Notes under the pieces: generated by a model
The model's input: the letters and a program-made list of their open reading frames with translations, nothing else
Told to the model about the DNA's origin: nothing
The model's database searches: none
Made by a program: the position numbers and the translations under genes
Part shown: in pieces, positions 1-64,000 of the stretch
Position numbering within the stretch: position 1 is the first letter of the stretch
How the letters are laid out: every line of letters begins with the position of its first letter
Assembly: GCA_015501605.1 (NCBI GenBank)
Contig: JADNRZ010000011.1
Location: 682,001-746,000 of the forward strand
Source of the DNA: Panaeolus papilionaceus
Lineage: Eukaryota > Basidiomycota > Agaricomycetes > Agaricales
Length of the DNA stretch: 64,000 bases
Reading direction: 5' to 3'

Positions 1-1626
1 GTCATTTAAGCTGTCGAAGATCTCCGACACAGCCTGATGCCAGACCTCCCTTTTGTGGTTGACAAATGCCTGCTTTCCTGATTCGCTTGACAATTCAGAG
101 ATCTGCAACATAATAATCCATTAATGCAATGTCTCGTATCAACGTCAAGAACGATGAATGTTCCAGGTTTAAGTAATGTGGTCCAATGATTAAAAATTGA
201 CATACAATTGGTAACCATCCAATAAGGCGACCGCCTCCTGCTCCCTCCCCATTTCGAATCTCGACAGGAAGATTTGCACAACGTACGAGAACAGGGTGAC
301 CTTTGGTGTGACCGAATGATGAGAGTCGGGTTTTGTCGGCGTAAAGAATGATTCCAAAAGGTTTTCCTGATGTAGGAAGCGATGACTGTTACAAAGATCA
401 TTCAATTACAATTAGCGCCCAAAATCAATGAATCTGACTCGGAGATGCAACGAACCTGGACCTCCCACCAAGAGTCACTCGTCCAGGGCTCATCATAAAT
501 CCTCTCAAACCCCTGGTTTGAGTTTTCCTTGTGATAAATTCGTACAGCGTCCCACTCGAAATGCGATACAATACTTTTGTTGGTCAATAGCTCACGACAC
601 CAGTCTGCTGTAGACCGACTCCACACGGAATATTCAACATCCTTGCCACGATATGAAATAGTGAATTTGGACTCTTTAAACTGACAGATTATCCTCTTAG
701 CATTCGATTCAGCGAATTTAAAGGATAGAACATACCCCATTGCCACGAATGGCAAGCGCGTGGTCCCATATCCTGTTGAGATCATTACGGCTCGTGAGAG
801 TAAACTGGGTCGATGATGTACTCTCTCCAATTGCATCCTGAATGAGAGAAATAGTTGTATCAATCTGGCGGCTATTCATGTGTGCGTTGAGCATCAGCTC
901 GGCCACCTCAAAGTCAAGGCGGGTGCGGAATGGCCTCCATGGCCGTTCATCGACTTCGTTAACTGCTGAGCGCTCCTTCTCCATCTTGGCCTCCTTCTCA
1001 CAATACTTGACCCGTGTCATCGTAACTGGGTCTTTGTGACAGTGTGGGTGCATCTCGAGTTTGATTTCTGGCACCAATAGTAGTTGACCACCGTTGCCAC
1101 TGATATTCACATTGCCGGGATTGGTCGAGGATACGTGGCCAATGTCAGTATCAGCATTTTGAGTCACAGATTCGGATGTGCTCTGATCATTTGGTGTATT
1201 ATTAGGGAGTCCAGGTTCAGGAGATGTTGACAGATTCGCATCGGGTGTATCAAATCCAGGAGTCAAACCACGGGTATATAGTTCCACCGGAGCATCGTCG
1301 GTGCCCCTCAATGCCTGCTGGATCGCGTCTGTCCCTATTAAATTTGATACAATTTAAATGATGAGCGTTCATTGACAGATTATAGTATAGATTTAGAGTT
1401 AAAATTTAAAGAAAAATGTGGGTTGAACACACTTACACATTTGTTGCTCGTGCTCCACCAAGTCTAGTAGAGCACGCTGCTCGCGACCGTGGATATCTGG
1501 TCGAGCGGCCATATCTGTGGGCCCCACATTGGTGCGATTATTTTGAGGGTTCTGAGGACATGCGCGCTCGTGTGATTTGATGCCCTGCGGCTGGCAGATC
1601 CTCGGACAGTACTGGCAGGTAGGCAT
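1..1626 (-). CDS. Plavaka-type DNA transposase, N-terminal half (partial at window edge)
   Basis: Five exons join in frame on the minus strand: 1626-1437, 1334-736, 695-456, 385-206 and 102-1, where the window ends. All donors are GTNNGT-like and all acceptors AG, and no stop interrupts the 437 codons. The protein starts with a C2H2-like finger (MPTCQYC, then KSHERAC), followed by an acidic/Thr-rich linker. Next comes the block PFRTRLDFEVAELML, and then FERIYDEPWTSDSWWEVQ, ILYADKTRLSSFGHTKG, GRLIGWLPI and the VNHKREVWHQAV stretch. I recognise this order from Plavaka elements of basidiomycetes (a CACTA/EnSpm relative). Family assignment is from memory of these motifs; the catalytic core lies outside the window. 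Because all splice sites and frames are intact here, this copy may be young or active. Confidence 0.82.
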
Positions 1627-2912
1627 TGAATAAAAATTAACAGATTTAGAACAAGGATGAGGCTGAGATCAGCTGCGCGGGTCCAGGTGATTCCAAAGTT
1701 GATGCTCTGATTCAGAGGGTCGCTCCAGGCTGTGGTTAGAGTCTGAATACGAATCGTCGAGAATGAAATGGGTGTCATATATATGGCAGAGCTTCATCTT
1801 CTAGTGCTTAGACTAGCTTTTATAATTCACGGTTCAGTCCATAATTTGACCTTCATTTAAATTAAAGCCAATTTAGTCAAATCACTTATATAGTGTTATA
1901 TGCTAATTGTCAGCGTCTAGAGCATCAGAATCCCAAGTTAAATAAAGTAGATTTTCTAATGCTGCTCTAGTTACGACGTAGAAGTACAGTGTTCAATTCA
2001 GAATTTAAATATTTATATCAATTTAGTAGCATTTCTCATTTCACGACAACATCATGAGTTTTAGACTTTCTTTCAGAATCACGCCCACTCTAAATTAACC
2101 TGGTGAAACGTTACAGTGCATCTTAGACTGAATCCTAATTTAAATTTAAATGCCAATTAATATATTTAGAGCTAGAAAAGTCTAGCAATTTGTGAATACA
2201 CCGATTCAGAGTCTACGAAATTGTCACGGGATTCAGATTGAGCATGTGAGCCTTTATAATAAACGGCACCTCGATGTCGATGTCAATGGCCCAGATAATT
2301 AATACATTAGTATGTATTATAATTGACCTGGACCTGTGACCCTTCAGGGATGTTGCACCTTGTGATGCGCTAGGTATCCTGAGAAGCGACCGCTGGCCCT
2401 GATAAGCCGAAAACCACTTCCTTATAAGGGTTGAGGGGGGGCTGATAAGGTTCAAGCCTTATAAGGCATTTCAGGAGTTTCCGACAAGGGAAGTAAAGTA
2501 AAGTAGTATCGTAAATAGGTACTAGCGATGTGTATTAACCAGCAATAGAAGATTGGTTTCTTTTTCTCTCGATCTCTCTTGTCTCTTTCTGAGGAATGGC
2601 AATGGCAATGATGGGGATGGTACCGGTGTGCTGGGGACCAACCGAAGGATATGACTGGTGGACGAGCGAAAGGGGTGGTAAGACCGCACAATGCGAGTTT
2701 GTGGATTTTATTACATGCGAAGGAGGTGAGGAACTTGAAGAAGGGTAGAAATTAAACAAAAATTTTGTAGGATGTGAGAAGATGAAGGAGGCGAGAGGTG
2801 TAGACCAGGACTCTGATCAACGCAGGTGCACTTCGTGAAAGTCAAGCGCGAACAGTGCGCACCCCACCTGAAAGATGTGCTGACGTGATGTGGTGGTATG
2901 CTCGTCATTATC
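1627..2912. other. Intergenic, AT-rich; possible transposon subterminal region
   Basis: No convincing gene. Positions about 1785-2220 are AT-rich and contain repeated short words (TTTAAATT, CTAGA, CCAATTTA or CCAATTAA). This is upstream of the Plavaka start codon and could be the element's subterminal region, but I could not find its terminal repeat. Around 2400-2470 the word CCTTATAAGG recurs. The short reading frames in 2.2-2.9 kb have no recognisable domain or consistent exon structure. Confidence 0.35.
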
Positions 2913-4431
2913 TCAGCGGTCAGCTTCGTAAACCCACACCACCAAGTTGATACGAGAATTCAAAGACCCTCTAAAAGCCGGGAAGGAAGATTCGATACAC
3001 CTGTACAGGTCCGCCTGCACCTTGTTGTCGACGTTGGGTGGGTAATACAAAGTTGCAGGGCTTTCCAGACAGATGCGGAACGTAATCCATCGGAGCAGGG
3101 GAAACATGGTCGAGTCGACGAAGAGCGCCGTGTCCAACGTTTTGAGCTGCTGTATCAGCCCAAAGAGCGTCAGCAGCTGGGCAATATCGATCTTCAAAGT
3201 CATGACTAGTTCTTCAAGGGACGCTGGGGACCGGACAAGAGATAGGGCTTTGGATAGGACCTCGATGGTGTCAAGGCTTTGCTGTTCGCCGAAATCTTCG
3301 ATGTCAAACCTAATGTGTAGTGTCCTGAGACTGCCAACGTGTTGAGGTAGAAACCGATGGATATTTAAGTAGGGAATTAATGAACTATTTTGGACTGGAA
3401 TGATGACGTCTTGGTAAATATTATTGCAAGCGAGGTTCCAATGTGCACTCACAGGTGACATCCAAGTAGCGGATGTTTGGTGCGTGTTGCAGAGTTTGAT
3501 ATACTTCTGCTGCTTCTTGTTCAGATTCCGGCATGGCAGTAAGATCTTGTAATTGCTCGAACAACTTGATGCCCATCCCAGAAGCCATAGACAGGGGTAA
3601 ATATAACAATAATGAACGATTATCAAGCCAACGATAATCAATCGTGAGTTTCTCGAGACCTTGGAAAGTCGACATAAACTGATCTTTGAACCGGGGCTGA
3701 ATGTGCAGCCCAGCCACGTGAACTGATAGCCGTTTTAAATGAGAGATGGAGCCGAGGAATGCATAGGATACGTTTCTGACACTCGATAGCTTGAGATTCT
3801 CGAGCTTGGATGTCCTTGGGACTGTGCTGGAGGTTGGCTGTGTTTTCCAATCAACGCAATCGCATTCATTCAGGGAGAGCGATTTCAGGTTGGGACAGGA
3901 CAGAAATGATACCAAGTGAACGTCCTTGATGTAATTGAGAGTCAAGTCTGTCAGCGACGTCAACGATGACGATATGTAGTCCGCCCATAAACGGAAGAAA
4001 ACGAAATCGCCCGCATAAAGTTGATCGAACTTGTACGACTCTGCCGCCGACACATCGATGGAACGCAAGTTGGGAAGCTTTAGGAGGGTGTGCATGTTTT
4101 GATCCGGAATATCGCCTACTTGGACCCCTACTTCGGCGGTATAACGAATCTTCTGGACATAGGACGCAAACTGCGGATGCGCAGCGATCGCTCGAATGAT
4201 TCCTTTTTCTGGTCCAGAATCCGACAAACGCTCTAAATCAACTTTTCCTGATTTGAACAAGTAAGCCTGACAGATTGGTACCCATGCCCTACAAACGAGA
4301 CTACATCGTCGAAGACCTTTGATGTTGAGAACAATGTAGTCGTCACTTAGCTCCGAATAAGCGAGGTTCTTCACTATGAGATGGAATATTTCGAGAGGAA
4401 ATGCGGGGCTTTGCAACGATGATGAGGCCAT
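2913..4431 (-). CDS. F-box protein, LRR-like C-terminus (array copy 1, intact)
   Basis: Two exons, 4431-3453 and 3394-2913, join in phase to give 486 codons. The donor is GTGAGT and the acceptor follows ATTCCAG. A start at 4500 is possible, but the ATG at 4431 gives the sequence shared with copy 2 (MASSSLQS against MASSSSQS). Residues 9-55 form an F-box (FPLEIFHLIVKNL, then LRRCSLVCRAWVPICQ). After it comes a run of irregular leucine-rich segments (LPNLRSIDV, LTDLTLNYI, CPNLKSLSLNEC, SKLENLKLSS, LEKLTIDY), the usual plan of basidiomycete F-box proteins. The expected role is a substrate-recruiting subunit of an SCF ubiquitin ligase; that is family knowledge and the substrate is unknown. It is the only uninterrupted member of the three-copy array. 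Confidence 0.8.
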
Positions 4432-5241
4432 GTTATGTTTGTGGGGGGATTGGAAGAAAGACACTGGGCATCGGGTTTTTATGGGGGTTGAACTCTGCAT
4501 ATCACCCCAATTTGTAGTCAGGTGTTCCCGTTTTCAATTCAATGAAGACCTAGGGAGATTAATGAAGACCTCAATTCACGGCGTCAACTTTTCTCCGCAT
4601 TGAAAAGTCCAATCGGGCACCAATCAGATCAGTTCCAGATAACCAATCTACCGAAATTGTCGGGGACAGCTTATCATCGAGGAGCTCGTGTCCGAGTCGG
4701 TCGGTCTCCTCTGCTCTTTCTTCGCGCGTTTTTTGTATTGTAACTTATTCGAACAATGAAGTGCCGAAAGTATCGTACGTAGCGTGTGTAGCAATGCTGC
4801 GTGCATTTGAATGGTCAATCGAAAACTTTGTCTGCATGTCGCATCATCCCATTGTTCATTTTTGGTTGAGGCCTTTGTTTTTCAACACCCATTCAATTTA
4901 TATCTATCCACAACCATCGCTACGCCACGACAGACCTGATTCGCAATTCGCACAAGATTCCATCCATTTCATTAAGACTCCACCGGCTCGTATTGCGCTT
5001 ATTCACGCGGGCATATGACATTGAGAAGAAACAGCATACGAACACAAGAAAGGGATTGCATATTTTTTGTACACAGGCTAGGTAATCATTATGGCTGCGC
5101 TAAAGAAGTGCATGAAAAATGAAAGCAAAAATGTGGATATTAGCTATGTATATAAAAAAACGTTCCGGAAATAACCCATTAAATCATTCAGACTACTTAA
5201 GAGGGGAGATAGGTAAAAGAGGCGAAAGGTGCAACCGAATG
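4432..5241. other. Intergenic between F-box copies 1 and 2
   Basis: No supported gene. The part just upstream of copy 1 (about 4510-4680) is weakly similar to the region upstream of copy 2 (about 6890-7070), for example CAATCTACCGAA in both, so the duplication unit included the promoter. Confidence 0.4.
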
Positions 5242-5293
5242 CTAGCGCTGACCTACGCGGGTGATGCCATTCGAAGCTGAGCCCCTCGTTGTC

Positions 5294-6822
5294 TCAATCG
5301 TCGAGCCGCTCCTTTTCAACCCAAAGCTTGAAGTTGATACGAGATTTAGAAGAGGACCTTCTGAATGCCTGGAAAGAGGACTCAATATATTGTACAGGTC
5401 CGCCTGCATCTTGTTGTCAACCTTTGGTGACATATACCAATCACCCCAGTGCTCAACACAGATGCGAATCGTGATCCATCTGAGGAGAGGGAACATAGAC
5501 GCGTCTGTGAAGAGCAACGCGTCTAGTATTTTGAGCTGCTGGATCATCCCAAAGAGTGCCAGTAGATATGTAGAGTCGATGGTTATAGTCAATACCAGTT
5601 GTTCGAGGGATGCCGGGGACTTAAGGAGGGATAGCGCCTCAGATATGACCTCGATAGTGTCATCCCATTCATGATAATCAGAGATGCAAAATCTGATGTG
5701 TAAAGTCTTGAGACTGCCAACGGTTTGAGGTAGAAGTTGACGGAGATTTAGATAGGGAAATATTGAACTTTTAGTCACTGGAAAGGTATCACCTTGATCA
5801 ATGGCTTTTGAAATAAGTTTCTGGTGTGCACTCACATTTGACATCCAAGTAGTGGATCGTCGGTGCGTGTTGTAGAGCTTGATATATCTCCTCTGCTTCT
5901 TGTTCGGATTCCGGCATGACAGTAAGGTCTTGTAAATGTTCGAACAACTTGACACCCATCCCTGCAGCGATTGAAAGAGGGATATAGACCCATAGATGAC
6001 GAACATCCCCGTAGGCGTAATCGAAGGTGAGTTTCTCGAGACCTCGAAATGTCGAAATTAACTGATCCCTGGACTTGAGTGGAATTCGCCATGTCACCTC
6101 GCTTACAGATAGCTCCTTTAAATGAGGGATGAAACTGAGGAATGAGTAGGATAGGTTCTTGACACTCGATAGCTTGAGACTCTCGATTTTGGACGCCGCC
6201 AGGACCGTGTTGGAGACCGGTTGTGGCTGCCAATCCGCACAATCACAGAACATTAAACCAAGTGATTTCAGATTGACAGGAGTTTTGTCAAGGGAACGTC
6301 GTCGATGTTGTGGAGAGTCAAGTCTACCAGCGACTCGGAGAATATGCAGTACTGCCATAAACGGAGCAAAACGACATCGTCCGCACAAAGACGATCGAAC
6401 TTGCGCAAAACGGGTTTTGTGGGAGTAGTTGACAGGCGGATAGATAAGGAACGCAAGTTGTGTAGCTGTAGAAGGGTAGAAATAGAAATATTTTGATCTG
6501 CATTGTGGCCTTCTTTGTTCCCCGCAACGGTCGCGCGGCGAATCCTTTGGACGTAGGATGCGATCTTAGGATGCGCATCGATTGCGTGAATGATCTTCAC
6601 GGGCGCAGGCTTGGCTAAACACTTTGAATCAATGGTTGCGGTTTCGAACAAGTACCCCTAGCAGATTGGAACCCATGCCCTACAAACGAGACTACCTCGT
6701 CGAAGGTCGTTGGTGTTATGAACGGTTTCATCGTCAATTAGCTCAGAGCGAGAGAGGTTCTTCAGTATGAGATGGAATATCTCGAGAGGAAATATAGAAC
6801 TTTGGGACGATGACGATGCCAT
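5294..6822 (-). pseudogene. F-box protein pseudogene (array copy 2)
   Basis: Aligning by eye with copy 1 gives the same two-exon plan (6822-5836, then 5777 downward; GTGAGT donor, CCAG acceptor). The start MASSSSQSSIFPLEIFHL is clear. Three lesions are visible. First, a TAG at 6658-6660 stands where copy 1 has the Gln codon of VPICQ, which fits a single C-to-T change. Second, a deletion of about 7 nt near 6274 removes the Cys-Pro expected in LLSCPNLKSL and shifts the frame. Third, loss of one base near 5393-5400 shifts the C-terminus. In the ancestral frame the gene would end at the TGA at 5294-5296; in the present frame it runs on to 5242. LRR-like text between lesions is well preserved, so the decay is recent. 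Confidence 0.8.
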
Positions 6823-7472
6823 GTTGCGTTTGTCTGAGTCCCTCTTCTGGCGATCTGGGAGAAAGACAAGAAGCATCGGTTTCTCTTGTAGTTGGACTAG
6901 ACCCCTACTTTACCGGTTATTCCCGTCATGAATTCAATTGCAGGCATCATAGAGTCAACTCAGTCTTCCCCCATTCGCCCCAAAGCTTTTCAATTAGGCT
7001 CCAATCATCATGTCAGCATAATAATTCTAGGAAACTACTGATCAACAATCTACCGAAGCACTCGGGATTCCTGTATTCTCGTTGTGATTTTTGAGCTCAT
7101 CATCGAAGACCAAGCATCAGACTCGGTGCTAAGAGTCTTCAACTGTAACACGACAAGATCCTATGTCCTGTTTCTCTTCCGTTTCTCTTTCTGGGGGATA
7201 CAGAATTATGCTTGTACAGTTCATCTACATACGAGCAGGATATTCACAGGATACAACAAGGAAAATGAACATCGGGAAGGTTGAAACGCCAACGCTGTCA
7301 GACTAGGCCGCATTGATAGGTTAATGAAAGAACAACATCACGCCGTTACCCTCCACACAGTCTAACCATTTCCTTTAGCAATGGTACAAATCGTCATATC
7401 ATTTGAATTTATTTCCGAGCACTTTGCGCAGCTACACAAGTGTACACAAATGTCAGAAGACAGCATACAATG
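6823..7472. other. Intergenic, no gene seen
   Basis: Upstream DNA of F-box copy 2 and the 3' flank of the Kre9/KNH-like gene. Short reading frames here have no recognisable motif. Confidence 0.4.
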
Positions 7473-8442
7473 TTAAAACGCCAGCGTTAACCCCACCATC
7501 GCAGGCCAGAGTATAAACACCATCCTAAACTTGATCTTCTCCACATCAACCGTGCTTTCCCTTCTCGCCCTTGGTCCTCTGGCTCGTCTCAACATATCGA
7601 GGTGAACACTCGGCGCTCCATTATCGCTTTTGGTGGTTCGAGGTGTCGGTAGCGAATGTTTGAACTTCAACCGTAGGAAGGAAACGCTCAGACGCGCTAC
7701 CGCATTATTTGTTTGCGAGACACCGTGTGAGTTGGGCGTTACGCCAGGACTGCCTGGTACAATAGGTGTAGGGTACGGTGGAGGTGTTGCCGCTGTCGCG
7801 CCTCCACCTCCAGGACCATATCGGCTCATTGCCACAATTCCTGGTCTATTTGGACCCACGGCCCCTCCAAGTCTCGTACTCGTGACACCTGCACTGGGAG
7901 CTATCCCCACCCCCACAGAAGTAAGAGACCCTGTCGGTCGAGGCCCAACTTGATACGTGAGCGGATTCGGCATTATGGCAAAATTGGCGGAGTAGACGGT
8001 AAGCGCTGGGTCGATAGTGACGAATCGCATTGTGTATTGGTGATTGCTGGGCGGCGCGATGGCTGGGACTAAGATAGTTGTGTGCAGTGCCATGGGCTGG
8101 ATGTCTCGTGCAAGAGTGGCGATGAAGGTCTGGTATTGCTCCATTAGAGGGAATGTGTGCGGAATAAAATGTAGTACCATGCACTGTACTCACATCATTA
8201 CGGGCGTACAATTCTATCCTCATTTTCCCCATCGCGCCTAAGAGCGGCTTTCTTCCATCATCAATCCATTCTACCTGTCCTGCTTGACCAGCGATGTATG
8301 TCGTCCCAGATGTTGGCTTCGTAGGATACACCGAGGCTCGGACACGAGTATGATTTCCTAGCAAGAGAGTCACCAGAAGAGCCCAACAATAACGGCGAGG
8401 TGATATTCTTGAAAGGCGAGATGGAAGTAAAGCGGTTATCAT
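7473..8442 (-). CDS. Kre9/KNH-like N-terminal domain, GPI-anchor type cell-wall/membrane protein
   Basis: Two exons, 8442-8194 and 8129-7473 (donor GTGAGT, acceptor ATACCAG, phase 0), give 301 codons. The first 37 residues form a hydrophobic signal segment (WALLVTLLLGNHTRVRA). The mature N-terminus, SVYPTKPTSGTTYIAGQ followed by VEWIDDGRKP, and the later YTMRFVTID and SANFAIMPNPLTY fit the Kre9/Knh1-like domain common in basidiomycete Ser/Thr-rich GPI proteins. The middle is Pro/Gly/Ala-rich. The last 18 residues (FILWPAMVGLTLAF end) are hydrophobic, as expected of a GPI-attachment signal. A role in the cell wall or at the plasma-membrane surface is inferred from the family; the biochemical function is not established. 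It sits between F-box copies 2 and 3 but shows no relation to them. Confidence 0.72.
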
Positions 8443-8963
8443 TGTGTGGTTAATGGCGAACTCGAGATCGACTCAGCAATTTAGAGTGGATATGAATAGT
8501 ACGAGTACTTGTCGGGTCGCGAACCAGGCGATATGTTAGAATATACGAGAGAAGACTGGTGGCTTACAACGGAGCGCAAAGGTGAAATGTGTAGCCTACC
8601 AGAGGCGCGTTAAGAAATTCTACCCTGTGGACGGAAGTAGAAGTGTGTAGGCGGGGTGGTGTTATGGTGCTTCCTGGGTTATGATCCGTTGTTCTATTTA
8701 TAGCACACTGAGAAGAGTCGCGGACGAAGGACGACAAACTGAAAGACGCGCACCGTATATTCATCAATGGACCTCGAGTGTCCCGTATCTTACTGATAAA
8801 AGCTAAGGCGTTAGGAAGGTGATTCCACTTGGTAGAATGCCAGTCAAGAGCTTTAGTAAAGGATCACAAAGCAATATTTAGCCAGAAACGTGGGACATAA
8901 GAACTATTTACAACCAGGCAAGAAAAGACTTATTCAGGATCCGCTCCCCTGAGCCCCCAAAAC
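8443..8963. other. Intergenic, no gene seen
   Basis: Contains the promoter side of the Kre9/KNH-like gene and the 3' flank of F-box copy 3. I see no reading frame with a recognisable domain. Confidence 0.4.
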
Positions 8964-10515
8964 CTAGTTGCTCGTGTCGGCCCTACTTGAGTCCCTGGAT
9001 TCCATTCCCCCTTCGGTATATTCAGCACCGAGCCAAAATTTAATATCGAGACGCGATTTTGGAGAACGTTTGAACCCTTTGAAGGAGGATTCGATGAGCG
9101 CATAGAGATTCTCTTTCATCGACTTGTCCACGACTGGTGACTGCGCTTTAGGGCCACAATAAGTGACGTGGATGTCAAAGGTAATCCACCAGAGAAGAGG
9201 AAACATCGAGGAATCGATGAAGAGTGCGGCATCCAACGTTTCGAGTTGTCGGATTAGGCCGAAGAGCGTCATCCAGTGTGTTGAGTATAATGTTACGCGC
9301 ATCGTGAGCTGTTGTAACGACGCTGGAGACGCGACTAGAGATAACGATTGACTCAGGATCTCAATTGTGTTCGGACAATTCCAGTTGTCGCGTCCGATGA
9401 GAAACATGACGTATAAACTTCTTATCTTGCTAACGTCTTGAGGTAGGAATTGATGGATTTTGACCTTGGGGATAAAAGAGCTGTTTGTGACTGTAACGTT
9501 ATTATTTTATAAAAAATTATTTACAATAAATAAGATATGTTGATGCATTACTTACGGATCCAATCCAAATGTTCCAGAACTGGCGCATGTTGAAGAATAT
9601 CCAGTTCTCCCTCCGCCTCCTCCAATGAATCAGGACTCGCAGCGATCTCCTTCAAGTTCCTAAATAATTTGACTCCTCCCTCTTCAGCAATAGAAAGCAG
9701 AAAGGGGAGCCATGCTGTTGAACCATCGGGAGGGGAAGGGTTATCATCGACATGGAGGATTTGGATACCCTGCAACGGAATAATGAACTGGTCTCTGGGA
9801 GTCTTGGATGGGATATACCACTCGACATGCGTCAGCGACAGTTCTTTCAAGTTAGGAAGAAACGCAAATAGCGCATATGAAATGTTCTGAACGAAATCTA
9901 AGGACAGTGAGCCGATTTGGGGTGCACTATGCACTGTGATGATTGTCAACGAGGTCCCAATCGGAGAAAGCGCAAAATCCCAGACTGAGGGAGCTTAGAT
10001 TGGGACAGGATAGCATTACAATAAGAGGAGGGTCGTTTATCGCAGTTAGAGAGAGGTGCACCAGGGATGTTGAGGAGATGTACGCGTCCCAAAAGCGGAT
10101 AAAACCAAAACTATTGGCCCGGCAGCGATCGAAGTTCCGTGGATTGACGTAGTCTCCGCGAATATAAAGAGAGCTTAGGTTTGGGAGATTGAGAAGCGGT
10201 AAAATCTTTTGCTTGGAAATACTGCGTCGGTCGTTTAATGTGATGGCGTAAAAAATCTCCTTGATGTAAGATGCAATTGGGGAATTTGCCGTTACCGTCA
10301 ATGCCTGCACAATTCCCTCCGCTCCTCGAGATTCCGATAGGCGATCTTGATCAAGCTTTACCTGCCCGAACAGGTGGGCCTGGCAGATCGGAGCCCACGC
10401 TCTGCAAACCAAACTACATTGTCGAAGATCGTCCAAGTGGTAAATCATGCTGTCATCAGGTTCCACCGAGTATGCAACATCCCAAAATAAGCTAGAAAAG
10501 TTCCAAGGGAAACAT
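8964..10515 (-). pseudogene. F-box protein pseudogene (array copy 3)
   Basis: It has the same plan as copies 1 and 2: exon 1 from about 10515 to 9556 (donor GTAAGT), exon 2 from 9490 to 8964 (acceptor after GTTACAG). Recognisable blocks are LRQCSLVCRAWAPICQ, CPNLSSLSLGFC, LPNLKELSLTHVEW and LIRQLETLDAALF, all matching positions in copy 1. The beginning is broken: the F-box start reads FPLELF, then TAG at about 10492-10494, then a frameshift before DVAYSVEPDDS near 10480. A second frameshift near 9930-9955 separates DWDLVDNHH from the frame SAPQIGSLSLDF. It is more diverged from copy 1 than copy 2 is, and its exon 2 encodes a longer tail (RDSSRADTSN). Confidence 0.7.
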
Positions 10516-11287
10516 GAAATTTTGTAGAGGAGGAGAAGTCAAGCTGCGTTTGACCTGCGTGAGGACAAAGTGGAGGTTTTGTCAAAGCTTCATTTCTTGT
10601 TGGCTTGGAGAAGTCCTTACCTCGCTGATTTCCGGCATGGATTCAAGCGGAGTTTAAAAACAACCAATTGCCTCCTTAGGTCTGCATATGTTGCAACTCT
10701 CTAGAATACTGACAAGTCGATTTGACTCTGAAGTATCATATCAAAGCTTCCAATGTGCATTTATCTTGTACACGAAACTTTCATTTCAAACAATATGCAG
10801 CCACTGACACGCACGTTGCATGCGCACACAGCAAAAAATGTCGTTTTGACGATGAACAGGCGCCAACGATGCCAGTGTAAGACACAATCAATATTACCAA
10901 ATCGATACTTTCTGTCCTATCGTCCCAGGTGTCGGCGGACGTGAGTGACCATTTCTCCCTTTAGTTAGTTGACGTGGGTAATGGGATGCTGATCGCATTC
11001 CACGCAGATGTCGTAAGTTAGCCCAGGGTGAAATGTGCATCTTTTAAGCACCGACTGCGACGCCGTTTGCGCAAGCAGCTACTTACGAGGATTGACTATA
11101 ATCAAATATTCAACACTGACCACGGAACTTGTAGGGTTACTAATAAGAACTGGGTTATGTAAATTTACTTGTGATGCAATAACATGTCATATTCAAATTC
11201 AATCACACCTAAGTTTTCTATCGATTCGGCAGCCCGTTCGGAGGTTACGTGTGCAAAGGTGTACCTTAAACCTGAGCTTTTCCGAGG
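10516..11287. other. Intergenic, no gene seen
   Basis: No supported reading frame. Short open frames have no domain, signal or splice pattern I can defend. Confidence 0.4.
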
Positions 11288-11795
11288 TCAGGCAAGGTAT
11301 ATAGGACTTCTCTGCTCTTCTTCACTTCCACGAATGCATCGTAGAATTCTCCAAGTGCACACCATGGGGAAGAAGACTACCAGCGCGCCTAACGCACCCG
11401 TCCCGAAATTCACACCAGGCAGGGTATTAGCCACACCAATCGCCGCAATGAACCCTAAAACACCGCCTCCTATGACAAAGATAGACAGAGCGGATACTGG
11501 ACCCTTACCCCACTCTCTGTAGTTGCGATACACGAGATATTGATAAAGTATCATGCCTTCCCGGTGACCCTGGTCGAATAAATCCCCAATGGATAACACA
11601 TAGGATGGGTTGTAGGGACGACGAACTTTGTATCCTACAATTCTGTATCATAGATGACATCTGGGTGTTAGGTTATATTTACAATAATAGGAGGTGGACG
11701 TACAGAATGATGCTGCCGCTGAAGATGTATAGGAGAAGTTCCGCAAAGTACAGTGTGTACTTGATGAATTGACCGAACTTGGGACACTTCCCCAT
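11288..11795 (-). CDS. Small predicted multi-pass membrane protein of unknown function
   Basis: Exons 11795-11704 (donor GTACGT) and 11642-11288 (acceptor GATACAG) join in phase to 148 residues starting MGKCPKFGQF. Hydrophobic stretches are LYFAELLLYIFSGSIILIVG near residues 14-35, SALSIFVIGGGVLGFIAAIG near 80-100, and a third at GALGALVVFFPMVCTW. Between the first two lies a charged, aromatic segment (QGHREGMILYQYLVYRNYREW). The short tail is acidic. The exon junction falls inside the first helix, which supports the model. I do not recognise the family. An upstream exon is possible, because the frame is open back to a potential acceptor (CTACTAG) before the ATG and an open frame begins MVQTQADNPSLLE at 11967. 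Confidence 0.5.
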
Positions 11796-11967
11796 ATTCG
11801 AAGTAACAATAAATGGCTAGTAGATTAGATGATTCAGTGGTTTTTGGAATTTCACAATGAACGTTGGTTAATGACCACTGGAATATGCCTGGATATAGGT
11901 CTCTGTAAATGGACCAGGCTCCTTCAAGTTCCAGTAATGATGGATTGTCTGCCTGTGTCTGGACCAC

Positions 11968-14783
11968 CTTTAAAGCGTTTCAGGAGGTCGTTATGACAAT
12001 GGAAGGCGGTCATTTCCAAACGTATGACAATATTCTGGGCTTTTTGTCCGTCAAGTTAACAACCGAAGCTGAACGGCGACAATTGCCATATACGGAAGTC
12101 AATTGGCGCACGTCCTGGCGCCGTTACTCTAAATAACCCTGCAGTTTTGTTTCGTTGTCATGACCTCTCAAATTTCAATTCCTATTCTCCACATTAAAAT
12201 ATTCCTGAGCGCACTGTCTCTACTTTAAAATGAACTTAGTACTTGGTGGAAATTTATGGTGTACGAATCATTGTGATTATGCACATGATGCAAGAGCATG
12301 ATGGCGTTTGTTAATTTACGCAGGCTCGTGCGTGAAAACAAGGGGGCCATGCACATAAGAGTGCTTACAGTCATAGTGGGTCAAATGTGAAGTTGATGTG
12401 AAGAGGCAGTAACGAAGAAGCCAAGGTAAAACAAGGTGTTTTACGTTTAACATGGTCAACATGATAGTGGTATGTACTTACTTGGTGTGCTCATCAATGA
12501 GAACATGTACGCAGGTCCTCTACTGCATTGCTATCGACGACTTGCTATGCAGTTGCAACTACTGTCACGATATTTATGTAAGTTCAACTGGTTGTGGGTC
12601 CACTTACCAAATACCCACATGTTGGACTTATGAGTTTGGGGTTGAAAGCAGGCTCATAGCCTGGGGTGACAAACGAATATCAAGGGATGCAACACTGCGA
12701 TTCTGTCACTCAGCGACCGCTTGCCAGATGGTGCCAGTAGGTAACGCATGACGGCCTTTGTTGGTTCTTATACTTCATTTTGGGTGCATAATAAAGTGGT
12801 CTAGGACGTCTATTCAGCCACGCATATCACCTTCGTGTGGAGATCTTTCATTATGGAAATATATTGTGCAAAGGGCAGATGGAAAGTGGAGGGCATTAAG
12901 CGCCGGACCTTCGCAGCGGACGCTGCTCCATTTCATCTCTCGTCTCGTCTCGCTCGTATTTCGTCGTTCAATGTGCATTCGGCACCACCCTTCCTTTCAT
13001 TTCCCTGCATCTCCCTTGGCACTCGCAGGCCCTATGACCTTGCAACGTCGTGCGCTTATTCGTCACCATTACACCATCCACATCGCTCATACTATATTTT
13101 ATTTTATATCATTTCCTTATCTACACCTATCGTAACGCGCAAATCGCCATTGCTAATGCGGACAGCAGTAAGCTTGACGGCGTACGTATTTCCGTCCAAT
13201 TGGACGAGAACCACGACGAAAAACAGGAAGCCGGAGGAGATTATGGAAACATATTAGGTGGCGAGGATACGGAAGAAATAAGTCACATGAAAAATGCAAT
13301 ATGGTGAAATTTAATCAGGTTTTTTTTATGCACAGCTCCTTATTCTGGTGATTTAAAACGAATGCCATTCGTACTTACTTACGCTCTCCTTAAACCAGTC
13401 ATCTCTTTATGTGACTCTTATACCATAAGGGAGTGTACTCAGCTATCGACCAGTCACTTTGTAGCATGTAATACCAAATGTCAGACCTGCCTCAATGTTG
13501 TAAAACTATTTAAATCATATCGCGAAGGATTCTTTTGTGCTTTGCGATATAAATGTCGATCGCAAGAAACGTTCAATTCCACAAGGGAAGATAATTAAAG
13601 GTTGGAGCCTATCGAGCGCCCTCAAGGCTGATTGACGCTCCAATCCAGCGTTCAGGCGACCCTGCTCAGCCGGCCCTTACTGGAGCGACGGAGTCTATTT
13701 TGCACCGGGAAAAAACAGCCCATTGCGTGCATATTAAGTGAACACCATTCACTCCGATTTTCATTTCCTTCATGGTCTGCGGCGGTATGCTCCGAAGCCT
13801 CGGGCTAATTCGAGAAACGTTCGTTGTCGATTATTCATTCGGATGATATCGAGGAAGATAACTTATAAGGATTGTACTTTTCCGATTCATTAAAGAGTTG
13901 TGAAAGTTCTCAATCTAATCCCATCGATTGGATGGGATGCTGCTCCTGAAGGATCGAAGGTTATTGTATGAGGAAGGTGAATTTCTATATCTCCGAGATT
14001 GTTATCCGTTTTTTTTTTGTCTAGTCCGCCTCGGATACCGGTTCCCAAGTCGATGGCGCCGGCATGCCCTAATAGTCCTTGTATTCTTGGACCCCATCGC
14101 GGGCGAAACATGAATATCCACGCAGGATCGAAGTATCGCGTGCGGCGATACAGAACGACCGTAGGCAAGCGAGAGCGTTGACCTCGACCGAGTGAAACAG
14201 AGAGTTGTCTTTGACCAACCTTCGAGACGTGAAATCGATTGAAAGCAACGCGATTATATGCAGGAACGCAGCATGTCATGAAACGTCCCTGTAAGCTATC
14301 TGTCATCGGCATGCATTGGTAGCATGTACAGTCCTATTTATATCATTTGCCAAGGATGCGCACTTACTGCGCGTATAATATTATCACTGAGTCGATTCAG
14401 CTTACGCGCTTCGAAAAATGATATGATGAAAGAGTCTCTTTATGATTTTCTGTTTCCATTAATATGGATCGTCGACAAAGACAAAAACAACATTCTGCGC
14501 TCTTTGTTCTGTCCGCACAGGAGGAGAAATGGCCGAAAGAACGAGGCTTTGGTATTGTTCTTGATAAGATAAGATTTGTACTGATTAGAATTCTCACGGG
14601 TGGATATTGTGAATATCTTAATTGGGACGATGGACTTGACCCAAACCGCGTTTAGGTGCCTGCTGCCTTGAGTCTCAGACAGGTCAGTGCGGGCCTGCCA
14701 ACATTCTACCATTTCACGCTGCAACTCCTGTCCACTCTAATATACCACTCATACCCCTTCCAACAATACCACAAAATTCCACC
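11968..14783. other. Long intergenic stretch with only weak reading frames
   Basis: 2.8 kb in which I cannot defend any gene. The longest open frames are 13890-14312 (-), 140 codons, and overlapping plus-strand frames near 12758-13307, which include a tail rich in Asp/Glu (VQLDENHDEKQEAGGD). Neither shows a domain or a convincing splice pattern. A pyrimidine-rich stretch just before 14784 is the likely promoter or 5' UTR of the downstream F-box gene. Confidence 0.35.
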
Positions 14784-16977
14784 ATGGAGAGAGCTTACAA
14801 TGTTGGCAGTGTCAATGCAAGGGAGACCTTGACAAAGAACAGCCGCCGAAGGAGCCTCAAGACACTCTTTCAACTTCCTCTTTCAACCCGATCCTCGACT
14901 TATGGTTCCGTGTCGACAACAGCTTCGGTGGGCTCAATACCAGCAGACATTGTGCGCGAGATTGTGGACCTACTCGCACCATCGGATATCCTCAATTTCA
15001 GCTTGACTGTGCGTATCCACTCACCCCTCTGATATCATTGATGGAGTGGCGAAAAGAGGGAAAATTCTAATACAGACCCTGTTATTTCTTTTCGCTTAAC
15101 TTTAGTCTTCATACCTCCGCGCCCTGCTTTTGCCAGCGCTCTATGATACGGTGACGCTCAAGTCGAGTAAAAACTGTAGAGTGACGTTGGAAATGCTGGA
15201 GCATAGACCCGAGTTGTGTTACTACATCAAGAAACTTGCAGTCCGCCCTAATTACTACTTGTCTTGGCCAAAACCAGATGACGAACTCGATGAGGATTGG
15301 GTGGCTCAGAAGATTCAAAAGATATCGATATACCTCAAGAACATGCATACCTTTGACTGGGATGGATTGGAGCTGCCGACAGATGACCTGTGGGAGACGT
15401 TGAGGACAAAGTGAGTATTGATGATCATTCATTCTCTAATGACGGTGGTATATTAATTGACAACCATCTGCCTCGTCATTTAGTTGTCCCAATCTCAAAA
15501 GTGTCTTTTCAAACGTGGGGACTAAGCCCCTCAACGAAGACAGCGCCCTGTTCAGCTTCTCCAACCTCACCAGCTTCTCACTGATTGTCCGTCATGGACT
15601 TGGTGGATCAGGTGCGTCATCGCTATGCCATGCTTTTCGGCTAGCAGCAGCCATTTGCTGACATCACACGGTTTCCTCTCCATCGCAGAATTATTCCCCA
15701 TTCTGGAAGAAATACCCCCGCGATTCTGGGACATGATTTTAGAGCGTTGTCCAGATCTCCAAGAACTCGCGATATGCAGCTTTTCGTCCTCTGCTCGCGT
15801 CTTTGACTTTGATCGTATTACGGAGGGGACATGGCCCCGTCTACATACCCTTACCCTTGGCTCCTTTGGTTATCAGTCCGATTTCTCACTGGGCCCACCT
15901 TCTTTGACGAATGAGAACGGCCTGTCGACGTTCTTGGAAAGACATACCGATTTGAAATATGTTCGGTTTTTATGGAATTTCAAACGATGGATGTCCCCCG
16001 ATACCATCCCGATGGATCTCTCTCCCGCTGCCTTGCCCAATCTTGACACTTTCATCGGGGTCTATCAGCAGCTAGCACAACTCCCCAACCCGCAATCGGT
16101 GGAAACGCTGGATCTCACGTGCGAGCCTGTGTACGAGAGCAGGCTGGAGACGGTCTGCCCTATCCTCAAGAGCTTGACTAGCCTCACTAGTCTGGATATC
16201 TGGACCCACGTCTTCGATCCCGAGAGAGACCATTCGGCGTTTTTCAAGACTATTCTTCTTAGTTGTCCCAATCTCACCGATTTCCACTTCATGTGCACCA
16301 CTTCCTTCACCGCGCGGCCTCTCAAACACCTCATCTCGCAACTCCACCTCTTGCCAAATCTGAAACGGTTCTCGTTGACGAAAGGCCATAAATATATCGA
16401 TGAAAGCATGTTGTCGACTGCGCTCAGGATATTGAAGCATAACCCCAAGCTGAAGCAGATTAATATTAGGTGGGCGAGGGAACGGTGTCCGAATCATTTG
16501 AAGCAGGAGGGGACATATGATGTTGTGGTGAATGGGGAGACAGGGATGCCGGAGGCGGTTAGTGTGTTTGAGAGGGGGATACCGCTGGTGGGCACTCCGT
16601 TTGTGAGAAGGTTTAGGCATGGGTTGGAGGGTGGAAGGATGCGCAAGTTTTCAACGTGGGGGTTGGGCACGAGTAGAGGGGGGAAGGACAGAGAGGAGAG
16701 GGAGGAACATGAGGAGGAAGACGAAGGTGATGGGGCTACGGGAGTGGGTGTTGGGAGACGAAGACGAGGGAAGGGAGGGGCGAGACCGAAGAGTTTTATG
16801 TCGATTTTTTGGTGGGTTTTTTTATTTTTATTTTGTTGGTTATGGAAAACTCATTCATTCATTTTAGATCTCTGTGGTCGTCCTAAAAGGACTTTCACCT
16901 CGTCATCATCAAATCTTCTCTCGTCTCCCTTGGTCCTGCTGTCATCGTCATTTCTTCTTACCTTATCTCCCCGCTAA
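14784..16977 (+). CDS. F-box/LRR protein, single copy
   Basis: Four exons, 14784-15008, 15106-15410, 15484-15611 and 15689-16977, join in phase to 648 codons; donors are GTGCGT or GTGAGT. The ATG sits in CCACCATGG, a strong initiation context. Residues 51-75 (SIPADIVREIVDLLAPSDI, then LNFSLT) form an F-box-like start that continues into SSYLRALLLPALYDTV, the usual core of agaricomycete F-box proteins. The rest is leucine-rich (CPNLKSVFSN, CPDLQELAICS, CPNLTDFHFMC, LPNLKRFSL). Near residues 520-570 there is an acidic/Glu-rich stretch and then a basic stretch. After that the frame reads into Phe/Trp/Leu-rich text encoded by a T-run (about 16804-16850), which could instead be an unspliced intron or 3' UTR, so the C-terminus is uncertain. 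It is not close in sequence to the 3-10 kb array. Confidence 0.72.
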
Positions 16978-17414
16978 TTCACCGCGTCCTCGTCTTGCTT
17001 CTTCTCTCTTCGTCTCCTCTTTTAACTATCGTTCATCCTAAAATCAAATACCGTCTCCCTCCCAGCCCTGGTTCGGCGTTATGCACTATGCCCTCAATGC
17101 AACCACATCCGTTGCGTTCTTCGTTCCACCACCACCTCTCGCATTCACGGACTCAACCACCCACATCATCATTCGTTTATTTGCATCTCCATTCCTTATT
17201 AATAACTCTTTTAACCACAAAATTACTTACTTGGTCGCTCACTCATCATGCCATGCCACTTGTACCCCCTTTCCATCCCCCACATTTATATCAAGTCCAA
17301 TCGTTATAAAAACCCTTCATTACTCTGTATGACCATATCCTCATATCGTATCGTATCTTCTGTGTTCGTTTTATTGTACGTTAGGTTACTTACTTAGGAT
17401 CACACCTGTCCGTC

Positions 17415-17442
17415 GTTTCGTTCGTTCGTTTGTTCGTTCGTT
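17415..17442. repeat. TTCG microsatellite
   Basis: A run of TTCG tetranucleotides with one TTTG variant lies in the pyrimidine-rich spacer. Confidence 0.7.
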
Positions 17443-19189
17443 TTATGTCTTGTTTTATTGTGTTTTCTCGTCTTGTTGTATAGGTCCCTCGTTGTTTATC
17501 GTCTGTACTTACCTACTCCCTTGCTCCCTTGTTGACTGCTGACTTGCCCTGTGATTGTTTTGTAGAATGTTGTGCTGTTGTATTTATTTTATTTTTTGCC
17601 CTCTTTTTTTTGTGGGTTTTTGGTGTAGGATATTAAGAGAAGCTGTATTGTGTGTATTTATTATTTTCTTGGTCTCTCGTCGCTTTGGGTTTTGGTCGAT
17701 ATCGTTGAGATCTTTGAGTGTTGGAATAGCTTAATCCTTGCTTAACCTTGCTTTTATGGTGAGTTCCATTGCCTATGGCATACTATGCGACGCTTGCAGA
17801 GCCTAGAGTCTAAAACCTAGTTATACTACTCCGATTACTGCTCGCTCATCGGGATGGAGCACCTTTGAATTGCAACACGAGGCAACTTGAGGACATGAGG
17901 CTGTCATCGTCAGGGGCAAACGGAGTCGCGGACCGCAGCGGGACGTCGGCACGTTACGTCATATTTCTCACGGGGAACCTGCTGTTGGCAGCTGTCAGTC
18001 GGTTCCAATGTTCGTTTGTTACCTCCATGAGTGTCTGTGTCTATTCTGTTGCTTTCGATTTTTTTGTGACATCTGGCTGTGCGATAATGACCTCGGCTTG
18101 GATGACTTGGGAGGGATAGGAATTTGAAGGCTGTCGCTGTCGTCTTGCTTGCCTCGAGCCTAGGATGAGCGAGGCTCAGGAGACCTGGCATTTGAACCCC
18201 CAGTTATCCCACCAAATCGCCAACGATACAACATACTTGCATACTTCTATTGCCGCTTTCAAGGAACTGGAACAACGCACCGCTACACCGCTCGCCGAGG
18301 CATTTCCGATCTCTTATATGTGTCGCAGCCCTTTCAGTCATCCTAGACTGGATCCGTTTCTACCTCGTTCACATACTGTGCTATAAATAGCCTAGGGTGG
18401 TGCTTCTCCAATTCCAACATCGCGGCTTCTGCAAGCTCCATACATGTATAATTCAGATGTTCTGTTTAAACTTAGCTTTGAAACATGCTGTTTGTGCTGG
18501 GTTTGAAGACCTCATGACCTGTTTAGCGTTATGGTGACCTTGGCTTTGGGTGTGGTACGGTGTTATCATGCTGCACCGACATGGGGTATTTTGGTACCTA
18601 ACCTTTACGATGTGACGAGAAAAGATGGGGTACGTTCTTCAGCTCCGTAATACGAGGATTTGAATGCTAATAGGGCTCGTTTCCGTAGGTTTTGAGATGG
18701 GTGAAGACTCCTGAAGCCCTACGATCGATACCAGGGCTCACCATTCAATTGAACGTATTCACACTTCGGCAGCGTAAGATGCGAAGAAGGGCTTCTTCAT
18801 AACTATCATTCTCAATATGATTATCAGGATCAGGTGCTCCACCCTCTTTATTCGCAAGCTGTGGATAAAGCATCTGATCTCATGACTCCACTTGCTCTGT
18901 TGGGCGGACATATTTATGTCGGTCTTTCGCCTTTTGGGTGGAGAGTCGTCACTAGTTCACCTGGAAAAGCATAGGGTGGTGATGGGACTTTTAATTGGGT
19001 GGTAACGTGGTTGGGTTGGGAGAAGCCGCACCATCGTGTTGGGTTTTATGGTTTTCTTTTCTTTGTTTAGAATTGGAAGCCAAAGAGAAGGAAGCAAGTG
19101 AGATTGGGAATCAATGCGATCTGGGTGCAGATGCGTTACATACATTGTATTACATTGCATTCTCATTCTGCCGTGATTGGGTTTTTGGA

Positions 19190-19212
19190 TATATACCCGC
19201 CCCGGTCTGGGG
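19190..19212 (+). promoter_or_regulatory. TATA-like box and paired Mig1/CreA-type GC boxes of the sugar transporter
   Basis: TATATA at 19190-19195 lies about 90 bp before the transporter ATG. Immediately after it are CCCCGG (19200-19205; reverse complement CCGGGG) and CTGGGG (19207-19212). Both match the SYGGGG consensus of fungal carbon-catabolite repressors (Mig1/CreA). The words are short, so binding is an inference supported mainly by the identity of the gene downstream. Confidence 0.35.
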
Positions 19213-19283
19213 CGAGTGATTCTTCCTGGTCCTTCCCCCTTTTCCTGTTGGTTAACTTCTGACCCCTGGACGGACAAGCAAGG

Positions 19284-21856
19284 ATGTCGAAGGTACGCCC
19301 CTTGCCCTGTTCTCTGTGTTCCCTTGAGTGCTTATTGACGCCCTTTCCCCACGTTACCCACACAGAAATATACGAGCTATAATGCGGGGATCGCGTCTAA
19401 TCCAGTGCGTAATCTCTCATAGTTTAACTGCGCACTTCAGCTTATTTTAATGTGCCGGGGTGTTTAGTACGTCGTGGGCTCTTTTGCCTGTATCGGTGGA
19501 GGCCTGTTCGGTCTCGATATTTCGTCCATGTCAGGAGTCTTAAACGTGAGTGTACTGGCCCACAATAAGCTGAGATGAGGATGCTAACGATATCTCATCG
19601 TGTGCCCTTAGAACGACTCCTACAAAAGTACATTTGGAAATGTAAGCCTTTTGTGGACATCCAAGCTTTCCTTAGGAGCGACTTGTGCTGATCTTGGCTT
19701 TTCTTCTCCTCTCTAGCCTAATCCCGCCGACCAAGGAGGGATCGTCGCATCCATGCCTGCAGGATCCCTTATCGGCGCTCTAGCTGTGACGCAGCTCGCT
19801 GATAGGATTGGGAGGAAGATGACGATTATCGTGGCTGGGATTATTTGGGTGATTGGATCGATTTTGCAGTGTGCTGCTGTGGTGAGTTCCTTTTTTTTGA
19901 ACCCCTGTTTTTTGGGGATGAAGAGAGTGAAGAGATGGGATACTGATGTTCATTTCTTTTGTTTTTGCATTCTCCGCCCTTTTCGTGATTCTTCCTCTAT
20001 ACAATGTGTGATTTCACATATACCCCACATCCTCACACTACCACATGATTCTCATCCAAATTGACTCGCACTGCGTCATTTTTTGATGTTCATCGCACCC
20101 CATAATTGAATTCGGCGGACACACATAGAACCGTGGGATGCTCGTCGTTGGCCGTATTATTTCTGGCATCTCTGTCGGAATGTGCAGCGCCGTTGTGCCA
20201 ATTTATCAATCTGAGATCACAGCGCCTTCTATTCGTGGACGAATTGTGTCGTTGCAGCAATGGTGCGTCATTTTATTTATTCTTCATTGTTAAATCCATG
20301 TTGACGGCTCTGACGCGTGTTTCTCAGGTCTATTACATGGGGAATTCTCATTCAGTACTTCATCCAGTTTGGGTGCTCCTACCTTAACGGTGCTGCGTCG
20401 TTCAGAATTCCATGGGGTCTTCAGATGATCCCTGCTATTTTCTTGAGCGCTGGTATGATTTTCTTCCCTGAGAGTCCTAGGTGGTTGGTGGACAAGGGCC
20501 AGTGCGTATATTTCACCTTCTCTGGACAGTACAGCAACTCACCAAATGTGCGACTTCTAGCGAAGACGAGGCGCACCAAGTACTCGCTGATCTGCACGGT
20601 GGAGGTGATAAGAACAATGAGCTCGTCGTTCTTGAGTTTGAGGAGATTAGGCAGCAGGTTTGTGGTTTTTTTTCGTGTCGCTCATTGAACTATGCTCTGA
20701 CGCTGTTGGGATCTTTTTTAGGTTTACTTTGAGAGGAACGAGGGTGCCAAATCGTACCTTGATCTTCTCAAAGGTGGAAACCCCCGTCGTGTCATGCTCG
20801 GAATGTCCCTCCAGATGTGGTCTCAGCTCTCTGGAATGAACATTATGATGTGCGTCTTTCTCCGCGATTTGGCTCTTTTATTTGCTGATGATTGTTTTGA
20901 ACAGGTACTACATCGTCTACGTCTTTGAAGGCGCAGGTCTTACGGGTCGTCGCACTAACCTCATCGCCGATGTACGTTTTCTTCCCATATTTCTCCGTCC
21001 ACATCACTTACCATTCCCGCATATGTAGTCCATCCAATACGTGTTGAACGTGGGAATGACTGTCCCCGCCATCATCTACATCGACAAATGGGGCCGTCGT
21101 CCCATGTTGCTCGCTGGTACCCTCCTCATGGGCTTCTGGATGTTCCTCGTCGGTGGCTTGCAAGGTGGATTTGGACACTGGGCTGACCCCAACAACACTG
21201 GCACCCCAGTTTGGGTTATTGAGAATAATATGGCTGCGACGAAGGCTGTGATTGTGTGTTCTTATCTCTTTGTCTGCAGGTATGTACCCCTCCTTTTTAA
21301 AAATTTTATGGATAAACGGGATGCTGACGAGTATTTTAGTTTCGCTGTTACGATGGGACCTGTGTCGTGGACTTATCCTGCTGAGCTGGTATGCATATTT
21401 TACCATGACACTTATTATCCCATTTATTGACACCCATCACCTCGCAGTTCTCCCTTAAAATTCGTGGCAAAGCCGTCGCGCTCTCCACTGCCTCCAACTG
21501 GGCGTTCAATACCGCACTCGCATTCGCCGTCCCACCCGGTCTCAACTCGATCGCATGGAAGACATACTTCATCTTCGGCACCTTCAACTTTGCAGCGTTC
21601 TTGCATGTGCTGTTCATGTACCCCGAGACGGTGGGCAGGTCTTTGGAGGAGGTGGAGGAGATCTTTAAGCAGGGCCATGCGTTTACGGCGTGGAAGATTG
21701 GAAAGGATGTGGGTAAGAAGACGTTGGCGGAAGTTGTGGAGAGGGTGAGTTTTTTATTTTCGTCTTGACTGGTGTTTGGATGGGATGCTGATGATTGTTT
21801 TTCTATAGCGCAAGGGTGCTTCTACACCTGAGAAGAGGGGGTCTGACGATGCTTGA
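19284..21856 (+). CDS. MFS hexose transporter (sugar porter family)
   Basis: Fourteen exons join in phase to 521 residues: 19284-19292, 19366-19404, 19468-19545, 19612-19641, 19717-19881, 20129-20262, 20328-20501, 20561-20657, 20722-20849, 20905-20971, 21029-21279, 21340-21388, 21448-21744 and 21809-21856. The first coding exon is only nine bases. Sugar-porter signatures appear in order: GGLFGLDISSMSGVL, DRIGRK, VGRIISGISVGM, PESPRWLVDKG, QMWSQLSGMN, DKWGRRP, and YPETVGRSLEEVEEIF near the end. About twelve membrane segments fit the family. Function is expected to be H+-coupled or facilitated uptake of hexoses at the plasma membrane. The closest named relatives are probably yeast Hxt/Hgt-type carriers; there is no long C-terminal tail as in Snf3/Rgt2 sensors, which argues for a carrier. 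Mig1/CreA-like words upstream suggest glucose repression. Confidence 0.88.
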
Positions 21857-22695
21857 GCATGATGAGAGGTGGTGCATACTCAATCCCGTCGTAATCGGTT
21901 CATGATTTGTTTTGTTCTTTCTGTCTTTTTCGATTGTAATTTTACGAGATTGTACGATTGTATTTTTGCATGATAATTGTCATGATTTTCGTGTGGGTTT
22001 TGTTGTGTTCGCAACTTAGAATTTCTTCATGTGGACCTGGTGGTATGGGCTAACTACAGAGACTACATCAGGCGTGGTAAATGACAGGATCATCTAATCG
22101 GAAGGTCGATCGGCTGAGTCGGTTATCCTCCAACCACCACCTCCTGTGGTACTATCACATTGAATCCTTGTACCCTCGCTTTGGCTTTGTATACTGGCAA
22201 CATAATTGTCTTCAGGCTGTTTGCGCGGTTCTAGGACTTATGAGCCCACTTGTCTCGGCCAGGCACGGTAATTCACGGAGATGATAGAGAGCGGACGGGA
22301 ATCGAAAGGATTCGAGACTAGGGTTTATTAAAATTCTAGTTTGCGTTGTACCTGGGTGCGGAACAGGGCATGAAATTTCAGGGTCCTTGTCAGTATCTCA
22401 AGTCGCGTACCTCCCGTTGATTATCGTGAAAGCCTTTGGCTGGACCAGATACCCTGATTCTGACTGAATGAATGAAAGACAGCCAGCTTGATGACAAAAA
22501 CTAAGTACCTGGTACCGACCGTTCTTTTCATTTAGAATCTGCTACATCTTGCATCTGCGGTGTATTTCTTGTTCTCGACCTTAATACATTCCGGAACTGG
22601 AGTCCAAGCTGGCGACAAAAAACTTCGAGCATGAAGGTATATAAGCATCCGGTAGAGTGCATATTCGTCAAACATCTATCGCGTTCAACACTATT
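21857..22695. other. Intergenic with a duplicated segment
   Basis: No gene seen. About 22068-22450 is clearly related to 54886-55352 (see the repeat entries). A TATATAA at 22638-22644 lies 52 bp before the ATG of the downstream membrane-protein gene and is its likely TATA box. Confidence 0.5.
22068..22450 (+). repeat. Dispersed duplicated segment, copy 1
   Basis: Shares long collinear stretches with 54886-55352. Examples are TTGTATACTGGCAAC against TTGTATACTGGCAAC, CTAGGACTTATGAGCCC in both, CGAACGGGAATCGA-like text, and ATTATCGTGAAAGCCTTTGG in both. Divergence is moderate (substitutions and small indels). Copy 1 ends about 250 bp upstream of family gene A. Confidence 0.7.
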
Positions 22696-24106
22696 ATGCC
22701 ACTTTTATCGAGCTGGGGCTTGGGAATGGGGGATAGCGATTTGCACCTCGACTTTTCCCCTTGTCTCGAGGGTGTAATTGTCGATGCATCAATAATGTCT
22801 CGATCACAAGAATCACTGGACACACCTCCCACCTCCTCATTTCCTCTTTGTATGCTATCACCCGACGAAGAGGATCATTCATGCCCCGAAACACATCACC
22901 TTCGACGGTAAGCATGCTTCAACACCATTTATCTCATTTATGCCGAGTTTAAAACTTAGTTAAACCTAGTGCTGTCGAAACTAATCCGACATTCCAACCC
23001 CATGTATTACCCAAAAGAACTTGGGTTGATGTCCTCAAACTTAGACTGCTCATCAAGATCCTTCGAAAGGGCCACAACTACGCGCTTTTCACGCTACCAT
23101 CTTTTTACTCGACCCGCTTTACCATCTTTTTTGAAGCTGGGTTCATGCCCTTAGATAACCTGAAGATGGCTATTTTCGAGCACGCGATTAATCCAATATC
23201 TTCCAAGACGCAGACAGCTCGGAAGGCTCGGAAACCCTTGTTTAGTCTTTGGGTGATGCTCCTTGATTCTCTCATTAAGGGATGGGAGACAATGAACATC
23301 ATTTCTGCGCTACTTCTAACGTGTGTACAACTTTCTTCATCCGGCAGTACATCTAGTGAACCCGTTGTGCACTTAACAGGGCAATATTTTCGGTCATTCA
23401 ACTAGACAATTCAGCGGCGCAACCCGATATCCATTTCTCCGCATTGGCCTCAATGTTTTGTGCGCTTTTAAGCTTGATGTTTGGGTGCCTTTGCATCATC
23501 TGGCTTGGGACAATGAAGGAATTGCACAAGGCCGCTAACATCCGAGACGAGGTTCGGAAGCAGCACACACACTTTTCGAGCACGTGGGTTATGTTGGCGA
23601 TGCCCGCTGTCTGGCTTGGGTGGTGAGCATTCTCTCTTCCCCCACGGCATTCTGTTGTCGCTGAATGAACAATTTACAGGTCGATCTTCTGGTTCACCAT
23701 CTGCACTATGTCGCTTCTTTGGAGGACTGGCGCAGCAGAGGATAAATATCGTCAACCATCAACGGGCCGTCCGATCCTCGTGCCCCGCGTTCTAGTTGCC
23801 GTGCTTCTGGCCTTGGGGCTCATCCACCTTGTTTTTGCAAGGATTACCATGAAGTGGTACGGGCTGTCGATGGATAGGAGATGGAATCATCGCATTGGAC
23901 ACTGGGTCATAGACCTTCGGGAAACGCTACGCCACAAAATAGACAACACTACGAACGAAGCTGAAAAAGCAAGTCTACAGAAGGGGGTTTCTTTTCTTGT
24001 GAGCCGTTTCGATGCTTTGAAGATTCAGGAGTGTGAGAAGGTGGGTTGCGAAGTTGCAAATATCAACGATCAAAGTGCGGGCAATGAACACAAGGTCTCA
24101 TCTTAA
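22696..24106 (+). CDS. Agaricomycete-type multi-pass membrane protein, family member A (short form)
   Basis: Exons 22696-22907, 22970-23320, 23380-23622 and 23680-24106 join in phase to 410 residues. The N-terminus (about 70 residues) is soluble and carries SLDTPP and LSPDEED, matching member B (SLDTPP, LSPSEEE). The core follows: YALFTLPSFYSTRFTIFFEA, LLDSLIKGWETMNIISALLLT, SMFCALLSLMFGCLCIIWLG, TWVMLAMPAVWLGW, ICTMSLLWRTGAAED and a last helix (VLVAVLLALGLIHLVF). Intron positions in the core are identical to members B, C and D, so common descent is certain. Unlike C and D it ends soon after the last helix with a polar tail of about 70 residues and lacks the C-terminal domain. I know of no functional assignment for this family; the location is presumably a membrane. 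Confidence 0.75.
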
Positions 24107-24528
24107 TTTCCCTAGCACCCTGTGCAAATTATGCTGTTTCTGCTGTATATCTTTTCTAACTTCGAAGTTCGAACCCTATATCCTTTGTAATCTGACCATG
24201 TCTTTTCCTTCCATGGATATTATTTCAGAATTCATTAGTATTTGGTGTATTATATACTATAATGTGTTCAGTCTCTTGCTAATGTCGCACTCTTTGGACT
24301 AATGGACAAGCAGTGGTCTAGGTGTTGTTGGCGCCAAAAGCGAACCCGGGATATGCCATAGACAGATATATTCTGTCAACTTGAAAGCAGTGATGGGTCT
24401 CCATATTACCGACGAATGTGAGATCAGTTAGACACACTATGCTATAGGCGGGGTATGTGACAGTGTCAAGTATCCAAAGTGCAGGAAAAGGACATCCACC
24501 AGTTTCAGTCGATCTTCATGAACGACTT
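24107..24528. other. Intergenic, no gene seen
   Basis: 3' flank of member A and of the minus-strand reading frames that follow. Nothing recognisable. Confidence 0.4.
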
Positions 24529-25201
24529 TTATTTACAATTGAAAAAGGTTTTGACTTTTTGCCAATATTTATGCCGCACTGTTCTTTTAGCGCCCGTTGA
24601 GTCATCACTTCTGTCGACGAAGATGTATGGTGGGTCTGTTCTGGTAGACTTTGGAGTTTTGGAAGGTGCACTCAAATCCTCAGAGCTGACTGGTGACGAA
24701 GTAATCTCAGCGCTTCTGGACGGCGTGTTATCAGTAGAGCTCGAAGGACAGGTTAGCGCCTCATTAAGTTGCAGTGCTATTCAGCATCATGAGCATCATG
24801 ATACCTATTTGAGCATATGATTGCTGAGCCAAGGATATACCTATGGTAGTTAAGATCGTAACTGGAGCTACAACATGGACTGCGAAGATGTCGGTCAAGT
24901 CGGTATGGATCGAGGTACATTCCTGCAGCATGCACATCCAAGTTAGCTCATGGAGAGAACATGCAATTTGTATTTCGGAGCACTTACGATGCTCAAGTAG
25001 TAAAACTGGAATAAGCAACGGCACGGGATTGTTGACACCACGACTGACCAGTAACCTGAACCTTGCCCATGAACCAGGTACAGAAGTAGAATGCATGGTT
25101 CCCCGCCAGTCACCATCCTGTGTGCTTAGCTCCCAACCACTTCCTGAGGAGAAAATGGATGGTAGGGAGATTATGTAAAGAAATGAAAGGAAAATGGTCA
25201 A
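24529..25201 (-). pseudogene. Probable degraded single-pass membrane protein with N-terminal jelly-roll-like domain
   Basis: On the minus strand a signal-like start at 25201 (MTIFLSFLYIISLPSIFSSG) is followed by WELSTQDGDWRGTMHSTSVP and then GSWARFR. This pattern (Trp, then G-T-hydrophobic-H-S-T-x-x-P-G-S, then aromatic-F) resembles the extracellular domain of a widespread basidiomycete membrane-protein family. A donor (CATCGTAAGT) and an acceptor (TGCTGCAG) follow. A further open stretch ends at the TAA at 24529-24531 and is Ser/Thr-rich (CPSSSTDNTPSRSAEITSSP). I could not join all pieces in one frame, and the stretch after WARFR appears to switch frame, so I treat it as a broken gene. The call is tentative. 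Confidence 0.3.
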
Positions 25202-25958
25202 CTTTGTGATGCAAGATGTTTTTACGGATTCTCGATAAATTAAAAACTGAATTCAAATTAAAGTGTATAATCAAGTCACAAACAGAACAATAGTTCAGCA
25301 CAGCGTCAACTGATCGTTGAACGGTTTTATTACCGTGGCAGTGTACAACTGTCCCTGCATATTTGAGGGTTTTTGTTTTCCCTTGTTCAGGTTTTCATCC
25401 CTTCATGCCCCGCATCCCCAAAAAAAGGGTAACTCGCCACAGAGGATGGGGACCGAGACTATGTTGGGGACTGCCGCTTAGCTTTCGAACGTGGACCGTG
25501 GACCGTGGTATGTAACACCTGGACCGGCTAATTCCGCAATTGTGATTTGCTTAGCCTGTCCCTACCTCTCCTCTAACCACCACCACCACATCCACTTGAC
25601 CTCACACAACCTTCTGCAAAGCTATGTTTTCAAATTCTTGGATCAACAAGCTCCACGAATTGCTCTGAATTTCTCCCAGGCGTGTTAAAAAATGGAGCAG
25701 AGCGCAAAATCTCCGGAATCTTGTCAGAACGGCGTATTCTTTGTCGTCAATTAGAACATTGTCACACATCCCGTCCTGTGATTGTAAGGGTTTGGGAATA
25801 GTCCGGACAGGGACACTTGCCCAGGAAGTGACAATGTCACTGACAGACACTGACAGCCTGCTTTTTGACAAAAATAGCAAGGACCACCTTTCATTTGGGT
25901 CACAAGCTTGGTATCCTACGACGTATTCCTTTGAGTAAACCCATTCTAGGATTCGGAA
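25202..25958. other. Intergenic upstream of member B
   Basis: No gene seen. The last 250 bp are the presumed promoter and 5' UTR of member B. Confidence 0.4.
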
Positions 25959-27573
25959 ATGGAGCGCAACGACGATATGCATTCATCAAATTTGGGTGCG
26001 GGAAAAGGCTTTGAGGAGGAGAACCTCGATTCTTTCCCTGCTCTAGAGAGGGTCATTGTGGAGAGGAAGGGTACTAACGCAGCAACGGCTGAAGCATCGC
26101 TAGACACACCTCCTGGTCATCTGTCCCCATCGGAGGAAGAGTATCCTGGCAGACTCCCATCTAGCTATCGTCGTAAGCAAGTCGAGTCTATGCCAGAATT
26201 TCTTGTAACAATACTTCTAACATCTGTTTAAATTAGTTCCACTGACCGAGATCGCTCACAACACCCATATGCATGTGCTCAGGAATCTTCTCTTGAAACG
26301 CGTCCTCCTACATTTCCTGATGCGATGACTTATCCAGTAACAAGTTCCAGGCCATTATCTGATGCCCCAACTGTTTCATCGTCTGAGATACAGCCGGAAT
26401 CGTGCATCCACGCCGTCCCAGAGGAACCACCTGTCATTATTGGTCATGTCTTGAACGACAGCCATCCCATCCGTCGATCCTCCAATAGCCATTCGTCCAG
26501 AAGTGGACCTGTAAATCACCCGACAACTCCTTCTCCTCTGCCCAACCATGTGCACACTGTATTTAACGAATCTGAAGGGTATCCTTTTGTAATCCCTAAA
26601 CGAACTTCGACCTATGTCCTCGGATCCATAATGGTCCTCATTATTCGCCAAGCATACCTCTATGCACTCTTCAGACTCCCGGCTTTCTACTTTAGCCACG
26701 TCGCTATATTTTTTGAAGAAGCGGATATGAGTTTGGGTGAGCTTAAGTGGGCGGTTTTTGAGCAAGTGCTGAATTGTTCATCACACAAAAGTGACACCTA
26801 TCGTAGACTAAGCGATAGCTGGGCGGTGTTGGTTGACTCTCTTATGAAGGGATGCGAAACACTGAATGTCATATCTGCACTGCTTCTAACGTTGGTCCCT
26901 TTTCTAACTCAAGAATTTGATTACTTACAAACATCTTTGAAAAACAGAGCTATCTTGACGGTCCTTCAACTAGACAGTGCAGCAACAGACCCCATCACGC
27001 GTTTCTCGGCATTGGCCTCGATGATATGCGCCCTTCTGAGCCTCCTCTTTGGATGCATATATATCATCTGGCTAGGCACCATGAAAAAGTTACACAAAGC
27101 TGCTGAGATTGCATTGGAGACAAAGAAGTTGCGAACTTCAATTGTTTGGAACACATGGGTTATGTTGGCAATGCCTGCCATCTGGCTTGGTTGGTGAGTC
27201 CTCCATTCTCCATCTATAAATTTCGCTGTTGAACTTATTGCACACAAACGACAGGTCGATACTGTGCTACATTATCTGCATCATGTCTTTCCTTTGGAGA
27301 ACTGGCGCAGCCACAGACAAAGACCACGAACCACCGTCAGATCGTTCTATTCTCGCACCCTGCATTGCGCTTAGCGTGATTCTTGCTCTGGGGCTGGTGG
27401 TCCTTGCCTTAATTATCAGAACGGTGACTCGCTACGGCACGGCAATGGATCAGGCATGGCAACGTCGCATTTGGGGATGGGTCAGGGAGAGACAAGGAGA
27501 CAATCTATATGATGGTCTTGATCCTTATATTCAACCATACCCATCAGCAAAAAACCAGGCTGTAGATCTGTGA
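25959..27573 (+). CDS. Agaricomycete-type multi-pass membrane protein, family member B (C-terminal domain absent)
   Basis: Exon 1 starts at 25959 (MERNDDMHSS) and ends near 26180 at TATCGTC before GTAAGC. Exon 2 ends at 26890, exon 3 is 26948-27193 and exon 4 is 27255-27573. The 57-nt stretch 26891-26947 is open in frame, but homology to the other members makes it an intron. Core blocks match member A: YLYALFRLPAFYFSHVAIFF, ALLLT, SMICALLSLLFGCIYIIWLG, TWVMLAMPAIWLGW, YIICIMSFLWRTGAA. At the exon 1 donor one base seems to be missing compared with member A (CGACG before GT there, CGTC here), so the normal join is out of phase unless a weaker acceptor such as ACCGAG near 26255 is used. After the TGA at 27571-27573 the same frame stays open to 27768, so the stop may be secondary. 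Confidence 0.6.
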
Positions 27574-27766
27574 TATCAGCCAATGTCTAGTCAATATCAG
27601 GCTGTGATGTGGCGGCGACAGAAGTCTGAGTCTGCACACTCAGCTGTGGGCTTCAATCTGAGATCAAACGCCAACCTGATATTAAGTCCCAATCTGACAT
27701 CTGCTGAACTAGTGACGTCTGATTATACTACACATACCTATCGAATAAGTGCAACGAGAGAGAAAT

Positions 27767-27935
27767 AAAAAGATTTTTCTTTTTTGGAAGGGTTTGCCCA
27801 GCCGCTCATTCCACATTTGCATTGAATAACACCAGCAATGTAAATCTACGAAATTTGCCAATGCAAGGAATCGAACCCAAGCGTTGACTAACACCACAGA
27901 TTCTATAGCGATGAACCCACTAGTCCAAGAAACCT
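27767..27935 (-). mobile_element. tRNA-like, SINE-type element with Pol III boxes
   Basis: Read on the minus strand there is an A-box match TGGACTAGTGG (27927-27917), 39 nt, then a B-box match GGTTCGATTCC (27877-27867). About 75 nt downstream is an A-rich tail AAAAAAGAAAAATC (about 27786-27773), and just beyond it TTTTT (27771-27767), a Pol III terminator. The seven bases before the A box do not pair with those after the T arm, and the T stem is weak, so this is not a functional tRNA. The order box A, box B, A-rich tail, T-run is that of a tRNA-derived SINE. It lies between member B and the giant transposon. Confidence 0.5.
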
Positions 27936-28540
27936 TTGTTACTTTACAACAGCAAAGGAAATATATCCACGACCGCCTCAAACTTCAAAGGCGTGGGATC
28001 TAGCCTCCTCCAAGAAATCGGACATGATAATATTTATTACCGCCTGTATTTTTGACTAGATAGACACTCATTTCCATAATTTAATCCACTTATCATTTAT
28101 GAAGTATAGATAATAATTATGTTGAAAAAAAAGCTGGCCTTCAATGGGTCTATGTGATCTCAACCTGACATGCTCAATATCAATCAGATATTCGGCTGAT
28201 GTGTATACCTCAAGCTGAGTTCACAGTCAGTGATTGATTACAAGTAGAAATTAAGCAGACAAGATGGTGCGAGACTGAGATGTGTGTGATATACAGACTT
28301 CAATCTGAAATTAACATAATACACAACTGACAACTAGACAATCGATAGTCTGTGAAATTTCAATGTGATGCCAAACTGATATGCCAGTTTATGCCTGATA
28401 TTCAGCTAGTATACATTATTTATCTTAAATTTGCATAGATATGTGGAGTCTCTTCAGGTTTTAGATGATCTATGAGTTATCAGACTGACGAGTGACATAA
28501 CAGGTTATAGTGTTCTGTCCAGGTAGGGAAGTTGCAATGC
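27936..28540. other. Flank between SINE-like element and left TIR, no gene seen
   Basis: A low-complexity feel: degenerate words of the type CAATCTGATAT, TCAGATTG and CTGATAT recur from about 27590 to 28440. There is no open frame of interest. Confidence 0.35.
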
Positions 28541-30003
28541 ATTGACTGAGTGGTGCTATGGACTCAGTACAGTGTATTGACTGAGTGTGGTCCATGGACC
28601 GCCATGGATTTCCTTCATTTCGAATGTATAGCATTAATAGTTTAATCATTAGATCTAGTGTAATGAATGTATTTATTCAGTATTCAGCAGGTGGGGGCAT
28701 GGATGGAATTCCGGGGTGGCAATGGCGAGCGGGGGGTGGGTAGGATGATGTTGGTGGGTTGAGCGGGGATCATAGGCGGTATAGGTATAATGGTGGGTGA
28801 ACATAGAGGGCCAGGGTAGGATGATTGGTGTGACTGGATCAATATTGTAATTCCAGGGGGGAGGAGGGGGGGCGGGGGGGGTGGGGAGTGGGTTGGTGTA
28901 AATTGAGTAGGTGAAGCACGGAGGGGGTGCATATATATGGTGGGATATCGACAGGTCAACGGGCTGGGTAGGTGGTAATATTGCTGATACCAGGACAGAT
29001 ACCCGGGGAGAGCATTTATGGATAGATTTGCAAACGTGTATGAAATGGGATAGCAGCATTAACATGGGGGGGAGGGGGTTGAGGGTGATATATTGAAATG
29101 AGTAAATGTCAAGGGTGTATCCCGCAGGCAGGTCATAGTGAATGACTACAAGGTTGTTCAACCGCGGGATGGGTGGTGTCGATAAAATTCCGGGATGTGA
29201 ACAAAGAACCCGCGGGTTCAAACGAAAATGAATGAGGGGATATATGGTATGATAACGTCCGCGGGTTAATGATCAAGATGAACATTGGGCACTCCTGCGG
29301 GATTTAATATGATGGTAGAACACGAGAGACGCAGAGTTGCATCTGCGGAACAAGTCGACGCAAAAATACATGTCCTCTTACGATGAGATTGTCCGGGGGT
29401 TGAAGTGAGCGGGTGGTTCTAAGATAACGGCTCGTTATTCCGCGGATTGTTAATGATCGTATCGGAATGATTAAAAGTGTACTATCCACGGATGATGTAT
29501 ACATCGGGAGGATGGACTTGTGTAACCTGCAGACACCAACCGGACAATGATGTCTGACTTGTTAGCTCTGGATGTTGTTTGGCCTGCGGGTCTTTTCATT
29601 GTGATAAATGAAGATGAAGTTGCGAAATCTCCGCGGGCTGATGTCAGTGGGATGGTGCAGAAAAGACCCAGTACTTAATTGATAGTTCCCGCGGAGCAGA
29701 ATGAAAATGCTCTCAGAATTAATATGTGGTCGACCCGCAGGAAGCTCAACCTGCTCAAAACTGGATGCCCCGCGGTCCAAACCTACAATAACTTATATTG
29801 GAGTCACAGTCATTTGCCTCCCCGCGGAAACTCACTCACTGAAAATATTCCTTCTACATTTGATTCCCCAATTGACAATTCCCGCAGAGAAGAATGAGAA
29901 TGTTCTCAGAATTAATATGTGATTGACCTGCGGGATAACCTCTTGCTACATCCGGCGGTTAACGCACCGGAATGGAGACCATGCTTCCCAGGCTTGATTG
30001 ATG
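28541..30003 (+). repeat. Left terminal inverted repeat of the giant element
   Basis: About 1463 bp, matching the reverse complement of 47144-48615 almost base for base. The outer part has two copies of ATTGACTGAGTG separated by a spacer holding GACTCAGTACAGTG. Next is a G-rich stretch (28690-28920), then a zone (29160-29960) with a CCGCGG-like word every 40-80 bp. Exact CCGCGG occurs at 29162, 29210, 29259, 29440, 29631, 29689, 29770 and 29822, with one-mismatch forms such as CCTGCGGG and CCCGCAGG between them. Open frames inside the TIR are present in both copies but show no domain and are not called as genes. Confidence 0.9.
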
Positions 30004-30255
30004 CAGGCTCGTGGAGACATCAAATACATGCTGAGCGTGAGGTCACTGGATCGGAAACAAATATAGCTGGGATGAATGATCCGCACCGGGAAATAAAAGA
30101 TCCGGATTCCAGGATTATGGGGGCTGTGTAATCCGCGGAACGGTTAGCTAAGCGAAACCATGTTCCACCGTTGCACTTTCAGCCACCATTCGTTGCTTTC
30201 CACACATCCATCACAAATTGTTTGCCTGACTCGCCGCACTGATTTTAACATCAAA

Positions 30256-33200
30256 ATGACTTCCAATCTTTCCAAAATCGCGAAGAATATCGAGGCGCAA
30301 ATGACAGCCCTGTTGACTGTACCCGAGGGAAAAGTGTTGCAAAGTTGGGATGATACATACCCCGACGTGGTAAGCCCCGTTTCTCACTGTGTGATAACAT
30401 TATGTTTATTCTGATTGCTTTCAGTAGCTCAAGGGGCTGCAGCAACTCAGAGCATTACCCAATGGCAATCTATACGCGCGCCAATGGCCATTTGCACCCG
30501 CTGTCATTCTCTGTCAGCAAATGGTTTTGCGTGGCACATTGGATGCAAAGACACGGGTAAAGGAGGTGATCAAAAAGTATTCACCCGACGTTCCTGTCGT
30601 CGGACCCGAGGCATCAGCGGGAGGAGTTCAGGAAACGTCTCCAGAGATGGTAGCGGGATCCAGTGGAGGGAACACGATGGGAGATAAGGTTGGGGCTGGA
30701 CCAGGCAAGGGGAAGGGGAGCGGAGCAAGGGTAATCGTTGAGTCAGCAGGTTACGAATTGACAGAACGTTCCGCAGCTGGAGCGGGGGCACACCAGAAGG
30801 ACAAGGCTGCATTCGCAGTAGGCGGACAGGGGATGGGGATGGGTCAGACGACTAAGGGGGACGTACGCGGCCTTCAACAGGAGAGGAACAGGCAAATTGC
30901 ACTGGAGGGCTCACTGGAAGCAGGGAGAGAAACCTCAGGGAGCAAGACCGGGAAGCGGAAACGACCTGCTGTTGCCAGCCCGCGGAAAGACGATGAAGAG
31001 GAGGAGCAGGAAAATCGCGCAGGAACATCAAAACAGGTCAGGGACCACAAAAAGAAGCCACGTACAGACGAGGAAACCGATACCGACGACGCTGCGCTTC
31101 ATTACCAGTCATTGGACAAGGGGAAGGGGAAGGGGAAGGGGAATGCCAGGGAAGCCACGGAAGATGACGAGATGGAAGTCGATGAAATTACCCGCCCCGG
31201 TGACGACGATGACGACTTCGACATGCACGAGGGGGATCCACTGGTCCGCAACGCACCAGTTGCTGAAGATCAAGATGACGATGAAGACGACGACGAAGAC
31301 AACGATGAAGATCAGGACAACAGAGACGATGACAGCACCCTGCCGCCGCCTCGTAAACCCAAAGGCAAACCCGCTCCCAAAAAGAACACTCAGAATCCCC
31401 CGGACGACGATGAAGTCGTACCAGCCGGTGCCATCAGAGCACCTCCTCCTCCTCGTGGGAAGGAGGCTACATGGAAGGCTAAGCCGTTCGCAAGTGTTGA
31501 AATCAACGACCCCCCATGCACCATTTGCGCTGGTGAAGCCAACCCGGGCGATGGTCCAATTGTTTGCTACAAGCAGTTGGCGTCTACACCGGGCACAACG
31601 AAGAAAGGAAAGGGCAGGGAGAAGATCGAAGCAGGTGCGTGCTTCTACTGCGCACATGGTCACAATCCCTGCAGTCTTGTTGTGCTCAGAAAAAAGACCG
31701 CAGCTGAGCAGACTCAGGAAAAGAAAGAAGCAGCGGAAGAAAGGAAGCAGAGAGCAGAAGAGCGGAAGACCGGCGGGAAGAGGGGTGGCACAAAGAGGAA
31801 GTCGAAAAAGAAGACAGCCCCGGCGGAAGGTAAATGTTTCATCGCCTTCCTTCATCCATGCTAACAACAATATGTCTAGATCTCGTTGAGACAGTACGCC
31901 AACTTACGGAAAGAGTGGAAGAGCTCGAAGGGGCAAGAAAGAAGGAGATGATCGCCTGGGAACTACTTGAGCTCTACAAGAAGCTCATGGATGATAATAT
32001 ACGTAAGATTCTAATCGCATATGCATCTGTGAGGGAGAACCTCGTCGAGGTCATGCGACATGTGGCCTTGCTGGGTTGGCAGGACAACCACCTGCATAAT
32101 CGTATCAATGCGATATTGCTTGGGTTTGACGCAGCGTTGCCGGAGGAATACAGAGCCGCGAAGTTCCAGACCTGCCCGGAGGCGCTCAGGGTGAAGCTAA
32201 CCAATGGGAGGGTTCTCGAAACGTCAGGAGACGTTGACTCCCCCAAATTTGGCGTTTTCCGAACGACGGGGGAGGACTATGGGATTACTCCTGTGGGTGA
32301 TTGGCCCGCGGGAATGAATCGTTTCCCTCGCATCAAGCCAAATGAGGCAATAATAACGTCGAGGACTCCGCTAGAACTCCAGCAACGATTGCCCAACGCT
32401 AGCAGAGAACAGCCACCTACCCCACGTCGCAATCAAAGTTCCGCCGTACAGGGAGCCATTGCGCCTCAGCCTGGGCCTTCCGGCTTCTCCCCGGGCCAAC
32501 GTGAACGGGTGACGGCTGCCTCGGTAGATTCCGGTCCCTCACGTTCCACCCTTGTTCCCAATGCCCCTGCATCTACAGCAGCGGTTGTGCCATCTCCTCC
32601 TGTTACCTCCACTTCCACCCTCAATCGCAATCAGCCTGCTCCGGGAACACAACGTCCCCAGCCCGTCCAGCCCCCATCCGAAACCACTTCCATGCCTAAC
32701 CATCCTTCGACTTCCACAGCCCCGGTGCATCCCATTGCATCAGCATACAAGAAATTTGTGCCTCCCCATCCCTCTTCTTCTACGCAGCCCGCGCCTGGTA
32801 CATCGGGAACAACTGCTATTCCGGCCGCGACTGCTCCGTCAGGATCAACTTCTATTCATCCGGCGACTGCCCCATCGGGATCCGCCATCCCCGCTCCCGC
32901 GGGTTCAAAGCCTACGATGGCTGGTCAGCGACCATGTCCCATCACAAACCCGCGGGTGCAAACAGTGTCCGATCCTGGTAGCCCAAGTCCCGTCCACCCT
33001 CGACCAACCGGACTTTCTCTCACTGCATCCATCAGCAATGCAGTACCTGCTGCCCCCGCTGTGGCTGGTCCTTCCAGTTCACAATTATCGACAAGAGCTA
33101 TTCCCCCCTCATCCGCGCGAGACGAATCCTCGTTCTCTGCCTTCGGTACTCCCTTGCGTCAAAGTCCACCACCTGACGTGGAGATGGACAACGACGAAGA

Positions 33201-33285
33201 TGCAGTTCCTGCAAGGGGGGGAGGTAGAGGGGGTCGCGGTGGTCGTTCTGGCTGCCCCCGGCCCGCTGGACGCAGGAAGCACTGA
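30256..33285 (+). CDS. Element gene E1: large zinc-cluster, acidic and coiled-coil protein of unknown function
   Basis: Exons 30256-30369, 30428-31829 and 31880-33285 join in phase to 973 residues. The short N-terminal part (MTSNLSKIAKNIEAQ, then GLQQLRALPNGNLYARQW) is helical-looking. A low-complexity region follows with basic (GKRKRP) and very acidic runs (codons at about 31190-31340). A cysteine/histidine group spans residues about 401-453: CTIC, a lone Cys, then CFYCAHGHNPC, consistent with a zinc-binding fold. A Lys/Glu-rich coiled coil (about 31700-31820) and a second predicted coiled coil (LTERVEELEGARKKE) come next. The last 300 residues are Pro/Ser/Thr-rich and end in a Gly/Arg-rich tail. 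I know no named domain. Position inside the TIRs suggests an accessory DNA- or chromatin-binding role; this is inference. Confidence 0.75.
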
Positions 33286-33423
33286 GCCTAATCCCGATCG
33301 CAATTTGGACTTTCATTTTTGACTCGATGTTTTTTGGACATATTTCTATCTCATATCACTCTCATGTACAAGTTCCTGATAATATTTTGAACATTTAAAT
33401 ATATGACAATCCGTTTGCTGTGA

Positions 33424-35596
33424 CTATTTGGGAATCTGTGAAATTTCGACTGGAAGTTTATTGGGTTTTTGAACATGTCGTTTTGGTTGGACAGATGATA
33501 TGGTTTCAGTGGGAATAATGGGATCACGAGCAGGAGAAACATTGCCCCGTTCGACGGAGGGACTTTGATGAATGTCAGATACCGGGGTGGGCGGTCCGGG
33601 GACAACTGGACGCTTCTTTGTGAGTTTCTTAGATTTCCCCGGCAGTGGGGTTTGTGGGGAGTCATCCGAGGGAGCAATGAGCACCTCAGGCACAACTGTG
33701 GGCCGTTTCTTGGGTTCTTTATGATGCTTTGGCTTTGATGGCGTCGATCTCTTCTTCCTGACAGTCTTTTTTGGTATTCCAGTGGTTAACAGTTGTTCGG
33801 GTCCATCCACCAGGGTGAGAATGCTTGCTGGGAGCTCATCACTCTCCTCCTCCGCAATCGTTGGCAAGGTGGCCGGGGGAGACCATGCTGATGGAACAGA
33901 CTCTTCAGAAGGTGAAGGAGTTGGTGGTGCCACATATGGAGATGTGTCATCATCTGTGAGAAAGCGGGGAGCAGATATGTCATCATCGGGATATCTGGCT
34001 TTCACTGCCCCGGCAACATTCCCGGTGTTATCAACAGCACTCTTGGAATATGTGTTGAGAAAACGAAATGCCTGGTGTGGTCCAAATTCCAGTTGCCGTC
34101 TAGCCACATGCGAAAGGAATTGGTTAATGATGTGCTGTGGGGTATTCTTGGCATCCCGGAGCGGGCCAAGCGGGTGACGAGGTAGATATGCAGGATGGAA
34201 GAATACTGCTGAATGTTTGTTGATGGCTGTCCAGGGTACATGAGCCTTTCCACCGCCACCGCCGCGTGCAAGATCTTGAGAATATTCAATATTTCATGAG
34301 TGACATAACTGACATTGTTTCATACCATAATGAATGGATAGATACGAAGCATAATATTTATTCAGCAACCTTTTGTTCAGATTACCGGGCCAAGGCATTG
34401 GCAAAATGGGAAAGCCATCCTCCGTGTCTGCAAGTCGTCCCTCCATCAGACTGTTGCCAAGGATGGTTGCTTGGACTTTGTAATGCTCCTGTCTCTCCGC
34501 CAGTGAACGTGAAGGAGTGGATTCAAGGTTGACAGCTGCTTGTACTGTCAACGGCCCCGGACCTAGTTCAGCATTCAAAGTGTTTGGATCAGCGCGTGGG
34601 CCCTGTCCCGTTGCTAGCATAAGTTTCTTAATGTAGTTTTCGTACGCAAGAGAAATGGCTAGGATTTCCGGGCGGCACTCATCCCAAAAGTCCCATTGTC
34701 CGCGGGCATCCAAGATTTCCGCTGCGTGTTTGTGACTAGCAGGCGTATTCAGAACATTGCTCCGAAGGTGGGCTGTGCAAAACTCACATGAGAAGCTTCA
34801 CATCACCATTCTCCTCGACAAAGGCGGAGACTTGAAAGGAAAATGTTCCCATTTCGATATGTTGGAGTTTATGAGCTTGCTTCATCTGCTGAAGACACCG
34901 TTTGAGATAAATCCTTCAACCCGCCACCGGAAGGTCAATTTTTATTCCCCCGGAAGTATTTTCCGCTTACCGCTTTTTCACATCAAATGTGTACCCGCTC
35001 GTCTTTGCCCTCTCAATGTCCTCTTCAAGTTTGCAAAGCTGCTCACGGTCCATTCGTGCCAGAATACGCTTTACCGCTTGGTGCCTGTACTTGGACACAT
35101 TTCTTGTTGTCAGTTCTTCAACCTCCAACAAGTCCTTGATCTCGGAAATGACTTTTTTTCGCTGACTGTTGTATAAGAAGTTGGATTTCGTTATGTGAAT
35201 AGAAGGGGGTTTCAATGGTGAGGTAGGGATTTTGGAGCGCCAATTTTTGCCAACGTATTTCCTGATTAACTACAACCTTACATTAGTATCAGCATTCAAA
35301 TGACACCGGAAATTACGCACTTTTTCCCACTTTTCAGTCAGACCATTTGGTTCCACAATGCGAGCATGGGCGCCTAACTCCCTCCAATGATTAATCATAA
35401 CGGGAAAGATGTTGTCACGGATGTAGGAGGATCTCCCTGCTGCGTCTCGACCTGACAAAGCTCTGAAGTCCCGCTTATAATCCCACATTAGATCTAACTC
35501 TTGTGGTGTAAAATATTTCGAGTCTTTACGCCCCTTTCGGTGCTTCGGAATTTTGGGAACTGGGCTTGAGCTGGGTGAATTTGATGTTCTCGCCAT
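33424..35596 (-). CDS. Element gene E2: putative DNA-binding accessory protein
   Basis: Five exons join in phase with no stop: 35596-35321, 35269-34971, 34913-34788, 34735-34326 and 34274-33424, giving 653 residues. The N-terminus is basic and Ser/Pro-rich (KIPKHRKGRKDSKYF). A compact region rich in aromatic and basic residues follows (LDLMWDYKRDFRALSGRD, then LTEKWEK joined across intron 1 to LIRKYVGKNWR), reminiscent of a Myb/SANT- or trihelix-like fold. Then comes a helical stretch (VISEIKDLLEVEELTTRNVSK). The C-terminal third is low-complexity with Pro and basic patches (KKTVRKKRSTPSKPKHHK). The DNA-binding idea is an inference from residue pattern only. It is convergent with E1 and divergent from E3, with only about 170 bp between the E2 and E3 start codons, so the two may share a promoter. 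It is the only gene besides E1 in the element without visible lesions. Confidence 0.68.
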
Positions 35597-35765
35597 GACA
35601 CAATGAGGAGGTTTGGGGCAATGGAGGGGGAGAGCAAGTATTAGAGCTTCGTGAGCATTGTCTTTCTTATCTGGTGGAGATAGAGTGGAGATCAATATAT
35701 ACCTGATCTGGTGTTACTCTTCTGGCATTTACCCGAGTCCTGTGTTCTTGTCGCTTTCCACCAAC

Positions 35766-38700
35766 ATGGATAATGTTCCAAGTCTGCATTATGCAAAAGC
35801 ACGCCCAAAAAGAAATCAAGCAATTAATCCATTGGCAGGGCTGGAAAAGAAATCCAGCTCCGGGTCAACACTGTCAATTCCGGTGAAACGAAAACGCAAG
35901 GATGGTTTTGATGAGACGATCTTGGAGGAACACAGGTTGTCAGACTTGGTTGGAGGACGATTGGGGCAATCAGGATCAGCAGAAAACACACACAATATTC
36001 CAGATGCACCATACAACAGCTTCATGCCACATACAGATAACCCTATGGCAGCCACCTCGAGTTTCCGCCCTGCTCCAGATCTGTTTGAACAACAGTTGAT
36101 GCAGTCTACACTGCCTATAGATCTGGAGCTAGACCGTGCTCCAATCCTTGAAGCGGAGGAAAACGACGACAGCCTCTCCACCAGGGTAAGAGTTGATTGT
36201 GAGTCTCTAATGGATGGGGAACTGATAGTCCGGCAGACTCAGCAGGGATATATTGAGGAATTTGTTGCCCGGATCGATACAATCTTACCAGCATCAACAG
36301 CTAACGAGTTTCTGGACGAAGATCGCCAGCTGTGTCACCACTGTTCTTCCAATAACCGGAAGCGCCGTGGAATCTGGCGCTGCCAGGACTGTTTTAATCC
36401 AGAAGCCATGTGCCGGGCATGCATGTGACATGCACACATGGCTAATCCTTTTCATCAGATCGAATGCTGGCTGGGTGACCATTTCCGCCCAGCAGCCCTC
36501 TGGGAGGTTGGTGTGTACATTGCTCCCGCCCACCACAAAAAGCAGACTTGTGAGCAATGCAAGACCCGGAATATACTCATCGCGCAGGCACAGGACCGGG
36601 AACGAAGGAAAGATGAAGAGGAATTGATCCTCCTCAAGCGCGGAAGATTCCCCCCCACCCCGGGTTCAGTGGGTGAATCACCGGACAACAATCTCCCTGA
36701 CGACAATCCCCTGGATACTTCCCTTCCCAATCCATCTTCCGAGGATGACCTGACTGATGAAGAATTCGAACAAATGTTGGAGGAAGCCTATCGGCTCCAT
36801 GAAGAGAAAGGAAGCACATTTCTTGGGTGCCCATCGGGAGATCCAGACATTGTTCATCCTGATGTCCAATTGTTGTTACATTCAGATCTCAAGAGGATTG
36901 TCCACACCAATGGTATTCACCACCTCCGACTGTTTACTTGTGATTGTGGAGGGAATGCTGGGATGATTGGGGACCTTGTTGCTTCTTCCCTCATGCCAGC
37001 ATCATTCACTGTTCCAAAAACCTTCTTCACCCGCCAACTCCTCGATTTCAGTCGTTTGTGTAATCTCGAACTGAAATGTTCCTCCTATCAATTTCATCAA
37101 CTTCTCCGCTGGATGACATGCCCACTATCTCCCGGTACAGTCAAGAGCTTGTATCATGAATTTCAGCGCATGTGTCGTCTGTGGCGCTGGCTCAAAAAGC
37201 TGACTTGGGCAGGTTTTCAGTTTGAAGGGAAGCCTGCGGAGCCTGCCGCTGCAGCCTTTGCTATTTTTTGTGCAGCATGCCCTCAACCGGGAATCAACTT
37301 ACCTGGGGATTGGTCCGATGACCCTGATCAGACCCTCTATGGACGGACCTTTGTCGCTGATAGGAACTTCAAGGCTGACCATGTTCAACAAAAAGGGAAG
37401 GATGTCCCCCTGTATGACGGAGCGGGAATTATGCCAAATACGCATCAGTACTGGGAGCACATTGAGGGTGTGCAAGAAGTTAGGACGGTAAGCTGTGATA
37501 CACCCTTGTTGAGAGGCTGCTCCTTATCTTATTTCCATAAAGAAAGCTGCATGTGATAACAGCTTTCGTGCGATTGACAATGCACTTAGATCAACCAAGG
37601 CATGTGACATTACAGGGGTTGTCGGGATTGCATGCGCCCGTCATGGTTGTTATTGCCCAAATGGCGTTGTGGATCTCCAGTGGGGTGAACAACAGAAAAA
37701 TGTAGACTTCGCTTTTGTCAGGTCTTTGCAGCACACATCTGTCGATATCCGCCAGAAAGTTACCCTCCTCTACGATATTGCTTGTCAATATTCAGTAAAC
37801 CTCCGGCGTCGAATTGATGGCATGCTGTCCGCGGGAGTTCCGAATCTCCGGGATTTGATCATCGACCGGGCAATCGGCTTATTTCACGTTCATGCTCACA
37901 AGGATTCATGTTTCTTCCGATTCTCCCCTACTTTTATCCCTGGCCTTGGAACCGTTGCGGGAGAGATTCTCGAGTCCCTCTGGGCAGCGTTGAACGAAAT
38001 ATCAATCAGCTTACGCACAGCATCCCTCTCCTACCGGGCGGAAATGATGGATGACCACGCCACAGACTCGAATCATAAAAAAATGCTGAACATGGCTGCA
38101 TCTCTGACGACACAACATGCGGAGGCGATGGAGAATGCCAAGACACACTCAACAATCTTTGCTGAAATCAATGCAAGAGCACATGACCAACAGTTGGCCG
38201 TGGGGTGGAAATGAAGTATCGAGGAAGCGGAAGCCGTTCGAATGACAAAGCCGGAAGTAATGGATATATATGCTGCGGATATGGCCAAAGTTGACTCCAC
38301 CAACATTGCAGCAAGTGAACGGCGTATAGCGACCCCAAATACTGTTCTGGAAAAATATTTGGATACTGCCATCATGGTGCAGGAACGACAGTGAGTGCTT
38401 CATTTCGGTATTGGACTTGATATCGCATTCAATGTTATTCCTGGTCAGAATTGAATTAAAACGCTTGATCAAATCCGCTGGCACGACTCCCGCGGACACG
38501 GAAGTTACTCTCATTCAAAATCGACGAACATCCTTGCTAGAGTTCATCAGCACACTGAAGGACCTGGAAAATCACGCCGGGATCAAATTAATTTCATCCC
38601 AAACACCCGGTTTGATCTCTTCTCCGACTGACTCCGGAGCGCTGCCGGAGCAATTGGTTTTGGGACTCCCCTCCAACAAGAACTTGGTGGAACACCAACT

Positions 38701-39514
38701 TGCCTGCGAGACTGAGCTCAATATGCGCATCGATCAGGGGCAACGACATCTTGACAATATTCGTGAACTTATCGTCGAAAAATCACTTCAATATTCTCAC
38801 GTCATCAAGATAGCGAAGACAAAATCTATCACAACGCGATCCCGTCAGAAGATCAACGACATTTCACACCTGCTGGACTTCCATTGCGAAGTCTATAGTT
38901 CCTGTCGTGCGGCCATTATAGCTCTCAGTCCCAACAACCGGGTCTTGGATGCACTCCGGCCGTTGGGAAGAAAGGACCTCAATGCTAGCTCAGCTCTGCT
39001 GCTGCCGAATTCCAAGAAGTCGACGAAAATCAGCCTGTCCCTCTCATGGATCTGGCGTTCACGGGCAATATTGCGAACGGGACTTTCGCCCGCGGACAGT
39101 GACACATCAGATGCTGTTGCGACGCAAGAATGTATGTATTGCACCCTCAACTCCTCAATGTTTGTATTTCATCATGCACAAGTTCTTCGAATTCATTGGT
39201 TACGAGCCAGGGCGCTATCTCGAAGATGGTCAGAAGAAGTGAAACTTATTTCACATGAGATGCAGTGGACTGTCCGATATTTCTGCTATCAATCCACTAA
39301 ATGGCGTACTTGGGCTCAGGATCCCAAGTTCTCAAAATCATCCCCGGAGTATTTGAGTTATGCAAAATCGTCCCCGGAGCACGCAGCGTACATACAATCG
39401 GCCGTGGCATATGCTAAGCGGCAGCAGGATTCTTGGATCAAGCTTTCTATTCAGGCTGACATTGCATTCAAGCAAATGAATCCTAGTTACGTTTCTCCAT
39501 TCAATAACAAGTAA
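35766..39514 (+). pseudogene. Element gene E3: KDZ transposase with CxC2-type cysteine cluster, two in-frame stops
   Basis: Exons 35766-37487, 37543-38390, 38449-39131 and 39183-39514 join in phase to 1194 codons. Residues from about 190 form the cysteine cluster found next to KDZ transposase domains: CHHCSSNNRKR, CQDCF, CRAC, then FHQIECW and a histidine-rich end. The transposase domain follows exon 2: DITGVVGIACARHGCYCPNG, VDLQWGEQQKNVDFAF, LLYDIACQYSVNLRRRI, HVHAHKDSCFFRFSP, GEILESLWAALNEIS. The C-terminal part has the conserved VLRIHWLRARAL and EMQWTVRYF blocks. Two TGA codons interrupt otherwise perfect frames: 36426-36428 (residue 221, inside the cysteine cluster) and 38212-38214 (residue 798). 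Both are consistent with a C-to-T change in a CGA arginine codon. The transposase is expected to cut and paste the element; this copy is probably dead in cis. Confidence 0.85.
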
Positions 39515-40134
39515 AATTTTATTTCGTACTGTACACGCTTGCTAAATTCAAAAACAAAATCCAAAGTTCATGGAAACTAATCCGACGTGAAGTAAAGTTG
39601 AGTGTCCGAACCATAATCAGTCCCATCGACAGAAGACGAGCTGTGAGTTCCCCGGGCCTGCTGATTACCTCCCGCTTCCACGGACGCAGATTGACCATCA
39701 TCAACTTCGGACTCTGATGTCCACTCCTCATCATCGTCGCTGTTGTCCTCATCATCACCATCCTCATTACCATCATCCTCACCTTCATCATCTTCATCTT
39801 CTGTTTCATCATCTTCGTCGTCGTCTTCCTCTTCGTCGTCTTCTTCTCCGGTATCTTCTTCGTCATCTTCTTCTTCTCCGGTGTCTTGTTCGTACTGATT
39901 ATCCTCGGTCATCTTGCCCTCACCATGCTTAATCTCAGGGTTGATTCCCGCTGCCGGACCATCCAAGGAGAGTCAAGTCAGCCCCTGTTGGATACTAACG
40001 TCATCTGCCCCGCTGCGTCCCCGACCATTCTCAACATCCATCTCCAGGCTTGCATCTGTGCAAGAATCATTAGTTTACGACATTGCATCTTGTAATATTT
40101 GTAAGGCTTACTGGGGGGCGCATGTACAAGAAAA

Positions 40135-40413
40135 TGTTGTAATTATTAGATTAGATTCATTTTCTTCATCTCGCTTCACATCACATGACCTCCGTCCGCT
40201 CCCTTAGTTTAGTTTCTATTCGCGCTGGCTCTCCTCAGTCCATATTGCATGTACTGAGGTGAGCTACAAGTTATTCCACTCGTTATCCAGCTATTTACTT
40301 ACATTACCCTGTAGTTTGTCTACCTACAGGTACTCTCTAATATATCTCAGTCCATATTGCATGTACTGAGTTTGTCTACCTACAGCTCTCTCTCGTGACC
40401 TCTATACCCAACA
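40135..40413 (+). repeat. Copia 5' LTR
   Basis: 279 bp from TGTTGT to CCCAACA. Internally it repeats CAGTCCATATTGCATGTACT twice and TTTGTCTACCTACAG twice. The sequence after it, TAAGGTTATGGGCCCC, is the presumptive primer-binding region; the tRNA was not identified. Confidence 0.92.
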
Positions 40414-40595
40414 TAAGGTTATGGGCCCCGCCCGCGTCTAATTATCTCGCTGGCAATACTCTCCTGGTCTTCTCATTGGCTCACATTTCCCTCATCCCCG
40501 CTCTTGCTCCATTCCTTCACAATTCCATTCATTCCACTGCCACCTCATCACTGCTTCGCTCTCACACTGTCAAACTCTAACTCTAATTACCAACT

Positions 40596-43500
40596 ATGGC
40601 AACCTCTTCATCCTCGAAATCTATTCCTGGTGCATCTAACCGCTTATTCGACATCCCATCTTTGGAAGATGATGGCTCGAATTACCAGACTTGGAAATTC
40701 CGAGTACAGATGGTCTTGGATATACGAGGACTCTGGAATGTGGTCAGTGGATTAGACCTCAAACCAACTCCTCTAGACAGTTCGGCAGACAGTACCAAGA
40801 AGGCTACGTATCAGGACTTGCTAGAGCGATGGCAGCTACAGGATAAGGAAGCACGAGCCCAGATTACCCTCACGTTGAAGGACGAGCCCCTCGCTGGTGT
40901 TTTCCACCTCACTACGGCTTTCGAAATCTGGGACCAGCTCCAACGTCGCTACGAAGGGAAAGGGAAGTTCACCATCGCCTACCTCATCATGGAGATTTTC
41001 CGAGGCACCCTCACCGAAGACGAGTCACTTGAGCAGCAGCTCAACGCCATTCGCCATAAGGCTCACATCCTATCGACCCTTAGTGTCGCTCTCCCGGATA
41101 AGGCCATCGCAGCTGCTCTCATTCTCCAACTCCCTTCTGCCTATGACACTCTTCGAGAGTTGCTCATCATGCAACCAGAGGATAAACTCACATCCGATCA
41201 TGTCATTGATCAGATCCTCACTGCTGAGAAGGCTCGCAAACAGGAATCCCAAATCGCTCTCTTTACGCGATCATCCCAAAGATCTTCTTCCGGTTATCCT
41301 GGTGGAAAGTCTGCGGGTGGGAAGAAGGACAAGGAGAAGAAGGACGTAAAGTGTCACCACTGCAAGAAGAAGGGCCACGTCAAGTCTGAGTGTCGGAAAC
41401 TAAAGGCCGAACTCAAGGCGAAGGAGAAGACATCGGAAGCCACTCCAGCACCATCCTCTTCGGAGAAGAAGGATAACGGAAATGCTTCGACCTCTCATTC
41501 AGCCAAAATCGCCACACTTGACCCGTCTCCAAGGTCCGATGCCGATTCGGAACCTGGTGTCATTCACCTCTTCATGTCTCGTGCCGCTGCTACCGAAAGT
41601 CGCTCCTCACTCACCAAATCGTGGATTCTCGACTCTGGAGCTACAGCCCACATGACCTCGAATCGTGATTGGTTCATGTCATACACCCCTCTCGCCTCTC
41701 CTGTACGTGTCTATCTTGGAGATGAGTCCTACATCAAGGCGACTGGAATTGGCCGTGTCCAGATGAAGCTTCATCACGCTGATGGATCCTTCACCACAGC
41801 GATCTTCAACAACGTCCATCACGTACCTGATCTCAATGGAAACCTCATCTCGGTTGATGGTCTCAATGATCGTGGCCTCGGAGTTACCTTCGTTAAGGGT
41901 AAAGGCACGATTTTCAATGCCAAAACCAATGAGGTTCATGGTTCCACCACTCGCTTAGGCAAGCTCCATGTAGTGAACTGTACGGTGATTCTCCCAGAAG
42001 TCGCCTACTACTGCGCTCCAGCAACTCCTTCAGATCACCTCCCTGACTCCAGCGATGATGATGATTACGAAGAGGCTCTTCTGGCTTCAATTCCGAAGCA
42101 GAAATCGTCCAAAGCCTCCTTCTCTCTCTGGCATCGTTGTCTTGGCCACATCATGCCTGATTCTGTGCGCAAACTTCATCGCAAGAACATGGTTAATGGC
42201 ATGGAGATCTCTGAGGATGACTCTTCCTCCCTTAACACCTGTATTCCTTGTCTCGAAGGAAAGCAAACTCGCGCCCCCATCCCCAAAGTCTCCAACATTG
42301 AACACCCACGTGTCCTTTTCCGCATTCACTCCGACGTCTGTGGGCCATCCCAGACTCTCTCCCAAGACGGCTACCGCTACTTCATCACATTCATTGATGG
42401 AAAATCGAACTATGCCAAAGTTCGACTCCTCAAGAACAAGTCGGATGCCACAGTCAACCTTCGTCAGCTCATCGCTCGAGCTGAGGTTGAAACTGGGGAG
42501 AAAATCGATCGTTTTCGCAACGATGGTGGAGGTGAATACATCAAAACGGAACTGTTGGAACTCCTGAAGGAAAAAGGGATCCATTTTGAGGATACGAACC
42601 CTGATACACCGCAACAGAATGGAAAATCTGAGCGGATGAATCGTACCCTTCAGGAACGGGCGGTCACTTTGCTTTCCGAGGCTGGTCTTCCAAAGAAATA
42701 CTGGTCCTACGCCATCCTTCATGCTACATACCTCCACAACCTTTCCCCCACATGTGCCAACTCTGACGACGTCACCCCCCACGAAGCTTACACTGGCAAC
42801 AAGCCATCCATCGCCCACCTTCGTGTCTTTGGCTGCAAAGCTTGGGTTCATATACCTAAGTCTAAGCGCCAGAAGTTCTCGAAACGAACCATTGAATGTG
42901 TATTCCTAGGCTTTGCTGAGCATAGGAAAGCTGACATCCTTGGTGAGAAGACTTCGAAGGGGATTGGACGAATTATCCAGTCCAGGGATGTCATATTTGA
43001 TGAGGGGGGATCGTCTGGCACTACCAGGGTTGTCATTAGCGAATCGCCTTCGCGAAACGACTCTGAAACTGTGGAAGAAGTGGTGGTAAATGCTGAGGAG
43101 CTAGGGGGGAACACTAAACCTGAAGATAGCGACGTCCCAGGCACTCAGGACAAGCCTAAAGGCAAGGAGAAGCTCAAGGACAATCAGGACGACGACGACG
43201 ACGATAGGAAACCTGGAAATAGTGCCCCAGATCGCACTAGTGGCTCCAGCAAGCCTGCCAGCACCCCTACAACTCGTTCTCACGATATCTCTGGAACGAG
43301 CGAACGCGCGGCCAAACGGACTTCAGATTCGGATTCGCCGACCCCGAAAACGTCCAAATCGACTGCCACGTCGAAATATCCGCGCGATCCACCTTGGAAA
43401 TCGTCCCTACCATATCCATCTCCTCCTCCTCCTCCTGAAACACGTCGTTCTACCCGAAATCGTCGCCAGCCTGTCAAAGACGACGACGCGCGCTACTCAG

Positions 43501-45238
43501 TGACGTCCTATGCTCGTAGGAAGGCCTCCAACGCTCCTGAACCTCCAGCACCACAGGAAACGCCTCCAGAACCCCAGAATCTCGCCTCCAACTCCACTAT
43601 CACTCCTCCACTCCATCCTGCTTCAGTGGGCGACGAATCAGCGAAGACTTCGCGTCTAGATCGTGATCCACTCACCTACGAAGAAGCTATGGCTGGACCA
43701 GATGCTCCCAACTGGAAAGTATCAACAGTCAAGGAGCTGAGTCGTTTCGTGGAGATCCACCTTTTCGACCAACGAGGGAAGGAAATTGTACCTCGTGGAC
43801 AACGTCCAGTCGATTGCAAGTGGGTTTTCAAGCGAAAATTCGGTCCTGATGGCAAGGTCATTGAGTACAAGGCTCGTCTCGTCGCCAAAGGCTTCACTCA
43901 GGTCGAGGGCATCGATTACGACGAAACATTTTCACCGGTCACCAAACAAACTACCATTCGCTCCCTTCTTGCTCTATCAGCTCGCCTTAAATGGCACCTG
44001 CATCAAGTCGATTTCAAATCTGCTTTCACCAACTCAGATCTCGACCGCGAAATCTACATGAAGATGCCACCTGGCTGGACCGAAGGGAATCCAACTGATG
44101 TCTGGAAACTCAACAAGGCCCTGTATGGACTCAAACAGGCCTCGCGCGAGTGGTACAAGGTCGTCCGGAACATGCTTGAGAAGGAACTTGGTTTCACCCG
44201 AAGCGACGCCGATCATGCTCTTTTCTACAAGACAGAGGAGAATGGTAACCTGGTTATTCTAGCTGTCTATGTTGATGATACCCTCATCGCCTGCAAGGAT
44301 CTCGACATCGTCGAACGGTACAAGGAAATTTTGGACGACTTCTACGAAATTACCAACCTTGGCGAAGTCAACTGGATCCTTGGAATGCATGTCAAACGCA
44401 ATTTCAAAGCTGGCACCATCTCAATCTCACAGGAACAATACATCAACACCATTCTCGAACGTCATGGCATGGCAATTGCCGTCCTGTCTCTACTCCCATG
44501 GATCCCAATGTCCAACTACCTACCCTTGAGAAGGCTGAAGTCGATATCACTGACTACCAGTCTCGTGTAGGTTCCCTCATGCACCTTATGGTGTGTACTC
44601 GGCCCGACATCGCCTATTCAGTGGGCGTTGTCTCTCGCTATTCTGCCACTCCTGGCGAGGTACATCTCACTGCTGTCAACCGCATTTTCCGCTATCTCCG
44701 TGGAACATCCGACTATGCTCTGGTGTACGACAGCACCTATGGTCCGGATGAACCTGAAGTCTACTGCGACTCAGACTGGGCAGGAGATCACAAGACTCGT
44801 AAGTCTACTTCTGGATATGTCACCATTCTGTCTGGTGGCGCCATTTCTTGGATATCCAGGAAGCAAACCTGTGTCTCCCTATCCAGTACCGAGGCCAAAT
44901 TTATCGCTGCTTCCACAGCATCTCAAGAAGCCGCCTGGCTTCGTTCTCTCTTTACTTCCCTTGGTTTACCTCCTTCTGAACCTACCACCCTCTTGATTGA
45001 TAATCAACCTGCTATCCACAATATCAAGAATGGTACAATCAATGAGCGCACCAAGCACATCGATACCAAATTTCGCTACATTTGCGATCGGTATGAAAAC
45101 GGGATTATTCATCCTGAATACGTACCCACTGGTGATCAGGTTGCTGACGTTCTTACGAAAGCACTTGCTCGTGAAAAGTTCACTCGATTTGTTTGGGATC
45201 TCGGACTTCGTTCTCCTGCTTATAATCCAGCTCGATGA
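40596..45238 (+). pseudogene. Copia Gag-Pol polyprotein with one frameshift in the RT region
   Basis: The first frame runs 40596-44570 (1324 codons) and the second continues to 45238. Gag with YQTWKFRVQMVL is followed by a zinc knuckle CHHCKKKGHVKSEC (residues 253-266). The protease has WILDSGATAHMT (active-site Asp near residue 346). The integrase has LWHRCLGHI, CIPCLEGK, the DDE residues in IHSDVCGP and FRNDGGGEYIK, and NGKSERMNRTLQE. RT has ARLVAKGFTQVEGIDYDETF and YVDDTLI (near residue 1224). RNase H has CDSDWAGD, KSTSGY and LSSTEAKF. Near 44473-44478 (ATGGCAATTGCC) one base is missing, so the expected NCRPVSTPMDPN reading lies in the next frame. This cuts off the end of RT and RNase H. 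Identical LTRs alongside this lesion mean the frameshift is recent, or was copied from a defective parent. Confidence 0.9.
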
Positions 45239-45245
45239 GTGGGCA

Positions 45246-45524
45246 TGTTGTAATTATTAGATTAGATTCATTTTCTTCATCTCGCTTCACATCACATGAC
45301 CTCCGTCCGCTCCCTTAGTTTAGTTTCTATTCGCGCTGGCTCTCCTCAGTCCATATTGCATGTACTGAGGTGAGCTACAAGTTATTCCACTCGTTATCCA
45401 GCTATTTACTTACATTACCCTGTAGTTTGTCTACCTACAGGTACTCTCTAATATATCTCAGTCCATATTGCATGTACTGAGTTTGTCTACCTACAGCTCT
45501 CTCTCGTGACCTCTATACCCAACA
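45246..45524 (+). repeat. Copia 3' LTR
   Basis: 279 bp, no difference from the 5' LTR noticed on direct reading. It starts 8 bp after the Pol stop codon, and the short GAGTGGGCA before it is the probable polypurine-like primer. Confidence 0.92.
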
Positions 45525-47143
45525 AAAGAAAATCAAGTGTCAATCCCGAGTCAACGGGCAGTAGAGGCCAATCGGCTGGAGGCAGAGCACTGCCCCAGAA
45601 TGTCTCACCATCAATGAGCTCCTGATCAGTAGCATCAAGGGACAAATGTGTTTCAAAGGCGGGCGGAAAAATTGGGGTCAGGGAGAACTCTCTGAGCGGA
45701 GCGGGTATAAAATTTGACCCGCCGAGAACGCTGGGGCGTGATTTTGGCGGAGTAGAAACCTCCCCCGGGATTGTTGCAAGAAAGTCGAGATTGATAGATG
45801 ATGGGGACGCTGGATGAGCGGGGATTGCGTTGAGGAAGTGGAGGTCGAGTGATGGCGTATCCCGGGGAGGAGTTGAAGGATAACTCGGCATTGCAGCAAG
45901 GAAGTTGAGATCGATCGGTGGTGATGATACCGGAAGTAGTGGCACAGTGTCAAGGAAGTCGAGGTTGGGTTCGAGAAAATCGAGACTGGTGGATGAAGGC
46001 AATACCGGGGAAGCGTCTAAGAAGTCGAGACTCATCAGATTTGGCTGATCAAAATTCCCCAGAAACTCCAAGTCAAACATGTTCCCCCTTCGCCTTCCTT
46101 GTTCCCCTCATTCTCACCCACGGCTTCGTCTTGCTCCTGATCCTCCATTTCACCCCCTCCCAACTGTGGGTTAGACACCCCGGTGGCCAATTCCTTCTCT
46201 TCAATCGCGTGGATTGCGGTCCGCCAAAGCTCCCAATGAAGAACCTCTTTTTCGCTCAGTTTCCCCCTTTCGAAGTCAAGAAACTCCTTGACATCTCCCT
46301 GTTCAGTCACTTCCTCCCAATCCAAGGTCAGCAGCTGGAGGAGAAAGAGGTGCTTCGGGTACTGAGTCACTGGAAGCAAGTACGAAGGCCTGGTCTTCCA
46401 AGATGAGTCACTAGCCCACTTGTCGTCGATTCTGCGTACATGCTTGTATACAACTTCAAGTTGTGTTTCGAAGTCGTTCATAGCCACAGCAATGTTCCGA
46501 CGCCCGATAATCTCCGCAGGACCATATTCCTGAGTGGACTTCTGCCACCAGTTATAGGCGAAGGTCACGGGTGGGAGCCATGCTTCCATGACTTCGGGCA
46601 GATTCTGCCAATGTTCCGCTTCAAGGGGAATGTGGTCGACATCCCCACGCCCTATATGCAAAAGGTGGGATCCAAAAGCCTCCAAAGGGGGGCATAAGAC
46701 GGCTTGCGCACGCCCCCAGCTTCCACTGACAGCAGCGACTGCCAGGAAATAATCCTGCTTAGGGTCAGCAATTGTTGAAGGTTGAAAACATTTCAAACTC
46801 ACGAGCTCGGCAATGAAGCCCCTTTCCAACCATTTTAAGTGGTTAATGTTGTTTTCATCCCGCCCCGCCGCGGATGCAAAATCCCGGATAGCCAAAGCAA
46901 TGCTTGTAATACGAAAGCCGCCATATGTTACGATGTCCTGAATGTAGTAATGACGAGCAATTGTGTCCCCTTCATGGTACTTGGGCATCCCGTCGAGCTT
47001 ACAACTAGCTTTGTTTGCATTCCACAAACTAGAGGGTTGACGTTTAGCGAAAGGCATTGTGTTGGTGGTTGTTGGAACCAGGAGAAGGTAATCAACTGAG
47101 ATTGATGGGGATCGATTGTCATGATAAGATCACATGACGATAA

Positions 47144-48615
47144 CATCAATCAAGCCTGGGAAGCATGCTCTCCATTCCGGTGCACTAACTGCCGGATGTA
47201 GCAAGAGGTTATCCCGCAGGTCAATCACATATTAATTCTGAGAACATTCTCATTCTTCTCTGCGGGAATTGTCAATTGGGGAATCAAATGTAGAAGGAAT
47301 ATTTTCAGTGAGTGAGTTTCCGCGGGGAGGCAAATGACTGTGACTCCAATATAAGTTATTGTAGGTTTGGACCGCGGGGCATCCAGTTTTGAGCAGGTTG
47401 AGCTTCCTGCGGGTCGACCACATATTAATTCTGAGAGCATTTTCATTCTGCTCCGCGGGAACTATCAATTAAGTACTGGGTCTTTTCTGCACCATCCCAC
47501 TGACATCAGCCCGCGGAGATTTCGCAACTTCATCTTCATTTATCACAATGAAAAGACCCGCAGGCCAAACAACATCCAGAGCTAACAAGTCAGACATCAT
47601 TGTCCGGTTGGTGTCTGCAGGTTACACAAGTCCATCCTCCCGATGTATACATCATCCGTGGATAGTACACTTTTAATCATTCCGATACGATCATTAACAA
47701 TCCGCGGAATAACGAGCCGTTATCTTAGAACCACCCGCTCACTTCAACCCCCGGACAATCTCATCGTAAGAGGACATGTATTTTTGCGTCGACTTGTTCC
47801 GCAGATGCAACTCTGCGTCTCTCGTGTTCTACCATCATATTAAATCCCGCAGGAGTGCCCAATGTTCATCTTGATCATTAACCCGCGGACGTTATCATAC
47901 CATATATCCCCTCATTCATTTTCGTTTGAACCCGCGGGTTCTTTGTTCACATCCCGGAATTTTATCGACACCACCCATCCCGCGGTTGAACAACCTTGTA
48001 GTCATTCACTATGACCTGCCTGCGGGATACACCCTTGACATTTACTCATTTCAATATATCACCCTCAACCCCCTCCCCCCCATGTTAATGCTGCTATCCC
48101 ATTTCATACACGTTTGCAAATCTATCCATAAATGCTCTCCCCGGGTATCTGTCCTGGTATCAGCAATATTACCACCTACCCAGCCCGTTGACCTGTCGAT
48201 ATCCCACCATATATATGCACCCCCTCCGTGCTTCACCTACTCAATTTACACCAACCCACTCCCCACCCCCCCCCCCCCCCCCCCGCCCCCCCTCCTCCCC
48301 CCGGAATTACAATATTGATCCAGTCACACCAATCATCCTACCCCGGCCCTCTATGTTCACCCACCATTATACCTATACCGCCTATGATCCCCGCTCAACC
48401 CACCAACATCATCCTACCCACCCCCGCTCGCCATTGCCACCCCGGAATTCCATCCATGCCCCCACCTGCTGAATACTGAATAAATACATTCATTACACTA
48501 GATCTAATGATTAAACTATTAATGCTATACATTCGAAATGAAGGAAATCCATGGCGGTCCATGGACCACACTCAGTCAATACACTGTACTGAGTCCATAG
48601 CACCACTCAGTCAAT
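47144..48615 (-). repeat. Right terminal inverted repeat of the giant element
   Basis: About 1472 bp, inverted relative to the left TIR. The main length difference is a C-run near 48266-48284: 19 Cs here against 8 Gs at the corresponding place on the left. Scattered single-base differences are seen (for example CTACCCCGG here where the left copy gives CTACCCTGG). The CCGCGG-like series is mirrored. Confidence 0.9.
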
Positions 48616-49100
48616 ACAGTGTGACTTACCTATGTGTTCTGTCATTTGACTGAGAGGGCATTGTTAGAATAGGTCATGTGAGCAGCTGGTGGCTCACGTG
48701 CTACGTTGATGTACATATTCGGTAGTTTAGCTAATAATTCAACTTGCCGTTGTACTCCGTACTTCTGTTGTGGCCACTAGGTGTCTGTGTCTGTGTCTCT
48801 ATCTGTGTCCTCCCTCGTTTTTCTTGGTTTTCTCCCCCTCCACATTTTATTCACTTCTAACAGGCATGGGCAAACTGAGATCCCTCATAAACAAAGACTC
48901 TATCATGACGTGACACAGCTATGCACAACTTGGTACTGTAGTGTTGTATCGGAGAATGATATATACCATATCAAGCTGATATTTACATTTCTACGACAGT
49001 TCGTAGATCTACTATCAATTTTTTTGCTGATGCCCCCGCGACGAGAGGTCAACCAGCGGTAGTCAACGCCTCTCTCTGCCCCCACAATTATACCCACAGG
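48616..49100. other. Flank of right TIR, no complete gene
   Basis: No recognisable protein. A possible acceptor (ATACCCACAG at about 49100) precedes the open frame of the next feature. Confidence 0.4.
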
Positions 49101-50033
49101 GTACTCATGGCGATGTTGAGGATCTTCGCCCCATGCCACCGTTTATAAATCATATCACGATTGACAATGCTCCTCGCTGGACAGGATCGCCTCCTGCACC
49201 TATACGGGTCGTCACGTCCCCAGTTGTGGGTCGTGTGGACGAATCTGGAACTGGTGATAATGTACGTTTAATCTCTGGCGCTAGCGGCTTGGAGTCTTGC
49301 ATCCCACCGCCTCCCAGCAGCCTTCCCACTATTTTTGCGACGAAGCTGGTAGATCTGTCAGAAGATCAGGTATCTGAGCCTGCCATCCCTGCTAAACCTC
49401 CGCAAGAAGAAGCCCCTCGAGCAGTGGGACTAGAAATGGAATCATGGACGTCTTTACACGATGTACGTATAGCCACTGCGCTCTTTCCTGATTTCCACAA
49501 TCTCATATGCATTGACCGATTCTATGATGCTTTAGTCTGCACGAAAGTGCGTCAGAACGTTAACTGAACCCCAGATCACAAGCAGAGATCACAGCATCTC
49601 CGCCTTGATATCCCAATGGAACGAAAACCACTTTCGAGCGAGAAATGGGCAGATTCGATTATGTGAAGAAAAATGTCAACCTCTGGGTGCGGCAGTTGCA
49701 GAAGGCGACGACGAGGATAACAGCAAGAATTTCGCCCTCTACCACTTCTCCACTGCCGAGCATCTCCCTTACGATGCAACAAGATATGAAGTGCGTGATG
49801 TCAGCAACTCTATGTTGAGAGTGCGGGATAGGATTCAAAGGGTGGATGTGTTGGGTCCATTTGGGCCAACGAGTGAAGGAGAAGCTGGGGTGTGGAGGAG
49901 GCTGTCTCTTTCTGTTGTACGCCCAACCATTCCGATGGACTCTCGTGTGACTGGGGCACCTGCAATAACATCCGATGCGAATATAATTGACGGGTTCAGG
50001 GGACGGGAGCTTGGGCTGGAGTACCGTCTCTGA
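49101..50033 (+). pseudogene. Family C-terminal fragment C' (last two exons only)
   Basis: An open stretch (about 49101-49462) ends SLHD before a GTACGT donor. Exon 49575-50033 follows in phase 0 (acceptor CCCCAG). The junction corresponds to the last intron of members C and D, which also follows a WK-(E/R)-L-type sequence. The last exon carries the family's C-terminal domain: ALISQWNENHF, GQIRLCEEKC, FALYHFSTAEHLPYDATRYE, QRVDVLGPFGP and WRRLSLS, aligned with D (FIAQWNKTYS, IRLCEERTG, FAIYHFKSSQELPYDDTQYD, QRVDVLGPFGK, LRRLSLF). No membrane core exists upstream; the giant transposon ends 490 bp away. Either a truncated relic or the severed 3' half of member B. Confidence 0.65.
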
Positions 50034-50239
50034 TGCTATGTTGCGGTCAGAGAACGAGTAAATGTTCTCGGTTTTATCTTCCCGGTAATCTTTATATCCT
50101 TCACTTCGCTAGAACCTGTAGGGTTTTGTAATTTCTGACAATAAATTTATATCTTCCAGCGAAGTTGACAGTCGAATTGTAATCAAATGGCCATACATGG
50201 GAGAATTCAACTATTTTCGACATGTTGTTTAGTACAAAA

Positions 50240-50790
50240 CTGCATTGCCAACAACTAACGTGAGTCCAACTGGGGCGCTGTGCAACACCGCAACCATACT
50301 ATCATCAATGGCAGTGGGTCCACATTTGAAGCCCCTATCTCGTGCCCTTATTCTGGGCGTGGTAAATTCCCTCAGCCATGTAGCGGAGTGTTGAAGCGCC
50401 GACAGCCTCAAGCTTGCTTTCCAACTACCACAACCAAACAATATCAACCTCATCCACACATGACAACTTCCACAGAACATCTGAAGAAAGTTTCAATAGA
50501 CATGAGATTCCTTGCCCCGAGTCATCGCTTCACTGCAGAGCCATATGTCTTCCCACCAAAAATATCCTTTGAATCCTGATGCATATACCGAAATGTCCGG
50601 GTGAATGTCATCAATTCAGCGATGAACATCTAAAGCATGGGGTAAAAACTACTTATTTATCCTTGCACAATCTGTGCATAAATCAGGCGGTGCATTGCTG
50701 AGTCTTGTGGGTCTTTCTTACTGCCAATACCTTTTTAACCTCCCTCATCAGCTCTACGGCACCGGTTAATTTGATTGCTTAACCCTTACC
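50240..50790 (+). repeat. Duplicated upstream module of family members, copy 1
   Basis: Matches 59130-59617 in order: TTCTGGGCGTGGTAAATTCC, CAAGCTTGCTTTCCAAC against CAAGCTTGCCTTCCAAC, CCCCGAGTCATCGCTTCACT, and CGAAATGTCCGGG. It lies directly before the ATG of member C, so it is a duplicated promoter/5' region. Confidence 0.75.
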
Positions 50791-53700
50791 ATGCGTCGCC
50801 AAAACGCTGTTTTAAAGCTTGATGAGATCTATAAAGCAGTGGACCCTTTCAAACCTTCAGTGGCGTTTAGCCTCAAAAACTCATTTGGCAAGGGAGTTCA
50901 GCAACAGCCTGGGGAGGATGATGAGATTGACCTGACTTCGCGACCTACAAAGAGGCAGGGGGATGGAAGGGGAGGCATATCGGAAGGATATGATGCGAGA
51001 AACGATGGTCCCCACATCGCACCCAGGCTATATTCGCTTCCAGTTCAGATGCAAGCAACACCTCCGATGATCCCTTGTACGGTTTCTCGACCCAATATGT
51101 AAGAGTTGCAACATATCTCATTTCTGACAATTTCAGAGCTGATCTATTGGTCATCCCAGCGTTCGACGCCAGGATTTCTACTCGGCAAAACCTTCTGTAT
51201 CTTTGCCTATACGGCGGCAAAGGCAACATCGTTCAGGGTCAGGGTCAAGTCAAGCCTCAAGGGGGAAGCCTGTTGACAGTCGTAACCCTCCAGGACCTGC
51301 CCAGAGAGTTCGTGAAGGTGAAAAACTTAGTACTATGTGAGCTTGAATATATTGTCCTGATTTTCCTATGAGCGATTTATTTATCACCTCCCTGCTTTCG
51401 AAGATCCCGCTCATCCAGTCCCGACCGCCGTTCCTTTTCACCTCAACCGTATTTGCAACATTCTGAGCTCACGCAAGTTAATCAGCAAATACACGACCCG
51501 AATGCCACTAAAGGACAAAGCTCTCAACCTGCGTTTGTCCCTGGGAACCAAGATGGCAGACCCCCAGAAGGACATACACCTCCTCGGGGCCGTAGTTCGA
51601 CCAGGTCCCAGCTCTCCTATGACGGAAGTAGCAGCGGATCCATAAGCACGAGCTCTTCACTCAGTCAAATTGACATTCTTCCACTCCGATATATTGGCCC
51701 TGATCGCATTGCAATACCACAACGCAAGCCCCGTCGCTTCCACCTGCCAACAACGTCTTCTTCGGGGTGGGATTCCACCTCCCCATCTCCACCTCGCAGA
51801 ATTGATAGACGCAGCGAAGGCACAACTAGGCATCGTCACTTCACAAGACGACTCAGGAGTCGCCGTCGCCGTCGCCGTCGGTCAAGCTCAAGCTCAAGCT
51901 CAAGGTCGCAGACACCTCCTGTTTATCCAGTCATTACACAACATCCTGCGGCGATCCCCAGTTCATGGGTCAACAACTTTCCACCCCGTCATCCAACTGG
52001 AATATCGGTAATCAATTCTTACAACACGAAACCCCCAATTGATTTGGTCGACAACACTCAAATCAATCAACGTGGCTCAGATTCTCTTGACCCCAAAGAT
52101 ACGACCAAGTGGTCACCGGTTTCCGCAGCCAAGAAAGAAGAATCGAAGGAGTGGTTCCTTTCCCAAACGTGGCCCTACCTGCTCGCATTCACCATTGATA
52201 CTATGCCCCGTCAGATTTATCTTCACCTTCTCCTCAGACTCCCGTATCTATACTTTACTCGGGTGAGCAGGATTTTCGAAGAAGCAGAGATGAGCATTCC
52301 AGAGATCAAGCAAGGAATTCTGGAGACGGCGCAGAAACAGAAGGATTTGGTGCCTCATATGGCAACAGCATGGGCATATGAGCCCCCTGTGGTCAGCGAG
52401 CCATACCAAAATTTGGACAAGACATGGACGAACTTCATTGACTCGCTTCTGAAAGAGTGGAAAACTCTTAACATCATCTCCGTTTTACTCCTCACGTAAG
52501 TCATCCTTCGATTTTGTCGTGAAACAGTGGTTTGACGTGGACTTTCTTAACCAATAGGGCTATCTTGACTATTCTACAACTCGACGGCGCTGGGACCGAC
52601 CCTTTGACGCGATTCGCGGCTTTAATTTCGATGATATGTGCACTCATGAGTCTCCTCTTTGGGTGCATGTACATCATCCGCTTTGGGACGATGAGAAAGA
52701 CATACAAAGCGGCGGAATGGGCGTCTGAGGCAAAGAGGACGAGGACTGGGATTTTTTGGAATGTATGGGTGATGTTAGCGATGCCTGCTACGTGGCTTGC
52801 TTGGTGGGTTCATATCAAATATCAAAAGTCATCTTTTCAATTAACCACCACTTAATAACCGCCTTAGGTCCATGGTTTCTTATATCGTCTGTGTCATGTC
52901 GTTCGTGTGGAGGACGGGCACCCTGTCGGATACCAATCGCGAACCCTTTTCCGATGAAGCTGCCCTTGTACCCCGCATCGTCGTCACTGTGGTCCTCTCA
53001 CTAGGTCTTATTTATTTCTTCTTGATCGCCTTGACTTTGAGGCGATATGGCGCACTCATGGATAAGGCCTGGCAACGTCGGATACAGGGCTGGATTTTCG
53101 AGCTTGAAGCCCCCCTTTTACAGAATTTTAACAACCCGTCAATGTCCGAACCACCAATCAACACCTTTGGGATGTCCACACCATACGGCGAAGAAAAGAC
53201 TACGGGCTCCAAAGCCGATGATAAGTTATATCCTGCGTTTCAATCCAGACCTGTCAACCCTGTTCTACAGCCTTCTTCCGTCAATATTCCCCCGCAACAC
53301 CCTTCCGTCAGTGTTCCCAAACGGGAGACGGAAAGCGCCATGGGCCCAGGATCCAAAAACCGTGGGATTCATTGGGACTCCAAGGCAAAGGTCGGGAGTA
53401 GTGTTGTGTCACTCCACCCAGAATCGGAGATCAAGCCAACATCTGGTGTGGACACCGCTGTCGAGCCTTCATACAACGGGTTTTCAACAGGCTCGACGAA
53501 TCTGTACGTATCAGCGCGACCTCCCACACCTCCCCAAAACGAGAAGGCGGCTCGGACCACCTCGGGTGCTAATCATCCAGACGACTGTGATGATGATTCC
53601 GACACGATTGTTCGTCACCATCCCTGGACAACTGACAGATGGGTTTCACCCGGTCCTCTCAGCGCTGGTTCAAGTGTTGTGGGCGTCGCTATCGCAGCCA

Positions 53701-54461
53701 ATCCACCGATCTCTCCCTTCCCAAAGTCCCTCACAACAGAGGAGCTATCCCATTCAACAACCCGCTATGTTTCTGGTCGTGAAAAGATTGCGGCCAAAAA
53801 CGCCAAAAAAGCTCAGGGAAAGAAGCCCTGGACCCTTATACGTATGATGAGGCTCATAAGCCTATCACACATCAACGTACCTTATTCTTTCCCTCCTACT
53901 GAACATGATCTTGAACAACGTGGATTAAACATCGACACATGGAAGCGGCTATACCAGGTGAGCAAAACTTTTTGGGATGCTTTCATCGTATTTTATTTAT
54001 GCCTATACAAAAAGTGTGCTTATGAAAGCTGGAGACTGAACCCCGAATCCGAGGCCATGAACAAAGATTGCGCCATTCATGCAGTCATCGCTGACTGGAA
54101 TGTTGAATGGCCGCAACACCAAATTCGATTATGCGAGGAACATAGCGGAGCCAGTCCCAACGGGTCATTTGCGATATATCATTTCAAGTCATCTGAAGGG
54201 TTGCCCTATGACGACACGTGGTACGATGTTAGTGGATTGGATGTTCAAAGGGTGGACGTCCTGGGTCCCTTTGAGAAGGTTAGGGACGATGATGTTGAGT
54301 TGAGGAGATTATCGCTTTTTGCGACGCATCTGCATATTGGCGACGAGTTGTTGATGGCGAACGTCTTGGAGGAGCCCGATACTAAAGGAGGAGAGAAGCC
54401 TGAGCTCGATGTAACCAGTCCGGCGCTCCTTGCTGAAGAGTCGGATGAGTCGGACGACTAG
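50791..54461 (+). CDS. Family member C: Ser/Arg-rich N-terminus, membrane core, C-terminal domain
   Basis: Six exons, 50791-51098, 51160-51336, 51404-52495, 52558-52803, 52868-53957 and 54015-54461, join in phase to 1119 residues. The N-terminus (MRRQNAVLKLDEIYKAVDPF, then KPSVAFSLKNSF) is nearly the same as in member D. Residues about 100-400 are disordered-looking and Ser/Arg/Pro-rich (RRSRSSSPDRRSFSP; a poly-Arg then poly-Ser run near 51850-51905). The core starts at about residue 418 (WPYLLAFTIDTMPRQIYLHL) and includes EWKTLNIISVLLLT, ALMSLLFGCMYIIRFGTM, WVMLAMPATWLAW and YIVCVMSFVWRTGTL. Then comes a long polar region with RPPTPP and acidic patches, and the C-terminal domain on the last exon (residues 972-1119: HQIRLCEEHSG, FAIYHFKSSEGLPYDD, QRVDVLGPFEKV). 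It ends in acidic ESDESDD. Function unknown; probably integral to a membrane. Confidence 0.8.
51860..51904 (+). repeat. Coding tandem repeats in member C
   Basis: About 3.5 units of GCCGTC are followed by about 3.5 units of AAGCTC within exon 3, encoding a poly-Arg run and then a poly-Ser run. Slippage here would change the length of the SR region. Confidence 0.7.
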
Positions 54462-54721
54462 GACGACTAGAATGCATTTTCAGGATGTACGTCACCATAT
54501 GCCTTGGGATTATAACAACTATATAACGTGTTTTCAGGGTTCAGGTCAAGACCTTTAGAAGGTATAAAGGTCCATACGCCCTCAGAATCGTGTATCTACC
54601 CGAGCCCTTTCTACAGCATCGAACTACAAGAAGCCTTGTACAAGTAACTATTTTGTACTATGTCCAACATCGGAAGATTATTGGAAGACCTCGCAACTTC
54701 GCGGCCTTATCAGCAGTTATG

Positions 54722-54890
54722 ACTTAAAGTACCACTGGCAGTCCAGGCGACATTTGAGGCCCCTGTCTCGTCCCATCATCCCGGGCGTGGTAGATTGCCT
54801 CTGTGCTGAAACGTTGAGGTGTTTCAAACAGCCCCAAGCTTGTCTTCCAACAGCACAGTCAAACAATTTCAACATACAAATACAGCATCA
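54722..54890 (+). repeat. Truncated upstream module, copy 2
   Basis: The first part of the module (CACTGGCAGTCCAGGCGACA, then GCCCCTGTCTCGT, then CAAACAATTTCAACATACAAAT) is nearly the same as 59139-59280. It breaks off before the MRRQN-type gene start and passes directly into the other duplicated segment, so a further gene copy was probably lost here. Confidence 0.7.
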
Positions 54891-55352
54891 GGCGTGATAA
54901 ATGCCTACAATTTATTTGTCGTGGTCTGAATTTATTTGTCGTGGTCTGACTACGGGAGACTAATAAATGCCCGGGTCATAATTGGAAGGTTAGTTGACTC
55001 ACGTGGGTCATCGTCCAACCATCACCTCATATGCGAATCCATTCAAATTTCAATCCTTTTACCGTTGCTTTGACTTGTATACTGGCAACAGAATTTTTTC
55101 CTAGCTGTTTGTGCTCTTCTAGGACTTATGAGCCCCTTGTCTCACTCAGGTACGGTAATTCGCAGAAAGGATAAGGAGCGAACGGGAATCGAGGGGTTCG
55201 AGAGGATTCGAGGCTGGGGCTTACTATGATTCTGGCTTGCGTTGTTCCTGGATGCTGAACAGAGCATAGAAGTTCAGGGTTCTTGTCAGTGTCCCGAGTC
55301 GCGTATCTTCCGTTAATTATCGTGAAAGCCTTTGGCCGGACCACATACTCCT
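54886..55352 (+). repeat. Dispersed duplicated segment, copy 2
   Basis: Collinear with 22068-22450 upstream of member A. It contains a short local duplication AATTTATTTGTCGTGGTCTGA at its start (about 54909-54951). Confidence 0.7.
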
Positions 55353-55641
55353 GCAAATACGCCCGTCTATTTAAAGATATAAACAGCATTAAACATTTGA
55401 GGTAGCGATAGGATGTCTTGTGTCACGATGATACTAAGAAGTCCACACATATGTACATTGTACGTAGGTGCACATAATTTAATTGCACTCAGTGACTCTG
55501 CATTCGTCGAAATCATCCCCTTGACGTGCACCATTGAGTTGCGTTCTATGAATGATGCGATGAAAGTTTGGTTGTGCAGACGATGACAACACACACACAA
55601 TACAACTAGTCTTACAAATTGATAAGCAACTAACTATCTAA

Positions 55642-56707
55642 CTACTTAGTAAACTCGTTAAAATAGAACTTAGCAGTCTCTGCCAGGGTGAACGCCGCCC
55701 GACCTGCCGTTGTGCGCGGTAATTTCTTCCCTTCGTCCACTAATTCTTGCTGAAGCCGAAGCTTCAAGGCAGTTGGTAGTGAACGATTTATGAGGTCGGT
55801 GACAACCTCAAGTGCACTTGTCTTCGTATGGCTATCGTCAGTCGCGTCAAACCGCGCTACCAGTGCTGGATTGGCGCGTTTGAGGAATGTGCTCCATGTG
55901 GTGGTCATGAGTTCTTGTTCTTTGCGTTCGTATCTGGATTTTAGATCTGGCCGAATGTCGTTCCACATCGTTGTGACGAGTGCTAGCTTGTCGTAGCTAT
56001 CGTTGCCGTAGAGCTTCCTAAATATATTCATGGAGGCTGCTGCTCCAGAGTCGAATCGGACGTCCGTAATGCGCTGAAGGTAAATGAGTCCGGAGAGATA
56101 TTTCTTTTCCCTGTAACTGCGTTCAAAAATCGGTCAGACATGCAACCACATCGGATTCATCTTCAAAGGATACACACGTCTCTTCCAAGTAGCGAGAAAT
56201 GTGAGTCAGAACGACGGAGTTAGGTCGTCTCGAGTCATCGAAACCTGGTGTATCGACAAGAACCAGCTTTTTCCCCGCGTCTCCAAGTTCAACCGTGATG
56301 ATTTCTATATCTTGCGTTCCAGAGCTCAGCTCGTGATGGCCAACTTTACTGAGAGAGTACGATTCCGTGAGCGACTTGATGAACTGTCGCTTTGAGTCAT
56401 TACACGCAGGTCTAGGAGGTGATTAATCTTTGCGCACCGTCGTTTTTCCGACTCCAGTTGGTCCCATAACCCTACAGTATAGACAAATTAGTATGTCTCA
56501 AACACAATCAATCTCTTGACGATGGCACGGAGAGTGGACGTACACCATAACAATATCACCTGGGTTATCACTTTGTTTTTTTTTCACGTCGGTTGTGAGG
56601 CTATCGTCCGCTGTTGGGTTGTGCCAATGTGTCCTTGCCTGATTTCAATCAGCCAACGTTTCCAAGAAAATATCTAGCATCAAACTCACTGGAATTGATT
56701 CTGTCAT
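55642..56707 (-). CDS. AIG1-like P-loop GTPase
   Basis: Five exons, 56707-56690, 56638-56544, 56471-56438, 56389-56178 and 56116-55642, join in phase to 277 residues starting MTESIP. The G1/P-loop VMGPTGVGKTT is encoded on the 34-nt exon 3. The G3 motif DTPGFDDSRR follows in exon 4. Then come the family blocks YLSGLIYLQRITDVRFDSGA and LVTTMWND, the last at the position of the usual base-recognition motif. The C-terminal part is helical (ALKLRLQQELVDEGKKL). This type of small GTPase is expanded in agaricomycetes and related in G-domain features to AIG1/GIMAP and septin-like proteins; cellular role unknown. The tiny first coding exon and the isolated P-loop exon are typical of the family. All splice sites are canonical. 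Confidence 0.8.
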
Positions 56708-59129
56708 GGCAGTGGAAAGCGGGGATGTTGCACAGTATACTCAACGACGATAGTAAGGATAAAGATAAGGATTGGTATAAAAGTGGATGCAGTGAAAAAA
56801 TCGCATTGTAACCTCCCCACAAGCGTGTGTCACCCATATCGATGGCTCCCATATCGATGGCTCACCTCGTGTATGTCCTTGAGGTTGATGGCAAATGAGA
56901 GCTATCGTGGAAGCGCCCAATAGAATTTTATCGACGGCAACACCCGAGGATTTCAGAAAGCGTTAAAGTTGAGTGATGCTGAACGGATCAGCAGTGCTAT
57001 CGTTACACACCACTCGGGTCATTTTCCACTAAATCGCTCCCAGTATTTTTGAAACTCCACCCAGCCTTCGTGGCTTCACAAAAGCCTATTTCTATCTTAC
57101 TTATCTTCAGATTTTTTTTATTTGAAGAAAAAAGACGAACATTTGGTGTCGGAACAAATCCGAAGTGACGAGTACAATACTCACCACTCGGGTCGGACAT
57201 CAATTTGGCTGTAATTCCCTGCTAAATCGGTTTTGATGGATTTCCGGACCTCAAAACGCTGTATTTTAAATCCTCTGAAGGCAGAGGTAACACTACTCAG
57301 AATTTTTTTTACAATTGGTATCGAATAGGATTTATCCGTCTTGAAAAATTTCATGTAGCCATAGGTCCAAAAACAATGTCGGAAAAATCGTGATTTGCTT
57401 ATCAGCACTTGCGGTTGCTGATGGGGGTATGGGTGCATGTCAGTCGTTTCGAGGTCACTGATGGGTGGGGTGTCAGCCTCATATCATGAGTGTGTCAAAC
57501 ACCATCGGTAGCTATCCTGATTATATGATCACATCAGTGAGAGCGAGGGGGGGAATCACCAGTGGATCGGCACTCCTATGTAGGCAAAAGGGCTGATCTT
57601 GACTACACGTTGTATACAGCCCGAATGTCAGGTAAGGATGATCACTCAGCGTCAGCGCATACAATGCCTATGTAATAACTTAATTTCCCACAATGTCTAC
57701 ACCTCGGATATCTTGAATTGTAGAGATAGGGTATCTGAGCAGCAGCAATCACTGATATACACTAATCAGTCCCTAAGTGTTCACTGGATGTTGGAATGAA
57801 GGATCGTGAAAGGAAGACACAGTCAGCAATTCACTAAAATACTCAACACTAATAACATTGTTACGGAGTGGAAAACCTCCAGTACGGCGATGGTGTCCTG
57901 TCGACCAGGAGGTTTTAAATTGTGACTTCACAATAATTTTCCTAAGAAACCGGCATTCTAGCTGGAGTATGGGCTCCACAGCTCCATTTCAACATGGTGG
58001 TGCTCATCCCGAAGTTCGTGTTCTTAGGGTGAATGGCTCCACACGCAAAATGTATAAAATAGGCTGGGTCTACCCGCTAGGTGCCCATTCTCACTTCTTC
58101 ATAAATTCCCTTTTTCCTTCCGCATATGTATCCGGTTCAGTTATGGTGAGTATCCTACTCAACGATACTCATAGCGTTCTATGACTAGCAAGTCTCTTTT
58201 TAAGCTCGATGTTTTTTCTGAGTCTTACTTAACGCCCATGTGAGTCCGTTTGTGATGCTTTGAGCACATGTGTACGTATGAGAGATGGATGACCTTCACA
58301 GATTGCTTCGGCAAACCTGAAGGTAAACACAATTGGTTCTGATTCCTTGACTCTCAGTGTCTACCTACACAGTACCAATCTATTTTAAGTCATGTATACC
58401 AGTAATGTAGAAATGAAACTCAATTATTGCAATTTGTGCCACAACCGAATGCTGGTCTGAGGTGTGATAGCCGGTAAGAATATTTGAATAGTCAGTTCGT
58501 ATTTGGTATCTGTGTCATGGACAACACTGGCAATCAGCTTGGATTCGTATTAGAACCTCAATACTCTATATAGGCGCTATCTGAAACTCATGTACTCGAT
58601 TGGTATGATGAGGTCCATCATGGGGTATCACTGCTATCAGTAACATAAGTGACGGTCAGCTTGGATCCGAACAGTCAGTGGTGTAGGTGGATTACTCTAT
58701 ATAGGCGCTATCTGAAACCTATACCCCCCCCGAAAAGCTGATGGGGGTATGGGTGCTTATCCAAGGTGTGTATCCACTTATCCTTTTTTCTTGATTTTTC
58801 CGACAAAGCCTGCAAAATCGCTGGGACCCGACTGGTGAGTAGAACCCGAGTAACATGTAATGATAGTAGCAGCTGTATGGCAAGCTAACTGCACTTTTAT
58901 TATTTAGGTTGTTTATTAACTTGTGAAAACCTTTAAGTGCACGAAAGTGGCGGAAAAAAATCTGGAAAGTGAGACTTAGTGAGATGTGTACAGAAAAATC
59001 GAGCTCGTTGACCTTGAGGAGACGGGAATCTGTTGATATTTTCGTTCGAAAGTCCTAATTTTCAAGCACAAAAAAAAAGTGGGAGGTCAATTAAAAATCT
59101 GTGGCGAACGAACGTACGAAATAATTGAG
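56708..59129. other. Intergenic, repeat-rich, no gene seen
   Basis: 2.4 kb without a supported gene. It holds several short direct repeats: CACTCGGGTC at about 57012 and 57185; GCTGATGGGGGTATGGGTGC at about 57418 and 58737; CTCTATATAGGCGCTATCTG at about 58564 and 58694. The last repeat is embedded in a longer imperfect duplication with CAGCTTGGAT. These look like remnants of non-coding mobile DNA. Confidence 0.45.
58537..58756 (+). repeat. Imperfect tandem duplication with CTCTATATAGGCGC
   Basis: Two units of about 130 bp, each with CAGCTTGGAT followed by CTCTATATAGGCGCTATCTG and then AAAC; unit 2 ends in GCTGATGGGGGTATGGGTGC, which also occurs 1.3 kb upstream. Confidence 0.6.
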
Positions 59130-59617
59130 CAGCACTACTGGCAGTCCAGGCGACATTTGAGGCCCCTGTCTCGTTCCATCATTCTGGGCGTGGTAAATTC
59201 CCTCTGCTGAAACGTTGAGGTAGTTTCAAGCTTGCCTTCCAACCACCACAGTCAAACAATTTCAACATACAAATTCAGAAGAAATTCTCAATGGTCATGA
59301 GATTCCATGCCCCGAGTCATCGCTTCACTGCATAGTCATTAGTTTTCCCACCAAAATCCTCTTTTGAACCCGACATAATGCAGATGCCGAAATGTCCGGG
59401 GGAACGTCATCAATTCAGCTCTAAACAGCTCGCGCACGAGGTACAAACTACGTATTTTTCCTCGCACATTTTGTGCAGGAAGCAGGCTGTGCACTGCCGG
59501 GTCTTGTGGGCTTTTCTTGCTGCCATTACCATCGTTTCTCTCGCTCCTGGCGCTCGCTTTCTCGGATTCGACCTCTATCATCATCAGCGAGACCACACTG
59601 ATTACTAGACGACAACG
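59130..59617 (+). repeat. Duplicated upstream module of family members, copy 3
   Basis: Full-length match to 50240-50790 (see that entry). It ends at the ATG of member D. Confidence 0.75.
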
Positions 59618-62600
59618 ATGCAACGTCGCCAGAACTCTATTTTAAACCGTGATGAGAACTATGAAGCAGTGGATCCGTTCAAACCTTCGGTGGCGTTTAG
59701 CCTCAAGAACCTTTTTAGCAAGAGAATTCAGCAACGAGCTGAGGACGAAGATGAAAATAATCTGGCTTCGCTGCCGAAAGCAAGACAGAGGGACGGGAGG
59801 GGAAGGATACCACCGAGACGCGATGCAATGGATAGTGGTGCACACTGGCCTGAACCTCTGGTGCCAGGAACAGCTCCTGTGATGATGCATGGTCCAGCGA
59901 TACCTGCTGTCATTCCCCAACCCACTATGTAAGTTGCAATATTCTCATTTCTAGCACGTTCAGAGCTGATATATCGGTTCTACTAGTGTTCAACCTCAGG
60001 ATTTCTACTCCCCAATACCCGCATCATATTCTCATGTACACCACTCCCCACAACGTCGTTCCAGGTCAAGATCCCGTTCACCAGCAAGGGGGAGACCCTC
60101 CAGCGTTCTTCGTGACCGTTCGCGACGTTCGTCAAGAGATTCCGTGCGAGTCACCCCTCCGTTAGAATCAATAGGTCCTGCATGGCGGCCAGTTCCTCGT
60201 CGCCCTCGTCGTTATTTTTCCCCTGAGCGCAATGATATTCCAGAACACCGTCGGTAAGACTGGATGAAATCATGTTATGCCCTCTAGATCTTGAATAACA
60301 TCTTTCCTCGATAGCTCTAGCTACCGCTCTCGTAGCCCTGATCGGCGCTCTGTGCCTCAATCGCCTGTGTCCATACACGGCATAGACCAAGTACCCGACT
60401 TGAATACCATCAATGAACAAGGTCCTTCACCTGTGCTCGTCTTTGAGAGCCCAGATCATGAACCTTCAGGACGACACCCCCAGACACCCCCTCGTGTACG
60501 AAGTTCAACCGCTTCTCAGCTCTCCTATGTTGGAAGAAGAAGAAGACCTATAAGCACGAGTTCTTTGCTCAGTCAAATCAGACTTCCTTCTCCACTCCAA
60601 GATGTTGTTCCTGATCCCATTGCAATACCGCAACGCAGCCCCTCTCGCTCTCCGCGCAGTAGTAGGAGCCGTCACAGACAACCTCCAGTCATCTTTCAAC
60701 AACCTACAGTAATTGCACCAAATACGCCAGATGCTAGGAGAGCTTCTCGATCAAGAGACAGAAGTCGTGGGAGGCACTCAAGCAGGGGTCGTCGTTCGCC
60801 TCCTTATCCCCCACCAGCGCATAGTGTGCTCTGCAGTGTGTATGATGATGATGACATTCTTAGCATTGGCAGCAGCAGCATCTCGGATTCACCTAACGTT
60901 GTTCCTCAGCCCCTGCCGGTGCCTGCACCAGTGCTACCCATTTCAGTACAAACTGGACAAATGTCTGCTCCAATTGTGATACCCATAACACCAACTGAAG
61001 TCGTGTCTCATCGTTCACCCTCACGCAGGCGGGCCAGCCCAATATCATTCATAAGCCATGTCAGTCGACATTCGCCAGCACGACATCGCAGCCGCAGCCG
61101 AACCCCGTTGAAGCGTCATCGGTCCAGAAGATCTCCATCCTCGATACATTACTCCCCTATTCGCTCCCACCCAATTGTCATAGCAATGCCGCCTCCAAGA
61201 CGGAAATCCTCCTCTCCGCCTCGGTCGTACAGGTCTAGCAGGAGTAGATTCATCCTGTGTCGGCACTCAAGAAGCCCCAGGAGTCGCAGGAGTTGTCGAA
61301 CGAGGTCAAGGACACCCTCCCCCCGTCCACCTACAGTCATTATCCAACAACCTCCTGTCGTAATATCCCCTCCGTTGACAAACGCATTCCCGACACTTGG
61401 TTCAAATAGAGTGTCAATCACAGACTCGTACGCGTCTATGAAAAACTCAAAGGAATGGTTATACAATGCTCCTTCCTATAACCGCAAAACTGGCTATGGC
61501 GACACCATGGAGACTAAGTCACCGTCAATTTCTGCGATCAAGCGAGAGGAATCCAAGGAGCCTTTCATCTCGCAAACCTGGCCCTACCTCCTCGCGTTCA
61601 TCATCGATACTATTCCTCGTCAGATATATCTACACGTTCTTCTCAGACTCCCTTACCTCTATTTTACCCGTGTGAGCAGGATTTTTGAGGAGGCGGAGAT
61701 GAGCATCCCGGAAATCAAGCAGGGAATTTTGGAGACGGCGCAGAAACAGAAGGATTTGGTGCCTCGCATGGCAACAGCATGGGCATTTGAACCTCCTGTG
61801 GTCAGCGAGCCGTACCAAAACTTGAACAAGACGTGGATAGCGTTCATTGACTCGCTGTTGAAGGAGTGGAAGACTCTTAACATCATTTCCGTTTTACTCC
61901 TCACGTAAGTCGTCATTTAATCCGCCCTCTATATAGTGATTTGACGTCAATTTTCTCTGTTAACAGGGCCATCCTGACTATTCTACAGCTCGACGGCGCT
62001 GGGACGGACCCTTTGACGCGATTCACGGCTTTAATTTCGATGATATGTGCACTCATGAGTCTCCTCTTTGGGTGCATGTACATCATCCGCTTTGGGACGA
62101 TGAGGAAGACGTATAAAGCGGCTGAATGGGCGTCAGAGGCGAAGAGGACAAGAACAGGGATTTTTTGGAACGTGTGGGTGATGTTGGCGATGCCTGCTGC
62201 GTGGCTTGCTTGGTGAGTTCATTTCCTATATTTACATTCATTTCGTTGCTCAACTGGTAATTTTATAATTGCTGCAGGTCCATGGTTTCTTATATTGTCT
62301 GTGTTATGTCGTTCGTTTGGAGGACCGGCACCCTGTCGGATACCAATCGCGACCCTTTTTCTGATGAAGCTGCCCTTATACCCCGCATCATCGTCACTGT
62401 TGTCCTCTCACTGGGCCTCATTTATTTCTCCTTGATCGCCTTGACTTTGAGGCGATATGGCGCACTCATGGACAGGGCCTGGCAACGTCGGATACAGGGC
62501 TGGATTTTCGAGCTTGAAGCCCCCCTTTATCAAAAATCTAACATCCCGTCTCCATCCAAACTACCAACCAACACCTTTGGAATGTCCACATTATATCCCG

Positions 62601-63923
62601 AGGAAAAGATCGCAGCCTACAAAGCCGACGAGAAATTGTATCCTGCTTTCCAATCCGAACCTGTCTACCCAGCGCTACATCCTTCTTGTGTCCTTATTCC
62701 CCCGCCATCCCCTTCCGTCAGTGTTCCCAAACGGGAGTTGAAAAGCGCCATGGGCCCAGGATCCAAAAATTGTGGGATTCACTGGGACTCCAAGGCAAAG
62801 GTCGGGAGTAGTGTTGTTTCAATCTACCCAGAATCGGAGATCAAGCCGACATCTGGTGTAGGCAGCGTTGTCGAACCGCCGTACAGCGCATTCACAACGT
62901 TATTTACAGGATCAACGAACCTGTATGCATCAGTGCGACCTCCAACTCCCCCTCCCCGAAAGGAGACGAAGGCTAGGTCCACCTCTTCGGGTGCTAATCA
63001 TCAAGATGACGATGATGACGATTCCGGCAGCTTTGTTTGTCGCCGCCCTGCTGGGATGTCTAACAGGGGGACCTTACCCACCCCTCCTAGCCAGACTGGT
63101 TCAGGGTTTGAAGGTGTCACTGTCATTTGTAGATATTCACCCAGTCCACCGTCCCCTTTCATCTTGGAGTCCAATTCCAAGCAGGAGCTCTCCTGTTCGA
63201 CAATGTGTTATACTCATATTTTGGATCGTGACAAGACTGCGGCCAAATTGGCCGAAGAACCTCAGGAAAAGAAGCCCCTTATACGTATGACAAGGCTCGT
63301 TGGTCTGTCAGATGGCGATCCACCTCTTTCTATCCCTCCTACTGAATATGATCTTGAGCAATGTGGATTAAAAATCGACCAATGGAAGGAATTACACATG
63401 GTGAGCACGATTCGTTGCAATATTTGCATCTTATTTTATTCATGCTCATGAAAACAAGGACGCCCACAAAAACTGGAAATTGAACCTCGAGTCCGAGGCC
63501 ATGAACCAAGATCACGCCATTCACGCATTCATCGCTCAGTGGAACAAAACCTATTCTGCATGGTCAGAACACCAAATTCGATTATGCGAAGAACGTACCG
63601 GAGCAAGTCCCAACGGGTCATTTGCGATTTATCATTTCAAGTCGTCTCAAGAGTTGCCGTATGACGACACGCAGTATGATGTTAGCGGATTGGATATTCA
63701 GAGGGTGGACGTGTTGGGCCCTTTTGGGAAGGTTAGGGATGACGACGTAGAGTTGAGAAGGCTATCGCTTTTTGCGACACATCTATATATTGGCGACGAG
63801 CTGCTGAGGGAGAACGTTTTGGAGGTGTCTGACACGAAAGGAGGAGAGAAGCCTGAGATCGAAGTTACCAGTCCAGTGCTCGTCGCTGAAGAGTCTAGTG
63901 AGTCGGATGACTCGGATGACTAG
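59618..63923 (+). CDS. Family member D: SR-rich N-terminus, membrane core, C-terminal domain (longest member)
   Basis: Six exons, 59618-59928, 59987-60253, 60321-61904, 61967-62212, 62278-63400 and 63459-63923, join in phase to 1331 residues. Exon 1 matches member C (MQRRQNSILNRDENYEAVDP). Residues about 105-570 are rich in Arg-Ser dipeptides: RRSRSRSRSPARGRPSS, RSRDRSRGRHSSRGRRSP and RSRSRTPLKRHRSRRSPSS. The membrane core begins near residue 613 (WPYLLAFIIDTIPRQIYLHV) and its exons are almost identical to those of C. The long polar linker after the last helix includes an acidic HQDDDDDDSGS patch. The C-terminal domain occupies the last exon (155 residues: QIRLCEERTGASPNGSFAIY, DVSGLDIQRVDVLGPFGKV), ending SSESDDSDD. 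SR-rich tracts are typical of splicing or phase-separating proteins and odd next to five helices; they may be a cytoplasmic or perinuclear low-complexity tail. Function unknown. Confidence 0.82.
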
Positions 63924-64000
63924 GACACTTTTTTGGGTTGTAGGTCGCCAGATGCGTTGGAATGATAACAACCTCCTAACGTGTTTTCAGGACTCAGGCT
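63924..64000. other. 3' flank of member D
   Basis: Similar to the 3' flank of member C at 54462-54545 (AACGTGTTTTCAGG in both), showing that the duplication unit extends beyond the stop codon. Confidence 0.6.

Follow-up and report, generated by a model that had tools for sequence, protein, structure and literature searches.

Mushroom genomes commonly contain KDZ elements, and we found little in the literature on what these need for movement. In several other DNA transposons, among them MuDR, VANDAL, En/Spm and Harbinger, the transposase is accompanied by partner genes dedicated to DNA binding or anti-silencing. Within the KDZ superfamily, the available text on the Kyakuja elements of Agaricomycetes describes two Laccaria families that carry TET/JBP and have no TIRs (Kojima 2025; PMC12730594). 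Zisupton, another member of the superfamily, also has TIRs; the same text gives it an 8-bp TSD, and mentions a Myb/SANT partner in Nuwa (PMC12730594). KDZ1, KDZ2 and KDZ3 of Cryptococcus neoformans are active and 9.2-11 kb long; their TIRs measure 139-241 bp, their cysteine cluster is CxC1, and their TSDs appear in the accessible part of the description as 8 bp or as 4-8 bp (PMC12810828).

The window analysed here, a 64,000-nucleotide stretch of Panaeolus papilionaceus contig JADNRZ010000011.1, contains an element that resembles Kyakuja, as far as the available text describes it, in its KDZ-superfamily transposase, 5'-CA..TG-3' termini, 7-bp TSD and accessory gene content, but differs from the two Laccaria families in having 1.48-kb TIRs, in being without TET/JBP and in carrying three other genes, E1, E2 and E4 (PMC12730594). 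With KDZ1-KDZ3 it shares TIRs and TSDs; their TIRs are shorter, their cysteine cluster is CxC1 whereas that of the window element is CxC2, and the accessible part of their description names no E1, E2 or E4 (PMC12810828). TIRs are also common to Zisupton, whose 8-bp TSD, as given in that text, compares with the 7 bp favoured here (7-10 possible; PMC12730594). The likeness to multi-protein DNA transposons lies in the partner genes, whereas the transposase is unrelated and no Pfam family reaches the cut-off for E1, E2 or E4. The element is probably a cut-and-paste KDZ-superfamily DNA transposon that normally has four genes, with E1, E2 and E4 as putative transposition partners. Its ends, 7-bp TSD and paralogous empty sites are observed, as is a conserved gene order beside transposases that belong to one clade wherever they were tested. 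Its features, in window coordinates, are as follows:

28513..28519, left TSD TTCTGTC, directly outside the left end
28520-48636, whole element, 20,117 bp (about 14.7 kb without the nested Copia)
28520..30003, plus strand, left TIR, 1484 bp, terminus CAGGTAGGGAAG
28589..28600, 12-bp palindrome GGTCCATGGACC, 70 bp inside the left end
30256..33285, plus strand, E1, predicted introns 30391-30442 and 31830-31879, 3' end uncertain
33424..35596, minus strand, E2, multi-exon, 3' end uncertain
35766..39514, plus strand, KDZ transposase with CxC2 cysteine cluster
39577..40133, minus strand, 3' part of E4 beyond the Copia, acidic tail and conserved C-terminus
40134..45528, plus strand, nested Copia LTR retrotransposon splitting E4, two 284-bp LTRs, 100% identical
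45529..47057, minus strand, 5' part of E4, conserved WW-containing core followed by repeated LxFLxxxP motifs
47144..48636, minus strand, right TIR, 1493 bp, terminus CACATAGGTAAG
48556..48567, palindrome GGTCCATGGACC in the right TIR
48637..48643, right TSD TTCTGTC, directly outside the right end

The surroundings of the element are rich in repeats. An earlier note on this DNA had described long, nearly identical inverted repeats around exactly four genes, and the TIR arms (28524-30003 against 48632-47144) indeed agree at 1468 of 1491 alignment columns and enclose four genes. Its TIR length of about 1.46 kb was close to the 1.48 kb found, and its length of about 14.7 kb without the Copia holds, but the termini lie slightly outside its left limit of 28541, at 28520 and 48636. 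The left terminus CAGG begins at 28520. When 28 other ends were compared with one related end, L032, homology started exactly at CAGGTAGGG in 13 and no more than three bases from it in 21; in five the start lay four bases further in (four of the CACATAGG type and one diverged), and in two further out. The right end, at 48636, is CACATAGG, and the four other ends of this type (L015-L018) also have CA before CATAGG. Two further CATAGGTAAG matches (C27:27089 and C30:100311) are without that CA and have flanks common to both, and are taken as internal sequences rather than ends.

The window copy has GTGTTCTGTC at both ends, so that this copy alone would permit a TSD of 7-10 bp. A first guess of 9 bp was dropped, as the four other CACATAGG ends and a 2.1-kb derivative (C35:48736-50836; TSD AAATACT, right terminus diverged) point to 7 bp, the length that the sequences favour. 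Both ends were read in five elements, three of which (C23 and two on C27) showed no matching TSD. The target is present once in each of six copies of the host repeat (one TTCTGTC, five TTCTGAC), which thus provide paralogous empty sites. The subterminal palindrome is kept perfect in 21 of 30 related, and hence not independent, ends; it comes in two variants, which differ from each other on either side.

Between the TIRs the order is E1 (+), E2 (-), KDZ/CxC2 transposase (+) and E4 (-). The alternating strands and the closeness of the outer genes to the inner TIR borders (253 bp for E1 and 87 bp for E4, by predicted starts) agree with the earlier description, as does the presence of one KDZ/CxC2 transposase and three proteins without a recognised domain: only KDZ (PF18758; E 5e-41, 141 bits, cut-off 26.6) and CxC2 (E 1.9e-13, 51 bits, cut-off 27) exceeded the Pfam cut-offs. 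For E1, E2 and E4 the Pfam scan gave only stray matches in single members (E 0.01-0.05), and a PDB sequence search gave none for E2 and one match for E4 that is not credible (E 0.074). Inspection by eye revealed in E1 a six-cysteine zinc-cluster-like motif, present in all four copies read, and coiled-coil-like, acidic and proline-rich stretches, and in E2 a basic N-terminus; E2 also has a conserved FPILPxxW block. The C-terminal pattern of E4 recurs in the C23 copy. The motif pattern of the E4 tail was defined after the tails had been inspected, so that the shuffle control for it does not count as independent. The earlier count of four genes stands with two corrections: the Copia lies inside E4, and an in-frame stop at 36426-36428 interrupts the KDZ frame, which is open at this point in the C23 copy. 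Because of the split E4 and this stop the window copy looks defective and is probably no longer autonomous. Membership of the element in the KDZ superfamily is independent of the interruption of the frame.

Across the P. papilionaceus genome, with the window included and neighbours defined as lying within 12 kb of a KDZ match (sequence that makes up 3.7% of the genome), E4 is near KDZ at 24 of 27 loci, E2 at 19 of 22 and E1 at six of eight. The suspicion that such homologues might occur mainly outside KDZ elements is thus not borne out. The arrangement is also conserved: E2 is upstream and divergent at 18 of the 21 KDZ loci that have it, E4 is downstream and convergent at 21 of 24, E1 is upstream on the KDZ strand in 6/6, and divergent E2 and convergent E4 occur together at 16 KDZ loci. 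A second element, on C23, measures 15,710 bp and has 1.1-kb TIRs and all four genes. Counting against a four-gene model are the 53 of 83 KDZ loci with no E1, E2, E4 or TET within 12 kb and the detection of only eight E1 loci in the genome; the zinc-cluster query of E1 recovered one other, weak match (E 9.1e-4) and its coiled-coil exon seven.

In the KDZ tree all 17 E-bearing rows fall in one clade with support of 89/93, below the 95/80 mark and with a warning of long branches from the tree tool. Four TET/JBP-linked rows of the same genome form a separate clade, in a tree built without named Kyakuja references. The dN/dS values are 0.09-0.60 for the E4 core (seven pairs), 0.23-0.52 for the middle E2 exon (five pairs) and 0.30 for the E4 tail (one pair); those for E2 exon 1 (3.61, 1.5, 0.72 and 0.36), a stretch that includes non-coding bases, are uninformative. 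Many diverged copies thus keep E1, E2 and E4 together with a single type of transposase, which makes these genes look more like functional components of the element than like passengers.

The roles proposed for these proteins draw on sequence features read by eye. KDZ would cut and join the element ends, while E1, with its six-cysteine cluster and coiled-coil-like stretch, and E2, with its basic N-terminus, may be DNA-binding partners that recognise the TIRs, perhaps at the subterminal palindrome, and that organise or regulate transposition. E4, which combines a WW core, tandem short hydrophobic motifs and an acidic tail, might serve as a multivalent bridge or a transcription activator. Control could be shared, a TIR lying just upstream of each outer gene (E1 or E4) and the 169-bp spacer between the divergent starts of E2 and KDZ serving both.

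A somewhat unlikely alternative is that E1, E2 and E4 are not involved in the transposition reaction and are anti-silencing factors that keep the element expressed by countering host methylation or heterochromatin, as proposed for the TET/JBP of Kyakuja, which the available text interprets as an escape from silencing (Kojima 2025; PMC12730594). PF12851 (TET/JBP) has six matches in the genome, none in the window element, and four TET/JBP matches are placed upstream of other KDZ genes at a distance of 3.7-4.1 kb and on the opposite strand, where E2 has its side and strand, with no E2 or E4 found within 12 kb of those four. However, the Pfam scan found no enzyme-like domain in E1, E2 or E4, and a trio of genes that keep a fixed order and show DNA-binding-like features would fit a transposition or expression complex equally well.

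Starships are large fungal elements with several genes, in which a tyrosine-recombinase captain moves a cargo that varies in content and spans tens to hundreds of kb. The earlier note saw here a giant cargo-carrying counterpart of them, and a KDZ captain with a variable load of host genes would account for the length and the several non-transposase genes inside the TIRs. Yet diverged copies repeat the same three genes in the same order beside transposases that, where tested, are of one clade, E4 and the middle E2 exon have dN/dS values under 1, a Pfam scan of 10 frames from within the element detects no tyrosine recombinase, and TIRs and a 7-bp TSD are present. Variable cargo is rejected on the constant gene content in this genome, and because the size is also near that of published KDZ elements (9-11 kb) this reading is not supported and very improbable; about 14.7 kb is only moderately above the 9.2-11 kb in the accessible part of the KDZ1-KDZ3 description (PMC12810828). 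What stands of the earlier interpretation is a TIR-bounded KDZ transposon with accessory genes conserved in many elements of this genome, and not the giant cargo class. A segmental inversion, or a set of unrelated repeats nested by chance, for which long inverted arms and repeat-rich surroundings are the sole arguments, is ruled out by the TSD and the six paralogous empty sites, contradicted further by copies that start at an identical terminus and by the gene order shared with a second element, and left with practically no probability.

Co-occurrence of the E genes outside P. papilionaceus was assessed through proteins only. The searches with E4 (one match, 2974 candidates) and with an E2 profile (two matches, 7990 candidates scored) returned P. 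papilionaceus alone, and the KDZ search gave 261 matches in many Agaricomycetes. Among the best 120 of these 261, all four KDZ models longer than 1500 aa (Panaeolus cyanescens, Crassisporium, Flammula and Psilocybe cubensis) contain an E4-like segment, found only by reading these four longest listed models. The E4 HMM finds none of the four, and a single-sequence comparison of P0038 with E4 gives E 0.0012 at only 19% probability. Their joint profile matches E4 with E 5.5e-8, a score reached by 0/100 column shuffles (reversed control E 0.21). Together, co-location, the second element, the single clade, dN/dS and E4 in KDZ models of other species indicate that this is a real multi-gene KDZ lineage. 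Tentatively, and with less confidence than we would attach to a probable claim, we suggest a wider picture: a widespread Agaricomycete KDZ lineage moved by a co-inherited four-protein machine of KDZ, E1, E2 and E4, in which E4 would represent a previously undescribed family of transposon proteins whose acidic tail has tandem motifs and which, in other genera, is predicted to form a single protein together with the transposase; the E genes would replace the TET/JBP module of a related KDZ lineage. One superfamily would then hold two solutions, elements bearing TET/JBP and elements with E1, E2 and E4. Three unrecognised partner genes that form a fixed set, in an element whose exact ends, TSDs and empty sites are available, make a testable system, and profiles of the E families would allow annotators to find KDZ elements and to stop counting repeated E genes as host genes. 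The joining of E4 and KDZ in one gene model places them on the same strand in those other species, unlike in the window element.

The two long inverted arms described in the earlier note were recovered at 28524-30003 and 48632-47144 of the window (G000:C3:682001-746000, in a Panaeolus papilionaceus genome of 50.85 Mb), with 1468 of 1491 alignment columns identical. Because the termini were set by comparison with related ends, the element is placed at 28520-48636, a span of 20,117 bp that falls to about 14.7 kb once the nested Copia is subtracted. The related end L032 served as reference and matches 28 other ends. In 13 of these, homology begins precisely at CAGGTAGGG, and in 21 no more than 3 bases from it; five begin 4 bases further in and two further out. 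The CAGG of the left terminus lies at 28520. The right terminus is CACATAGG, at 48636; L015-L018, four further ends of its type, likewise have CA directly before CATAGG. Two additional CATAGGTAAG matches without a preceding CA have flanks common to both, and are taken as internal sequences rather than termini. Most matches to the left terminal inverted repeat (TIR; 37/41) have only its first ~100-150 bp in common, and in many of the fetched ends L013-L038 this part is followed by 1-1.6 kb of different, internally repetitive sequence that they have in common; these resemble shortened derivatives or relatives, and in many cases just one of the two ends was found. GC skew is strong and opposite in the 1-kb bins holding the element ends (28001-29000, +0.33; 48001-49000, -0.37).

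The flanks of the element are two halves of one repeat (window 27542-28519 and 48863-49032) that has 19 further genomic matches at 68-99% identity, indicating that the element inserted into another repeat; two flanking frames examined gave no Pfam domain. TTCTGTC is present directly outside both ends. Six copies of the host repeat read at the insertion site are all empty, with the target single and the element absent: one has ...TTATAGTG TTCTGTC ATTTGACTGAG..., and the other five have TTCTGAC at the target position. As GTG precedes the flanking heptamer on both sides, the window copy alone would allow a target-site duplication (TSD) of 7 to 10 bp; 7 bp is favoured by the shared terminus and by a second copy (C35:48736-50836), which has the TSD AAATACT and a diverged right terminus. 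Among five elements with both ends read, the TSDs match in these two, and a matching TSD is absent in three (C23 and two on C27). Just beyond the right TSD, at about 48661-48862, lies a ~200-bp repeat with 16 near-full genome matches (97-100% identical), which is missing from all six paralogous empty sites.

Predicted gene starts in the element (window numbering)
30256, plus strand: E1
35596, minus strand: E2
35766, plus strand: KDZ transposase
47057, minus strand: E4

These starts lie 253 bp (E1) and 87 bp (E4) from the inner edges of the TIRs, and a 169-bp spacer separates the divergent starts of E2 and KDZ. Pfam recovers the CxC2 (E 1.9e-13) and KDZ (E 5e-41) domains in the transposase; for E1, E2 and E4 no family exceeds the cut-off, and stray matches (E 0.01-0.05) involve single members only. 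All four E1 copies read contain the cysteine motif C-x2-C-x(5-13)-C ... C-x2-C-x5-C, then SL, a pattern that resembles a fungal zinc cluster; the region matches no Pfam zinc-cluster family, and the following exon has a coiled-coil look, judged by eye. The E4 core contains a WW invariant across 13 aligned copies. A short motif recurs in the E4 tail, six times in C23, five times each in C27 and C14, and four times in the window copy, against means of 0.10-0.25 and maxima of 2-3 in shuffled controls, for a pattern defined after seeing the tails. In both the window copy and C23 the tail closes with an acidic stretch followed by a C-terminus of common pattern. The window copy is probably no longer autonomous: an in-frame stop at 36426-36428 interrupts KDZ at a position that is open in the C23 copy, and the Copia, with 100% identical LTRs, is inserted within E4, leaving the acidic C-terminus on the far side.

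Own-genome search results, merged by script into loci with the window counted in, gave at least 83 KDZ, 27 E4, 22 E2 and 8 E1 loci, and at least 6 TET/JBP matches. The neighbourhood up to 12 kb from a KDZ makes up 3.7% of the genome, yet it holds 24/27 E4, 19/22 E2 and 6/8 E1 loci and 4/6 TET matches. E4 is convergent and downstream in 21 of the 24 KDZ loci having one, E2 divergent and upstream in 18 of 21, and E1 upstream on the same strand in 6/6; 16 KDZ loci have both E2 and E4 in this geometry. In 53 of the 83 KDZ loci none of E1, E2, E4 or TET was found within 12 kb. A second whole element was read:

C23:2157612-2173321: 15,710 bp, 1.1-kb TIRs, E4, KDZ, E2 and E1 in mirrored order, no TSD

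Two further E-bearing loci (C2:536-544 kb and C34:2209-2217 kb of G000) have identical KDZ domains and equal spacing, which points to a recent copy or duplication.

A tree was built from 29 KDZ domain rows chosen from the 83 loci; nine of these rows had to be assembled from parts lying in different frames or separated by stops. All 17 rows that carry E2 and/or E4 group in a single clade (support 89/93) and the four TET-linked rows in a separate one (98/99), with a long-branch warning from the tree tool. E4 (dN/dS 0.09-0.60, 7 pairs; tail 0.30, one pair) and the middle E2 exon (0.23-0.52, 5 pairs) are under constraint; the first E2 exon gave 3.61, 1.5, 0.72 and 0.36 over stretches that contain non-coding bases.

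The best 120 of 261 KDZ protein matches come from many Agaricomycetes, the top one among those listed being from Panaeolus cyanescens (70% identical). E2 and E4 searches, by a method requiring shared exact words, returned P. papilionaceus only. The four KDZ models above 1500 aa among these 120 (P0016, Panaeolus cyanescens; P0038, Psilocybe cubensis; P0078, Crassisporium funariophilum; P0079, Flammula alnicola) all have an E4-like pattern segment after the transposase. Cut by hand from gene models that may be wrong, the four segments jointly align to the E4 profile in hhalign with E 5.5e-8 and probability 94.8% (none of 100 column shuffles scores as high; the reversed control gives E 0.21). The P0038 segment alone gives E 0.0012 and probability 19%, and an E4 HMM detects none of the four. 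If the match is right, E4 would adjoin KDZ on the same strand in those species, unlike the convergent arrangement here. The tail-measuring motif occurs in 31 of the best 120 (of 261) KDZ proteins, with a tail above 120 aa only in three of the four long models.

The literature searched, covered in part, yielded no description of E1, E2 or E4; the original paper on KDZ (Iyer et al. 2014, PNAS) may mention associated genes. Related systems are described in the literature: the Kyakuja families described from Laccaria lack TIRs and combine CA..TG termini and 7-bp TSDs with TET/JBP (PMC12730594); Cryptococcus KDZ1-3 measure 9.2-11 kb with TIRs of 139-241 bp (PMC12810828); and in Pleurotus ostreatus CxC2 precedes intact KDZ genes (PMC7641404).

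The observations comprise the mobility signature, the gene set and its order, and the constraint acting on E4 and on a portion of E2; beyond these, we propose that KDZ would perform the chemistry, that E1 and E2 may bind element ends or promoters, and that E4 might bridge or activate. Lying 70 bp in from the termini is a palindrome that remains perfect at 21 of 30 related ends and comes in two forms, GGTCCATGGACC and GATCCATGGATC, which differ on both sides. We regard it as a candidate dimer site; given that the ends are related, this is suggestive only. The main rival to this scheme is an anti-silencing role for E1, E2 and E4, because four other loci have TET/JBP upstream of KDZ on the opposite strand, matching the placement of E2.

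KDZ loci of G000 with TET/JBP 3.7-4.1 kb upstream on the opposite strand
C10:954035-958508
C23:2139167-2143192
C24:387378-391852
C61:16043-20083

No E2 or E4 was found within 12 kb of these four; TET-linked and E-bearing KDZ elements coexist in one genome.
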